Shown: one piece after another, positions 1-64,000 of the stretch
Layout of the letters: every line of letters starts with the position of its first letter
How positions within the stretch are numbered: the first letter of the stretch is position 1
Assembly (NCBI RefSeq): GCF_963675165.1
Contig: NC_087389.1
Span: forward strand, 6,000,621 to 6,064,620
Source: Halichondria panicea
Taxonomy: Eukaryota > Porifera > Demospongiae > Suberitida > Halichondriidae
Direction of reading: 5' to 3'
Length of the DNA stretch: 64,000 nucleotides
Notes under the pieces: model-generated
The model's database searches: none
What the model was told of the DNA's origin: nothing
What the model saw: the letters and a program-made list of their open reading frames with translations, nothing else
Translations under genes and position numbers: made by a program

Positions 1-925
1 ATATCGGGTGGCAGCATGTCGAGAATCTCTTGATTCCTCTTGATAAGAGTATCCAAGCTCTTGAGCTGATCTAAGAATGTGCCCACAAAGATCATCTTTG
101 GCTTCTTGTCTTGTGAGGTATGGGACTCAATGGATCGAATGAGACTCTGAAGTGTCTCCCCGAGGGTCATGTGAGATGCATGAGGACTACCAACAAGCTG
201 CCCATCCTTGTAGTACTCGTCAGAAGGGAAACTGGAGAGTTCGTCAATCAAACGCAGGACTATCAACGCCACCGAAATGTGCTTGATGAAGAGAGGGCTG
301 ATGTCGTGGAATTGGGGTTGTCCACCGCAGTCGGTAACGTACACCCAGTTGGAATCAAACAGTTCTCCTTCTTGCTGGTCACTGCTCGACAGTTGGTCAG
401 TTCCCTGTGTGGCTGGCTTCAGCTCTTCTGCCACACCACTCACTACACTTGCTATCACTTTATTGATAGCTCTGTCCAACCTTCTTGCAGAGCCAGAAAG
501 TGCGACGGAATCGTTGCTCGATGGAGTCGATTTGAAACCAGAAATTGGCTCATCAGAAACAGAAATTAGCTCGGTTGTGGTCATCTTCTTCAAGCTCTCG
601 GCAACCCTTAATGCCGAGGATGGATCGGTGCTTTCTTTTGGTAGTTTGGCGATGATTTGAGCTAGTAGCTTACGCAGCTTTGGCTGAGACATCTCTTCCC
701 AGCCTCTTCCAGTTGACCTGAATTTTGCATTGGACACGGGTCGAATGCGTACTGGCTTTTCCATACAAGAAGTGCTGTCTCGCTGTAGTGGAGGGGGCTT
801 GTCAGTTAGCAGGTGCTTGAGGTTGGTCTTCCCTGTTCCCGCCGGTCCAAACACGAGCATGTTGACAATGTTGACCAAGACGTGTCCGTGCTTCATCCCC
901 TCATCAAACAATCGCTTCGCTGATT
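1..925 (-). CDS. GTPase exon of gene 1, open at the window edge
   Basis: Open reading frame running off the left edge. It starts after an acceptor (TTTAG, bases 930-926). Order of motifs: ESAKRLFDEGMKHG leader, Walker A GPAGTGKT, a Ser/Thr-rich insert, DCGGQPQFHD (G3), a hydrophobic strand, then PKMIFVGTFLD (G4 region). The matching exon of gene 2 (22630-24720) starts in the same phase with the same ESA..LFDE..K.G leader, but the two proteins are clearly diverged, unlike the upstream introns. Confidence 0.75.
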
Positions 926-3900
926 CTAAACAGGATGTGTGAATGTAACTAACTATATGCAATACTTCACAGCTAGGTGACAAGATGAACTACCGTAGAA
1001 ACTGGATTATTAGCGCATGCGCTCATGCATGGGGTCAATAGCAGAGCTCTATATGCTTATATTCGAGAATGCGCCTATAATGCAGTCATATTCTAGCCCC
1101 ACCCAGTAACCGGATGTCTCTGGGACGAGTGATGTTTCAAGGCAAGCTAACTCGATCTATATCACAATTATATGTTACAGTTCATTTTACACTTCATTTT
1201 AAATTCATATCGCTTATAAAAATATTCATATTGACCAAGAACTTGAAACAAAAGGACGTCTCACATTCTCTCAGCATGATCAGACATGGTAACAGCATGC
1301 CCAGAGAGTCCTTCCAGATGGATATCACCAGCTATAATTATAGCTACCATGCACTGTACAAGCTAGCTCATAGGAATCAATTCAAAATGTTCACCAAATA
1401 ATTATTATTATCTTTCGCATGCCATGTAAACGTAGCGGGTAATTTTCATAAGGTAAAAATTAGTTCAACTTGAACACGGTGATGTTCGTGAGTCAAAATG
1501 TTCATTGCCTGCACTGCATTGCATGCGTTCCAGTAAACCACGCCTAGGTCAGCTTGCCCACGAAAATAATAACGAATATCTTACCCCAAAAAAATTATCC
1601 GCTATACGGTAGTCTGTCAATTGGCTTGGCATAATCAACCCTACAGGTTAGGTAGTCCATTGGTTTGGATATAGCCTCAACAAAACAAGTTATTAGTGTT
1701 TCAGATTTTGATGTTAAAGTCTCCCACACGCCTCAGGGTTAATTGTATTGACATTCTGCGCAACCAAGACAGTGTGAAAACACAATACAATAACAGTACT
1801 TGTGGTCACACATACATGTTGTATTGTAAACAAAATTACATCAAATCATACGTAACTTGGTGCATGTACAATAGAGTACATTGAGTGTGGAAGGCAACTA
1901 GGTAGCTCTAGTTATACAATAGAAAAGCATTTAATGGAAGGACCGGCATCGATCTGCTACAAACAATGGATACAGCAGCTGTACGTACATAAACCTTTAA
2001 AGCTTGCTAAGTGAGTGACCCACCAATGACAGGGAATGTGGCTGATCATTACAGGAATGTGCTATGAATGAATTGACATGATGATGTCACTAAGTACACA
2101 GTACAACGTTACCAACCCAATCAGTCAATCACAGTGACTGTACATGTATGTGCGCATATATTGATGCAATGTCTGATAAACAGTATCCATAATTAATTAT
2201 AACACATGTACCACAGTGTGTGGAATATAGTCAAAGGAACAATGCTCTAGCTTGATCAAACCAGGACCACATGGAAGGGAGTAAGCAACTAATACACACC
2301 ATATAAATACATGTCAGGTATGTCAAACACACTTGTAGTGATGAAATTTGTGTGTGTTGACCAAGGCTAGGTGGGCTAATCATAGATTAAGTCTACGCAT
2401 GTGCTTGTGCAATTAATCCATGATTTGAGTGGTTGCATACAAACCTTATTAAGGTAATGAAAGAGGTGAAGCCAACAGTTTAATAAGAGCGGGATTACCA
2501 ACATTGAAACATTGAGACAGCTCGCAACAGCTGTACGTACACACTACATGTATACAGTAGAGGACAAATTAAAGTTTATGATGCGTTTGTTAACCCGAGG
2601 CACTCCACGGGCTATAGTAGTCAATCTGTGTGTCTGTGGATATGAGTCTATACTCACCCGGATGTGATAGCACTGTATTGGTACCATGGATAGCCTCAAC
2701 ACAACAAGGTTTTATAATATTAAAGGTTAAAGTTCTGTTGTCGAGCAAAAGCTAAAAAGCATGAACTGCACTGCAAGATTTACACGTGACTTTGACTCGA
2801 GGCTGTAAACGTATAGACCTCAAACTAACGCCGAGGGTTTGCACTTCAGTTTGATTCTGTTGCACAAACAAAATAATTGTTTTTGTGCATATGCGCTCAA
2901 GCTTGCAATATATAGGTACTGAGAGCAAAAACATTTTAACTTTCCTCGTAAATAATTGGAAAATGCAGAGCGGGATTACAAACATTGTACAATGGATTTT
3001 GTACGTACAGTCTACTAATAACTATAGTCACGGTAGAGGACAAATTAACGTTTCTGTTCTGTTTGCATATAATTATAGTCTCTGCGTTTGTGTACGTTGA
3101 TTCTGTTGCACAAGCCAGTGGGAAATGCAGTAGGAAAGCGAGCGGAAACATTTGAACGCCCAAGCACAGGAAGCCACACCCACTTTCCTGCGCATGACAG
3201 GTGTGGTCACTAAACGTACAAAAGCTCAATCTGAATACCTAGTACTGCTCACTGCTTATGAATAGCTCCACTTTAGCTTATACTATAAGGCCTAGAGGGG
3301 TGCTGATCTCATAGCTGGATAAGCAAAACAATTGTTTTTGTGCATGTGCAATCAAGCTTGCAATATCAAACCACTAATCATATTCATAGTAATTAAGGCT
3401 GATAATGTAAACACAGTATTACTAAACCATGCACAGGTGGTACAGTCAAATTCCTCAGTCACCAAATATTCCAGTTATATGGTACTACCGTATAGCGCGA
3501 AATTTTCGAGGGGCTTAATTTTCGCGGATTTCGTGGGTTGGAATTCTACACGAAAATTAAGTCCACGAAAAGTGTTCGTTAATAAGAATTACCTGCTATC
3601 ATGCAAATATTTAAAGGCGTGGCTTCCGGTAAGCAGTCATTCCGCGAACATTGTGCAACGAAATGGCTTTTAGAGGCCAATCCACGAAATATAAGTGCCT
3701 CGAAAATTTCGCGCTATACGGTATATGCGAACGAAACAGAAACTTTAATTTGGCAAGTTGCTACAGGTACGAGTGATTGCAACTATGAGCATCAACACTC
3801 ACTGTACTACAAAGTTCCTTGCTCCCCTCACCTTCCTTTCTCTGCCTCTCTGGCCTTCCTCGTATCTCAGTAATGTCATTCTCCTCGTCATGTATCTTCC

Positions 3901-6900
3901 CCTCCCAGTAGTGTATGTCTGAGACACACTCCTTGATCTCCTCCTCCACCACCTCCAGCTCTCTCTGGTCCTGGTCAGTGATGTCACCAGACAGTCTCTG
4001 TTGGAGGGCAGCTCTTCTCTGGGGGAGTAAAGAATATATATACGACTGAATGAACATTCCACCAAATAGAACATGCAGCTGATACAAATCACTACTGCAC
4101 GTTATAAGGTTAACAAATTGCGTACAATCCACATAACAAAATATAAAGGTCAGCAACCACCAACCTATTCAATCAGTAAAAGTGGACTTATAAAACATAC
4201 ACAAAGGTAGACAAAAAGCAACCATTCATCATACAATGGACAGTACATGTACACACATTGTCGTTCTGCTAGACTACGTCTACCACTCTTACCACGAGAG
4301 TAGTAAGTGCAACTGTCAACACTCACCGTCTCATGACTCTTCAGTTCACTCTCTTTCTTAGCCTTCATCTGGACAAGGTGAACAAGACAAGAGTGATTAG
4401 ACTGTGTGTTTGTGGTCACACATTATGAGTTGTCTATAGGTGTAGCTACGAGGGTCAGGTAAGGATATGAGACTATTACAAACTGAATGCACATGAGGTG
4501 TACGGTATGTTTGCCAACATTGTTTGACTCACTTTCTATTGTTCCAGATATTCAGTAACCATAGAAATGTATGGAGAGAAAAGAATATAATCACAAACCT
4601 GTACACTATGATATCAATAATTTATATTACACGGCATGTACTCACACGTACAACTCAAACATTACTGACACAAGTACAGTCACAAGTCAGTGCAGTGTCC
4701 CGCTCACCTTCTGTTTAGTCCAATGAGACACCAGCGTAAGACATACATGGAAACAGAGAGAGGGGGATGATGGTAGGAGCAGTGAGTGCATTCATACATG
4801 TCTGTATACTGTAACTTACATTCTGTTGTTCCAGTAATCATTAGCAGTAGTCACATTAACAAGCACGGACATGTAGAGAAATGAACATGTTCAAATACAC
4901 GAATGCATTCACACATGTATACATCAATTATTGCAAGTACACGTCTGTACAGCATGAAACTATCAAGAGCAGTACCAATCTAAACTAGAGCACTAAAGTG
5001 CAAACCCTCGGCTGGTGACATGATTATAAAGAAACCAGAAATATAATGCAGTGCATTGCCATAATATAGTGATGTTGTTATCATGTATGACTTGCACAGC
5101 AACTCAGGAGCAATAAAACTAAACCAGACTGGAGGCATGCTGAAACATTTGAGAACAGGTAGTGGTACTATAGATATATACACTGTGGATTAGGATCAGA
5201 GCAAAGAAGCCTGGAGTCTCAGAGAAGTATGGCTCAGGTCCTGCATCGAGTAGGATCCCAGTCAGCTAAAGCAGTATAGGAGCTATAATTCAAGCTTTCT
5301 ACTTTAGTGACCCTGTTCCATTGTTCTTGGTACAGGATCACTTCAGTTATAAGTCAAGTTCTGTTCAAGCTACATTTTGCTCGCTTTTATTAGACAACGA
5401 AGCTTTTAACACAGAAAGGTACCACTATCAAAAGTACTAACTTGTTGTATGGAGGCTACCCATGCTGTATAAACGCAGTGCTAGAACATCCAAGTAAGCA
5501 GACCCAGTCACAAAGCTTGTTCAAGCTTCTTAGCTTTTGCTCGACAAAGAAGCATTAACATCAAAAACTGCCACTATTTAAACCAAGATATTGTTGTGTG
5601 AAGGCTATCCATGCTGTAAACGCAGTGCTGTGGTACCCAGGTGAGTAGATATACCTGTGACAAACAGACAAACCAACATACTACTATACCCGTGGCCGCC
5701 CGCGCGCGCCTCGGGTAATAAAGCCACACAATTTCTGCCTTCATGCAGTAGACTAATTACATGTACACAAGTAAGTCTAGTTTGCCATTAAATATACAAT
5801 GAACAAACTACACAGCTATAGCGCACACTGACAATAATAAACTCACGTGCTGTTGTTGAGTAACAGTCCACAGAGGGTACATGTGCATGAGGAGAGGGAT
5901 ATGAACACACTGGTAGTAACTCAGTACACACACTGGCTAGTACACACACAGGTACTTAGTACTAGCAATGGCAGATAATGGAAGGGTCAGTGGGTGGGTC
6001 AGTGAAAGGGATGGTAAACGGTACAACAAGCATCTTACATGTACAACTTTGATACGTATGATTTTGTTTGTCGTACAATACAACACGTGCACTCCATGAG
6101 ACACACACACAATCACAACATACCTCAATGTAACGCTGAGACACACATCAAATGGTACATGTGAGGGAGAGATTTAATCTTAACACACATACAATACATC
6201 AGATCAGTTGAACGCTGGTGTGTATGGGACCATAGATAGAGTAGAAGAGGGATTGGAAACGGAAGTACCCTCGAAGTACCATCCGTGTATCTCCGCGGTT
6301 TTAATCGAGGCTTACTTTTTAACACGAGGGCTAAACATGAATAATTCATGAGAATTGTTTTGCTCTCTGTAAGAAGTCCACGAGCAGTTCTGCTGCTAAA
6401 CATCAACTTTCTCTAATACTTGAGGCCATTTGGGACACAGGACACTATTTAGTTACAAAGCCTTAGCTATATCAAAGGTACTATAGGAACACAAGCATGA
6501 AAAAGTGCTCTGTGTACCTTCACGACAATCGAGATTATATTTTCTTTGTTTCCAATTGATACCTACTATTAGGGGGCATGTGATTCAGTAATGGGGGTAG
6601 CTCTGAGATGTATGCTTTGGACACAATAAGTTTCCCGGGCTTTTGCGGGAGTTATGGAAGAGATACACGGATGGTCCCAAAGCCACTACGTAGACTTCAT
6701 TGTAAAACATCACGTGAATCACTTCCGTTTCCAATCCCTCTTCTACTCTATCTATGATGGGACTGACTACACATAGCAACAAGTGGAATACATCTAGACC
6801 TAAGAAGCTCACCTTCTACAGTAGTCCAAATCAGTGTGAGGTCCAACATAGGAATGAGTGTGTGCATGGGAAGAGACAAACACGATAATGTACCAACTTA

Positions 6901-9900
6901 GATGCATATTCTATGAATCAACGAAAGTATTAAAAGTACAACCTAATAAGTTTTGTGGGCCTCGGCTAATACCAAGTTGGCAATATGCAAATTAAGAGAT
7001 AAAGACATTTTACAATTAGTGTAGGAGTTCCTATAGTAACCATTAAAATAAGTGTACACGTGCAAACACAACTTACACGCTGTTGATCCAGAGAGGGAGA
7101 ATCCACAGGGCAAACACGTGGGAAGATAGTAAATGAATGATTACGAGGTTGAATGTGATCATACTAAATATTTCCCTATATAACACTATGGCACTGCACA
7201 CACACAAGAGTAATAATGGGGAAGTAGAAACATCACAGAATATGCAACAGACACTAAATACTCTGACAACACACACCAACTTACAGTCTGTTGTTTCAGA
7301 TGGTCAGTCAAAGGTGAGGTGGAGATGCATGAAATGGAAGGAAGAGAACATTAGTGCAGTGATACAGTACACTGGTGATTGCATGACACAGGGGAGGGGA
7401 AACAATTGTGGACAGCCAAACATGCAGACTCAAACACTTGACCGAATAGCCGCGGTTGACGCTTTGAAGCGTCAATACCTGAATAGCTGGTAGCCGCGGT
7501 TGACGCTTTGAAGCGTCAACCGCACATTACTCTACCATAGATAGTAGAGGGACTATACTATCTCTACTATCTATGACTCTACTCTTAATTAATTTGTGGT
7601 GAGCTACAACCTTCCAGAGCTCCACAGCTTTGCAAGGCTTCTCTCGAAGGTCAACAGAAGCCGTACTGAGTCCGATCACCATAGGTTAGCAATCAAAAAT
7701 TTGCTGAAATTTTCATGTGAAATTTGTATTTCAATATCAATCTCAAAGTGAACATACACTATAATAAATACAATTACAATTAATTCTATAGTACAACAAT
7801 GACTAAGAGGCCTCTGCACACAGGGGATGAGGTACTCCTAGGTATCCTGGATAGTAGTCACAGTGAGTAGACCTTCTCAGACCCATAAGATGGTGGTGGT
7901 TCCATGGCAGATAGCAGTGACGATAGTTTCACAGACCTGCATGAGGAAGAAGGAGTATTGCCAACCAAGCAGATCACCTCTAGAATCAATGGTTCTTACA
8001 CACAAGTAGCACAGAACCTGACAAACACCAGCCAACAAGCCAGCCATAAAGAATTGAATTTTAAATGTAACCTTTGGGGTGGTGCCTAAAAGATCAAAAG
8101 ATTATCATGCAATCAATACACACACTAAATTGAATAATAACATTCAGCCACATAATTATAATTGAATTGCTATAACAGACACCACACTAAAAATTGGGTA
8201 GATACATGTAACACAGCACTAACTCACAAGCCAACAAACCTAAAGAAGTATACTGAGAACAGCCCTACACAAAGTACAGTACATCTCATACAAGGGTGAC
8301 AAAAAATAATTATGAATCATGCAACCTTAGACATAATTATGTATAGGCTCCCACAAGCAAACTTACATGCAATGGCACTCATAGGCACATATAAAGCAAT
8401 TGTGATCCTACAACAAACTGGGAGTTCATAAAAGATTCAACTTTGGGCACAGAAGAATTACAATGCATATCACAGGCAAACACACAAGCCAACAAGCCAA
8501 CTAATAACAAATTATGACCTAATCCTAGCTGGGGAGCATAACACAACCAACAAGCCTATTATGTTGGGAATAAAATGTCCTTACACAAGTAAACAGTACA
8601 CTCATAAGCCCAACAAGCCTTTGCTTTCCCCTGAAAAGGTCAGAACATTATTATGCAATCAACCACCATACATGTACACAGTGAGCCTAATGAGTAGTGA
8701 GCCTAATTGAGTAGTAGCCTAATTGAATTGTAACCTTGGAAGCAAGCAGAAACTTCACACAAGCCTAGGCATAAGAATTAACTTTGGCAGCACTGATAAT
8801 ATGTAAATTGTTAGCACATATAAAGTCTCATGCCACAGGAACACACAGGGGGCACACACCGCACGGGCGGGCGGGCACGCACACACACACATGCACGCAC
8901 ACACGCGGGCATCAATAGTGAATACACATTCAGCTATTAACAGAATACATTGTGGATGAGACCAACAGATAGCTAAGCATAACACCTTTACATTGCAACA
9001 CTGCTGAACTGCTGAGCGTACATATATAGGCTTCTGTATTTTAAACTCGGGCTTCAACACACTGCTGGAGCAAGTATACTTTACAAGCTACGTAGGTAAG
9101 CGTATAGTATTATCAGCTATATAGCTAATAATCATACGCACACAAAGCTTACCTCTAAAGTAATCTCTCGCTCTGTCCTTGGCTGGTTGACTCTTCGACT
9201 GTTCAGATAGAACTACAAGGTAGCTTGAAGAGAACTGTTACTGTTACTAAGGGGTGCATCTTTCTTTGCCACACTGAAACAAATAAATTGAATATCAAAC
9301 ACTGTACACTACACTCTAAAAACAGGCTCTAAACTAACTCAGCTTCTACACAAGTATACTTTACACACTCATAAGCTATCTAGGCAAGTGCATAAGCATA
9401 TTAAATCAGCTCAGAGGCTTCTGAAGGCTTATACTAGCTACATAATGCTTGCTATATACGCACACAAAGCTTACCTCTGAAGTGATCCCTTGCTCTGGCC
9501 CTTGGCTGGTTGACTGTTTCTTTGGAAACCAGGAGATCCTGACACAGTAACTACTGTAGACTACTTTGCTAAGAAGTTGAATAAAGAAAACTGTCACTGT
9601 TTCCAAGTTATGCATCTTTCTTTGCTAGAGGCGAATGCTGAAAAAGAGAAAATAATTTGAATATCAAACGTTGTAGACTACACTCTAAAAACAGGCTCTA
9701 AACTCACGAAGCTACTCTTCCAGTATATTTCACACACTCAGAGGCTATCTAGGTAGGTGGACAAGCATATTACATCAGCTCAAAAGGCTTATAAAGGCTG
9801 AACTAGGAAAATGATGATCGCTATACACACACAGAGCTTACTTGTGAAATGATCCTTCGCTGGGGCCTTGGCTGGTATACTCCTCCGTTCAAAACTTAGA

Positions 9901-10551
9901 GATCCTGGCAGAGTAGCTATTCTAGACTAGTTTGCAACAAAGTTGCCTGCAGAAAACTGCTACTGCTTCTTAGATACGCATCTTTCTTTGCTAGGAGCTG
10001 ATAATGAAAGTAATTTAAAATTAATTAGATTTTGGTTCCGCGGTGGGCGGTACTACATATGAAATCATAACCGCGGCTATTCGGTTAACCATGCATATAC
10101 TTTCAGGTACTATACTATACAAGTAGATCTACTGGTCTCAATTAAGGAATAGTATCACATTCAGTTATCCGTATGTGCTCTTTTTTACACTGTCTACCTC
10201 CTAACAACAAGTGCTCAGAGCACAAGCATGTCAGCTTGGTAGAATGTGATTGCACACAACGTACCTCAATCTTTTCCTGTTATCCATTCAAAGAGAGTGG
10301 TACATGTGGAGAGAACAACAACAAGAGATAAACACCTCACACTGACAGGGTAGAGTGTAGGCACTATACTGTGATGAATGAATGATGCCAAGTGTGTTTA
10401 TGGGTGGTCAACAAGTACATCTAGGCACTAGGAGAATGCACTGATCATTGAGTATCTATCTATCATGTGTATATCATACCCTTTCCCTATCAGTGAGTCC
10501 CTCCATCAACTGTGGGGAACTAGCAGCATTCAGTGTTGTAGATTCAGCCAT
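1..10551 (-). CDS. Gene 1: coiled-coil / Roc-like GTPase (3' end beyond window)
   Basis: Multi-exon gene joined by eye from GT-AG sites and reading phase. Exons in transcription order: 10480-10551 (ATG at 10551, 24 codons), 10265-10276, 7285-7287, 7077-7079, 6813-6815, 6124-6135, 5847-5849, 4820-4822, 4708-4710, 4533-4535, 4327-4368, 3832-4018 and 1-925. All junctions are phase 0 until 3832, which ends one base into a codon; that base (G) with the first two bases of the 925 exon makes GAA, so the join stays in frame. The last exon carries a P-loop (GPAGTGKT), a Roc-type G3 motif (DCGGQPQFHD) and a G4-like VGTFLD. The protein should be cytosolic. Family knowledge: Roc domains bind GTP; in ROCO proteins they precede a COR domain. 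The rest is inferred from gene 2. No disruption is visible within the window. Confidence 0.7.
1431..1612. repeat. Decayed MITE of the CCGTATAGCG family
   Basis: Opposed ends GTAGCGGGTAATTTTC (about 1433) and AATTATCCGCTATACGGTAG (ending about 1612) resemble the termini of the intact elements at 3488-3721 and 45612-45823. The same remnant is in copy B at about 25234-25410. Confidence 0.4.
1612..3480. other. Long intron with dispersed repeats
   Basis: Intron of gene 1, matched almost base for base by 25410-27290. Similar segments beginning with a TGGATAGCCTCAACA-like core occur at 1670-1760 and 2590-2760; the reverse complement occurs at 5400-5720. These look like a dispersed repeat family. 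I see no exon in this stretch. Confidence 0.45.
3488..3721. mobile_element. 234-bp MITE with TA target duplication
   Basis: Inverted ends CCGTATAGCGCGAAATTTTC / GAAAATTTCGCGCTATACGG, flanked by TA at 3486-3487 and 3722-3723. The empty site is preserved in copy B (about 27294), which has a single TA. TA duplication points to Tc1/mariner-type mobilisation. It lies in the intron just downstream of the gene 1 coiled-coil exon. Confidence 0.85.
3832..4018 (-). CDS. Coiled-coil exon of gene 1
   Basis: 187-nt exon between an acceptor (CCCCCAG) and a donor (GTGAGG). It encodes 62 residues beginning RRAALQQRLSGDITDQD and continuing as a charged, heptad-like helix rich in Glu/Lys/Ile/Val, with REL and VVEEEIKE motifs. 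The first 17 residues are identical to the gene 2 exon; the remainder differs at roughly a third or more of positions and is 5 codons shorter, through indels of 12 and 3 nt that keep the frame. Confidence 0.7.
4990..5722. repeat. Copy-A-specific block of dispersed repeats
   Basis: Absent from copy B, where GTACCAATC joins a TAAATAAACCCACACAATTT context (about 28560). It contains two partly overlapping copies of the dispersed repeat seen at 2590-2760 (around 5330-5480 and 5510-5720), ending in a GC-rich tract (GCCGCCCGCGCGCGCC). It could be an insertion in copy A or a deletion in copy B. It lies in the intron between microexons 5847 and 4820. Confidence 0.5.
6230..6757. mobile_element. 528-bp MITE, 5-bp target duplication (GGGATTGGAAACGG family)
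   Basis: Inverted ends of about 37 bp with one terminal mismatch; the left end opens CCATAGATAGAGTAG and contains GGGATTGGAAACGGAAGT. TGGGA flanks it at 6225-6229 and 6758-6762. Copy B keeps the empty site (GTGTATGGGACTGACTAC, about 29050). A relative with the same core and also a 5-bp duplication is at 38101-38868; a decayed one is at 33113-33612. Confidence 0.85.
7442..10084. mobile_element. 2.6-kb inverted-repeat element in the intron after microexon 1
   Basis: Ends CCGAATAGCCGCGG and CCGCGGCTATTCGG are inverted; copy B lacks the element. Flanks are TTGA (left) and TTAA (right), while copy B reads TTGATTAA, as if both target copies stayed after excision of a TTAA-type element. Inside are two copies of the palindrome TTGACGCTTTGAAGCGTCAA near 7457-7522, a stretch with repeated AACAAGCC words (8030-8640), and three tandem units of about 340 bp (about 9130, 9470, 9830) that each carry a minus-strand exon-like segment ending in a donor (SQPAKDRARDYFR type). 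Confidence 0.6.
7904..8089 (+). CDS. Small acidic ORF inside the 2.6-kb element
   Basis: 61-codon ORF with an acidic start (MADSSDDSFTDLHEEEG). It may be the first exon of an element gene, but no family is recognisable and no donor decides its end. Coding status is uncertain. Confidence 0.2.
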   Translation: MADSSDDSFTDLHEEEGVLPTKQITSRINGSYTQVAQNLTNTSQQASHKELNFKCNLWGGA

Positions 10552-10746
10552 TTTCAATCTCAAATTAGTTCTTTGTTGTTCAAGTTCAAAGAGGGGCGTA
10601 GTGTGTAGGTTAAATGAGGGAATTCCCCACAACAGACAATTATGTAAGGGAATTTCCCAGCCAAGAATTTGCAAAACATTATGTACGTACATTAAAATTG
10701 TAGACCACAGTCAATAATTGTATCAAATTATCACTTGAGGACAACA

Positions 10747-10865
10747 GTACGATTGACCTTCGCGTTGACCTTCGCTAGTGGACAGTACGATTAACCTTCG
10801 CTAGTGGAGAGTAAAAGTGACCTTCGATAATAGGTAGTACGATAAACCTTCGCTAGTAGAGAGTT
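10747..10865. repeat. Short tandem repeat, about 40-bp unit (TACGATTAACCTTCGCTAG)
   Basis: Three to four imperfect units of AGTACGATTAACCTTCGCTA followed by GTGGAGAG. Another unit lies at about 15051-15085, on the other side of the transposon cluster, which suggests that the intervening elements landed inside this repeat. Confidence 0.6.
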
Positions 10866-12158
10866 AGCCTCGATCCCAGGCCGATCCGTCTCTAATTGAA
10901 CGCTAGGTCGCCTCCTCGGCCTGGTATTGATTGTATCTGGGCGTGTATCTGGGCATGTGCTGTGGTTTCTGTGGTTGCTCAGGTATTCGCTAAAAAAGAG
11001 GGAATACCTGAGCAAGGTGGAGCGAATAGAAACACTAATAGTGTATGTAAGCATACTTACTCCGTAAAATCACAAAGAACTCCGTGTCATAGGTCTATTC
11101 TTTGCAAGTTTAGTTTGTCATAGATATAGGCTTAGCTAGCTAGAGTGTGAGGAGCTGTCTTGTGCGAAGACCTAGGTTCTCAAGTTTCTGCTATCAGTGG
11201 CTACCTTTGATTGACTACACAATTTAATACAAGCGCTTGATTAGACCATTGATTGCCAGATACACTTGGTAGAGTCTATCCTCAGACTCTGGCCATCGGT
11301 CTCTTGTATACTATGCTCAGGGGTGTCCACAAGTGGCTGGGCCTGGGATATATTGTCAAGGTGAGCGATATAAATCAATAATACCCTTTCATCATTGAAA
11401 ATTGTACACTATAGCCTATAGTCCAATCCTTGGTATCTGGATCAAGATATGACATTACGGCACTGGCACTGGTGTTGTGTTAGCCTCCTTCACCGGCCTT
11501 CAAGGAAGTGCGGCCTGGGATCGTGGCTAGTTTTGTGTGGACCATCACTGTGAGTTACAACATGTATAGTGGAATGGTGAATTTAAGTTCATACTAATTT
11601 GTATACAGGAGCAAAATGGAACCTTCCCCTCCAACCCCCGTTGTACTCCTCCTAGCTGATGGGTGTGAACTCATTGAAAGAGGATGCCCCAGTGCCACTC
11701 ATGTCCTTCCCAAGGGTCCGATCTTATAGAACTACCTGCACTAAAACTACTGACGTGGAATGGCTCTTTCAACACTTGTGGTTGCTATCCTGACCAGTGA
11801 CGTCGGGATTCTACTGTCTCTTGATGCACTGTGAACACACAATCTTTGTTATGCCACCTGAAGGCTTAGCAGGCATATCCAACGCATATTTATTAAGTCT
11901 TTCTGGAAGCTCTTGTTTGAGATCTTCGCTTCTAAACATCTGCATTTATTATAGACGCAGTACTGCTGTGCACGGTATTAATTTCTAGTGTCATTATATC
12001 ATTATATCGCTGTATTTTTAGCCAACTGTATGAACTGAAGATTTTACAGTACATAGCTGATACTTACCAGTTTCCGGTCACGCCCAGATACAATCAATAC
12101 CAGGCCGAGGAGGCGACCTAGCGTTCAATTAGAGACGGATCGGCCTGGGATCGAGGCT
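10866..12158. mobile_element. 1.3-kb element with about 80-bp terminal inverted repeats (AGCCTCGAT family)
   Basis: The left end opens AGCCTCGATCCCAGGCCGAT and the right end is its exact inverse; the match extends inward about 80 bp to the GTATCTGGGCGTG region. No target duplication is obvious. Termini match those of 38896-41386 and 58127-58189, which have 8-bp duplications (hAT-like). The internal 1.1 kb has no convincing coding region. Confidence 0.75.
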
Positions 12159-12267
12159 GTCTAGAGCGGAAGTGAATAAATCACGTGTTGTTGATGGGGC
12201 GGGACTAGTAAGCCTCTTTAAAGGCCGAGTTGTCTCTAAAATAACGCACTGAGCGCGGTAAATTTGA

Positions 12268-13257
12268 ATGATGGCGTCTTGTGAGCCTAACAGAACAAGT
12301 GCATACAGTGAGGATCTGAGATGGAGGATGGTGTGGCAAAGGGAAGCTTTGGGCCTTTTAAACAGAGAAGTTGCTAGAAACTTGTGTGTGGATACATCAA
12401 CTGTTTCCCGAACAATGGTTCTGTTTCATGCTACTGGTTCAGTAACAAAGCGCACCTATCCCAAAGACAGAGCATCAAGAAAACTCACAATGCCTTGCCA
12501 GCTACTCATATTGAATTCTGTGATTCAAAGTCTAGGCATTTTTCTGCGTGAAATCCAGAAAAAGATTGAAGAGTTGCTCTTGGTGAACATTAGCATCACC
12601 ACTATTTGTAAATTTATTTACCAAAGTGGTTTCACTCGTCAAAGACTCCGTAATGTAGCACTGCAACAAGATGCATTCTTAAGAGAGCAGTACAAATGTG
12701 ATGTATCAGTATATACAGCTGATATGTTTGTATTTGTTGATGAGACTGGGGCCGATAGACGTAACACAATGAGAAAGTATGGATACAGTTTGCGAGGACG
12801 ACCAGCAGTGAACCATTCTTTGCTGATTAGAGGAGAGAGGATATCGGCTATTGCGTGCATTTCAGTTCAAGGAATATTAGACGTCAAAACTGTCAAAGGT
12901 ACCAGTAATGGTGACACGTTTTATGACTTTGTACAGGAACATTTAATTCCTCACCTGATGCCTTTCAATGGGTTCAATCCTCATTCTGTTGTAGTGCTAG
13001 ATAACTGCTCCATACACCATATAGCAGAAGTGAAGACAATGTTGGAAGAAATTGGAGTTCTTGTTCACTTCCTTCCACCATATTCACCTGACTTCAACCC
13101 CATTGAGGAAGCATTTTCGAAGGTGAAGTCTGGCCTTAAAAGCCAGCTTGACAGTAGTAGTGATGTAGAAACACTCTTACTTACTAGCTTCACAAGTATT
13201 AGCCCAGAAGATTGTCGTGGCTGGATTGAACATCCAGGTATATACAACTTCAATTGA
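12268..13257 (+). CDS. DD34E transposase, IS630/Tc1-mariner superfamily (DDE_3)
   Basis: Intact 329-residue ORF. An N-terminal helix-turn-helix region (LRWRMVWQREALGLLNREVA, then STVSR) is followed by the catalytic core: first Asp in VFVDETGADRR (about residue 153), second in VVLDNCSIHH (about 245), and Glu in NPIEEAFSKVK with 34 residues between the second Asp and the Glu. YSPDFNPIE is diagnostic of this superfamily. The enzyme would cut at the element's inverted repeats and insert at TA. A terminus-like sequence (GTCTAGAGCGGAAGT) lies just upstream at about 12159, abutting the preceding element. The intact frame suggests recent activity. Confidence 0.9.
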   Translation: MMASCEPNRTSAYSEDLRWRMVWQREALGLLNREVARNLCVDTSTVSRTMVLFHATGSVTKRTYPKDRASRKLTMPCQLLILNSVIQSLGIFLREIQKKIEELLLVNISITTICKFIYQSGFTRQRLRNVALQQDAFLREQYKCDVSVYTADMFVFVDETGADRRNTMRKYGYSLRGRPAVNHSLLIRGERISAIACISVQGILDVKTVKGTSNGDTFYDFVQEHLIPHLMPFNGFNPHSVVVLDNCSIHHIAEVKTMLEEIGVLVHFLPPYSPDFNPIEEAFSKVKSGLKSQLDSSSDVETLLLTSFTSISPEDCRGWIEHPGIYNFN

Positions 13258-13356
13258 CTTTGTAAACACATTAATTTTTCACATTTTTAAATTGTTTGCC
13301 ATAATTATAATAACAAACAGTAACATGTTGACACAATAGTTATAATTATTACAGTT

Positions 13357-13495
13357 TCCGAATAGATCCAATAATTAGTTCTTTTTGCTCACGGTATTCC
13401 TCTGTACTAAGAATTCCATCATCATACAACTGTTGCAGGTAACGTAACTGTTCATAGTTCTTCATGCGTAATTCCACAGATCGCCCAGGAGAAAT
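13357..13495 (-). pseudogene. SHOCT-like C-terminal segment of the second transposon ORF
   Basis: Open segment containing LQQLYDDGILSTEEYREQK, then IIGSIRKL and a stop. The pattern L..LYDDGILSTEEY..QK matches the short C-terminal SHOCT domain. It is out of frame with 13500-14354, so either an unseen intron or a frameshift separates them. Confidence 0.4.
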
Positions 13496-13499
13496 TCCA

Positions 13500-14354
13500 C
13501 TAGCTAACAGAAGAAGAAGAAGTTGAAGCTGGAGATTGGTTTTCGTTTCGGCCTTTTAAACAATCAGCAAAGGCAACAGCAGCTCCACTTATAGTGTCAG
13601 ACAAGCTCTCTCTACGAGCACGCTTAGGGGTACTTCCTTGAAATGCCGGAATTTCTGGAGGATCATCAAAATCATTGTGAATCCCTGTGGTTATCATTCG
13701 TGCCCATAAACGCAGCCTAGGTGAATCGTATTTATTTCCATGTTTCTCGCGTAATTCTATAAATGTTTTTTCCACTTCTTCCTCTTTCCCTTGCCGATAT
13801 GTGCTTCCAGATTGAGAGTCTAACTCCCTAGTTCGTTTAGATGTAACTGTAGACCTTCCATCACACCAAAGCGATACAGTTCCACCAGTGGGGTACTTCT
13901 TGTACATCACATCCAAGTCATCATTAGTTACAACCCAAGTTTTGGACTGCTGGCTGCCATCGTAGTACCCTACTGAGAAATCCAGTTGGTTTGGCACTTG
14001 ATCTCCGAATTCTTCAATAAGCTTTATCTTAATAGCTGTCACAGATTCGAATTTAACCTTATGGCTATTCAAATGGCGAAGACAAGTATCACTTTTTTTA
14101 TTAGGATTAATCACCTTCACTTTATAAGTGTATTTTTGCTGTATACTTGTCCCTGGTATTGTACTGCTACATGTAGCAACGTTTGTCACATTAACTGAAT
14201 TAGCAGCAGCAGACGTTCTTATTGGTAAAGTCCCTTGAACTGGTAGAGATAGGCTACCTCGAGCAACTTGATTTATAGGAGGCAGATTAGAGCTTTGCAG
14301 TAGTTGCTGCAGAAGGTTCTGCGCTGCTGAGGTTCCCTGGCCCTGTGGATCCAT
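13500..14354 (-). CDS. Second transposon ORF, PB1/ubiquitin-like domain protein
   Basis: Convergent with the transposase. The frame is open from 14501, but the part upstream of MDPQGQG (14354) reads through a MITE terminus, so 14354 is the likelier start. A Gln/Ser-rich N-terminus is followed by a domain beginning KYTYKVKVINPNKK and ending GGTVSLWCDGR that resembles a PB1/ubiquitin-like fold, then a charged region with a nuclear-type KRARR. It ends at a TAG at 13500; a different frame downstream (13357-13495) encodes a SHOCT-like tail (LQQLYDDGILSTEEYREQK), so the true end may lie there, by splicing or before a frameshift. Role in transposition unknown. Confidence 0.5.
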   Translation of the reverse strand: MDPQGQGTSAAQNLLQQLLQSSNLPPINQVARGSLSLPVQGTLPIRTSAAANSVNVTNVATCSSTIPGTSIQQKYTYKVKVINPNKKSDTCLRHLNSHKVKFESVTAIKIKLIEEFGDQVPNQLDFSVGYYDGSQQSKTWVVTNDDLDVMYKKYPTGGTVSLWCDGRSTVTSKRTRELDSQSGSTYRQGKEEEVEKTFIELREKHGNKYDSPRLRLWARMITTGIHNDFDDPPEIPAFQGSTPKRARRESLSDTISGAAVAFADCLKGRNENQSPASTSSSSVS

Positions 14355-14386
14355 AGACTTCACTCTCAAGACTAAGATTACATGTA

Positions 14387-15048
14387 CAGCGGTTTTCAGA
14401 GTTCTTGCATTTGCAATGTTTAGAGCGGAAGTACCTGTCACGTGAACCGTTACGTAACAAGATTGCAGTTCTAGCCTCATTCTAAACCGATTTTTTTCCA
14501 ATACATGATTTGGGAGAAAATCAACCTTGGAAATAGCCTTTGCAAGCCTTTGGCATCACCGCTGAAGCTATCCTTGAGATTGTAAGCACTTCCAATAGTT
14601 TTGTGAGCTACTATTAGTAACACAGGACTGGATGTCTGGAGCTAAGAGAGATTCTACTGTCTATATGACTCATCAGCTTGCAGCAACACAAAATGAGTAG
14701 GCAGGCCGGGGCAGTCACTTCAACCAGTTTCTTATATAATACTGAGAAGCTACACGCTTATTTCAGACTTCTCTGAATAACTAGTAACGAATAACTTTGT
14801 CTGTAAAATTTATATTGAAAACTCATGTAAAAAAACTTGCCTGACTCAGCAATATTTGTGCTCCCGTGATGTTGTCCAACCTTAAATGTTTGGGAATATC
14901 ACGTGACCAGTGACTTCCGCTCTAGACATTGGAGATGCAAGAACTCTGAAAACCGCTGTACCACGTGGCAATTAATGTCGCAAGAATATCACGTGAGAGG
15001 GTACTTCCGCTCTAGACATTGCAAATGCAAGAACTCTGAAAACCGCTG
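14387..15048. mobile_element. MITE with TA target sites and a duplicated right end
   Basis: The left end CAGCGGTTTTCAGAGTTCTT starts after TA (14385-14386). The inverse right end occurs twice, ending at 14958 and 15048, each followed by TA. The inner termini contain TCTAGAGCGGAAGT, the motif found upstream of the transposase at 12159, so this non-autonomous family probably uses that transposase. It is close to the element at 39014-39593 along its whole length. Confidence 0.75.
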
Positions 15049-15140
15049 TACGAGTACGATTAACCTTCGCTAGTGGAGAGTTCATTTTTTTCTAGTAAAA
15101 GCTCACCTTCTAGCTAAAAACCTTTACCTAGGTATGTAGG

Positions 15141-16951
15141 TAAATAGGCAAGTAGCCCTACAAAACATAAGAAGAATCTGCCCTCCTATCGCAACTGCTC
15201 TTATCAATACTTACCGTCAACCAACAGATTTGTTTGTTGATGGAAACACTCTACTATCACAGGAGGGAACAACACAAGGGGACCCTCTAGCAATGGCCAT
15301 GTACGGCCTTGCAACCATACCCCTCTGAGTCATTAGAAAACTGGAAGGCCATTGTAAGCAAGTGTGGTATGCAGATGATTCTGCAGCTATCGGACAGATA
15401 GAACAACTAAGTACCTGGTGGGACACCCTGAGAGAGGAAGGACCAAAATTTGGCTATTTCCCAAACCCATCGAAGACCTGGCTTGTTGTTAAAGATCCAC
15501 AGTGTTCGGTATCTACCATTGCAAACAGTGGGATAAACATCACGACCGAGGGGAGACCGTATCTTGGAGCCGCCATTGGAACAGAGAAGTACATGGAGGA
15601 ACATGTGAAATCCAAAGTGGCAAAATGGGCAGAAAATATCACAATCCTTAGTTCGTTTGCCAAAACCCAACCACACGCATCATATGCGGCTCTAACACAT
15701 GGATTAATGAGCAAATGGACCTATCTGAGCAGAGTAATGCCTGCCATTGGTCAGCTGTTACAACCGCTTGACGAATGTATCCAAGCAAACCTAATCCCAG
15801 CCCCTACGGGGAGACCACCACCAAATGACCTCGAAACAACCCTACATGCACTACCTGCCAGCCTAGGGGGACTGGGCATCAGCATTCCATCGAAGAAGGC
15901 AGAAAGGGAATTCCGATCCTCACTAGCTATTTGTGGGCCTCTCATTGATGGAATTCAATTGCAGGACCATGCTTATAGATTGGAAACTCTTGACACACAA
16001 CTGGCCCAGAAGAAAGATGTTAGGAGATTGAATAACCATGAGAACAAGTCAAAAGCCACTGAGCTAAATCAACTTCTCCCAGACACTATGCAAAGAGCAA
16101 TGGATCTTGCCAGCGAGAAGGGAGCTTCCTCATGGCTGACGGCACTCCCACTGTCAGAACATGGCTTTACCCTACACAAGGGAGCTTTCCAAGATGCCCT
16201 AGCATTGAGATATGGCAACAAACACTCCAGCAAATTGTGACTGCGGCAAAGCCTTTTCTACTGAACACGCTCTCTCGTGTGCCAAAGGAGGTTTTCCGAC
16301 TATTAGGCACAACGAGATAAGAGACTTAACCGCGGACCTGCTCACTGAAGTATGTAACGACGTTCGCATAGAACCGGGCCTGCAGCCAATTACTGACGAA
16401 ACACTCCGGTGTGCTACAGCCAACACTCAAGAGGGAGCTCGTCTAGACATCTCAGCAAACGGGGTATGGGGAGGCAGACTGGAAAAGACCTACTTCAATG
16501 TAAGAGTGTTCAATCCCCATGCCCCATCAAACAAAGGCCCACTAACAGCTTGCTACAAGAAACATGAAAGAGAGAATAAAAGATCCTATGAACAGAGAGT
16601 ACGAGAAATAGAACATGCATCGTTCACACCCTTGGTAATGTCTGCAGAGAGGCCACAACCTTCTATAAACGATTGGCTTCCCTGCTCTCGCACAAATGGG
16701 ACAATCAGTACTGCAAAACCCTCAACTGGCTAAGATGCCGCCTCTCCTTTTCACTGCTTAGATCCTCGATCCAGGCAATAAGAGGAGCCAGATCTTCTCG
16801 CGGCAAGGCTGCGGAGCTGGCTACAGTGGAATCAATGCTGCACACATTACTTGTTATAATTCTTTTTATTTTTTGTCTTTTGTGTTTGCTTTAGTTTTTG
16901 TTTTTGTTTACTGTTTTACGCCCCGAGATGGAGTGCACTTAAAAAAAAAAA
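15141..16951 (+). mobile_element. 5'-truncated non-LTR-type retroelement with reverse transcriptase and restriction-like endonuclease, defective
   Basis: Flanked by GTATGTAGG at 15132-15140 and 16952-16960, with a terminal A tract at 16941-16951: a textbook 5'-truncated retrotransposition product. The reading frame starts inside the reverse transcriptase ([10 protein letters not shown], then catalytic YADDS at about 15370), continues through the thumb, then a CxC...H...C knuckle (CDCGKAFSTEHALSC) and an endonuclease-like region (RHNEIRDLTADLLTEV, ARLDIS, VRVFNP). Damage: in-frame TGA near 15326, frameshifts near 16217 and 16650. A partial relative lies at 50363-51110 on the opposite strand. 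Confidence 0.85.
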
Positions 16952-16972
16952 GTATGTAGGAAGGTGCTGACC

Positions 16973-17450
16973 TTATATTTGACCTTAGCTACACACAGAT
17001 GCTATCTATAAATATTAAAGAGCCATGCTGGCCTGCTTTGGACAGCAGGCACAACACTAGATGTCCTAGTGACTCACTGGCTACAGTTGAACAGTAAGCA
17101 ATTAAGCTGCATGGTTGCTTATTTGTGTGCTGATGTTTCTAGTACATGTAGGATTTGTTGTAGTAGCTAAGTTTATAATAATACAATAATTCCATGTTCT
17201 ACTCTAGGGCTGTTCAGTGTTGAGTGGACTATTTTTCTTTTGCCAGATTGAAGTCCAGAGTAGAACATGTAGCCTGTAGGAATGACTGTATTAGAACATG
17301 TAGAGGCACAAACAACAGCACACAAACAAGATCAACTTACTGTTCAACTGTAACCTACTATAGGTTAGTGTTGTGCCTGCTGTCCAAAGCAGGCTATGCA
17401 TGGCTCTTTAATATAATATAGCATCGGTGTGTAGCAAAGGTCAAATATAA
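16973..17450. mobile_element. Inverted-repeat MITE, about 480 bp
   Basis: Ends TTATATTTGACCTTAGCTAC and the inverse of a close variant, with strong inverted similarity inward for about 100 bp through the TGGACAGCAGGCACAACAC segment. No coding capacity. It sits between the two retroelements. Confidence 0.7.
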
Positions 17451-17451
17451 T

Positions 17452-19135
17452 GTGCCAGTCCATTGTCTACCCCTCTTTACAATATATTTCGTACTTCTCT
17501 AAATTCAGCTATTCTACCAGACGAATGGAAGGTACACAAAATTTGTCCCATTCCTAAGAAGAAAAATCCTTGTTCTGTTGAAAATTTCAGACCAATATCT
17601 TTGTTGTGCATTGTAGGAAAGGAATATATTATAAATAATAGTTGTCGGCCTAGCTAGAAACAACTCGGGCTGGAATCGAGGCTAGTCTATGATAAAATTA
17701 TAGATTTCATTAAAGGCAAAATCTCTAAATGCCAACATGGATTCATGAAGAATAGATCTTGCTTATCTCAATTGTTGTGTTCCTATATATGCTTTTATCC
17801 AAGAAGAAATTGAAAATAGCTGTGCTGTTGATGCTGTTTATTTAGATTTTAAAAAAGCTTTTGACTCTGTTGGTCATAATGAGTTACTTTTCAAGCTTTG
17901 GAAATTAGGAATAACAGGCCCATTATGGCTTTGGTTCAAGGAATATTTGTCACAGAGAGTTCATTATGTAACAATGGAAAATAAAAGCTCAACTATGTTA
18001 CCTGTAAAGTCTGGAGTACCACAAGGCAGTATCTTAGGTCCTATACTATTCCTAGTATACATCAATGACTTACTTGACTGTATCCAGAATTCTAAGTGTT
18101 TCTTGTTCGCTGATGATACGAAACTGTTGAAATCCTTTAGAGATACAAGGGACGAAATTCTTATGCAAGATGATTTGAATGCTTTGAGTTTATGGTGTGA
18201 AAAGTGGAATATCGGACTCAATGTGTCCAAATGCAAAACTATTAGACAATCGTTGAAGCAAACTGAAGAAACTAGTCATTACTCTGTTCAGGATAACACC
18301 ATAGAGCAAGTCAATTTTTATCGTGATTTAGGGATAACAGTTACGCAAGATCTCTCATGGTCTCAACAGCATAGTAAAATATGTGGAAAAGCTTACATGT
18401 CACTCAATCTTATTAGAAGAATCATTCCAACAAACTATTCAACTAATTTAAAGAAACAATTATATCTGTCTCTTGTCAGAACTCACTTAACATAATTATT
18501 GCTCGCAGTTGTGGAGACCTAAATTAATAAAGGTCACTAGAAAAAGTGCAACGCAGAGCCACAAAATATATCCTTAATGATTATGTATCAGACTACAAAG
18601 CAAGACTCTGCAAATTAAAGTTATTGCCCCTCATAAGATGGTTTGAACTGCAAGATATCATGTTTATTGTGAAATGTATGCAGCAGCAGTCGGACGATAT
18701 AAGAGAACTAGTATCTTTCACTTCATCCAAAACCAGAGCAGGCTGCTCAGGCCATTCCCTTCAAATTAAATTTGCTAGAAATAACTATTCAAGACACTTC
18801 TACTTCATTAGAATTGCTAAGTATGGAATAAATTACCGTCGAATTTAGATTCATCTCTAGGAACAATCAAGAAAAAGACTTCGGACTTTTTAGTGTCAGA
18901 TTTTCTAGAAAACTTTGACACAAATAACTTATGTTCCTTTCATATGGTTTGCCCATGCTCTAAATGTCATCTATAGGCTCCTCTGTTAACTATTCTTATC
19001 ACTCTATAATATACATCAGCTGCTCCAATGTTGGAGTAAGTCTGTTAGCTATTTCCTTCTCACCCAATCTTTTCACTTAATTTCTTTTGTGCATAGCTGT
19101 AAAGTTCACATAATAATAATAAATAATAATAATAA
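17452..19135 (+). mobile_element. Decayed LINE (jockey/CR1-like reverse transcriptase)
   Basis: Pieces in order: FRPISLLCIVGKE (about 17590), a 45-50-bp interruption that includes GGAATCGAGGCTAG (17640-17688), HGFMKNRSC, VYLDFKKAFDSVGHNELLFK, SGVPQGSILGPILF and the catalytic FADDTKLL (about 18110), then a carboxyl region (RRATKYILNDY). A stop/frameshift at about 18492 breaks the thumb, and the 5' part is missing. It ends in (TAA)n microsatellite DNA at 19107-19135, typical of this LINE group. Not functional. Confidence 0.8.
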
Positions 19136-19257
19136 CTAGTGTTCAAGCTGGCGCTGTGCTAATGCCTCTCACCATGTTTTTGCTTTCGCTGAAAAGTATT
19201 AGAGTGTTATATTAGTTTCTATAATGAATTTTATATTAAAGTTAGCTTATCTATATA

Positions 19258-19500
19258 AAGTCACTGAGAAGAAAAGACTTATTTACATGCTTCTATTGTT
19301 GTATTATGTGGCTTACTAGGACCTCAAGAATTAAAGAAGAAAATTGATTCTTCCAAGATCTGTAGTTCAGTGTATATAATATCTAAGAAGAAAAGACCTG
19401 TGTACATGCATATTGTTATCTATATTGTTATATGGTAGTGTTTTGTGGCTTACCAGGCCTTCAAGACAAAGATGATTCTGCCAGGAGGATCTGGATCTGG
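19258..19500. repeat. Two-copy tandem repeat, about 120 bp
   Basis: Units begin TAAGAAGAAAAGACYT-like words at about 19265 and 19383 and share TTTACATGC, TGTGGCTTAC and a CTTCCAAGATCTG / CTGCCAGGAGGATCTG end. No coding sense. Confidence 0.5.
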
Positions 19501-19599
19501 ATCTTGGATATTATTATTTTCTCACACGTGGGGAATGAGCGCGCATGCGCATTACATACACAGGAATAATTAAAGGGTGTGTCCAAAGAGATCAATTTC

Positions 19600-19935
19600 A
19601 CAAATGGCTACTGCTAGCTAGCTGTTTTAACAGATATTTTCTGAGTATTGTAGCTAACAAAAAGCTAGCGCTTTAGTGCAAGGCTAACTCATATGTTGAA
19701 TAGAAAGTTTGTGCGGACAGATGATGCTATGAAAGATTCTGAAGAGACTGCAACAGCCTTCAATGTGAGTCAAACTAGCCATAACTCGAGAAAGAAGCTT
19801 TAGTTTGCAAATCCACCAATTAAAATTCAAGAGAACGTGGCTAGAAGCCTATAGAAGCTGTTAGTTTTCGTCGCATTGCAACCGTTGAGCAGTTACAGCT
19901 GGAACAGACACACAGACACACACACACACACAGTC
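19600..19935. repeat. Partial copy of the fold-back element family
   Basis: Resembles the left arm of the complete element at 57098-58399 (compare AGCTAGCGCTTTAGTGCA, CATAACTCGAGAAAGAAGC, GCCTATAGAAGCTGTTAG) and ends in a short (AC)n run. The rest of 19936-20170 holds no feature I can name. Confidence 0.55.
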
Positions 19936-20170
19936 AGCTTTACCCTTGACTAAAATGTAATATTGAAACATCCTTTCAACTCCTAATGAGAGTTGATTGT
20001 GTGGGTGTTAACGTTGCTAAGTACGTGTACATACTGCGCATGCTCAGTTCAACTTTTCACATTCTACCACAACAATGTATTGAAAAAAGCACAGCATCAA
20101 TAATAAGCTCACACATTATAATTACAGAGACACAAACAACATCAAAGTAAAGAACAGTTATTTATCAGTT

Positions 20171-20412
20171 TCAGTTTCGGTCTGTATTGTCTACAATGAA
20201 TCTACAAATGTCTGTAGCAGTGTCTCCTCTTCTCAGTCTTATGGCAATTTCCACCAAGGCCCTGAAGGTAGCTCTGGAAGGATTCACTCTTTGCCACGCT
20301 CTCAATGCATGAGCCACTCCAGCTTGATTGCCATAACGACGTGTGACATCAGTTACATCACCGAGGTCGGCTGGGGTGAGGTTGAGTCCATCCAGCAGGT
20401 TGGATTGATTGA
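20171..20412 (-). CDS. C-terminal death-like domain exon of gene 2
   Basis: Last exon, about 80 residues, beginning VNQSNLLDGLNLTPADLGDV and ending DICRFIVDNTDRN then TGA. The pattern of amphipathic helices with L..L.L...DL, AL..W and FRALVEIAIRL fits the death-domain fold, probably a protein-interaction tail. Acceptor TGCAG at 20417-20413. Confidence 0.65.
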
Positions 20413-23400
20413 CTGCATGAAGAAATAAAGACATCACTAAAACGACAATTTACAATTTTCGTGATAGTCTTATTCAGCACTAAAAATGACACACAGGTGA
20501 ATAAAAAAAATGCACACTGAAAATAGTAACCTACAATTTTCTTGACAGCTTATATCATTCACTAAAAATGGCGAATAAAAAAAATGCACAAACAGTTACC
20601 TGTGATACTGTCAGCCAAATTGATGAGCTTCACTGTGGGCTTTTTGAGACCATCTGACAGGAGACTCCATGTTACATGTTGTGTACTCAGGAGCTTGGCC
20701 AACATTTCACGCAAGCACGATACATTATTTCCACGATGCTCGCTATTGATGTTGGTGAGAACAGGATGAGTTAGACCTAGAGCCAATCCCAGATTGAACC
20801 AGTAAGGGCTGGCACTTTCATGTAGTTTCTCGTAAACATGTTGTAGATCGTTGATTGTCAAAGCCTGTACAAAAACAACAATCAACAGGGTTTCATTTGG
20901 TGGGGATTGCCCCCTTGGAAATACCTTCTAGAGGAAACTCAATGGGAATACAATTGAGGGGTTCTGGTGAACAATATTCTTAACAGGGCAGATATAGTAA
21001 TGAATTTCTGGGGTCACGAACCCTCCAGATATATACATGTCATCAACACCCTAATATCATGCACGTGCACCATTTGCTCCCCTTACCAAAATGTCAGGAG
21101 GATAAGTAGATACAAGATTTAGAGTACTGCCTACCTTGTGTACGTTCAGCAGGTGAGGAAATTTCTCCGCGATTAGAACGATGTCACTCTCAGGGATTTC
21201 TTGATTGAGTTGTTGGTCTCTCACTCCAGTCTTCTTACACACATCTTCCATTACTGTAACAGAGGACAATTCACCTCAAGAAAAATATTGGGCCAAAAAG
21301 TAAAAGTATTCTTTATAAGCGACATAAAAAACTTAATTACAGCAACCATTGGAGATATTTTAGGACACAATAAACTGTTAAGTCTGAGTTGGTGCTACAA
21401 TTACATCAACTACACAGTATCAACTACACAGGCACTGAATTATACACGAGGATTAACATGATCAGGCACAGGACACATTAATGATCATAACTTGTCGACC
21501 AAACGGCACTTTCTTACTGGTATGTTGATGTGGATCACTCGTTGTATTGACCACATGTTCCATTGCAGGAGACAAGTTGTCTGAGGAGGGAAATTTTATA
21601 ATAAGAAAGTGAGTACAAAACAAAGCTTACCAGAAGTAATGCACTGATCATGATCATGTACTTCCGTCTTCAAGCACACATCTTCCATTACAGAATTACC
21701 TGAGGAAAAGCAGACACAGCTCATGTAGTACGTCTGTCAATTAACATGCTCACTCAAACAAGGCTGTTGATCACTCATTCCAGATCCAGTGCTACTAACA
21801 ACATTGGCCAGAGTCCCACATTGATTGACTGAAAACAACAAGAATTACTATAAATTGACATCATGCGCATTAAACCCTGAACCCTCATACATATACAGGT
21901 ATATTATACACGTACGGTGTATGTGCTTACTAGAGTATTGCTGCTGATCACTCTTTCTCTCAGTCTTCCTACCAGTACCTCCCGTAGCAGACGATGGTTT
22001 TCCTAATAGAAGAATTTGAGGAGAAACTATATAATTGGTAAAATAATACTTATCCACCGGAAACTTCCTTACTGGTATATTGATCACTCATTCTACACAC
22101 AGTTTCCATTACAGGGGACGATGGACCTGAGGGGGATAATACAATGATACGAAAATACTTTGTTATACTAATATAGTACACAAATATAAAAGCTGCAAAT
22201 ATTTACGTATAGTGCTACATAACTACCGGAGTATTGCAGCTGATGTCTCTTTCTTTCAGTGTTCACCTCTGAGGAGGCTTCACCTATAACAAAGGAAACA
22301 TGATAGTTAGGTAATTAACATATTCAGTATTAAGTAACCTAATAAGTGATAGTAAAGCAATGTATGTCATGTACTTACCAGATTGTTGCTGCTCATCACT
22401 CAATGTCATCTTTGTAGACATGTCTCCCGTAACAGAGGATAACGCACCTAATTGAGGGGGAGAGATAATAAACTACATGCATAATTAGAGACAATACATG
22501 AAACTATAAATACACTGTAATGCATGTACTGCTATCACAATGCCCTACACAGAATGTATACCATAGTTGCTATTCATCTACCCCCTCCCCGGAAGTTACA
22601 AGGAAAGGAAATATAAAGTAATAACTCACCTTCCGCAGGAATAATTGCCGTACCTAACCAAACAGTATGACTCGTCTTGAGATCCCCATCTAGATCAAAA
22701 TCTTCAGAACAGCACCACAGTTTTGTCGATAAGTGGATATCAGCAAAATGGCGTTTGCCTTGTTGTGTTGCTCCTTCGTGAGGGCAGAAGATGCTAATGA
22801 CTGGCTTGTCGTTGTTGTAGTGAAGTGCATCAGAAGCAGCATCTACACCTTCAAGGACACTGGCTCTAACTAGAGGACACACGGTCAGAAGCACATGTGG
22901 TCGGGCTTTGACATGGACCTCCATATAAGAGAAGGAATCAATCAGTGTAACGCTACCAGGAGAATCGGGTAACCGAAACTTGACACAGTTCCTAGCTAAA
23001 AGAACCGGCTTTCCAGAAGGAAGACACACTATCCACCCACACTTCTTCATGAGGAACACCACTAGACAACAGAAGACCCCACATCGAATACAGCCACTGA
23101 CAAATCGGATGAGAAGAGGATCAGCTGAGGAAGTGAATACACGATGGTCCTCTAGCTCAGAGGGTGGAACAGATCTGAGGAGACTGGGCATGAGAAACTC
23201 CACTTGAGAGAAAGAGCAATCAACTCGACCAAGTAGTGGGATGGTGAGAGGGGCTATTATCAGAAGCTCCATCATGATTGCTATCATATCAGCAGGTGTG
23301 AAAAGGCCGTCTTCGTAATGCTTCTGGAACTCTTCCGATTCGAGCATATCAATAGTAAAAATACCTTGATCTCTGAACTTGAGCTATTTTGCAGCCTTGG

Positions 23401-26400
23401 CAGAAGGACGTTTTCTTTGATCCCTCAGGGAGACAGCATGTTGTGTTAACTCACTAACTTTGTCTAGTGGGACTTGAGGATCCACAAACACAGTGTGGGG
23501 CAGGATGTGTGGGTAGTAGTGGACAATGCACATGTCATTGAAGTAGTCGAGAGCAGCATCCAATGCAGATGGATGGAATCCAAGCTGTTGAGCCAAAGCG
23601 ATACACTCACTCTTACTAAGGATACCTCTTTTCATGATCTTGCAAAGCTTTTGTAGAGCTAACTCGAGGATGAACCACCACAGGGGAACTTTGAGGTCGA
23701 ATGTAGGCGAATTTTCCACAGCTTTCCGAATTTTTTTGGCAACCTCTTGTGCATTTTCATCACGACTGCAAGCATTGACGGTGAATATCACCTGTTTCAA
23801 TGGCAGATTGCTGTAGATGACTTCTTCTTTCAGTTCAGGAGGCAAAGCATCAAGCAGGGCTTGGTTTTTCTTGTCGATAACTTTTTGATCTTTGATTTTA
23901 TCGGAGAAAGTGCCCACAAAGATGGGGCGTGGCGTTTTCCCATCCCTCTTGCAGGAGAGAAAGGATCGCAGTAAACTCATATTGGTTTCCAGATAGGAAA
24001 GGTGAGATGGAGATGAGGGACCGACTGGCTTTCCATCCTTGTACAAGTCGTCGTGGGGATAATCTGCAAAATCATCAGTGAGCCTGGAAACAAACAGCCC
24101 TGCTGAAGCATGTCGAATGAAGAGAGGGGCCACATCGTGAAACTGAGGCTGTCCTCCATTGTCGGTCACACGCATCGTTTTCGTACCAAACAGTTCTTTG
24201 CCTTCAGTTGAGGAGATTGAGGCTTCTTGTTGTGACGGTGTTGACACCATAGCTTCAACGACTAACGCGACAACATCTTCGATTGCTTGCTGCACAGGAG
24301 AAACACTCTCTTGAGAAGGTGGGATTGAAGTAGCTTCGGTTGCTGCACTGGTACTGGCTTCAGTGGACAATTCCTTGAGCCTGGTCTGAAGGTCACTAGG
24401 TAGCTTGTCACGAGAGCTCTGGGGTAGATGCTGAATGGCCTTTGCCAACATGTTGACCAAATCCTCTTCACTTACTTCCTCCCATTTGTTGTCAGAACCC
24501 TGGAAACGACCCTGAAAAAGGAGATTGGTGACTGGTCGAACGTGGGCTATTCTATCTCGACAAGGAGTACTGTTTCGTACTTCTGAAGGTGGATTGCCAA
24601 GCAAGAGATTCTTTGTGGCTGATTTACCGCTACCAGCTGCACCCATGAGTAGGAGGTTGATGTTGCGAAGAATAACGTATCCATCCTTCATGGCCTCATC
24701 AAAGAGATGCTGCGCAGACTCTGTGATTAAAATTGCACAACTAGCTATAATTATATTGAATATTTACGCCAGACAAAAAATTTGATTACTTTTTTAGAAC
24801 CGATGCAGGTAGGAAAAATATGCGCTCATGCATGGGGTCAATAGCAGATGCTTATATTCGAGAATGCGCCTATAATGCAGTCATATTCTAGCCCCACCCA
24901 GTAACCGGATGTCTCTGTGACGAGTGATGTTTCGAGGCAAGCTAACTCGATCTATATCATAATTATGTTACAGTTCATTTTACAGTTCATTTTAAATTCA
25001 TAATTATTATAATTTATTATAAAAATATTCATAAATATTGAGCAAGAACTTGGAACAAAAAGACGTCTCACATTCTCTCAGCATGATCAGACAAGATAAC
25101 GGCATGCCCAGAGAGTCCTTCCAGATGGATATCATCAACTATAATTATAGCTACCATGCACTGTACAAGCTAGCTCATAGGAATCAATTCAAAATGTTCA
25201 CCAAATAATATATTATCTTTCGCATGCCATGTAAACGTAGCGGGTAATTTTTGTGGGGTAAAAATTCGTTCCACTCGAACACGGTGATGTTCGTGAGTCA
25301 AAATGTTCATTGCCTGCACTGCATTGCATGCGTTCCAGTAAACCACGCCTAGGTCAGCTTGCCCATAAAAATAATTTACCCCACCAAAATTATCCGCTAT
25401 ACGGTAGTCTGTCAATTGGCTTGGCATAATCAACCCTACAGGTTAGGTAGTCCATTGGTTTGGATATAGCCTAAACAAAACAAGTTATTAGTTTTTCAGA
25501 TTTTGATGTTAAAGTCTCCCACACGCCTCAGGGTTAATTGTATTGACATTCTGCGCAACCAAGACAGTGTGAAAACACAATACAATAACAGTACTTGTGA
25601 TCACACATACATGTTGTATTGTAAACAAAATTACATCAAATCATACGTAACTTGGTGCATGTACAATAGAGTACATTGAGTGTGGAAGGCAACTATAGGT
25701 AGCTCTAGTTATACAATAGAAAAGCATTTAATGGAAGGACCGGCATCGATCTGCTACAAACAATGGATACAGCAGCTATACGTACATAAACCTTTAAAGC
25801 TTGCTAAGTGAGTGACCCACCAATGACAGGGAATGTGGCTGATCATTACAGGAATGTGCTATGAATGAATTAACATGATGATGTCACTAAGTACACAGTA
25901 CAACGTTACCAACCCAATCACTCAATCACAGTGACTGTACATGTATGTGCGCATTATATTGATGCAATGTCTGATAAACAGTATCCATAATTAATTATAA
26001 CACATGTACCACAGTGTGTGGAATATAGTCAAAGGAACAATGCTCTAGCTTGATCAAACCAGGACCACATGGAAGGGAGTAAGCAACTAATACACACCAT
26101 ATAAATACATGTCAGGTATGTCAAACACACTTGTAGTAATGTAATTTGTGTGTGTTGACCAAGGCTAGGCGGGCTAATCATAGATTAAGTCTACGCATGT
26201 GCTTGTGCAATTAATCCATGATTTGAGTGGTTGCATACAAACCTTATTAAGGTAATGAAAGAGGTGAAGCCAACAGTTTAATAAGAGCGGGATTACCAAC
26301 ATTGAAACATTGAGACAGCTCGCAACAGCTGTACGTACACACTACATGTATACAGTAGAGGACAAATTAAAGTTTATGATGCGTTTGTTAACCCGAGGCA

Positions 26401-29400
26401 CTCCACGGGCTATAGTAGTCAATCTGTGTGTCTGTGGATATGAGTCTATACTCACCCGGATGTGATAGCACTGTATTGGTACCATGGATAGCCTCAACAC
26501 AACAAGGTTTTATTAAAGGTTAAAGCTTTGTTGTCGAGCAAAAGCTAAAAAGCATGAACTGCACTGCAAGTTGGCCTAGATGTACACGTGACTTTGACTC
26601 GAGGCTGTAAACGTATAGACCTCAAACTAACGCCGAGGGTTTGCACTTCAGTTTGATTCTGTTGCACAAACAAAATAATTGTTTTTGTGCATGTGCGCTC
26701 AAGCTTGCAATATATAGGTACTGAGAGCAAAAACATTTTAACTTTCCTCGTAAATAATTGGAAAATGCAGAGCGGGATTACAAACATTGTACAATGGATT
26801 TTGTACGTACAGTCTACTAATAACTATAGTCACGGTAGAGGACAAATTAACATTTCTGTTCTGTTTGCATATAATTATAGTCTCTGCATTTGTGCTGATT
26901 CTGTTGCACAAGCCAGTGGGAAATGCAGTAGGAGGTACTGAGAGCGAGCGGAAAACATTTGAACGCCCAAGCACAGGAAGCCACACCCACTTTCCTGCGC
27001 ATGACAGGTGTGGTCACTAAACGTACAAAAGCTCAATCTGAATACCTAGTGCTGCTCACTGCTTATGAATAGCTCCACTTTAGCTTATACTATAAGGCCT
27101 AGAGGGGTGCTGATCTCATAGCTGGATAAGCAAAACAATTGTTTTTGTGCATGTGCAATCAAGCTTGCAATATCAAACCACTAATCATATTCATAGTAAT
27201 TAAGGCTGATAATGTAAACACAGTAATCACTAAACCATGCACAGGTGGTACAGTCAAATTCCTCAGTCACCAAATATTCCAGTTATATGGTACTATATGC
27301 GAACGTAACAGAAACTTTAATTTGGCAAGTTGCTACAGGTACGAGTGATTGCAACTATGAGCATCAACACTCACTGTACTATAAAGTTCCTTGCTCCCCT
27401 CACCTTCCTTTCTCAGTCTCTCCACTGCTTCTCCTCGTATCTCAGCAATCCCCTTCTCACTGTTATGTATCCTCCTCTCACACCATTGTATCTCTGAGAC
27501 ACACTTTTTGATCTTCCCCTCCACCTCCTCCAGCTCTCCCTGCAGTAGTCTCCGGTCCTGGTCAGTGATGTCACCAGACAGTCTCTGTTGGAGGGCAGCT
27601 CTTCTCTGGGGGAGTAAAGAATATATATACGACTGAATGAACATTCCACCAAATAGAACATGCAGCTGATACAAATCACTACTGCACGTTATAAGGTTAA
27701 CAAATTGCGTACAATCCACATAACAAAATATAAAGGTCAGCAACCACCAACCAGTAAAAGTGGACTTATAAAACATACACAAAGGTAGACAAAAAGCAAC
27801 CATTCATTATACAATGAACAGTACATGTACACACATTGTCGTTCTGCTAGACTACGTGTACCACTCTTACCACGAGAGTAGTAAGTGCAACTGTCAACAC
27901 TCACCGTCTCGTGACTCTTCAGTTCACTCTCACACCTAGCCTTCGTCTGGACAAGGTGAACAAGACAAGAGTGGGTTAGACTGTGTGTTTGTGGTCACAC
28001 ATTATGAGTTGTCTATAGGTGTAGCTACGAGGGTCAGGTAAGGATATGAGACTATTACAAACTGAATGCACATGAGGTGTACGGTATGTTTGCTAACATT
28101 GTTTGACTCACTTCCTATTGTTCGAGATATTCAGTAACCATGGAAATGTAGGGAGAGAAAAGAATATAATCACAAACCTGTACACTATGATGTCAATAAT
28201 TTATATTACACGGCATGTTCTCATACGTACAACTCAAACATTACTGACACAAGTACAGTCACAAGTCAGTGCAGTGTCCCGCTCACCTTCTGTTTAGTCC
28301 AATGAGACACCAGCGTAAGACACACATGGAAACAGAGAGAGGGGGATGATGGTAGGAGCAGTAAGTGCATTCATACATGTCTGTATACTGTAACTTACAT
28401 CCTGTTGTTCCAGTAATCATTAGCAGTAGTCACATTAACAAGCAGTAGGACACGGACATGTAGAGAAATGAACATGTTCAAATACAGGAATGCATTCACA
28501 CATGTATACATCAATTATTGCAAGTACACGTCTGTACAGCATGAAACTATCAAGAGCAGTACCAATCCTAAATAAACCCACACAATTTCTGCCTTCATGC
28601 AGTAGTACATGTACACAAGTCAGTCTAGTTTGCCATTAAATATATAATGCTCAGCTAGCGCACACTGACAATAATAAACTCACGTTCTGTTGTTGAGTAA
28701 CAGTCCACAGAGGGTACATGTGAGGAGAGAGGGATATGAACACACTGGTAGTAACTCAGTAGTCACTGGCTAGTACAGACACAGGTACTTAGTACTAGCA
28801 ATGGCAGATAATGGAAGGGTCAGTGGGTGGGTCAGTGGAAGGGACGGTAAACGGTACAACAAGCATCTTACATTTACAACTTTGATACATATGATTTTGT
28901 TTGTCGTACAATACAACACAAGCACTCCATGAGACACACACACAATCACAACATACCTCAATATTACTCTGAGACACATCAAATGGTACATGTGAGGGAG
29001 AGATTTAATCTTAACACACATACAAGACATCAGATCAGTTGAACGCTGGTGTGTATGGGACTGACTACACATAGCAACAAGTGGAATACATCTAGACCTA
29101 AGAAGCTCACCTCCTACAGTAGTCCAAATCAGTGTGAGGTCCAACATAGGAATGAGTGTGTGCATGGGAAGAGATAAACACGATAATGTACCAACTTGAG
29201 ATGCATATTCTATGAACCAACAAAAGTATTAAAAGTACAACCTAATAAGTTTTGTGGGCCTCGGCTAATACCAAGTTGGCAATATGCAAATTAAGAGATA
29301 AAGACATTTTACGATTTCCTACAATTAGTGTAGGAGTTCCTATAGTAACCATTAAAATAAGTGTACACGTGCAAACACAACTAACCCACTGTTGATCCAG

Positions 29401-31772
29401 AGAGGGAGAGTCCACAGGGCAAACACGTGGGAAGATAGTGAATGAATGATTACGAGGTTGAATGTGATCATACTAAATATTTCCCTATATAACACTACGG
29501 CACTGCACACACACAAGAGTAATAATGGGGAAGTAGAAACATCACAGAATATGCAACAGACACTAAATACTCTGACAACACACACCAACTTACATACTGT
29601 TGTTTCAGAGGGTCAGTCAAAGGTGAGGTGGATATGCATGAAATGGAAGGAAGAGAACATTAGTGCAGTGATACAGTACACTAGTGATGCATGACACAGG
29701 GGAGGGGAAACAATTGTGGACAGCCAAACATGCAGACTGAAACACTTGATTAACCATGCATACTTTCAGGTACTACTATACGAGTAGATCTACTGGTCTC
29801 AATTAAGGAATAGTATCACATTCAGTTATCCGTATGTGCTCTTCTTTACACTGTCTACCTCCTAACAACAAGTGCTCAGAGCACAAGCATGTCAGCTTGG
29901 TGGAATGTGATTGCACACAACGTACCTCAATGTCTTCCTGTTGTCCATCCAGAGAGAGTGGTACATGTGGAGAGAACAACAACATGAGATAAAACACCTC
30001 ACACTGACAGGGTAGAGTGTAGGCACTATACTGTGATGAATGAATGATGCCAAGTGTGTTTATGGGTGGTCAACAAGTACATCTAGGCACTAGGAGAATG
30101 CACTGATCATCTATCACTGTTGGGTGCATATCCATTACTTTTCAGGGAAAATGTTATGGAGTAATCACAATGACTTAATTGCCTTTTCATGGGCAAATCA
30201 TTGATAACACCTATTAAAATTAAGAATTTCAAGGATAGTACATACCATGAAATGTGAAATATCCATTAAAATTCATATGCATTTCACAGCGCGATAGACC
30301 AGCTGAAAATGTTGCACACCCATGAAAAGCAGATGGAAAATCAAACTACGGCATCATTGCTTTTCATGGGAAATTCATGGATACATCTATTAAATTTTAG
30401 AATTTCAAAGATTGAGCATTGTGAAATATCCATTAAAATTTAATAATAGTTATAAAGTGAATCAAAATTTACATACTCATCAAATGAAACTTAAAACGTA
30501 CATGCTATGGCCACGAGCATTTGTATGCCATAATAATTATAACATAACATAATATCTTCCTGTCTCTTTTTCCTCTCCCAGTGCACATGTAGAAGGGTCG
30601 TTCTTTTCGTTATCTCTCACAACCAATATTTCGAGCCCTATGTGCATATAAAAAATTTCTATTGATTTGCATTCATGAGGGATAACAGTGAATACAATAG
30701 ATTTACCTGTATAAACATAATTATTATGAGACTGCATGTGTATAATTATTGTAGAGATTCACCAACACACACAGAACACTAATAAACAGGTAGGTATTAA
30801 CTGTTGTCTACTGCTAGCCAGAACAACTGCCTGGAGAAACTCACTTATAATAAGAAGCCACTCTTGGTCCCTCCTTATTTCAGACTACTTTGACTCAAGT
30901 CTCTCTAGTAGAATCCTAGGCTGCAGCTGCAAAGTATATATAATTATAGGTATTTTACTGTTGGATGTGTACAGCTATTATACTGCCTGGAGAAACTCAC
31001 CACTTGCTATCCTGGTCATGACACCATTCTCTGTTTCATCCTCTTTGAGCCTTTGTTCCCTGGTATACGTAGTGGCGGCGTACATGGTATCCTCTGAAGT
31101 TTCCCTGCTTTAATTTTTAGACTCTCAGTTCTGGAGCTATAGCAACTAGTAACTGCGCATGCGCATAGCAACTGCTGCACTGGGCTTTATATAGAAATTC
31201 TGAAAAAAGAAAAGAAAAGCAACAAAGTCTAAGACTTTAATGAGAACTCAATGGTCTTCTCTTGCTTTATGGAGGGGTGTCTGCAAGATCCACCAGACAT
31301 GATCCAAACTTTCTTATGTTGACTTAGATCTACTTGCTCAGTGCTCACATGATATTAAATTTAGGCCATAAATTGTTACCTGCTGCAATCATTATCAGGC
31401 CAAAAATTAATATTATTTTACTGTTAGTTTCATGGATTGAATAGAGTTGTCAAAAACAGCATACCCATCAAATCACCGTGAATACAACGTGAATACGAAA
31501 ATCATGGTGAACTAATTGTATTTTCATGGGTATGCTTTGATTTCACGATGTTTTACAGTTAAAGCTGTTATCAATGAAAAGTCTATGAAACATTATATAA
31601 TGAATGTTTCATTGGTTGCTACTACAATTAATTGCTTTTTCATTTGTGATTCAAAGGATATGAGGCCAGTAGTGTATATATCATGTGAATATCATACCCT
31701 TTCCATACTAGTGAGCCCATCCTTCATCAACTGTGGGGAACTAGCAGCATTCGGTATTGTAGATTCAGCCAT
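20171..31772 (-). CDS. Gene 2: coiled-coil / Roc-COR / death-domain protein, one in-frame stop
   Basis: Exons in transcription order: 31698-31772 (ATG at 31772), 29926-29937, 29594-29596, 29386-29388, 29111-29113, 28957-28968, 28684-28686, 28399-28401, 28287-28289, 28112-28114, 27905-27946, 27404-27605, 22630-24720, a series of short phase-1 exons (22379-22447 down to about 21135), 20600-20864 and 20171-20412 (TGA at 20171). Phases agree at all joins checked. Domains: polar N-terminus, coiled coil, Roc-like GTPase (GAAGSGKS, DNGGQPQFHD, GTFSDK), COR-like region, repeat linker, two death-like domains. TAG at 23384-23386 lies in frame inside the COR region, so this allele may be truncated, recoded or a pseudogene. 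Such architecture suggests a cytosolic GTP-switched signalling receptor (inference). Confidence 0.7.
20600..20864 (-). CDS. Death-domain exon of gene 2
   Basis: 265-nt exon with acceptor GTACAG and donor GTAACT. It opens ALTINDLQHVYEKLHESASP and includes YWFNLGLALGLTHPVLTNI, CLREMLAKLL and VTWSLLSDGLK: the W..LG..LGL...L..I / CL..ML..WL pattern of death domains, with the usual Trp replaced by His-Val-Thr-Trp. Phase 0 in, phase 1 out, matching neighbours. Confidence 0.8.
21135..22447 (-). CDS. Linker of gene 2 built from about eight tandem phase-1 exons
   Basis: Exons 22379-22447, 22227-22283, 22073-22126, 21931-22002, one at about 21771-21830, about 21645-21700, about 21520-21585, and about 21135-21275. 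Each starts two bases into a codon and ends one base into the next, so any one can be skipped or duplicated without frameshift. They share a theme: SS.V near the start, then SDQQ..S near the end (for example PSSPVMETVCRMSDQYT and KTERKSDQQQYS). The last adds a VCKKTGVRDQQLNQEIPESD helix leading to the death domain. Similar exons are at 48.4-48.9 kb. Confidence 0.65.
22630..24720 (-). CDS. Roc-COR exon of gene 2 with in-frame TAG
   Basis: 2.1-kb exon starting after acceptor ATCACAG. Walker A is GAAGSGKS; then a Ser/Thr/Glu-rich insert, G3 DNGGQPQFHDV, LLRSFLSCKRDGKTPRPIFV and G4 GTFSDK. The COR-like part includes PLWWFILELALQKL, ILSKSECIALAQQLG, LDYFNDMCIVHYYP and VFVDPQVPLDKV. After AKAAK comes TAG (23386-23384), and the same frame continues with LKFRDQGIFTIDMLESEEF to a donor at 22629. 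The read-through half has strong COR/C-lobe character, so the stop looks recent or suppressed. Confidence 0.75.
24830..27300. other. Long intron of gene 2
   Basis: Matches the copy A intron at 1025-3480. It contains the same decayed repeats and no exon that I can support; short minus-strand ORFs here are not conserved in frame. Confidence 0.4.
27404..27605 (-). CDS. Coiled-coil exon of gene 2
   Basis: 202-nt exon, 67 residues, starting RRAALQQRLSGDITDQD and continuing LLQGELEEVEGKIKKCVSEI, then a charged helix ending RLRKEG. It is 15 nt longer than in gene 1 but ends in the same phase, and its flanking introns are nearly identical to gene 1. Confidence 0.75.
28112..29937 (-). other. Chain of nine candidate microexons in gene 2
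   Basis: Positions match those of gene 1 one for one: GAAGACATTGAG (29926-29937, EDIE), TAT (29594-29596), TGG (29386-29388, donor GTTAGT), GAG (29111-29113), AGTAATATTGAG (28957-28968, SNIE), AAC (28684-28686), GAT (28399-28401), AAG (28287-28289), GAA (28112-28114). A 14-codon exon follows at 27905-27946 (TKARCESELKSHET). Acceptors and donors are conserved while eight of the nine coded segments differ from gene 1. Confidence 0.55.
30120..31670. repeat. Extra DNA in intron 1 of gene 2
   Basis: Copy A has only about 200 bases between its first two exons; here there are about 1.7 kb. It contains repeated motifs around TTTTCATGGG and CATTAAAATT (30130-30440) and an inverted pair (GCATACCCAT near 31460, ATGGGTATGC near 31527), suggesting one or more decayed inverted-repeat elements. 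No gene seen. Confidence 0.5.
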
Positions 31773-32097
31773 TATCAATCTCAAATTAGTTCTTTGTTGT
31801 TCAAGGGCTGTTTCATCAAAGAGGGGCGTAGCTTGTAGGTTAAATGAGAGATTTTCCCACAGCAGACAATTATGTAAGGGAATTTCCCAGCCAGGAATTT
31901 GCAAAACATTAAATTGTAGACCACAATAATTGTATCAAATGATCACTTGAGGACAACACAAAATGAATGAGGTATAATTATACAAAAACAAAGTGTGTAA
32001 ATTATGTTCAGTTCAAGTCCAGGAAGCAGCTGTCACAGACTCTGACCAACTTCTTTGAGGAGGGCAGCTGGGTGCTTTGTGAAGTGCAGAATATCAT

Positions 32098-32100
<3 letters not shown>

Positions 32101-32170
<70 letters not shown>

Positions 32171-32176
32171 GTGTGA
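32101..32176. repeat. (TG)n microsatellite
   Basis: Interrupted TG repeat. On the minus strand it ends in CACACAG directly before an exon-like open stretch (about 32040-32098). Confidence 0.9.
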
Positions 32177-32389
32177 GTGGGGGGGGATCCATTAATTACT
32201 GAATGTCTGAACATACGTAACAGTACACACATGACTGTACATGTAGACACGGCTTATAATAATCATCTGTTGGAATCTACAGGTAGGCAGTGGTATCCAT
32301 TAGTATCTGTTACTGAGGTATGCACTAGAATAGCCTAGCGTATATAGACTAACAGGGAATTAGTATCTGTGAGGTATGCAACAGAATAA

Positions 32390-32465
32390 TGTTCTCCTCC
32401 ATCCTGTAGCCACTCTTACACTCATCACAGCCCTCGCTCCAGAGCAGCTCAGCTGACAAGAGACG
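32390..32465 (-). pseudogene. CRELD-type furin-like cysteine repeat exon, isolated
   Basis: After acceptor CACACAG (32468-32466) the frame reads RLLSAELLWSEGCDECKSGY then RMEE. CDECKSGY..EE matches the C.EC..G(Y/W) core of furin-like repeats in CRELD proteins, whose N-terminal exons are at 47-48 kb. Its separation by dynein and synphilin fragments and its unclear 3' end make it a probable fragment. Confidence 0.45.
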
Positions 32466-32466
<1 letters not shown>

Positions 32467-32516
<50 letters not shown>

Positions 32517-32545
32517 TGGGGGTGGGTGTGTGGGTGTGGGTGTCC
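32467..32545. repeat. (TG)n microsatellite abutting a 3' splice site
   Basis: TG repeat; read on the minus strand it is (CA)n ending in the acceptor of the furin-like exon. Confidence 0.9.
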
Positions 32546-32639
32546 TAAAATCCTTATCATTACCACAACACCACCATACAATGTTGCTATGCAAACAACA
32601 TGTAGTCCTAAGCAATGATGGCTTCCAGAACTTGTATGG

Positions 32640-33110
32640 TACTTTTTAGGGCTAATATTTTCTGGCTAATATTTTCTGGCTAATCTTCGAGATAAAATTA
32701 GACCCTCGACAATTCCCCGCTATAAGGTAGTATCAATGGTAGATGCTCTTATCTACTCTTGGTGGTATGGAAACTCACATACAAATTATAGTAAGGATTT
32801 GAAGTATAGAGAATGGGCTGGGACTAGCTTGCATATACCAGCAGATATACCTGTGTAGCTACTAATCTGTCCACTGCATGTATGGAAAGCAGTGTGAAGG
32901 CTGAACAGCATGCAAGTCTCAGCATAAAGCGTTAATTGGTAGATCCCCAGTGTTCTATGAGTTCCCATAGTCTAGTTCTAGAAGCCATCATTGCTCTTCT
33001 TATTTATAACTATACTACATGCATGTACATGTATTTATACTATTTGCATAGCAACATTGTATGGTGGTTTGTGGTAATGCAGTGAATGATTTAGCAAGGT
33101 CTGTGCTAAC
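32640..33110. other. Intergenic stretch
   Basis: It contains a tandem TTTTCTGGCTAATA word near 32655-32690 and a CCCCGCTATAAGGTAG terminus that looks like one end of the CCGTATAGCG MITE family. No gene. Confidence 0.3.
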
Positions 33111-33112
33111 AT

Positions 33113-33612
33113 AGGGATTGGAAACGGAAGTAGCGTCAGGTGACATTTTAGATTGAATTTGCAGCATGGCACCAGAGAGCCTTTGATGTCAATCCGTGTT
33201 ACGGTTGCTCAACACGCGGGAAACAATGTTTCATGAATTATGATCACTACAAGATATTCAGAGCCTCCCTAAAACGTCATTCTCATGCCCCCTAATGATG
33301 AGCATCAGTTGGAAAAGAAAAATACATTTTTGACTTTTGTGAAGATAGCTAGAGGTACAAAATGTTCTTCGTCACGCTATGAGATCTTTATGTACCTAGA
33401 ATGCTTTCAATATAGCTAAGACTGTGCAACTCATCGGTGTATTGTGTCCCACCCTATAATTATGGTCTCAAGTGTCAGTTGGAAGTGCAAGTTTTAGTAC
33501 AAATGTAGTAGCAGACAGTCGAAGGTACTATCTAGCCTAGATACACAGCCTCGATTGCGGATATAATTCGAGGAACTTCCGTTTCCAATCCCTCTCCCTA
33601 TTCAATCTATGG
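33113..33612. mobile_element. Decayed MITE of the GGGATTGGAAACGG family
   Basis: The left part GGGATTGGAAACGGAAGTAG and the inverted CTTCCGTTTCCAATCCCT at the right, ending ATTCAATCTATGG. The outer left end is degraded and no duplication is visible. Confidence 0.6.
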
Positions 33613-33709
33613 TAGCACTCACTGTACCTGTAGTCCTGCCTGCAGCTGTTGGGTCTGTCCTGCCAGACAAGAGCTCTCTTGTATCAGCTCCGGTCCTCCT
33701 CACTATCCT

Positions 33710-33815
33710 GTGAGGGTGTGGGAGGTATGTATTGAGTGTGAGGGTGTGTGGAGTGTGTGTGGAGTGTGAGGGTGTGTGAGGTATGTGTTGAGTGTGGAGT
33801 GTGGAGTGTGTGAAG
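33710..33815. repeat. GTGTGGAGTGTGAGG minisatellite
   Basis: Irregular tandem of GAGTGTG/AGGGTGTG words. A short open stretch just left (33617-33700, minus) could be a small coiled-coil exon (ELIQESSCLAGQTQQLQ) but cannot be assigned. Confidence 0.6.
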
Positions 33816-33829
33816 GTTACCAATTATAT

Positions 33830-34348
33830 GACAGATTTTCATCAAAAATTCATGGACCAGTAAAAATAAAAATTAAGAGGGAGGTTTTAGATGGTATAGC
33901 TGGTTATTTTAGAGGCACGAAATTTTCGAGGTTTTCGAGGATTGACCCAGAAACAGGCAGGCTGGTAAAAAAAATTAAATTAAAAGGGACATTGAGTTTT
34001 TAGATAGTTTCTGCACATAGAGAATGTGTTAGACTTCCCTGAACATGTTGTGGTAACTAATAAGCCTTATAAGGAAGTAACAGTAGTTGTTGGGTTAACA
34101 AAAGGGAACTTATAGCTTCCAAAACAGGGAAGCTAAAGCTGCACCAAATAGCAGTGTGTGCTGACTGGAGGTCAGAGGTCAAGTGTAGCCAATGGCAACT
34201 ACAACCAAATTGAGTTGATTGAAGTATCAAGTCTCCAATGGATACGATAGATACATGTACAATGGAGACACAAGGCTAACAACCAAAAGAGTCTGTTTTT
34301 ACCCAGCGTATACGCTACATTAGAGACAAGTTGTCCTAGGAACAAGCA
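33830..34348. other. Intergenic stretch
   Basis: No exon or element supported; it has one CGAGGTTTTCGAGG tract of the MITE type near 33925. Confidence 0.25.
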
Positions 34349-34349
34349 A

Positions 34350-34512
34350 TGCAATAGCAACCTATAACTAGGTATACACACACGCATGAACAGCTAGTCG
34401 GACAATACGCACAATTAGCGAGTGCTACAACAATACACAAACAAACAAACTAACAACAACACATTGCTACCAATCAGCACACACTCATCAATACCATATA
34501 GCTATTTCAAAG
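34350..34512. repeat. Dispersed 160-bp direct repeat (partner 46662-46816)
   Basis: Starts AGCAACCTATAACTAGGTAT and ends ATAGCTATTTCAAAGGG at both places with only a few differences, in the same orientation, 12 kb apart. Confidence 0.85.
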
Positions 34513-34625
34513 GGAGATTTGACAAAAATTACAGGCTACCAAAAACAGCTGAATTGTTGAAAAGCTATAGCCTTGTGCTTTTGTTACAATAGAGCGCAAC
34601 TATATATGCACACGCTTAGGCTCAC

Positions 34626-34781
34626 CTGAATGTGTTGGCTACTACACCATCAGTCCACTTAGTGACAGCCTTGGGGTTGATGACTCTATAGCCTGTCTTG
34701 TTCTCTTCCATCTGTCCCCTCTCATTGATTAGTGTGAGTGTGTCAGCTAGTACATGTACCTCTAGGACCTTGGTCTTGCCT

Positions 34782-34853
<72 letters not shown>

Positions 34854-35630
34854 GGGGGGTACTACGGTAGATGAATAGCAATGGTATTGTATATAGGAGG
34901 GAGGTTGTTAAACACTTTAAATTCCACTACAACATGACCTTAGAAAGTACAAGTGGTACTGGGGCTCCATAACTTTAGTTGCCATTTCAAATTTTGGGGG
35001 ATTTTCTGAAAGCTATAAATCAAAAATTTGGTAGGGGAATAGTTAGATCGCAAAAATTTTTTACCGGTAAAATATTCTAGTAATACGGTAGGCCTCTCCT
35101 AGCTTATAGTACCATACCTTGGGTAGGTTGACGTCCATGATGGATCTGAGCAGTAACACGTCTTCATGTTCGTTAGGGTACTTCAGTTTCAGATGACCGG
35201 CTGCCACCAACACTGCACTGACTGGACTGCACGCATGCCTACAGTGTACAATAGTGAGTAGGTCGAGTATACAGTACAGTGGGTTGTACCCACCATAGTC
35301 AGAATGGAGTTGGCTGGAGAGTTGCTCTGAACACAGTCCATAGGTCATGACAATCTTGACGGCCAGATTACGAGCATCCACAAAACCATAAGAGTAGAGA
35401 GAGATCTCTCCAATCATGGAATAGTCTGGCACCATCATGGCCACTGTACGAAACAACACCTACAGAGAGAAATATTGAAATACATAGAGGCTAAATAGAA
35501 AGTACTGATAGTTACCTTTAGATTGTCTGGTAGTTCAGAGCAGCCAGCATAACCTGGGTTCATGGTTCATGGTGATGCAGACAAAGCACGATGGACACAG
35601 GTTCAGAGTAGTGCCCTCAAATACAAATGT
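34626..35630 (-). pseudogene. Axonemal dynein heavy-chain pseudogene fragment (AAA1-AAA2 region)
   Basis: Exon 35516-35630: FVFEGTTLNLCPSCFVCITM followed by the MNPGYAG signature. A 7-base tandem duplication (CATGAAC) splits ITMN from PGYAG and shifts the frame. Exon 35118-35459: [40 protein letters not shown], an about 65-base intron after DYG, then [21 protein letters not shown] 5-base duplication (CAGTGCAGTG) breaks the frame before VAAGHLK. Exon 34626-34779: P-loop tail GKTKVLE, VINPKAVT, WTDGVVA, lacking the usual MG(E/Q)LYG segment. The combination is diagnostic of dynein motor AAA modules; the motor cannot be made from this copy. An (AC)n repeat forms the tract before the last acceptor. 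Confidence 0.85.
34783..34858. repeat. (TG)n microsatellite abutting a dynein 3' splice site
   Basis: Long pure TG run then a G run; on the minus strand (CA)nCCAG immediately precedes GCAAGACCAAG of the P-loop exon. Confidence 0.9.
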
Positions 35631-35836
35631 CTTTAGATGAGTTTTCACTGCTCTCAAGATGGACAAAATGTATACAGTAATTATAGGGATTGTTGAACGG
35701 CCATAATAATTATATAGATAATAAAATTATACTATGATTGAAACAAAGGACTACAAAATGCATCTCTTAATTGTGAAAATGCACAATCCTAACTTAAGTT
35801 ATGAGCACAGTCAAAGTTAGTGGATCATGTGCCTAC

Positions 35837-35917
35837 CTTTACAGTCATGTGACCCGGCAGTATTGTCACAGTAGGTACCACTAGAGCACAACGACTCCAC
35901 CTCACACTCGTCCACAT
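35837..35917 (-). CDS. CRELD-like calcium-binding EGF exon
   Basis: 81-nt exon, phase 1 in and out, acceptor CCCCAG, donor GTAGGC. It reads DVDECEVESLCSSGTYCDNT then AGSHDCKG: the D.DEC...C....YC.NT.GS..C pattern of a calcium-binding EGF module as in CRELD. A stub of a preceding furin-like exon starts TGTGTGCAGATGG (about 35950) and appears truncated relative to the copy at 56018-56116. Whether it is spliced to the 47-48 kb exons is unknown. Confidence 0.55.
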
Positions 35918-36154
35918 CTGGGGAGATAGTCTGACCATCTGCACACACTGCATGGGGAGAATACACGGATAACTGCAAACACGCTATAGTGGAAATTATA
36001 ATAATACGGACACTTTAACTAATGGAAAGTGAACTGTTTATTGTAGTGTGTCTGCTAATTTCATGTGCTTCTATTGAGTTGGGACTTCCCCTGATTATAA
36101 TGCCTGATTATAAGAGGTGTCTTTATTTCAAGGGTGGTCAGTGTAGCCACACCC

Positions 36155-36262
36155 CCTCACCTGTAATGGCGTGCTGTATCTTCCTCTTCCTCTCTAGGAT
36201 GCTCCTCTCCTGGTCCTCCACTGACTTGTGATAGAGCTACTCACCACACAGCCTCATCTGAC
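36155..36262 (-). other. Duplicated exon-like segment of unknown origin
   Basis: Between CTATCAC (about 36235) and donor GTGAGG (about 36160) the minus strand reads LYHKSVEDQERSILERKRKI then QHAITG; next to it VCCQMRLCG lies between TTTCAG and GTGAGT. Both are retained almost unchanged at 56680-56790. A charged helix, no family recognised. Confidence 0.35.
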
Positions 36263-36461
36263 AACACACCTGAAACAAGGGACAACAATTTGTTATAATT
36301 ATGTTGGAGAACAATAAATACTGTAATAGTGCTGCTCACATGCATCACTTACAGGAAGATAGACTCTTTAAGCCTGCATTCAGTATTGTATTCATTCTTG
36401 CTTTTCTCTTTCGTTTCTGATCCACGTGGCACCAGCAAAACTCAAAAGTCAAAAGTAGTGA

Positions 36462-36550
36462 GGGAGGGGGAGGGGCTGGTGTTTAATTCATTTCCCTTTA
36501 GCCTAAAAAGGGAAATGAATAAAACACCAGCCCCGCCCCCTCCCACTAAT
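36462..36550. repeat. Hairpin of about 88 bp
   Basis: The arms GGGGCTGGTGTTTAATTCAT and its near inverse flank CCTTTAGCCTAAAAAGG. The same hairpin, slightly eroded, is at about 56970-57050. A small fold-back insertion older than the block duplication. Confidence 0.7.
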
Positions 36551-36908
36551 TAATTGTCTCTCAAAAGTCAATGACAATAATTATAAGAGAGTTGCAACAT
36601 AGATACTATAAATTACTGTGGTAGCAAGCTCTGCTAATGCACACTTGAAACAACAATGATGGTCATTCATTACCCACTCCCTGAGTTTTTGCATGCAGCA
36701 AAATTAACATGTGTATAAAACTTTATGTTATGTAGCTTTAATACTTTGACATCTCAACCGAGGCATCAGCACCTTTTTTTTCATTTTTAATAACTTGTAT
36801 TTGGGCTTTGTTCAACAAAGAAAGGCGTTGTTTGTTTTCTAAAGTAAGGGAATTCCCCAAACTGCACGGATAGGTGGGGCTCATCCATAATTATGCATTC
36901 CGTATTTC

Positions 36909-36928
36909 CAAGGGCGTATACGCCCTTG
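36909..36928. mobile_element. 20-bp perfect palindrome insertion with 7-bp target duplication
   Basis: CAAGGGCGTATACGCCCTTG is flanked by GTATTTC at 36902-36908 and 36929-36935. The second copy of the block (about 58577-58583) has a single GTATTTC and no palindrome, so the insertion and the duplication are both directly visible. Confidence 0.8.
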
Positions 36929-37075
36929 GTATTTCTTAGCCCTTATTCTGGCTTATTTATTCCTGTAGAGTGCTGATTAATCACCCACACCATCTTTTCT
37001 CTTTTCACAACAACATTTGTAGGTCACTGTCACCAGGCAAAAGCAAAGAACTGATCAGCTCTAAATGTATGCAGT

Positions 37076-37724
37076 CTAAATAATATTTATAGACTGAGTC
37101 AAAGGTCTCTATGGGGTTTTGAGACCTGAAGGCCCGAGGCTGTAGCATCTCGAGCGTAGCGAGGGTGCTACTAAGGGCCTGAGGGTCTCAAAACTCCATA
37201 GTGACCGTTGACGAGGCCTATAACTGGTTTAGAATAGTGCTAAGCAAGCTAGGCTATATTAACACAAAGAAGACTCTGAAACCAAGAGTTTCTACAAGCC
37301 TCAAGCAACGTTAAAGCTTTGCTCTGGCTAGTCTACATAAAAAAACTCACATTGATGAAGGCAGTTTCTGTTTCTTGAGAATCACGCATTGCAAATAAAA
37401 AGTTGCTATTGTCATAGTAGTTAGCTCTGCACTAGAGCACTAGCTATTGTAGCTGCAAGAGAGAGATAAAAGCTGCAAAGCGGCACTGCAGAATGCAAAA
37501 CTTAAAAAAAAATTAATTTTTAATGATGCACTGTATCATCGTTACTATGACTTCAACATAAACTGTGTGATGTTGCCATGTTCCATACAAGTTAATCTTG
37601 ACATCATCTTGCCTGTAGGCATAATCAGTATAATAGACCTACTTAGAAGACCTCAGGTCCATAAGTGAAATAATGGACCTCTCAGTGACCTATCAGATTG
37701 CAGTATTACTACAAGCATTTTCTA
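37076..37724. mobile_element. Insertion in block copy 1, includes a hairpin
   Basis: Block copy 2 reads CAGTCTAAGTCCAGA straight through (about 58710). Inside are inverted segments (CTATGGGGTTTTGAGACCTG at about 37110 and its near inverse ending about 37202) and a fragment of the fold-back family near 37420-37470. No gene. Confidence 0.6.
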
Positions 37725-38100
37725 AGTCCAGATAATTAGCAATGTCAGTGAGTGCATATAATTACAGGCTACTGCATAAATCTATTATATTATATTATAA
37801 TTTATATATACAAGCTATAAAGTGGATGTGCATATGAGCATGACCTCCTATAAACTACTGCATAATTATAGTCTTCTTAAGTTACAGCTCTCCCTCCCCA
37901 TGTAGGGCAAGCGTCCGATAGCTCAGAGCAAGGTTGTCTTTATCTCACTCCTAGTGGTGGACATGCTCAACACCATCCTGCAAGAGACCATCACACTCTC
38001 CAAGGGTGATCGAGTAGCAAGTGCCCGAGCTGCCATTATTGTCTTTATTCTCTGTATGATTATATTATTTGGCCCGTTAACGATTGGCCATTATGTCTAT

Positions 38101-38868
38101 CCAGAGATACAAAAGAAAGGGGATTGGAAACGACCGCCCACGCCCTATGTAAAAGGACTAACATCCGGTGAAGCACTCCGTGTAATTATTGCGCTCGCAA
38201 ATAATTACATGGAAAAGTTTTGTATCCCTGGTGTCTAGCTCTCCTATCCACTAGAGATCACTCAGGGCCTGGGAGATACTTGAGAGAAGTAAGCTTATAC
38301 CACTGACAAGCTCTAAGTCCGTTGTCTTTACTCTGTTTCCAATTTTTTTGAGTTTAGCTTGAATTACTCTATGTCAACTTTTCTCTGTCCCTCCTGTGAA
38401 GTCAAAACAGCAAAGGACATTGCTTGACTTGGTTATTATGTATCTAAGTGCTACATAGAATGGCTTCATGCTATAAATAAGCTGTACTGTTCATAAACGT
38501 TTGCAGTACGGTCCTTTAAACTGCTTTAGTATACTTTTAGACACACCACGGGCCTGTCCCTCCTACGACTTCATAGTAAAGGCTATTTCTTCTTGCATAG
38601 CATTTATTTGTCTAGTAATAGTGGCTGCGTTGCTTAGTCGACTTTTTAGAGCTAAATTCTCTTTACTTTTTAGAAAAATCAACATTAAAAATGATCAATT
38701 TCACTGTTTCTATGTACAGCACATTGTAGAGCAGTCAAGACAGGTAATAAGCATGCTGACTATAAATATAATCCTTTGTAGTTTTAGCCACGCCCTATAA
38801 CGCGGAATGCTTCACGCAAAAATTTCGCAAAAATTTCGTTTCCAATCCCCTTTCTTTTGTATCTCTGG
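38101..38868. mobile_element. 768-bp MITE, 33-bp inverted repeats, 5-bp duplication
   Basis: The ends open CCAGAGATACAAAAGAAAGG and contain GGGATTGGAAACGA; the inverse closes the element. TCTAT is duplicated at 38096-38100 and 38869-38873; the intact paralogue has one copy (about 59078). Same family as 6230-6757. Confidence 0.9.
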
Positions 38869-39013
38869 TCTATCTCTGCATAACAAGAAAAAATCTAGCC
38901 TCGAATCCACGCCGATTAAAATACGGCCTGCAGGGGTGTTAGTGCACATGCGCTGCACAATTACCCAGAATCTGGGTAATCGTGCATGCCAGTAAAACTT
39001 TTAGTAAATGCTA

Positions 39014-39593
39014 CAGGCATTTCAGGAGTTCTTGCAACTATAATGTCGAGAGCGGAAGTACCTGTCACGTGAACAGTTACGTAATTATGGTTCATTTCAA
39101 ACCAATTTTTCTCCAATAAAGCCTTTACTCAGGCCTGTTTATTTTGGGAAAAAATCGACCTATACAGGAGGCTTTGCTCTGCATATAATTATCTGCAAGC
39201 CTTTGCACCACAGCTAAAGCTATCCTTGTACTATTAGTCTGTCACACAAACTGTGTATCCAGCTGGAGCTAGCCTAAGAGAGATTTTACTAAGACTAGTG
39301 ATACACTTTCAACAGCTTACGGACAGGCTGGGGCAAGTAGTAGCTCACAAAACGATTAGAATCTCAAGGATAGCTTCAGCTGACAACCTGCTGTGGTGCA
39401 AAGCCTTTATATTTACCAAAGGCTCTTAGCTTTCTGATGTAAGTCGATGTTTTCCCAGTTTAACAAAAATGAATAGGCTCTATTGGAGAAAAATTGGTTT
39501 GGAATGAGCCAAAATTCAATCTTGTTACCAAGGTTCACGTGACAGGTACTTCCGCTCTCGACATTACAGTTGCAAGAACTCCTCAAATCCCTG
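39014..39593. mobile_element. 580-bp MITE nested in the hAT-like element
   Basis: Starts CAGGCATTTCAGGAGTTCTT after TA (39012-39013) and ends with a near inverse (AAGAACTCCTCAAATCCCTG) before TA (39594-39595). Inner termini carry GAGAGCGGAAGTACCTGTCA. Nearly the same interior as 14387-15048. Confidence 0.8.
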
Positions 39594-39635
39594 TAGCTAG
39601 CTGTAATACTTGGAATTTGTTCCGTGTTACTATCA

Positions 39636-40930
39636 ATGGCGTCGACTGAGTTTTGTGAAGCTGTGGCTTATGCTCTTCGTTGCGTTGGTCTAAAGGATCT
39701 CACACTGAAGCCAAAGCAAAAGGAGGCTCTCATCCACCTGTATGACAATCATGATGTCTTTGTTTGGTTCCCCACGGGCTATGGCAAGTCTTTGTGCTTC
39801 CAACTGCTCACTGAAGCAGACAAGCTCTAGCTCTACAAGAGTTGAGAGAAGTGTTGTGCTGGTGCTGTCACCACTAGTGTCTCTGATAATAGACCAGGTT
39901 TCAGGCCTCCGGAAGATCAAGAAGGGTGTCTCTGCTGTTATAATTATTGTCTGGCAACAAAGGTATTAAAGATGTAGATCTAGATAGCTATATTAAAGAA
40001 TCTAGGAACTGATGATATTAATGGCCTGAACTTAGTGCATTATTACAGTCAACACTGATCCTTCATTTCATAGATGTCGAGAAGGTGAGTGACGTGTCCG
40101 AGGGTCGGTTCTCTCTCCTCTATAGTGCTCCCGAGGCACTCCTTGGCAGAGAAGCGTAGAAGCAGCTCTTGGTCCAACGTCCCCTCTGTGACTCTGTAGT
40201 GGCAGTCGCTGTTGACGAAGCACACTGTGCGTATAAGTGGTAAGCAAGAGTGGTTACAGTGTTTATTCGATTTGAAGCTTTTAAATATTACGAATCCCCA
40301 GGGGTGGCTACTTTTTGAGGCAGAAACATTATTTTTAAAAGTCCTTGTAGGGAATCCACTAGCCTCTATTCCAGGCCACTTTAAAATACGAACTACATGT
40401 ATTACAATAAGTGGCTACATCATTTTAGGACGCGGCATATAAAACAACACTGCTTGAGTAAGTGCTACTTTGATAATGTCCTAAGATGTAGTGTGTTGCA
40501 TATTTGGAGGGTCTCCTTAAAAAATGTACACGAGATACAATATACATGAACAATTGTACGTTAAAACATAGTGCCTTTACATGTGCTCTACTGTCTACGC
40601 AGTTTTGTATAATGATTTTACAAATGCCCCCTCACTCAACCACTTGTCTAGCACTTTGGTATGGCCTTCACTGATCTTTTTGTTAATATCGCTTCATAGC
40701 TGATTGATGTGGTTTAGCCTGGCCCAAGCCTTAATTAATAATAATTGAATAATCACTTGTTTGTCAGTAGGAGTACTGGCACTCGTAGTCTGTAGTGTGC
40801 ACTCAATTCCAGCTATATTTAATTATTGTTTTTTTTTATATAACACTCTGCAGGTACAGAGATCTACCGTTGGGTTGCTGAGTACTGGCAGTCTCAACAG
40901 AAGGTGCTTGAGTATAACGTTGCTCCGATC
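39636..40930 (+). pseudogene. RecQ-like helicase, decayed, inside transposon
   Basis: Starts MASTEFCEAVAYALRCVGLK; motif I FPTGYGKSLCFQLL; after a shift, motif Ia-like VVLVLSPLVSLIIDQV; then FSLLYSAPEALLG, an in-frame TAG (about 40158), and motif II VAVAVDEAHCAYKW (about 40220). A later piece reads TEIYRWVAEYWQSQQKVLEY (about 40856). The order of superfamily-2 helicase motifs is clear. Similar helicase genes inside mobile elements are common in basal animals, from general knowledge. Not functional. Confidence 0.75.
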
Positions 40931-42235
40931 CCTCAGCGGCACGGCACGTCTTGTTGATATGAAGCAGTGACTAACAAAATTAATTAACAGTAATTTTTAC
41001 TCTCTTGTTTTTATATTACTCTTGTCCTGGACGGGGAAACAGAGTCGCCTTCCAGCGGCTCCAACGGTCTGACGCTTAGCTAATGGTGGTCTTGCTACGT
41101 GTACGTGTGTGTGTGTGTGGGAGAAACCCCTACCCCACTAGTGTCTTTGGATATCTTTCTCGGAGCCGATTACTCGTCGGCTGCCAGTGACACTTGTGAG
41201 AGGCCTGGGCAGCCATCTCTAGCTCTCTGTTGTTTTAATGTATTTTTCCTACGAACCATGCGGTTTAACGTATTCTCATTTTGTTTATTTTCCGTTTTAT
41301 TATCAACAATAAATTTAGCGCATGTGCACTAACACCCCTGCAATGAACACCAGGCCGTATTTTAATCGGCGTGGATTCGAGGCTAGAAAAAATCCAGTCA
41401 GTTTTATTACATCTCTCCTTGAAATTATAGGAGTACTTTTCTTTTTCTATGGCAACAATAATTATCACAAGTATTATCAACAGCTGGAGAATTGAGTTAG
41501 GTTGTGACTCTCAATGCGTCCTTGATAATCAAATAGCAGCTGCTTTCTCTTTGGGAATGTCTCTAATCATTTTCAGATAGTTCCGTCAGTGCTGAAAAGT
41601 TGTTAAAGTTGCTGAAGAGAAAACAACAAAATGAGAAGAAAACAAGATCACCTGATTGGTACACTGCGCTTGATTTGATCACGATGTTTATCAAGATCAA
41701 CACCATCTACTCGGCTATTGTTGGGATGACACAATCCACTGATTTCTGCAGCAGCACTGAAGTTGCTGCAAGCTCAGTTTTCCTGTCCGTTTGTGTTCTA
41801 CTGGGAATTGCTAGCGAGTTAATCAATTGCTTTGGACACGAATTTAAATAGCAACAAAGAATACATCGACAAGTCATTCAATCAATTGGTAACTATCGGC
41901 ATGATTCTTATTGTCACTATTTGCCTTCCCTTTTATTTACTGGCCGATAATTTCCAGCCTCTCGATTGTGCGTTCAGTTGTGACACTATTGTTGCTAATG
42001 CGACCATCAGCACAACCACATGCAACCGGACGGCCAACAGTGGAGTTAGACTGGGGTTTACCCTAACCACGCTTATTATCGTCCTCATCTTCTCCAGTGT
42101 TTATTTCTATCATGTTCGATTAGCTGAAATAAATCGAAAGAAGCTGAAGAGTAACATTGTTATAATTACTGGGAAAGAAACAGTGGTGTAGAATTTAAAA
42201 TTTTTCATTATAATTATCAAGTTGTATTGTCATAA

Positions 42236-42605
42236 TGCACCTATCAATGTCAAGCCCCACCCCTGACATACGGGCAGTATATATAGGGGCATTAGTAGGG
42301 GGTTATACAGCTTTTAGCACTCAGTTTCCCCCCAACACAGGGGCTTTTGCATCAACATTTTTCCCAGCAATTTTGAGGGCGGGGCCAATGTTTGCGCATG
42401 CGCATCATAAAGTTGCAATGTAGCTGACTAAATCCCCTGTTAATCCCCAGTGTACCCCCACCATATATACAAGGGATTGATAGGGGATTATACACATGAG
42501 GAGCCCCCACCCTATTGGGCATTCATTAAGTGAAAATGTATAATCCCCACCCAATCCCCTATACTGCCCGTATGTCAGGGGTGGGGCTTGACATTGATAG
42601 GTGCA
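42236..42605. mobile_element. 370-bp PIF/Harbinger-type MITE, TAA duplication
   Basis: Ends TGCACCTATCAATGTCAAGC and its inverse, about 50 bp inverted similarity. TAA at 42233-42235 and 42606-42608; block copy 2 has a single TAA at the same place (about 59948). A three-base T-A-A duplication is characteristic of PIF/Harbinger. Confidence 0.85.
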
Positions 42606-42609
42606 TAAT

Positions 42610-43280
42610 TATATGCTTTTTCTCAGAATTAACTATAATCAGGAGTAGCTATACATAAAGCTAATTAAAATTAATGATTCAATAATTATGTATAGGTCTG
42701 CAGTGCGAGTGATATAGGTCTGAAGTGGTGTGGTCCATATTAATTGTGCCCATTATATCACTCCTAAAAGGGGTGGGGCTGGTCTTGCAGGTACACTGTT
42801 ATAGGAATATAATTATGCTATGAACTTTACTTCCAACTTTAAATTATTAGGTATTGAAGAGTCTCACACTAGGCCCTCATAACATTATTTTTACCATTAT
42901 TCTATTAATTCTCGGATTGAAAAATGTGCTTATTATTAAAAATGCAAAAATGCGACATAATAATTATAGAAAAAATTAATTAAGACGTATACATAAACAC
43001 AGCACACATGCAAAGCTAATTATAACTGACACATGTACACGATATAATCATGATTCTCATAATATTGGTGATAATCCTTCACATGAAAATGTCGTTATGC
43101 AAAATTTAATGTAATGATCTTTACCAAAAATGGACATTGAGGATATTTATCTTCTAATTATGCTAAAAATTATTCCGAGCATAATTTATCAGGGCCTACA
43201 TTACACACTGTGCATATGGCAAATGACACTATCATTAGTAACATACAAATCTTGAGTATAAGCAATAAAAATAATGAACA
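42610..43280. other. Spacer shared with block copy 2
   Basis: AT-rich, collinear with 59955-60630. It shows no exon and lies between the 3' ends of the convergent membrane-protein and synphilin-like genes. Confidence 0.5.
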
Positions 43281-44062
43281 GTTTGTGCTATGCTAATAAT
43301 AATTAATTTTTTTCTGATGTGTTCCGAGCTTTCACCTTTGACCCTCAGCGAGTCCCCATCCAACTTGCCAAGGTGACTATGGGACGGACTTTGACCTGGG
43401 ATTGATGCTGATTTCACCTCTGTCGGGTTGTCATAGCGACTGTAGTATGGAAACTCGGTAATAGTTTTAGAGAACTTGACTTTCGGAGCCGATCTCCTAG
43501 CGTCTCTACAGTGTGTGGGCGTGTGTGGGTGGGGGGTAATTTATAAAGAACAGAAATAATGCTGCAACTAAAGTGACTGCTATAGTGTATACACACGATT
43601 GGTAATACACAGTGACACTAGCAAGTGTATGCAATGGCCGAGTGGTCTCCCAGTAAAGTGTAGGGATAACTCACTCTGTGTGTCTCTGGCTCCTGGAGGA
43701 CCTCTCACTCTTGCTATCAGCCTGGGCACAGAAATCAAACAATGTAGGTGGCTACTAAAGTCTATACTGTTGGCTACATTGAGACCTGTCTATACCCTAC
43801 AAGTAGCGTCTATAATACAGCCGGGCCCCAAACCTCTGCCCTATGCATGGCTACTACCAAACAGGTATGATACAGTGCGTACGTAACTCTACTGTATTGC
43901 ACACAAGCTACACACATGTACAGTGTCTCTCACCTCATGTGACTTGCTGTAGAGGCGCTGTATGATAGGAGTGAGGGGGGAGAAGGTTCGGGTCATACCA
44001 CCACCACGTTTATGAGCCTCTCCGTTAGCATTCATACGCTGAGCTACTGACGTCATCTGCTT

Positions 44063-44066
<4 letters not shown>

Positions 44067-44097
<31 letters not shown>

Positions 44098-44232
44098 TGG
44101 GAGGGTGTGTGCAAGTGTGTGGTGGGAGGGTGTGTGCGTGTGTGTGTGTGGGGGGGAGGGTGTGTGTGTGCGAGGGTATGCGTGTGAGTGTGTGTGGGTG
44201 GGTGGTGCAGTCATAGTGTGTGTGTGTGTGTG
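44067..44232. repeat. Compound (TG)n / GGGAGGGTGTG repeat
   Basis: Lies directly upstream (minus strand) of a synphilin-like exon; the acceptor is the last CACACAG. Related compound arrays are at 61511-61662 and 63487-63733. Confidence 0.9.
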
Positions 44233-45611
44233 GGGGGGTGCAGTCATAGTGTGTGTATAGGTACACTAGTTATAATTCAAGCACGGACATGTTACAGTAG
44301 TTGAACATCTTTCAGCAGCCATAACTTTAGTGCTGTGACCCAAAAATTTGAGAAAGATACCAGGTCTTTTTCTAAGCTTTCAGAAAATCATAAAATTGGA
44401 TCCACGTAATTCAAGTTATGGCGACTGAACGAGTCCACTAACCAATTGATTAAACGGGGGACATGTACATGTAGTACATACCTGCACATTAATTTATACT
44501 ATTCACTCACTCTAACACTTCTTGGGGGTCAATGGTATTATGGTCCTCCCCTTTATCTGCCGCCTTATGACCTCTGTCCTTTGACCCTCAAGACCTCTTC
44601 TTAGCAGCAGGATCCGGGGGTACAGGGGGACGATTGGAGGATCGTTTAGGGGTAGTGGGTGGTCCAGGGGGCGCCTTCCATACAGGTACTTGACCCCTGC
44701 TAGGGGGAAACGGTTGATAATTCACTTTTCGCATCATTTGATAGGATATAAAGAGAGCTACAGAAAACTCTATTTACCGTATATGCTTGATCAGGAGCCG
44801 CGGTTACTAAATGTTTCATTTTGCTGGAAGAGGAGGCTACAATTCAAGAGAGGACACGTACTGTTCAAGACCGGTGTTTATTAGCTCCAAAATATTTAGT
44901 CTGTCATTAAATTGTTGTTTTTTTATAAACTTGAACTCTGCCATGAGAAAGACTTTGTGAAGCACTAACAAGCTGCTACTTGTATCTACGTACATGTAGC
45001 TAGCTGCTAGTAATCATTTTTTTGGCTGCCACATGCAGAAATGCTAGAGTCAAAGTTCACTGAGGCTACTATTTGAGAGCGGTTACTAAATGTTTCATTT
45101 TGCTAGCAAGGGAGGCTACTATTTGAGTGCAGTCTTTATACAAGAGCGGCCTCTGATCGAGCATATATGGTAATACAAGAGTGCTCTTGTTTGGGTCAAA
45201 TGGACCACGGATAATTACTAACTTTAAATAATTTCTGAGACACACCCACGGTTATATATACGAACACAAGGAAATAATTACGTGTGTAGAATAATCATTA
45301 CAGAGTGATTGAACTTACTTCTTATTGGCTGATGGTCCAGTGGGCGAGTGTCCTGGTTCATGTGCAGTATTGATGCCATGAGGTCGACGTGATGTTCCCT
45401 CATCTTAGTCAGTCTCTCCTCGTGACTAGTCAGCAGTTTAGTAATGGCAGATTCATACTCTTTCTCTAGACTGGAGAATGCATCTCGTAACTGTCCATTC
45501 TCCTTCTGTACACTGAGGGGGTGTGTGGGTGTGGCAAGGGGGAGGGGCTTATTACAGTAACAGTGCAGACAATTGAGTGGTGTAGTTAGGTTATCAAAAA
45601 AATAACAAATA

Positions 45612-45823
45612 CCGTATAGCGGGTAATTTTTATGGGGCAAAATATTCGTGGTTTTCGTGATTGAACACTAGCTGGACCACCAATATTTTACCCACGAATG
45701 AAGCGACCTTGACTACCTTTACCTGCAGTGAAAGCAGCAACTACGAACATACTATCCACAAAGTGACTAAATATTGCTCAACCACGAATATTTTGCCCCT
45801 ACTGAAAATTACCGGCTATACGG
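45612..45823. mobile_element. 212-bp MITE of the CCGTATAGCG family
   Basis: Ends CCGTATAGCGGGTAATTTTT and the inverse of a close variant, with TA at 45610-45611 and 45824-45825. Only its right part survives in block copy 2 (about 62240-62282). Confidence 0.75.
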
Positions 45824-46102
45824 TAGACACTAGCAGTAGCAATTCTCCCAGTGACACACTCTCATACAGACTTGCACACACACCACCATACACACACACT
45901 ACACAATCCCTAATTAAAGGCCCTCCACTTACATAGCGAGCTGCTCGGCCATGTGTGTCAGTTCTCCGGAGAGTGCCCAACAAGTCTCGTACATCGTGAG
46001 ATAGCGGACACAGATATTCTGACCCATAGCATCGGCCCAATCTACCGGCTTCTGGTTCTCCCTGTCCGTGTGGACCATGCTGTAGCCAAAGTCCATGAGC
46101 AG

Positions 46103-46104
<2 letters not shown>

Positions 46105-46152
<48 letters not shown>

Positions 46153-46172
46153 TGAGCGGTGTGTGTGTGTGT
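46105..46172. repeat. (TG)n microsatellite at a synphilin-like 3' splice site
   Basis: On the minus strand (CA)nCAG directly precedes CTGCTCATGGAC of the 45933-46102 exon. Confidence 0.9.
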
Positions 46173-46661
46173 GGGTAGGGGAGTGATACAGCTAGACTTA
46201 GAACTCTAAAACCAAAAACATGATTGGAGTTATCGTTGCTACAGTAGCTATGTGGTACACACGTTTCAGACTTGAGCAAGCACTTATTACACTAACAGCA
46301 CACATCCACCCACCCACTCATACATCCGCCCACTCACCTGTAGATAGTCGAGGTGTCCTCCCTGTGCTGCAAAGTGGGCGGGGGTCACACCGGACTCATC
46401 CAGTATCTCCGTCACTTCCGACTGTTCGTTCCTCTTCTTCACCGTCTTGAGAAGCCACTCAAGGCACTTGGCCTGTCATGTGACGAGCACGTATACCATA
46501 TGAATATCATGTGACAAATAGAATAAGTTATGGATAGTCTAAGTTAGCAAATAATTATTTCGAAAAGTATAGTGGCTATTTTTATTTCTAAATCTCCCCT
46601 AAAATGTAGAGGCCGGTGGTTAATACCAACCACCACCACCGACCAGTGTGGGCACATCAAT

Positions 46662-46816
46662 AGCAACCTATAACTAGGTATACACACACGCAAGAACAGC
46701 TAGTCGGACAATACGCACAATTAGCAAGTGCTACAACAATACACAAACAAACAAACTAACAACAACACATTGCTACCAATCAGCACACTCATCAATACCA
46801 TATAGCTATTTCAAAG
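46662..46816. repeat. Dispersed direct repeat (partner 34350-34512)
   Basis: Same sequence and orientation as 34350-34512, lacking two small segments. Confidence 0.85.
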
Positions 46817-47034
46817 GGCTATAAAATGAATCTTTTAATCGTGAAAATGCATAATTCAAGTTACATACAAAAATTTAAATTCATGAACCATGGTACTACA
46901 ATACTTGAACAATATTTGAATATTTGCGAGCACTCAAAGTTAGCTATCAAAATGTAAAGCTTCTAAACAGAAAAATCACCAGCTACAAAGGAAGTCAGCC
47001 CTTTCTAGTAACCACACTTCCTGTGTTAACTTAC

Positions 47035-48034
47035 CATCGAGGTTAGTTGAGCACAACCACTGCTTTAGATCATCATAGCCCTCCTCCTTATGTCTCCTGT
47101 GTGCAGGGACACTACATTAGTCACACCAACTACAACACCAGAGGAGGATCGTCAGGGTCAAAAGGTCTAGTCTTAATCATAAAACTGCTTCTGGGAGACT
47201 TTCCACTCAGCTATTGACCCTGACAACCCTCCTCTGCTCCAACCGCATGTGCAAATTCAACAGTCTCCTGTACAGTATAAGTCAACACCAGTTTAACAAC
47301 TTCCATTCTCAAATTCAAGCGTTATTTTAACAACTTTACACACACAGGCAGAGTCACTTATTCAACACAACTGTTGTATTACTGGCTCTTGTAAATGTAC
47401 TCACAGCTTGAACCACCATCTCTCAATGTCCTCCTCATAATTCTCCAGCAGTCGATGGCACTGCATTGAAACACACACAGCTTTATACATTGCAGGCACT
47501 CGTGTATGTACGTATGTCACTATATAACTCCCTAGCAACCAATGAGAGCATGGATACATAGTGACAGAGCTTACACACAGCTTTATACATTGCAGGCACT
47601 CGTGTATGTACGTATGTCACTATATAACTCCCTAGCAACCAATGAGGAGCATGGATACATAGTGACAGAGCTTACATCATAATTTGAATGTTCGTCCAGC
47701 ATCTCGATCAATCGAACCTCACTGCAAGACAACTTTTTGAGAGTGTGAGTGCAATTAGACGGAGGCTACCTGTTAGCGTAGGAGGCGAGTTTCTCCTCCT
47801 CCCAATTCGTGTCCCCATCAGCAAAGTTTGACTTGGCTGTGTCGTCCATCCTCTGGGGGGAGGGGCAGCGTATGAATTACCCCATACACCTCAACACATT
47901 TTAATGATGTTCACACTCACTTTGTTGAAGGCTTGGACAAAATCTTTGCATACTTTACATGATGGTTTGACAGCCAGAGAGTAGCTTGCCAGGAGGAGGA
48001 CAATGAGTACCAATGATCTGTCGAGTGTATTCAT
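47035..48034 (-). CDS. CRELD-like gene, N-terminal five exons
   Basis: Exons 47921-48034 (ATG at 48034), 47770-47852, 47676-47721, 47405-47460, 47035-47096; phases agree at every join. The protein starts with a signal peptide (MNTLDRSLVLIVLLLASYSLA), then a CxxC (CKVC) and continues TAKSNFADGDTNWEEEKLAS, SEVRLIEMLDEHSNYDC, ENYEEDIERWWFKL and DDLKQWLCSTNLD. This is the conserved N-terminal WE-domain of CRELD1/2, ER-lumen/secretory proteins that go on with furin-like and EGF repeats. Matching repeats lie at 35837-35917 and 32390-32465, but synphilin exons intervene, so the gene may be split by rearrangement. No damage in these five exons. Confidence 0.85.
47470..47676. repeat. 104-bp tandem duplication in CRELD intron 3
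   Basis: Two copies of the segment from CACACAGCTTTATACATTGC to ATAGTGACAGAGCTTACA, one base different. The duplicated AGCTTAC creates a second potential donor context next to the real one at 47675. Confidence 0.85.
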
Positions 48035-48365
48035 ACCCTTAAGCTGGCATAGTCACTCAACTCAGTTTAGAATGTGGAAGATGTGAAGATTGGTACGGGT
48101 CGTTTCACCCACCTGAATATAATTTTTGTATAGCCTCGATCACAGGCCACACTTCCTAGGGCCAGGCCAGTGATGATGAAGCAATATGTGTTCAGTCTCT
48201 TGACTATAGAATCAATTGCAAGGCCAGGTCTTAGTGATTAATCGTGTGAGCGTTGCTATAGTGTTCATAATAATGATTGCGCATGCTCTTTTCACATACC
48301 ATCACAATAATTATAAGCAGACACATAAAACAGCATCAATAAAACAAAACGTTAAAGTAATTATT

Positions 48366-48860
48366 TCAGTTTTGTTCAGTTCTGCAATGAATCTACAAAT
48401 GTGTGTAGCAGTGTCTCCTCTTTGCTACACTCTCAATGCATGACCCACTCCTGTTTGATTGCCTTCGTACTTTCTCTTTCGAGTAGCATCGCTTTTTCAG
48501 CAGTAGTGAGTTCGAGTCTTTCAAGCAGGCCAGGTGTCATCTCAATGTGTTCAGCTACACAGTAGATGTCCTTAATGTGTTCAGCTACACAGTAGATGTC
48601 ACTGTTGGGGATTTCTTGATCGAGCTGTTGATCAGTCACTCCAGTCTTCCTGCACACATCTTCCATTACAGAGGATGATTGCAATTTACATGAAGTTCAA
48701 AATCACTTTAAAGTCCTCCAAAAATCGTAATTGACTATTTATTGAGCAATGTATATAGCGCTATGTACTTACTATGATCATACACGTACGCTGTATGTAC
48801 TTACCAGAGTATTGCTGCTGATCACTCCTTCTCTCAGTCTTTGTACAAGTTACCTCCCGT
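48366..48860 (-). pseudogene. Remnant of a third Roc-COR-death-domain gene
   Basis: A minus-strand segment VMEDVCRKTGVTDQQLDQEI then PNSDI corresponds to the last linker exon of gene 2 (VMEDVCKKTGVRDQQLNQEI). DIYCVAEHI is internally duplicated by a 30-base repeat, after which the frame runs into LLERLELTTAEKAML, similar to the last death-like exon (LLDGLNLTPADLGDV), ending QEWVMH. A further linker exon (KTERRSDQQQYS) is at about 48805-48840. No GTPase or coiled-coil exons occur upstream. Confidence 0.6.
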
Positions 48861-48969
48861 AAGCAGAGGATCGTTTTCCTAATTATGGGTAAGCAAGTAC
48901 GTACATGACATTGTAAGTACTTGTAATTGCTGTACAAGTACTTGTATAGTTTACTCATCATTTGAATCT

Positions 48970-50120
48970 CATATCTGCACAGCAGGTCAGGTTAAACAGC
49001 TAGCCACCATACCTATTTGCAAAGCACCATAATGCATATAATTATGTATGACCTGCATAATTATAGCTTCAACAAAAATTATACAACTAGCTTCATAATT
49101 CCCAGCTCCTGAACCTATAAACATGCAGGACAAAGTTTATAGGCCTCTGAAGAGTTCTCTTATAAGTATGAACTTCCCCTGTGTTGCTACACCTAGCTTG
49201 AGGCATTATAATTAAGTTACTACCCACAGGCACTTGACTCAAGAGGTTGGTATAGTAGGTTGGTACACAATCATTATTGTAAGGAATGAGCAATATAACT
49301 TGGTATAGCACGTACACTATATATGCAGACTACAACTTGATCTACTCAAGAAGTGAAAAAGCAGTACTGTAACATACATAGCTATAGCAATCAAGCAATA
49401 ACTTGATAGGAAATTTAGGTGGTAGCAATTCCACCATACACAAAACCAAGAGTTCATTAGGAAGAGTACGCAACTCCACTTAAAACTGTAGTAGGCGTTT
49501 CTTCCAACCTACGTCACAACCACCAAATGAACCTCTTGGCAAAACTAACTTAGGAGCTAGACAATAATTATGTACCACTATAGCGTGTACAGTACTTGCA
49601 TGTACTATTGACGTGCTTGCAGTCAGTGCTCTAACAAGGTCATCAGTTATCATCAAATCTTACACTAAAGTCCACCCTAATCCTATACGTGTACAGTGCT
49701 TTTCAAGTAGGCATGCACAGACATGTTCGACCCATCAACAAAAACTTGGAAAGACAATCACCCATTAAATGTGGATTCTGAAATAGCACCTTCTACATAA
49801 ATCTTACAGGACATTCCCTATTATAACGTATGCTTTATTACAAGTACCAGCACAGCACCCACTGAAATATCATTTACCTGTACCATATTGTTGTCATGGT
49901 GAGCATTGCCATGATGATTGCTTGCCCCATTCAGATGTATGTGGCGACCATCAAACTGTAATGTCCAAGTACTTGCAAATCTGCAGAGGAAAAAACAAAA
50001 TCATGAATAGGCCTAGTAGGTTTAGCAAGAAAAATTGAGCACAAGTGATGACACGGGAACAAAGAGCACCTGAGTGACTTGCAGAGAGCCAGCTTCTTCT
50101 TCAGTTCTGTGTATTGATTG
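48970..50120. other. Stretch without supported gene
   Basis: AT-rich. Weak minus-strand exon-like pieces with donors (for example ELKKKLALCKSLR ending CTCAG at about 50070) cannot be assigned. Confidence 0.3.
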
Positions 50121-50167
50121 TCTGATTGCAGATAGCAGGATGGAAACATACATCCCGTGCACTGCGC

Positions 50168-50215
50168 GGGCGGGAGGTATAAAGCGCAATGCACGCACTC
50201 AGTCAGTCGGGATTA
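50168..50215 (+). promoter_or_regulatory. Possible core promoter: TATA box and initiator-like TCAGTC
   Basis: GGCGGGAGGTATAAAGCGCA followed about 20-25 bases later by CTCAGTCAGTCGGG. This is a GC-rich TATA plus initiator arrangement in otherwise AT-rich DNA. No reading frame starts cleanly downstream, so this is only a sequence-level suggestion. Confidence 0.25.
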
Positions 50216-50362
50216 TCAAGGGAGAAACGAGGAAGGAAGACTGTCAACTAACTAACTGCTATCACTAACCGCACTACTATTTACTACTTAGCAGTAGGCA
50301 ACAACACACATGTAATGGCAGAAATTTGTAATGTAGAAAAGTTGAGAAAAAGTTTAATAAGT

Positions 50363-51110
50363 TTATTCTTCGCCGCTGCTGGCCTGGGGAACATTGCCCT
50401 CAGAGCAGGCTAGGTTAATGTCCATGTTGTCTTTGATTGGGTGGTTCTTTGAGGATCGACTTCCCCTAATACACATTACTGCACTTCTCAGGATAGCAAA
50501 GGAGATTTTGCATCTTAGCCAGCCCATTAGTATGCTGTATTGCATTTCTTTTTTTTGAGCTAGCTTATCTGCAAGTCTTTTGTAAAAAGTCTGTGCTTCT
50601 CTACCCATGCCTCCGGAGGTTGACATCACCAGTGGGGTGAACACACCATGTTCTATTTCAAGAATTCTTTGGCCATAAGTTGTTTTTTTCTCGTCTTCAT
50701 GCCTTTTATAGACTGCAGAGAGCCTTCTCGATCTGTTGCTTGGAGCGTTTGGGTGGAACACTCTTACGTCGAAAAAAGTGTCCTGTCCTGCGGTCCAGAA
50801 GCTTCTTGCGCGTATATCGAGTCTTGCACCGTCATTTATGTTTGTTGAGGCTAAGCGGAAGGATTCACCTGTGAGTGGTTGAAGGTGAGGTTCTGTGGCC
50901 ACGTTTGAGCAAACTTCAGTGAGCAATTGTGCCGTCATGTCTCTGATTTCATTGTGGCGTAAAGTGGGGTATCCTCCCATGGGGCAGGTCATTTCATGAT
51001 CTATTTCAAACACTTTGCCACAGTTACACCTTCTGGGTGTGTTTTGTAGTGTCCAGCCATAGCGCAGGCAAATTGCATCCTTAAATTCCCCTTTGTTACT
51101 ACTACTATTC
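50363..51110 (-). mobile_element. 5'-truncated retroelement fragment: zinc knuckle and restriction-like endonuclease
   Basis: Open frame from about 51110 to TAA at 50363: GEFKDAICLRYGWTLQNTP, CxC...H...C knuckle (CNCGKVFEIDHEMTC), RHNEIRDMTAQLLTEVCSNV, ARLDIRARSFW, FFDVRVFHPNAPSN, EIEHGVFTPLVMSTSGGMG. It is collinear with the C-terminal half of the element at 15141-16951 and is open where that copy is frameshifted. No reverse transcriptase remains. It abuts, head to head, the start of the plus-strand gene at 51114. Confidence 0.8.
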
Positions 51111-51113
51111 ACT

Positions 51114-53163
51114 ATGGCCGCCGTGCCGCACCCAACACCCACACCACACCCACGTCATCTTCTTCACACGTCACCCACTACACTCACTCTCGCTCCACCA
51201 CTTATGCTGCCCTCCACTCAGAAGGGACTCGAGCACAAAAATTCCGTAAGTGTTACTTACTTATACTGTATTTATGCAGCTAGCTATAGCTCGCTATAAT
51301 AGATTATAATTACGCTAATTGCAATGAATATTAGCTAGCTAGCAAGAGCTCACCTTCAAGGAAGTGCGGCCTAGGATCGAGGCTAGCAAGAGCTCACCTT
51401 CAAGGAAGTGCGGCCTAGGATCGAGGCTAGCAAGAGCTCACCTTCAAGGAAGTGCGGCCTAGGATCGAGGCTAGCAAGAGCTCACTTTCAAGGAAGTGCG
51501 GCCTAGGATCGAGGCTAGCTATAGAGCTCACCTTCGAGGAAGTGCGGCCTAGGATCGAGGCTAGCTAGAGCTCACCTTCGAGGAAGTGCGGCCTAGGATC
51601 AAGGCTAGCTAGAGCTCACCTTCGAGAAAGTGTGGCCTAGGATCGAGGCTAGCTAGAGCTATGCTGATAGCAATGCAAGTAGTTTCATAACTTAACAATG
51701 ATTATTCTTTGTACAGCGGCTTACCCACAAAATGATCGTTAGCGTACTGAAACGAAGTGGAAGTACGGAGTCATTGGTGTGCCCACGATGTTATTTACAG
51801 CCTGGAGCTCCCGTGATCGTAAGTATAGCAAAATTAAACTTAGCACACAGTCTAAGTCGATTTATAGCTATTTTATGTCATGTGCATGCGTACGAAATAG
51901 TGTCGCTATGATAAAGCTTGTATTTCATTCCATACAGACGAAGTTTACATGGAAACATCCAATTGATACCAAGGATCATTCCTTTTGAACCGCCATGCAG
52001 TCTTCATAAAGCACTTGAAGGAAGTTCATAGTAAGTTTTGACTTTCATGGCAGATATTATAATGCCATTTCCATATATTACGCCGACTAATTGCATGGCT
52101 GCAAACGTTGCACTGCTGGCGTAGCTATATGCGTAGACAACATTTTGAATTTCCCGCTTGTCATTTTTCCTTTTTGCAAAGAGTCACGTGATGGTTGCTA
52201 ATACAATGACGAATCAAGTTAATTTCAAGACATTGTATGTAAGCAAGCTTAGAGTGGTCAGGCCAACTTATGTCTAGGTATCAAGGCTAACTACAAAATT
52301 GAAATTGACGATCATTACCATGAAACCTATAGAATCTCGAATATATACAATTTTTGTCATTCAATCTTTTACGTACTTTCTCCCAGGCATTTCTGGATGC
52401 TTGTAAAACGGGTAATGTGGGTGTGGTTCTGGAGCTCATAATTTCAACAGTCTCAAGGCTAACTATTTTCATTAAACGATTACAAAATTGACGATCATTA
52501 CCAGGAAACCTGGCTATAGAATCTTGAACAGTATTATAACATGTACATACAATTCTTGTCATTGGGTGTTTACTAATAATGTATTTTCTCCCATGCAGGC
52601 ATTTCTGGATGCTTGTAAGACAGGTAATGTGGGTGTGGTTCTGGAGCTCATAATTTCAACATAATCACGACCATTACCTATGATGTCAGTAACGACTGCA
52701 TGCAGTTGGCATCCATGTAAAGCCGTATTTGCTAAGTTTGTTATGCTTGACAGCCCACTCCTTTAATTGTATGTGGTTAAGGACTGATCAACTTCTGAGC
52801 CTTTTTTATCCGTGATCTTTTTATCTATGATTCTTCAATTTACAGACGCCCTCGTACCCAGCCCCAACATAAAGTTTGTTGAAAATCAACTCCGAAACTT
52901 AGACTATGCAATTTGGCTACGATCTAACAAATATCCCACGGACATAGAAGATCAAGGAGGTACGGACTTAGGCACGGCCGCGGGTTCGGGAGGGCAGGGA
53001 CATAATTATAACAACAGTAGAGCAGCTTCTCGAAACTAACTTAAGTTTATTACAGACATGTTGATTATTCATCGCTATATAACATTTTGTTACTCATGTT
53101 AACGATTATTTATCACAATATTTTATTTTCTTGCAGAGGGAGCTACTACGAGTAATACGAGAG
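51114..53163 (+). CDS. Unrecognised multi-exon gene
   Basis: Exon 51114-51245 (ATG; MAAVPHPTPTPHPRHLLHTS..., Pro/His/Thr-rich, 44 codons), 51717-51818 (34 codons with CPRC), then a region 51938-52030 that looks like the rest of a C2H2 finger (NRHAVFIKHLKEVH) but has a stop in the phase-0 frame (TGA at 51986), perhaps a one-base loss in a T run. Further exons with agreeing phases: 52599-52623 (or its twin 52387-52411), 52846-52959 (ALVPSPNIKFVENQLRNLDY then AIWLRSNKYPTDIEDQG), 53137-53163 (GATTSNTR). The 3' end was not found. No family recognised; the zinc finger is tentative. Confidence 0.4.
51338..51656. repeat. Tandem array, about 7 units of 46-47 bp (GTGCGGCCTAGGATCGAGGC)
   Basis: Units run AGAGCTCACCTTCAAGGAAG then TGCGGCCTAGGATCGAGGCTAGC with small changes. 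The GGATCGAGGCTAG end equals the terminus of the AGCCTCGAT element family (10866, 38896, 58127), and single units are at about 11498 and 48134. A transposon tip amplified as a minisatellite in intron 1 of the neighbouring gene. Confidence 0.85.
52300..52665. repeat. Tandem duplication containing a 25-nt exon twice
   Basis: The segment from ATTGACGATCATTACCA to GGAGCTCATAATTTCAACA occurs twice. Each copy has an acceptor, a 25-nt exon (GCATTTCTGGATGCTTGTAA...) at 52387-52411 or 52599-52623, and a GTAATG donor. Confidence 0.7.
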
Positions 53164-53241
53164 GTAGTAAGTTTAGTCCCGTGCATGTCTCCACGGCTTT
53201 CCACCAACATAAACTAAGAGACTACTCGTATTAATGGATCG

Positions 53242-53553
53242 ATGGCAACAAACACCCCGACAACGACTACTACCAATAAGCCACTAGCTATGTGCGATGC
53301 TATTACTACTGATAAATCTACGACACACACCATCAAGGATCGGCCCACTCCCCAAAGTACAAGGCAAGATTACCAGATTGAAGCAGAAGAACTAAATCCA
53401 AACTCGTCAGGGAGCCCCATACTACAACATTATAAAATTAAACATCAAACAACTAAAAATCAAGCAACAAACACAAACACGAAAATTACGAGAGGGCAGC
53501 AAAATCTTTTTTGGGGGGAATCTTTTTTTCGTTCTTTTTTCCTAGGCTTTTGA
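53242..53553 (+). CDS. Thr/Lys/Gln-rich ORF, uncertain
   Basis: 103 codons, low complexity (MATNTPTTTTTNKPLAM), ending in FFRSFFLGF over T-rich DNA and followed by AATAATAATAAAG. It could be the last exon of the gene above or the 3' part of a retroelement. Confidence 0.2.
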   Translation: MATNTPTTTTTNKPLAMCDAITTDKSTTHTIKDRPTPQSTRQDYQIEAEELNPNSSGSPILQHYKIKHQTTKNQATNTNTKITRGQQNLFWGESFFRSFFLGF

Positions 53554-53601
53554 GGGGACCTCGAAATAATAATAAAGTTCAAACCAGCTACACCAGTTCA
53601 A

Positions 53602-54070
53602 CCACAATGTTCAATCCACAGTAGTCACAAGACATCTCAGGTACCAGTTAACACATCTCAGAGATACAAGAGGACAATTAAGACCATGCAGCTATATAAC
53701 AACGTTCATAAGAGGTTTCCAGGACAACAAGACCGTTAACATATCTCAGAGGTTTCCAGGACAATAAGACCGTTAACACATCTCAGAGGTAGTTTTCAGT
53801 ACAAGCACTATTATCAAATCATTTTACTTTAATGGCAGACCACACTACTATAACTTAAAATAGTAAGAAATGGGTAGTGACCCCATAATACTATAATTAG
53901 AATATGCACATGGCAATTGAGATGGTGAGATGCTGAGTCAGCTAGTAGATGTTGCCGTGCTCACGAGTTCAAGTTGTCTTCGCTTCAATCATCAGGGGAG
54001 GTGACCCAGTATTAGGTGTTGCCGTGCTCACGAGTTCAAGTTGTCTTCGCTTCAATCATCAGGCCGGGGA
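53602..54070. repeat. Two short tandem repeats
   Basis: 53650-53790: ACACATCTCAGAGG / CCAGGACAATAAGACCGTTA units, three imperfect copies. 53951-54070: a 66-bp unit starting GTTGCCGTGCTCACGAGTTC present twice. Confidence 0.7.
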
Positions 54071-54079
54071 GGTGATTTA

Positions 54080-55440
54080 ATGTTCATTATGTTTATCCAG
54101 CGCAATGATCGACATATCCATATTGTGGTGGTGTCAAAGATTTGAGACTTCCCACAGTATTAGTGACGATCGAGACATCAGGAGATAGCGAAAATTAAGC
54201 CCCTCGAAATTTTTCCCTGTACGGTAGGCTTCTGCTTTACATCGGAGAGTGATCGAGGTCCGGTGGTAAGTTGTGTGTACTTCCACTAGCGTCAAGTTAA
54301 TAAAATGTCCCAGTTAGCGTTGAGAAGTATTAGTGGCCATAGGTGGGAGGGGTCAGGGCTGCAATTGAGATTTATCCCACGTGCACTGAATGATATAGCG
54401 GAGGTCTTACATCTAGAGGAGGCTTTTGCAACATCGTAAGGAGATGGCAATTAAATATAGTTGCAAGGGGAGTGCATGCCATATCAGTTGAAAGTTGAAA
54501 TTTGAGATGAATGTTAGGGTCCGGTAGTTCCTGGCCTGACATCAGTTGAGCGATAGCATCGGAGAATGTCACCCAAGGAGAGTATGAAAGATGGAATGAT
54601 ATCACAAATGTGGAGAGCATTAACATAATTATGACGAGGGGGGTGAAAGTAATCATGACTGTACAACGAATGCTGTGGTATGCCTTCTATGGCGAGATAC
54701 TTTTAGTTGACGTAAGAGATAGATAGCTCTAGGTATTGCACGCAAATATCAGGTTGATCAAAAATAATGTGGAAGACAATGTGACATCAGGGATAAAGTC
54801 ATGACAACACAAAGTGTTAGAGACAAAAATTAACAACGAGCTTGAAATGATATGGTCTATCACCGAATTACAAACTGATAATGTGGGTGAGTTAACGACA
54901 GTTAATGATGTAATGATGTGTTATATAGAGACCACATTGGAATTAGTATCAAAATAATAATAATAATAATAATAACAATATTATAGCACATGGCCTGCCT
55001 TATTTTTAGGGAGAAATTGAAGATTCCATTTTATATCTCTCCACGATCCCGAGAAACAACCAGTCCAAGAGACAGCTAAATTTAAGCAACCAGTCTAAGC
55101 TCGGCAATAAAAAGCATCTATCGTATAACAGAGTACGTTACATCTATTCCAGTCAGTGTAATCAACTTCCCGTCAAACGATATTCCGCAATAAAAAGTAC
55201 CCATAACCTAATACTTACAAGCACAATCCATACGTAGGAATAGAGATCCACCAAAGAAACTGAACAACCTATGTATTCCCTATACCACCGAAATAAACTT
55301 AAAATTGGTCTCCTCCTAATTATGAATATTAACAAAAGCCTGCCCTCAAATCAAACAACTCACAAACATCAATTGTCCCTCCCACAAGCACTGCCGTATA
55401 ATTATGTCCTTTGCGCGTATTCTTAGCGTGTATTATATTA
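54080..55440. other. Gene-poor stretch
   Basis: It contains a MITE-like end (CCTCGAAATTTTTCCCTGTA, about 54205), an (AATAAT)n run at 54953-54974 and one unconfirmed minus-strand ORF (54372-54656). Nothing supported as a gene. Confidence 0.35.
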
Positions 55441-55448
55441 TTATAATA

Positions 55449-55871
55449 TGTGACAGGGCCTAGGAAAACAACCCTTATGGAGCAAACTAATGTATTGTAT
55501 TTTATTGCTTAATTAAATATAAAGCAGTGCTTAAGCTTCAAATTGATTACAATATCACTCACTTTGAACCTTCCTACCCTAAAATATTTTCGGGTGAAAG
55601 GGGGACAGTATTGACCTACTGTTTTGAGAAACTAATGTTTCAAGTTCTATCCGCATACAAGAACAGCATGAACAAATTCAATGGCAGCCATTTAACGGCT
55701 ATACAAAAAAAATTTCGGATAAAAAAATTTTTTTTTAAGTTAGAGGAGATATTGAAGTTACTTCTTATGAAAGAAAACCAAAATCCTAAAATAGCTCTAA
55801 ATATTTTACTTTGTAGCGTACTGAACATTATTAGTTTGCTCCATAAGGGTTGTTTTCCTAGGCCCTGTCAC
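55449..55871. mobile_element. 423-bp inverted-repeat element at the start of block copy 2
   Basis: Ends TGTGACAGGGCCTAGGAAAA and its inverse, about 45 bp inverted. The adjacent EGF exon is cut at its inner edge. An ORF of 116 codons inside lacks recognisable domains. Confidence 0.75.
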
Positions 55872-56116
55872 ATATAACACCCTGACAGTGATGCTTCCCC
55901 AGGGTGTTGAGACAGTAGGTACCATCAGAACAGATGGAGTCATCTTCTCTACACTCATCAATATCTGGTGGGCCAGAGTGAGTCACACTGTGTACTAGTA
56001 CAAGCCAGTCTCCTCACCTGTACAAGATCCCTCCACCTCCTCATATCACAGGGCACACTCCTTACAGCTGTCAGCCCCCGGACCACCACACTCTGTCAGG
56101 CATGCCCTATCACACA
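55872..56116 (-). pseudogene. CRELD-like furin and EGF exons, second copy, damaged
   Basis: Exon 56018-56116: CDRACLTECGGPGADSCKEC, then AL, an in-frame TGA, YEEVEGSCT; phase-1 ends fit the next exon, so the TGA is a true nonsense change. Exon about 55880-55964: DIDECREDDSICSDGTYCLN then TLGKHHCQG, with the element at 55449-55871 inserted at its 3' edge. Furin-like repeat followed by calcium-binding EGF is the CRELD order. Confidence 0.7.
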
Positions 56117-57808
56117 CTGCATGGATGCATGTGCGTGGTGTGTGGGTGTGTGTGGGTGTGGGTGTGGGGGTGGGGAGATGGTGAAAGTACATGTCACTGT
56201 GGGTCACATGTAAATTATGACATGCATTTACATTATTATGTTGAAGAGCTTATGGTTGAGTCACGTGACCACTGGCTTAGGGTCCCGCCCACACGACAAG
56301 ATATGGTGTGCGTGAGTGACAGTTTGAAATAAAGTATGCATTGCCGCCATGGCACAGAAAGTTAAGGGTTAGCTAATTTAAGGGGCTCTCCCTACAAGTG
56401 CAGAAAATTACCGTTCGATGAGTTAATGCTTAACTACATTTTCTGGCGAGCACATACAGTCAGTCGAGATAGTCCGACCATAGGGAGAATACACGGATAA
56501 CTGCAAACATGTTATTAGCGGAAATTCTAAGACTTCAACTATGGAAAGTGAACTGTTTATTGAAGTGTGTCTGCTAATTTCATGTGCTTCTATTGAGTTG
56601 GGACTTCCCCTGATTATAATGCCTGATTATAAGAGGTGTCTTTATTTCAAGGGTGGTCAGTGTAGCCACACCCCCTCACCCATAATGGCGTGCTGTATCT
56701 TCCTATTCCTCTCTAGGATGCTCCTCTCCTGGTCCTCCACTGACTTGTGATAGAGCTACTCACCACACAGCCTCATCTGACAACACACCTGAAACAAGGG
56801 ATAACAATTTGTTATAATTATGTTGGAGAACAATAAATACTGTAATAGTGCTGCTCACAAGCATCACTTACAGCTAGACTCTTTAAGCCTGCACTCAGTC
56901 TTCTTGCTTTGAATACTTTTCTCTTTTGTTTCTGATCCACGTGGCACCATCAAAAGTCAGAAGTAAGGAGAGGAGGGGGCGGGGCTGGTGTTTAATTCAT
57001 TTCCCTTTAGCCTAAGAGGGAAACACCAGCCCCGCCCCCTCCCACTAATTAATTGTCTCAAAAGTCAATGACAATGACAATAAGTAGCACCAATATAAAT
57101 GAAAGCACCGCGGGTGCTGATGCCTCGGTGGAGGTGCCAAAGCTACATAACATAAAAAACTACTAATAGCTAGCTTTTATACACACATTGATTATAATTA
57201 TCATGATGAATTTTGCTGCATGCGAATAGTGGGTAATGATCGACCATGATTGTTGTTAAAAACGATCGATGCCAAAAGTTCAAGTCTAAAATTAATGGCA
57301 GCATCAGCAGAGCCTTGCAGCTCTCTGCTCACTGTTGCAGCTACCAATAGCTAGCGTTCTAGTGCAGAGCTAACTACTAAGTAGAGTAGTAACACTCGGT
57401 GAACAAGTTTTGCTACGGACTCTTCTGAAAAGGCTGCAATAGCATTCCAAGTAAGCAAAACTAGGCATAACTCGAGAACGAAGCATTATTTTGCAAATCC
57501 ACGAATTAAAATCCAAGTAAACATGACTAGAAGCCTATAGAAACTCTTACTTGCACTTGATTCATCCTTGAGAAGCTGTAGCGGTCTACACACACACACA
57601 GACACACAAACACACTACCGTATACCTCGCTTGCGCATGCGCACCGAGGCATAATCAGACAAATAATAGCTGTAGATTTTACTATAAATTACAGTGATTG
57701 ATCAAACTACTGATCTATGCAATCCCTATAATTTTTTGACAGTTTTTTGCTACCAACTCTTGCTAGCAACCTTGTTTTTATGCCTCGGTGCGCATGCGCA
57801 AGCGAGGT

Positions 57809-57809
<1 letters not shown>

Positions 57810-57839
<30 letters not shown>
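57810..57839. repeat. (TG)n inside the fold-back element
   Basis: Short pure TG run; its inverse counterpart (AC)n is in the other arm at about 57589-57615. Confidence 0.85.
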
Positions 57840-57842
<3 letters not shown>

Positions 57843-58126
57843 CTGCTACAGCTGCTCAAGGATGAATATCAAGTGCAAGTAAGAGTTTCTATAGCCTATA
57901 GGCTCTTAATCATGTTTATTGGACTTTAATTTGTGGATTTGCAAAATAATGCTTCGTTATGCCTAGTTTGTTACTACTTGGAATGCCATTGCAGCCTTTT
58001 CAGAAGAGCACGTAGCAAACTTGTTTACCGAGTGTTGCTACTCTACTTTAAGTCTTAGTAGTTAGCTCTGCACTAGAAGGCTAGCAGCTGCAAGAGTGAG
58101 AAGAGAGTTGCAAGGCTCTGCTAATG

Positions 58127-58189
58127 TAGCCTCGATCCCAGCCCCTCTCACATCTTTCTCAATTGAGAGCGGCCTGGAATCGAGGCTAC
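58127..58189. mobile_element. 63-bp mini-element, 8-bp duplication (TAGCCTCGAT family)
   Basis: TAGCCTCGATCCCAGCC at the left, GGCCTGGAATCGAGGCTAC at the right. TGCTAATG is duplicated at 58119-58126 and 58190-58197. The opposite arm of the fold-back (about 57300) and block copy 1 (about 36630) show the site without it. Probably the smallest member of the hAT-like family. Confidence 0.85.
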
Positions 58190-58449
58190 TGCTAATGCAG
58201 CCATAATTGTAGACTTGAACTTTTGGCATAGATCGTTTTTAACAACAATCATGGTCGATCATTACCCACTCCCTGAGATTTTGTGCAGCAAAATTAAATT
58301 ATTTATCATGTGTATAAAAGCTATTATATAGTAGCTTTATGTTATGTAGCTTTGACATCTCCACCGAGGCATCGATCAGCACCTGCGGTGCTTTCATTTT
58401 TAATAACTTGTATTTGGGCTTTGTTCAACAAAGAAAGGAGTTGTTTGTT

Positions 58450-58500
58450 AGACTCGCAAGCCGTCACTGTTGCAGGCAAACAGTGACGGCTTGCGAGTTT
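58450..58500. mobile_element. 51-bp hairpin insertion with 11-bp duplication
   Basis: Arms ACTCGCAAGCCGTCACTGTT and the exact inverse, loop GCAGGCA. AGTTGTTTGTT is duplicated at 58439-58449 and 58501-58511. Block copy 1 (about 36825-36840) has the site with no hairpin. Confidence 0.85.
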
Positions 58501-58885
58501 AGTTGTTTGTTTCTATTAAAAGTAAGGGAATTCCCCAAACTGCACGGAGGTGGGGCTCATCCATAATTATGCATTCCGTATTTCTTGTGGCTGAGCACCC
58601 CTTTTAATCCCCTGCACCCACACCATCCTTTCTCCTTTCAACTTAACAACAATTTTAGGTCACTGTCACCAGGCAAAAGCAAAGAACTGATCAGCTCTAA
58701 ATCTATGCAGTCTAAGTCCAGACATTAGCAATGCCAGTGAGTGCATATAATTACAGTACAGGCTACTGCATAGATCTATTATAATTATTACAATTATATA
58801 CAAGCTATAAAGTGGATGTGCATATGAGCATGACCTCCTATAAACTAATAGTCTTCTTAAGCTACAGCTCTCCCTCCCCATGTAG

Positions 58886-59905
58886 GGCAAGCGTCCGATA
58901 GCTCAGAGCAAGGTTGTCTTTATCTCACTCCTAGTGGTGGACATGCTCAACACCATCCTGCAAGAGACCATCACACTCTCCAAGGGTGATCGAGTAGCAA
59001 GTGCCCGAGCTGCCATCATTGTCTTTGTTCTCTGTATCATTATATTATTTGGCCCGTTAACGATTGGCCATTATGTCTATCTCTGCATAGCAAGAAAAAA
59101 TCCAGTCAGTTTTATTACATCTCTCCTTGAAATTATGGGAGTGCTTTTCTTTTTCTATGGCAACAATATCACAAGTATTATCAACAACTGGAGAATTGAG
59201 TTAGGTTGTGACTCTCAATGCGTCCTTGATAATCAAATAGCAGCTGCTTTCTCTTTGGGAATGTCTCTAATCATTTTTCAGATAGTTCCGTCAGTTCTGA
59301 AAAAGCTGTTAAAGTTGCTGAAGAGAAAACAGCAACATGTGAAGAAAACGAGGTCGCCTGATTGGTACACTGCGCTTGATTTGATCACGATGTTTATCAA
59401 GATCAACACCATCTACTCGGCTATTGTTGGGATGACACAATCCACTGATTTCTGCAGCAGCACTGAAGTTGCTGCAAGTTCAGTTTTCCTGTCCGTTTGT
59501 GTTCTACTGGGATTTGCTAGCGAGTTAATCGATTATTTCTATGCTTTGGACACGAATTTAAAGAGCAACAAAGAATACATCGACAAGTCATTCAATCAAT
59601 TGGTAACTATCGGCATGATTCTTATTGTCACTATTTGCCTTCCCTTTTATTTACTGGCCGATAATTTCCAGCCTCTCGATTGTGCGTTCAGTTGTGACAC
59701 TATTGTTGCTAATGCGACCATCAGCACAACCACATGCAACCGGACGGCCAACAGTGGAGTTAGACTAGGGTTTACCCTAACCACGCTTATTATCGTCCTC
59801 ATCTTCTCCAGTGTTTATTTCTATCATGTTCGATTAGCTGAAATAAATCAAAAGAAGCTGAAGAGTAACATTGTTATAATTACTGGGAAAGAAACAGTGG
59901 TGTAG
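58886..59905 (+). CDS. Multi-pass membrane protein, second (intact) copy
   Basis: An exon open from acceptor CATGTAG (58881-58885) through 323 codons after the first Met (58934) to TAG at 59905. Upstream codons GKRPIAQSKVVFISLLVVD suggest that the protein starts in an earlier exon not identified. About seven to eight hydrophobic segments: AIIVFVLCIIILFGPLTIG, ITSLLEIMGVLFFFYG, AAAFSLGMSLIIFQIV, WYTALDLITMFIKI, SSVFLSVCVLLGFASELI, TIGMILIVTICLPFYLLA and FTLTTLIIVLIFSSVYFY. A Cys-rich extracellular-type loop (CAFSCDTIVANATISTTTCN, with NAT and NRT sequons) lies before the last one. No family recognised. Confidence 0.75.
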   Translation, partial: GKRPIAQSKVVFISLLVVDMLNTILQETITLSKGDRVASARAAIIVFVLCIIILFGPLTIGHYVYLCIARKNPVSFITSLLEIMGVLFFFYGNNITSIINNWRIELGCDSQCVLDNQIAAAFSLGMSLIIFQIVPSVLKKLLKLLKRKQQHVKKTRSPDWYTALDLITMFIKINTIYSAIVGMTQSTDFCSSTEVAASSVFLSVCVLLGFASELIDYFYALDTNLKSNKEYIDKSFNQLVTIGMILIVTICLPFYLLADNFQPLDCAFSCDTIVANATISTTTCNRTANSGVRLGFTLTTLIIVLIFSSVYFYHVRLAEINQKKLKSNIVIITGKETVV

Positions 59906-60644
59906 AATTTTTAAATTTACCATTATAATTATCAAGTTGTATTGTCATAATTATATGCTTTTTCTCAGAATTAACTATAATCAGGAGTAGCTATACATAA
60001 AGCTAATTAAAATTAATGATTCAATAATTATGTATAGGTTTGCAGTGGGAGTGATATAGGTCTGAAGTGGTGTGGTCCATAATTATTGTGCCCATTATAT
60101 AGTCACTCCTAAAAGGGGTGGGGCTGGTCTTGCAGGTACACTGTTATAGGAATGCTATGAACTTTACTTCCAACTTTAAATTATTAGGTATTGTCTCATA
60201 TTCACATTACACTAGGCCCTGATAACATTATTTTTACACATTATTAACCCTATTCTCGAAAAATGTGCCTAATATTAAAAATCCAAAAATGAATGTGACA
60301 AAAATAATAATTATAGACTAAATTAACATAAACACAGCACACATGCAAAGCTAACTGACACATGTACACGACATTATTAATATAATCATGATTCTCATAA
60401 TATTGGTGATAATCCTTCAAGCCATGAAATGTCGTTATGCAAAACTTAATGTAATGATCTTTACCATTGATGCTTTAGACACTATTATGCTAAAAATTAT
60501 TCCGAGCATAATTTATCAGGGCCTACATTACACACTGTGCATATGGCAAATGACACTATCATTAGTAACATACAAATCTTGAGTATAAGCAATAAAAATA
60601 ATGAGCTATGCTAATAATAATAATTTTTTTCTGATGTGTTCCGA

Positions 60645-62558
60645 GCTTTCACCTTTGACCCTAAGCGAGTCCCCGTCTAACTTGCCATGGTGACTATGGG
60701 ATGGACTTTGACCTGGGCTTGATACTGATTTGATCTCTGTCGGGTTGTCATAACGACTATAGTCTGGAAACTCGGTAATAGTTTTAGAGAACTTGACTTT
60801 CGGAGCCGATCTCCTAGCGTCTCTACAGTGTGTGGGCGTGTGTGTGGGTGGGGGGTAATTTATAAAGAACAGAAATAATGCTGCAACTAAAGTGACTGCT
60901 ATAGTGTACACACTGCTATAGTGTACACACACGATTGGTAATACACAGTGACACTAGCAAGAGCAAGTGTATGCAATGGCCGAGTGGTCTCCCAGTAAAG
61001 TGTAGGGATAACTCACTCTGTGTGTCTCTGGCTCCTGGAGGACCTCTCACTCTTGCTATCAGCCTGGGCAGAGAAATCAAACAATGTAGGTGGCTACTAA
61101 ATAAGTGTATGCTGTTTGTTACATTGAAACCTGTCTATACCCTACAACTAGCCTCTATAATACAGCCAGGTTAATGGGCTCCATAGCATGTGTTTGGACT
61201 TGTGTTAGCAGGCCACCCTCTATAATACAGCCAGGTTAATGGGCCCCAAAGTCTCCGGAGAGCATGTGTCCCTCTATAATACAGCCGGGCCCCAAATCTC
61301 TGCCCGGTGCATGGCCACTACCAAACAGGTATGATACAGTATTGCACAAAAGCTACACACATGTACAGTGTCTCTCACCTCATCTGACTTGCTGCAGAGG
61401 TGCTGTATGATAGGAGTGAGGGGGGAGAAGGTTCGGGTCATACCACCACCACGTTGACGAGCCTCTCCATTAGCATTCATATGCTGAGCTACTGACGTCA
61501 TCTGCTTCCTGTGTGTGTGTGGGGGGGTGTGTGGTGGGAGGGTGTGTGTGTGTGTGTGTGATGGGAGGGTGTGTGCGTGTGTGTGGTGGGAGGGTGTGTG
61601 TGTGGGGGGGAGGGTGTGCGTGTGAGTATGTGTGTGTGTGGGGGGGTGGTGCAGTCATAGTGTGTGTATATTATTACATGACATGGTATCGTGCTAAATC
61701 TGTCATCACCCAAATATCTGGTACCATTTGAAAAGTCTTTTTCTAAGCTTTCGGGAAATCATAAAATTGAATCCACGGAATTCAAGTTATGGCGACTGAA
61801 CGAGTTCACTAACCAATTGATTAAACGGGGGACATGTACATGTAGTACATACCTGCACATTAATTTATACTATTCACTCACTCTAACACTTCTTGGGGGG
61901 TGGCTGTTCGATAGTCAATGGTATTATGGTCCTCCCTTTATCTGCTGCTTCATGACCTCTGTCCTTTGACCTTCGCGACCTCTTCTTAGCAGCATGATCC
62001 GGGGGTACGATTGGAGGATCGTTTAGGGGTAGTGGGTGGTTCAGGGGGCGCCTTCCGCACAGGTACTTGACCCCTGCTGGGGGGAGGGGGTTGATAATTA
62101 GCACAAGAATAATAAGAAGCACTAACAAGCTGCTTTGTAGCTACGTACATGTAGCTAGCTGCTGGTAATAATTGTTTTTGGCTGCCACGTGCAGAAATGC
62201 TAGAGTCAAAGTTCACTGAGGCTACTATTTGAGACTGAACTACGAATATTTTACCCCCCGAAAATTACCGGCTATACGGTAGACACTAGCAGTAGCAATT
62301 CTCCCAGTGACACACTCTCATACAGACTTGCACACACACCACCATACACACACACTACACAATCACTAATTAAAGGCCCTCCACTTACATAGCGAGCTGC
62401 TCGGCCATGTGTGTCAGTTCTCCAGAGAGTGCCCAACAAGTCTCGTACATCATGAGATAGAGGACACAGATATTCTGACCCATAACATCGGCCCAATCCA
62501 CCGGCCTCTGGTTCTCCCTGTCCGTGTGGACCATGCTGTAGCCAAAGTCCATGAGCAG

Positions 62559-62562
<4 letters not shown>
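60645..62562 (-). pseudogene. Synphilin-1-like gene, block copy 2
   Basis: Exons corresponding to copy 1: about 62390-62560 (LLMDFG..., ETCWALSRELTHMAEQ), about 61880-62090 (Pro/Lys-rich), about 61370-61508 (KQMTSVAQHMNANGEARQRG) and about 60650-60830 (RRSAPKVKFSKTITEF, SRYDNPTEIKS). The coiled-coil exon of copy 1 (45319-45512) is missing. In the Pro/Lys-rich exon eight bases present in copy 1 (CCCCCTGT after AATCGT) are absent, shifting the frame. Likely non-functional. Confidence 0.6.
61511..61662. repeat. Compound (TG)n / GGGAGGGTGTG repeat
   Basis: Counterpart of 44067-44232, again directly against the acceptor of the KQMTSVAQ exon. Confidence 0.9.
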
Positions 62563-62595
<33 letters not shown>

Positions 62596-62775
62596 CTGTG
62601 TGTGTGTGTGTGTGGGTGGTGTGTGTGTGTGTGTGTGTATGTGTGTGTGGGTGTGTGTGGGTGGTGTGTGTGTATGTGTGGGTGTGTGTGTGGGTGGTGT
62701 GTGTGTATGTGTGTGTGGGTGTGTGTGTGTGTGGGTGGGTGTGTGTGTGTGTGTGGGTGGTGTGTGTGTGTGGGG
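62563..62775. repeat. Expanded (TG)n with GTGGGTGG interruptions
   Basis: Counterpart of 46105-46172 but three times longer, again starting at the acceptor of the LLMDFG exon (minus strand). Confidence 0.9.
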
Positions 62776-63074
62776 AGTGATACAGAAACTAAATAACCAA
62801 AAATATGATATTCAGTTATCGTAGCTACAGTAGCTATGCAATCGAAACTTAAGTTATGGAGCCACTGGAGGTGACTATAAATATACTAGCTTATGTTTTA
62901 TTATCCCTGGGCTTACGTTATTGGTCTCACTTGTTAAGTTGGATTTGGCCGAATATAGTCAGCTACAGAATGCACTTTTATTGTGTGTAACTGCTCTAAC
63001 CAGGCTAAACTTAAGTATGGCAGTCTAAATTAGCGACTAAATGTCAGTGTCAAACGGACAACCAGTAACTGCCT

Positions 63075-63285
63075 ATTAGTCCCTGTATAGCGAGCATGGC
63101 GGGTGTGGTGAATGAGTCATCTGGTATCTGCAGTGCGGAGGAGGGCAGTCCACTCTCCACTAGGAACTGTATGATGGGCAGGCGGCCATGGAGGGCAGTC
63201 TTGTGGGCCAGACTGAAGTGGTGCTCGTTACTAGAATAGTGAAATCCTCGAGCTCTTTGAGAGGACAGGCATCCAGTTTAGCCCT
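63075..63285 (-). pseudogene. Ankyrin exon of a synphilin-like gene
   Basis: The minus strand reads HFSLAHKTALHGRLPIIQFL then VESGLPSSALQIPDDSFTTP and AMLAIQGLIGS. Ankyrin-like helices; this exon is not seen in copy 1, where a different ankyrin exon (46338-46472) is present. Upstream frame is unclear. Confidence 0.45.
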
Positions 63286-63371
63286 CATACCTGCAGTGGG
63301 AAAACAAGAGTCTCAATTAAAGTGGATTAATCAATACATGTATAGGTACAGTGTAGGCAGGCTTGTGTACT

Positions 63372-64000
63372 AAGAGGCGCTGTATGATAGGAGTGAGGGG
63401 GGAGAAGGTTCGGGTCATACCACCACCACGTTTACGAGCCTCTCCATTAGCATTCATACGCTGAGCTACTGACGTCATCTGCTTCCTGTGTGTGTGTGTG
63501 TGGGAGGTGTGTGGTGGGAGGGTGTGTGTGTGCAAGTGTGTGTGTGGGGGGGAGGGTGTGTGTGTGCGAGGGTATGCGTGTGAGTGTGTGTGTGGTGGGA
63601 GGGTGTGTGTGTGTGTGTGTGGTGGGAGGGTGTGTGCAAGTGTGTGTGTGTGTAGGGAGGGTGTGTGTGTGCGAGGGTGTGCGTGTGAGTGTGTGTGTGT
63701 GGGTGGTGCAGTCATAGTGTGTGTGTGTGTGATAGTGTGTGTATAGGTACCTAGTTATAATTCAAACGGACATGTTACAGTAGTTTCAGCAGCCATAACT
63801 TTAGTACTGTGACCCCAATTTATGATTTTGTGAAAGCTTAGAAAGAGACCTTTCAAATGATGTATTTCAATCCAATATTTAGATGTGGTCATAATTCAAC
63901 TTTGAACCCTGGGCTATTATTACATGGTATCGTGCTAAATCTGTCATCTCCCAAATATCTGGTACCATTTGAAAGGTCTTTTTCTAAGCTTTCGGAAAAT
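63372..64000. repeat. Third partial copy of the synphilin 3' block
   Basis: From AGAGGCGCTGTATGATAGGA the sequence repeats 43955-44340 and 61397-61760, including the KQMTSVAQRMNANGEARKRG exon (minus, to about 63486), its TG array (63487-63733), and the downstream CAGCAGCCATAACTTTAGT segment. It runs off the window. Confidence 0.85.
63487..63733. repeat. Compound (TG)n / GGGAGGGTGTG repeat
   Basis: Third instance of the array at the KQMTSVAQ exon acceptor, with higher-order units of about 60-90 bases. Confidence 0.9.

What the first reader, a model, noticed from the sequence alone, without database searches (positions are those of the whole stretch)
4533..10276. A run of single-codon (3-nt) candidate microexons in a Roc-GTPase gene
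Seven sites of the form YAG + exactly 3 bases + donor, and two of YAG + 12 bases + donor, lie in order between a clear first exon and a 14-codon exon. All are phase 0 and each has an AG-free zone upstream. The paralogue at 28.1-29.9 kb keeps all nine. Joined, they extend a charged coiled coil (EKIE-T-R-K-RYIE-H-N-K-K). Exons of 3 nt are known but very rare; a chain of seven in one gene would be exceptional. Optional inclusion would change helix register one residue at a time. The alternative reading, that the sites are longer exons, is weakened by TAG at two acceptors and by the missing upstream AG.
Basis: partly seen in the sequence, partly recalled or inferred. Interest (0 to 1): 0.92.

Follow-up and report, generated by a model that had tools for sequence, protein, structure and literature searches.

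The report
Hypervariable single-codon exons in sponge genes
In a breadcrumb sponge, a large family of switch-like proteins appears to spell many of its most variable amino acids with exons only one codon long, separated by nearly identical introns, which suggests a recognition surface built residue by residue.

Summary
All nine sites exist as described. The genome is that of the sponge Halichondria panicea (names). In 40 loci every aligned site keeps exactly 3 (or 12) bases between its splice signals. At eight variable micro-codons, first and second bases differ in 58-77% of gene pairs; the 25 bases upstream differ by 0.4-7%. No stop occurs in 1048 codons. K1 and K2, in the same splice context, hardly vary. 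Joined, all 12 variable residues of positions 1-20 fall on one half of a helix and all 8 constant ones on the other (0 of 100,000 random placements). An uninterrupted exon repeats the same heptad pattern. Gene A reads through 21 exons as 1144 residues: hypervariable helices, Roc-COR GTPase (LRRK2-like fold), C-terminal helices. Best reading: true single-codon exons encoding a hypervariable recognition face on ROCO proteins, probably immune or allorecognition receptors. One-by-one optional inclusion is not favoured. Closest precedent: codon-sized microexons in truffle NACHT-ANK receptors. No RNA could be examined; database models omit the chain.

The parts
10480..10551 (-). Gene A exon 1 (MAESTTLNAASSPQLMEGLTDRER); last codons variable among paralogues
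   Evidence: present in the 23 loci in which the EKIE site was found
10265..10276 (-). 12-nt exon EKIE; first two codons hypervariable, ATT G/AAG conserved
7285..7287 (-). 3-nt exon T (ACT), hypervariable: 13 amino acids among 29 genes
   Evidence: a longer open exon is possible in 1 of 27 genes
7077..7079 (-). 3-nt exon R (CGT), hypervariable: 10 amino acids among 34 genes
6813..6815 (-). 3-nt exon K1 (AAG here, GAG in 31 of 34 genes), conserved
   Evidence: longer open exon possible in 0 of 27 genes
6124..6135 (-). 12-nt exon RYIE; first two codons hypervariable
   Evidence: longer open exon possible in 0 of 37 genes
5847..5849 (-). 3-nt exon H (CAC), hypervariable: 11 amino acids among 37 genes
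   Evidence: its donor is used in an NCBI-named model of a paralogue (P0017/L046)
4820..4822 (-). 3-nt exon N (AAT), hypervariable: 11 amino acids among 38 genes
   Evidence: longer open exon possible in 0 of 38 genes
4708..4710 (-). 3-nt exon K2 (AAG), invariant in 38 of 38 genes
4533..4535 (-). 3-nt exon K3 (AAA), K/E/R/N and once V
   Evidence: longer open exon possible in 0 of 38 genes
4327..4368 (-). 14-codon exon; codons 1, 4 and 5 most variable
3832..4018 (-). Exon X (187 nt here, 181-202 in the 35 copies extracted): helix with contiguous hypervariable heptads IQxxExxIHxxENxIA
1..925 (-). Start of the 2100-nt Roc-COR exon of gene A; continues past the window start (to -1174), then eight more exons to a stop
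   Evidence: fold
31698..31772 (-). Gene B (paralogue) exon 1
28112..29937 (-). Gene B micro-exon array: 29937-29926, 29596-29594, 29388-29386, 29113-29111, 28968-28957, 28686-28684, 28401-28399, 28289-28287, 28114-28112
27905..27946 (-). Gene B 14-codon exon
27404..27605 (-). Gene B exon X (202 nt)
22630..24720 (-). Gene B Roc-COR exon (ends read by eye); an in-frame TAG at 23384-23386 suggests this copy is broken

Best explanation
The sites are true exons of one and four codons in a family of at least 47 loci in Halichondria panicea. Spliced in together, they supply 15 residues in the middle of the first helix of an N-terminal helical hairpin, ahead of a Roc-COR (ROCO) GTPase and C-terminal helical, possibly death-fold, domains. 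SHOWN by sequence comparison: fixed exon length and splice signals, codon-restricted hypervariability, no stops, all variable residues on one half of the helix, and the same pattern in an uninterrupted exon. INFERRED: (a) the introns are removed one after another, 5' to 3', because a 3-nt exon cannot hold both splice-site complexes at once, and the introns are short (109-329 nt in gene B); (b) both helices of the hairpin carry variable faces at the same height and form one binding surface; (c) ligand binding there switches the Roc-COR GTPase and signals through the C-terminal domains, in pathogen recognition or self/non-self recognition; (d) diversifying selection on the residues, with the introns kept alike between copies, produces the pattern.
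Against: No transcript was examined. Database models of gene A (P0002, P0003) start at the 14-codon exon; of 169 proteins returned none holds the joined array, and no retrocopy was found among the 40 of 61 candidates scored. The register tests also tolerate skipping all seven single-codon exons together (rank 6 of 128, rank 1 over a shorter stretch); 6 of 128 combinations reach 90% of the best. For the seven single-codon exons alone only 3.45 stops were expected in 248 (P 0.03). Third bases also vary (0.07-0.52 at seven of the eight micro-codons, 0.69 at the eighth). Introns are so alike overall (mean difference 3.6%) that splice-site conservation alone is weak evidence. Longer exons stay possible in some copies at EKIE, R and H. 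The death domain is weak in this gene (E 0.17) and its fold came out at low confidence. Function is inferred from architecture.
Confidence: 0.85

Rival explanations
1. The microexons are real but alternatively spliced, so that one gene makes many versions of the helix, as reported for truffle NACHT-ANK genes.
For: All units are phase 0 and in-frame; truffle precedent. Acceptors have a low pyrimidine content (0.42-0.64 against 0.80 at the 14-codon exon), which could make inclusion inefficient. Skipping all seven keeps the register.
Against: Any single skip lowers the helix signal to 61-77% of the best, and 122 of 128 combinations fall below 90%; variability already lies in the gene copies, so splicing is not needed for diversity; the variable residues match the full height of the partner helix only with all exons in (inference).
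Confidence: 0.25
2. The sites are parts of longer exons or decoy splice sites; the real gene starts at the 14-codon exon, as the database models have it.
For: Database models P0002 and P0003. Longer open in-frame exons exist for EKIE (21 of 23 genes), R (19 of 28) and H (23 of 37).
Against: No longer open exon within 300 nt at K1 (0 of 27), RYIE (0 of 37), N and K3 (0 of 38 each), and almost none at T (1 of 27) and K2 (3 of 38). High variation stops at the AG and GT. The initiating ATG of those models is a hypervariable codon, methionine in 1 of 40 copies. Helix pattern.
Confidence: 0.06
3. The codons are mutation hotspots created by their splice context, or introns were homogenised by gene conversion while codons drifted, without selection for diversity.
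For: Introns are very alike between copies while GTPase exons differ (aligned array blocks of genes A and B 92-96% identical in DNA, GTPase 43% identical as protein), so homogenisation clearly occurs. Variable codons are close to linkage equilibrium, even within one 12-nt exon.
Against: K1 and K2 sit in the same AG-NNN-GT context and hardly vary; third bases vary less than the first two at seven of eight micro-codons (T site 0.07 against 0.71-0.74; exception EKIE codon 1); stops are absent; exon X varies at the same helix positions without any splice context.
Confidence: 0.06

Closest known systems
Tuber melanosporum nank (NACHT-ANK) receptors with codon-sized (3-bp) microexons (Iotti et al. 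2012, as cited in PMC4986451, PMC3689799, PMC10197012; passages of these three read, original not held)
   Same: Expanded receptor-like family; many codon-sized microexons, in the sensor part according to PMC10197012; proposed diversification of recognition.
   Different: A fungus with a NACHT core and ankyrin repeats; diversity said to arise by alternative splicing. Here an animal, a Roc-COR core, a helical hairpin, and diversity held in the gene copies.
Brown-algal LRR-ROCO candidate immune receptors (PMC11378527; abstract and passages read)
   Same: ROCO GTPases with an exon-encoded, diversifying sensor; selected sites on one face; proposed immune role.
   Different: LRR exons of 72 bp, shuffled and alternatively spliced; no mention of microexons (0 occurrences in the main text).
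Fungal NLRs with hypervariable WD/ANK/TPR repeats (PMC4986451; abstract and passages read)
   Same: Positive selection at few positions, mostly on one binding face; concerted evolution between copies; link to cell death and non-self recognition.
   Different: Hypervariable repeats rather than codon exons (apart from the truffle case); NACHT or NB-ARC core.
Schistosome micro-exon genes (PMC4350168; abstract and outline read)
   Same: Family expansion and raised dN/dS at a host interface; chains of small in-frame exons (recalled).
   Different: Exposed or secreted parasite proteins; exons longer than one codon (recalled: 6-36 nt).
Plant and animal microexons of 1-15 nt (PMC8831610, PMC8042270; passages read)
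   Same: Exons of 1-3 nt are spliced in known genes and are missed by annotation; single 3-nt exons are known in animals (mouse Ncam, Drosophila TnT).
   Different: The examples read have one or two adjacent microexons and are conserved, not hypervariable.
Recursive (ratchet) splice sites (search listing only)
   Same: An acceptor abutting a donor, implying stepwise removal of introns.
   Different: Recursive points are zero-length; here three coding bases lie between.

Membership tests
ROCO (Roc-COR GTPase) family | Roc G domain followed by COR domain in tandem | tested here: met
ROCO (Roc-COR GTPase) family | Detection by the Pfam Roc/COR models (a threshold, not a trait) | tested here: inconclusive
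   Roc E 0.097 (window) and 0.22 (P0002), below the curated cut-off, COR not listed; relatives: P0080 Roc E 1e-3, P0083 COR-A E 0.003, also below cut-off
ROCO (Roc-COR GTPase) family | P-loop and switch II G-motifs | tested here: met
   G103, G108-K109-T110 and D275, G277-G278-Q279 invariant or at least 90% conserved in 36 homologues
Death-domain signalling proteins | Death-fold domain | tested here: inconclusive
   Last exon E 0.17, exon before it no match; relatives P0082 E 3e-7 and P0083 E 1e-4; single-sequence fold of the last exon has six helices at pLDDT 59, too weak to search
Codon-sized microexon receptors (truffle nank type) | Chain of 3-bp in-frame exons | tested here: met
   (comparative, not RNA)
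Codon-sized microexon receptors (truffle nank type) | NACHT core with ankyrin repeats | tested here: not met
   Core is Roc-COR; no NACHT or ankyrin in the Pfam scans. Hence not a member; it works like one
Codon-sized microexon receptors (truffle nank type) | Alternative inclusion of the microexons | not testable with these tools
   no RNA data
Recursive splicing sites | Acceptor immediately followed by donor (zero-length exon) | tested here: not met
   Exactly 3 bases between AG and GT at every aligned single-codon site

The most novel reading that the evidence does not exclude
A sponge self/non-self recognition system in which many specificity-determining residues each have their own exon. 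A ROCO switch carries a two-helix tip whose variable residues lie largely in single-codon and four-codon exons on one helix and in one ordinary exon on the other; individuals hold almost wholly different repertoires, and joint or partial skipping of the codon exons adds a further, splicing-based layer of diversity. It would be an animal counterpart, arisen independently, of the truffle codon-microexon receptors.
Probability: 0.3. Interest if true: 0.95.

Novelty: new variant of a known kind. Interest (0 to 1): 0.87.

Why it matters
Seven one-codon exons in one gene, conserved as units in dozens of gene copies while the codon itself is the fastest-changing part, would be a striking case of exon architecture matched to residue-level diversification. 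It would show that an animal spliceosome can carry out about ten successive joins with such tiny exons. It would also offer a candidate for a molecular basis of sponge self/non-self recognition, and it shows that current database models miss the most informative part of these genes. Single 3-nt exons are known in animals; I found no report of a chain of them in an animal in the searches.

Tried and rejected
Introns as recombination cassettes that shuffle codons: not supported; in the site pairs printed, codon sharing is close to the chance expectation, also for neighbouring codons inside one 12-nt exon, and it tracks flank similarity weakly if at all (Mantel p 0.02-0.98 over 11 sites).

Origin of the two 12-3-3-3 blocks by duplication of a heptad unit: no convincing DNA similarity between corresponding introns (the high scores are overlapping windows; a few short weak matches remain); only the exon-length pattern suggests it.

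Retrocopy or spliced fragment: the joined 159-nt query matched exon 1 only (40 of 61 candidates scored). The N-terminal protein query returned 65 proteins: 62 are unspliced genomic frames running from intron into exon X, P0118 lies at the GTPase exon, P0168 and P0169 hold exon 1. Only P0002, P0003, P0011 and P0017 join the 14-codon exon to X.

A genome-wide length test by pattern search did not complete. The last exon, folded alone, gave a low-confidence model (pLDDT 59), which I did not search with.

Counts and drops: 40 loci = gene A, gene B, 20 fetched at 9.5 kb, 18 fetched at 3.4 kb (many of these may be cut before the upstream sites, so absence there is not loss). L025 K1 was dropped (no site there); four R sites (L029, L032, L042, L044) show the donor side only. 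Exon X was extracted from 35 of 40 loci. Of the first search's proteins I printed 35 of 104 and scanned all 169 by pattern.

Full report
WHAT WAS CLAIMED. A tool-less reader saw seven YAG-3 bases-donor and two YAG-12 bases-donor sites in order between a first exon and a 14-codon exon of a Roc-GTPase gene, with the same nine in a paralogue.

THE OBSERVATION. It is exact. In the intronic region of gene A the 7 YAG-NNN-GTRAG sites compare with 0.66 on average in 300 dinucleotide shuffles (maximum 4); with a 38-nt AG-free zone required, 7 against 0.07. All 13 such AG-free sites on the minus strand of the window belong to the two arrays; the plus strand has none.

THE DECISIVE COMPARISON. Gene A plus 39 paralogous loci were aligned site by site. 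Wherever a site could be aligned (from 22 paralogues at the first site to 39 at the 14-codon exon) the exon has exactly 3, 12 or 42 bases, while mean flank identity to gene A is 96-99%. Exon X, measured the same way, does vary in length, by whole codons. Between the conserved AG and GT, codons change almost freely: the T site has 13 amino acids in 29 genes, N 11 in 38, H 11 in 37. Pairwise difference in the 25 nt upstream is 0.4-0.9% at T, R, H and N and 51-64% in the codon itself; over all ten sites it is 0.4-7% upstream and 1-27% downstream, the high downstream values probably reflecting small indels in this ungapped count. Third bases vary less than the first two at seven of eight micro-codons (0.07 at T, up to 0.52); EKIE codon 1 is the exception (0.69). 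Over the 12 most variable codons, gene pairs show 43 synonymous and 6180 non-synonymous differences. Among 1048 codons there is no stop; at those 12 codons 17.4 would be expected in 416 from base frequencies. For the seven single-codon exons alone the expectation is only 3.45 in 248 (P 0.03). In an unbiased scan of 2268 columns over 21 complete arrays, the 16 first and second positions of eight variable micro-codons all rank within the top 26. K2 is AAG in 38 of 38 and K1 is E or K in 34 of 34 although their splice context is the same, which speaks against a context-driven mutation hotspot.

THE HELIX TEST. Joined in order, residues 1-20 vary at 1, 2, 5, 6, 8, 9, 12, 13, 15 (weakly), 16, 19 and 20. 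On a helical wheel these 12 all lie within 90 degrees of one direction, and the 8 constant residues all lie in the other half; none of 100,000 random placements did as well. The entropy profile with the end of exon 1 and the 14-codon exon peaks at exactly 100 degrees per residue; none of 20,000 residue shuffles and 3 of 5,000 exon-order shuffles reach it; including all seven single codons is the best of 128 combinations. Any single skip lowers the signal to 61-77%, and 6 of 128 combinations reach 90% of the best. Exon X, which has no such introns, carries the same heptad, I-Q-x-x-E-x-x-I-H-x-x-E-N-x-I-A (35 of 40 loci), and its variability matches joined residues 1-20 without a gap (r 0.85, permutation p 2e-4). 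A limit: leaving out all seven removes exactly one heptad and also keeps the register (rank 6; rank 1 over a shorter stretch). In the structure model, which starts at the 14-codon exon, this exon and the start of X form helix 2-23, followed by a loop and a long helix 29-89. Counted from the loop, the variable residues from joined 1-20 would lie 21-40 residues up one helix and the variable residues of X 22-36 (gene A) or 26-40 (usual length) up the other, so both faces could form one surface. That packing is inferred.

ALTERNATIVES. A longer open exon ending at the same donor is impossible within 300 nt at K1, RYIE, N and K3 in every copy examined (0 of 27, 37, 38 and 38), nearly so at T (1 of 27) and K2 (3 of 38), but possible at EKIE (21 of 23), R (19 of 28) and H (23 of 37). 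Of 169 database proteins returned, none holds the joined array; four join the 14-codon exon to X, and the others printed begin later. For gene A the model start is the first codon of the 14-codon exon, which is methionine in 1 of 40 copies. One model (P0017, the L046 gene) joins the donor of the H microexon straight to the 14-codon exon, in a copy in which the three intervening units were not found: a hint that this donor is used, although I could not see the supporting reads.

HOW IT MAY HAVE EVOLVED. In aligned blocks genes A and B are 92-96% identical in DNA through array, exon X and the intron up to about 90 nt before the GTPase exon (84% around exon 1), and 72-93% in C-terminal parts, while their GTPases are 43% identical as protein; gene A has extra insertions in its introns. 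Homogenisation and module exchange therefore seem active. Codon states at different sites are nearly independent of each other. Of X-exon variants on contigs labelled ncbi (two of them also ena), 20 of 20 are absent from the 35 of this genome, whereas 19 of 37 variants labelled ena only are present. If the former come from another individual, repertoires differ almost completely; their origin is unknown, and the database is clustered at 90%.

COMPARISON WITH KNOWN SYSTEMS. The nearest precedent is the truffle Tuber melanosporum: three papers describe, citing Iotti et al. 2012, an expanded NACHT-ANK family diversified by alternative splicing of codon-sized (3-bp) microexons (the original was not held). 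The nearest relative by core is the brown-algal LRR-ROCO family with shuffled 72-bp LRR exons and selected sites on the concave face. This sponge family combines a Roc-COR core with single-codon exons. I therefore file it as a new variant of a known kind, in an animal, and not as categorically new: a member of the ROCO family by fold, and like the truffle receptors in mode but not a member of them.

VERDICT. The single-codon exons are very probably real and, with the four-codon exons, constitute most of the variable face of helix 1 in a ROCO receptor-like family. What is missing is RNA.

Noticed in passing
window 12268-13257 (+): Open 329-aa transposase frame with DDE_3 (E 5e-29) and a weak helix-turn-helix match (E 4e-4).
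   Followed up: partly
window 17749-18495 (+): Reverse transcriptase fragment (RVT_1, E 2.5e-22), perhaps of a non-LTR element.
   Followed up: partly
window 10481-1 against 30100-20000 (-): Genes A and B are 92-96% identical in aligned DNA blocks around a GTPase exon that is only 43% identical as protein; B's GTPase piece is about 100% identical to two others on the contig, as if the GTPase exon had been exchanged.
   Followed up: partly
window 23384-23386 (-): In-frame TAG inside the Roc-COR exon of gene B, which may be a pseudogene.
   Followed up: no
window 29388-29381 (-) and L023, L024: Where the R codon is TGG, these three copies carry donor GTTAGT in place of GTAAGT, a possible linked or compensating change.
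   Followed up: no
L047 and window 22500-21500 (-): Between Roc-COR and the C-terminal domains of gene A lies a run of five similar short exons (54-72 nt), by eye also in gene B: perhaps a second repeated-exon array.
   Followed up: no
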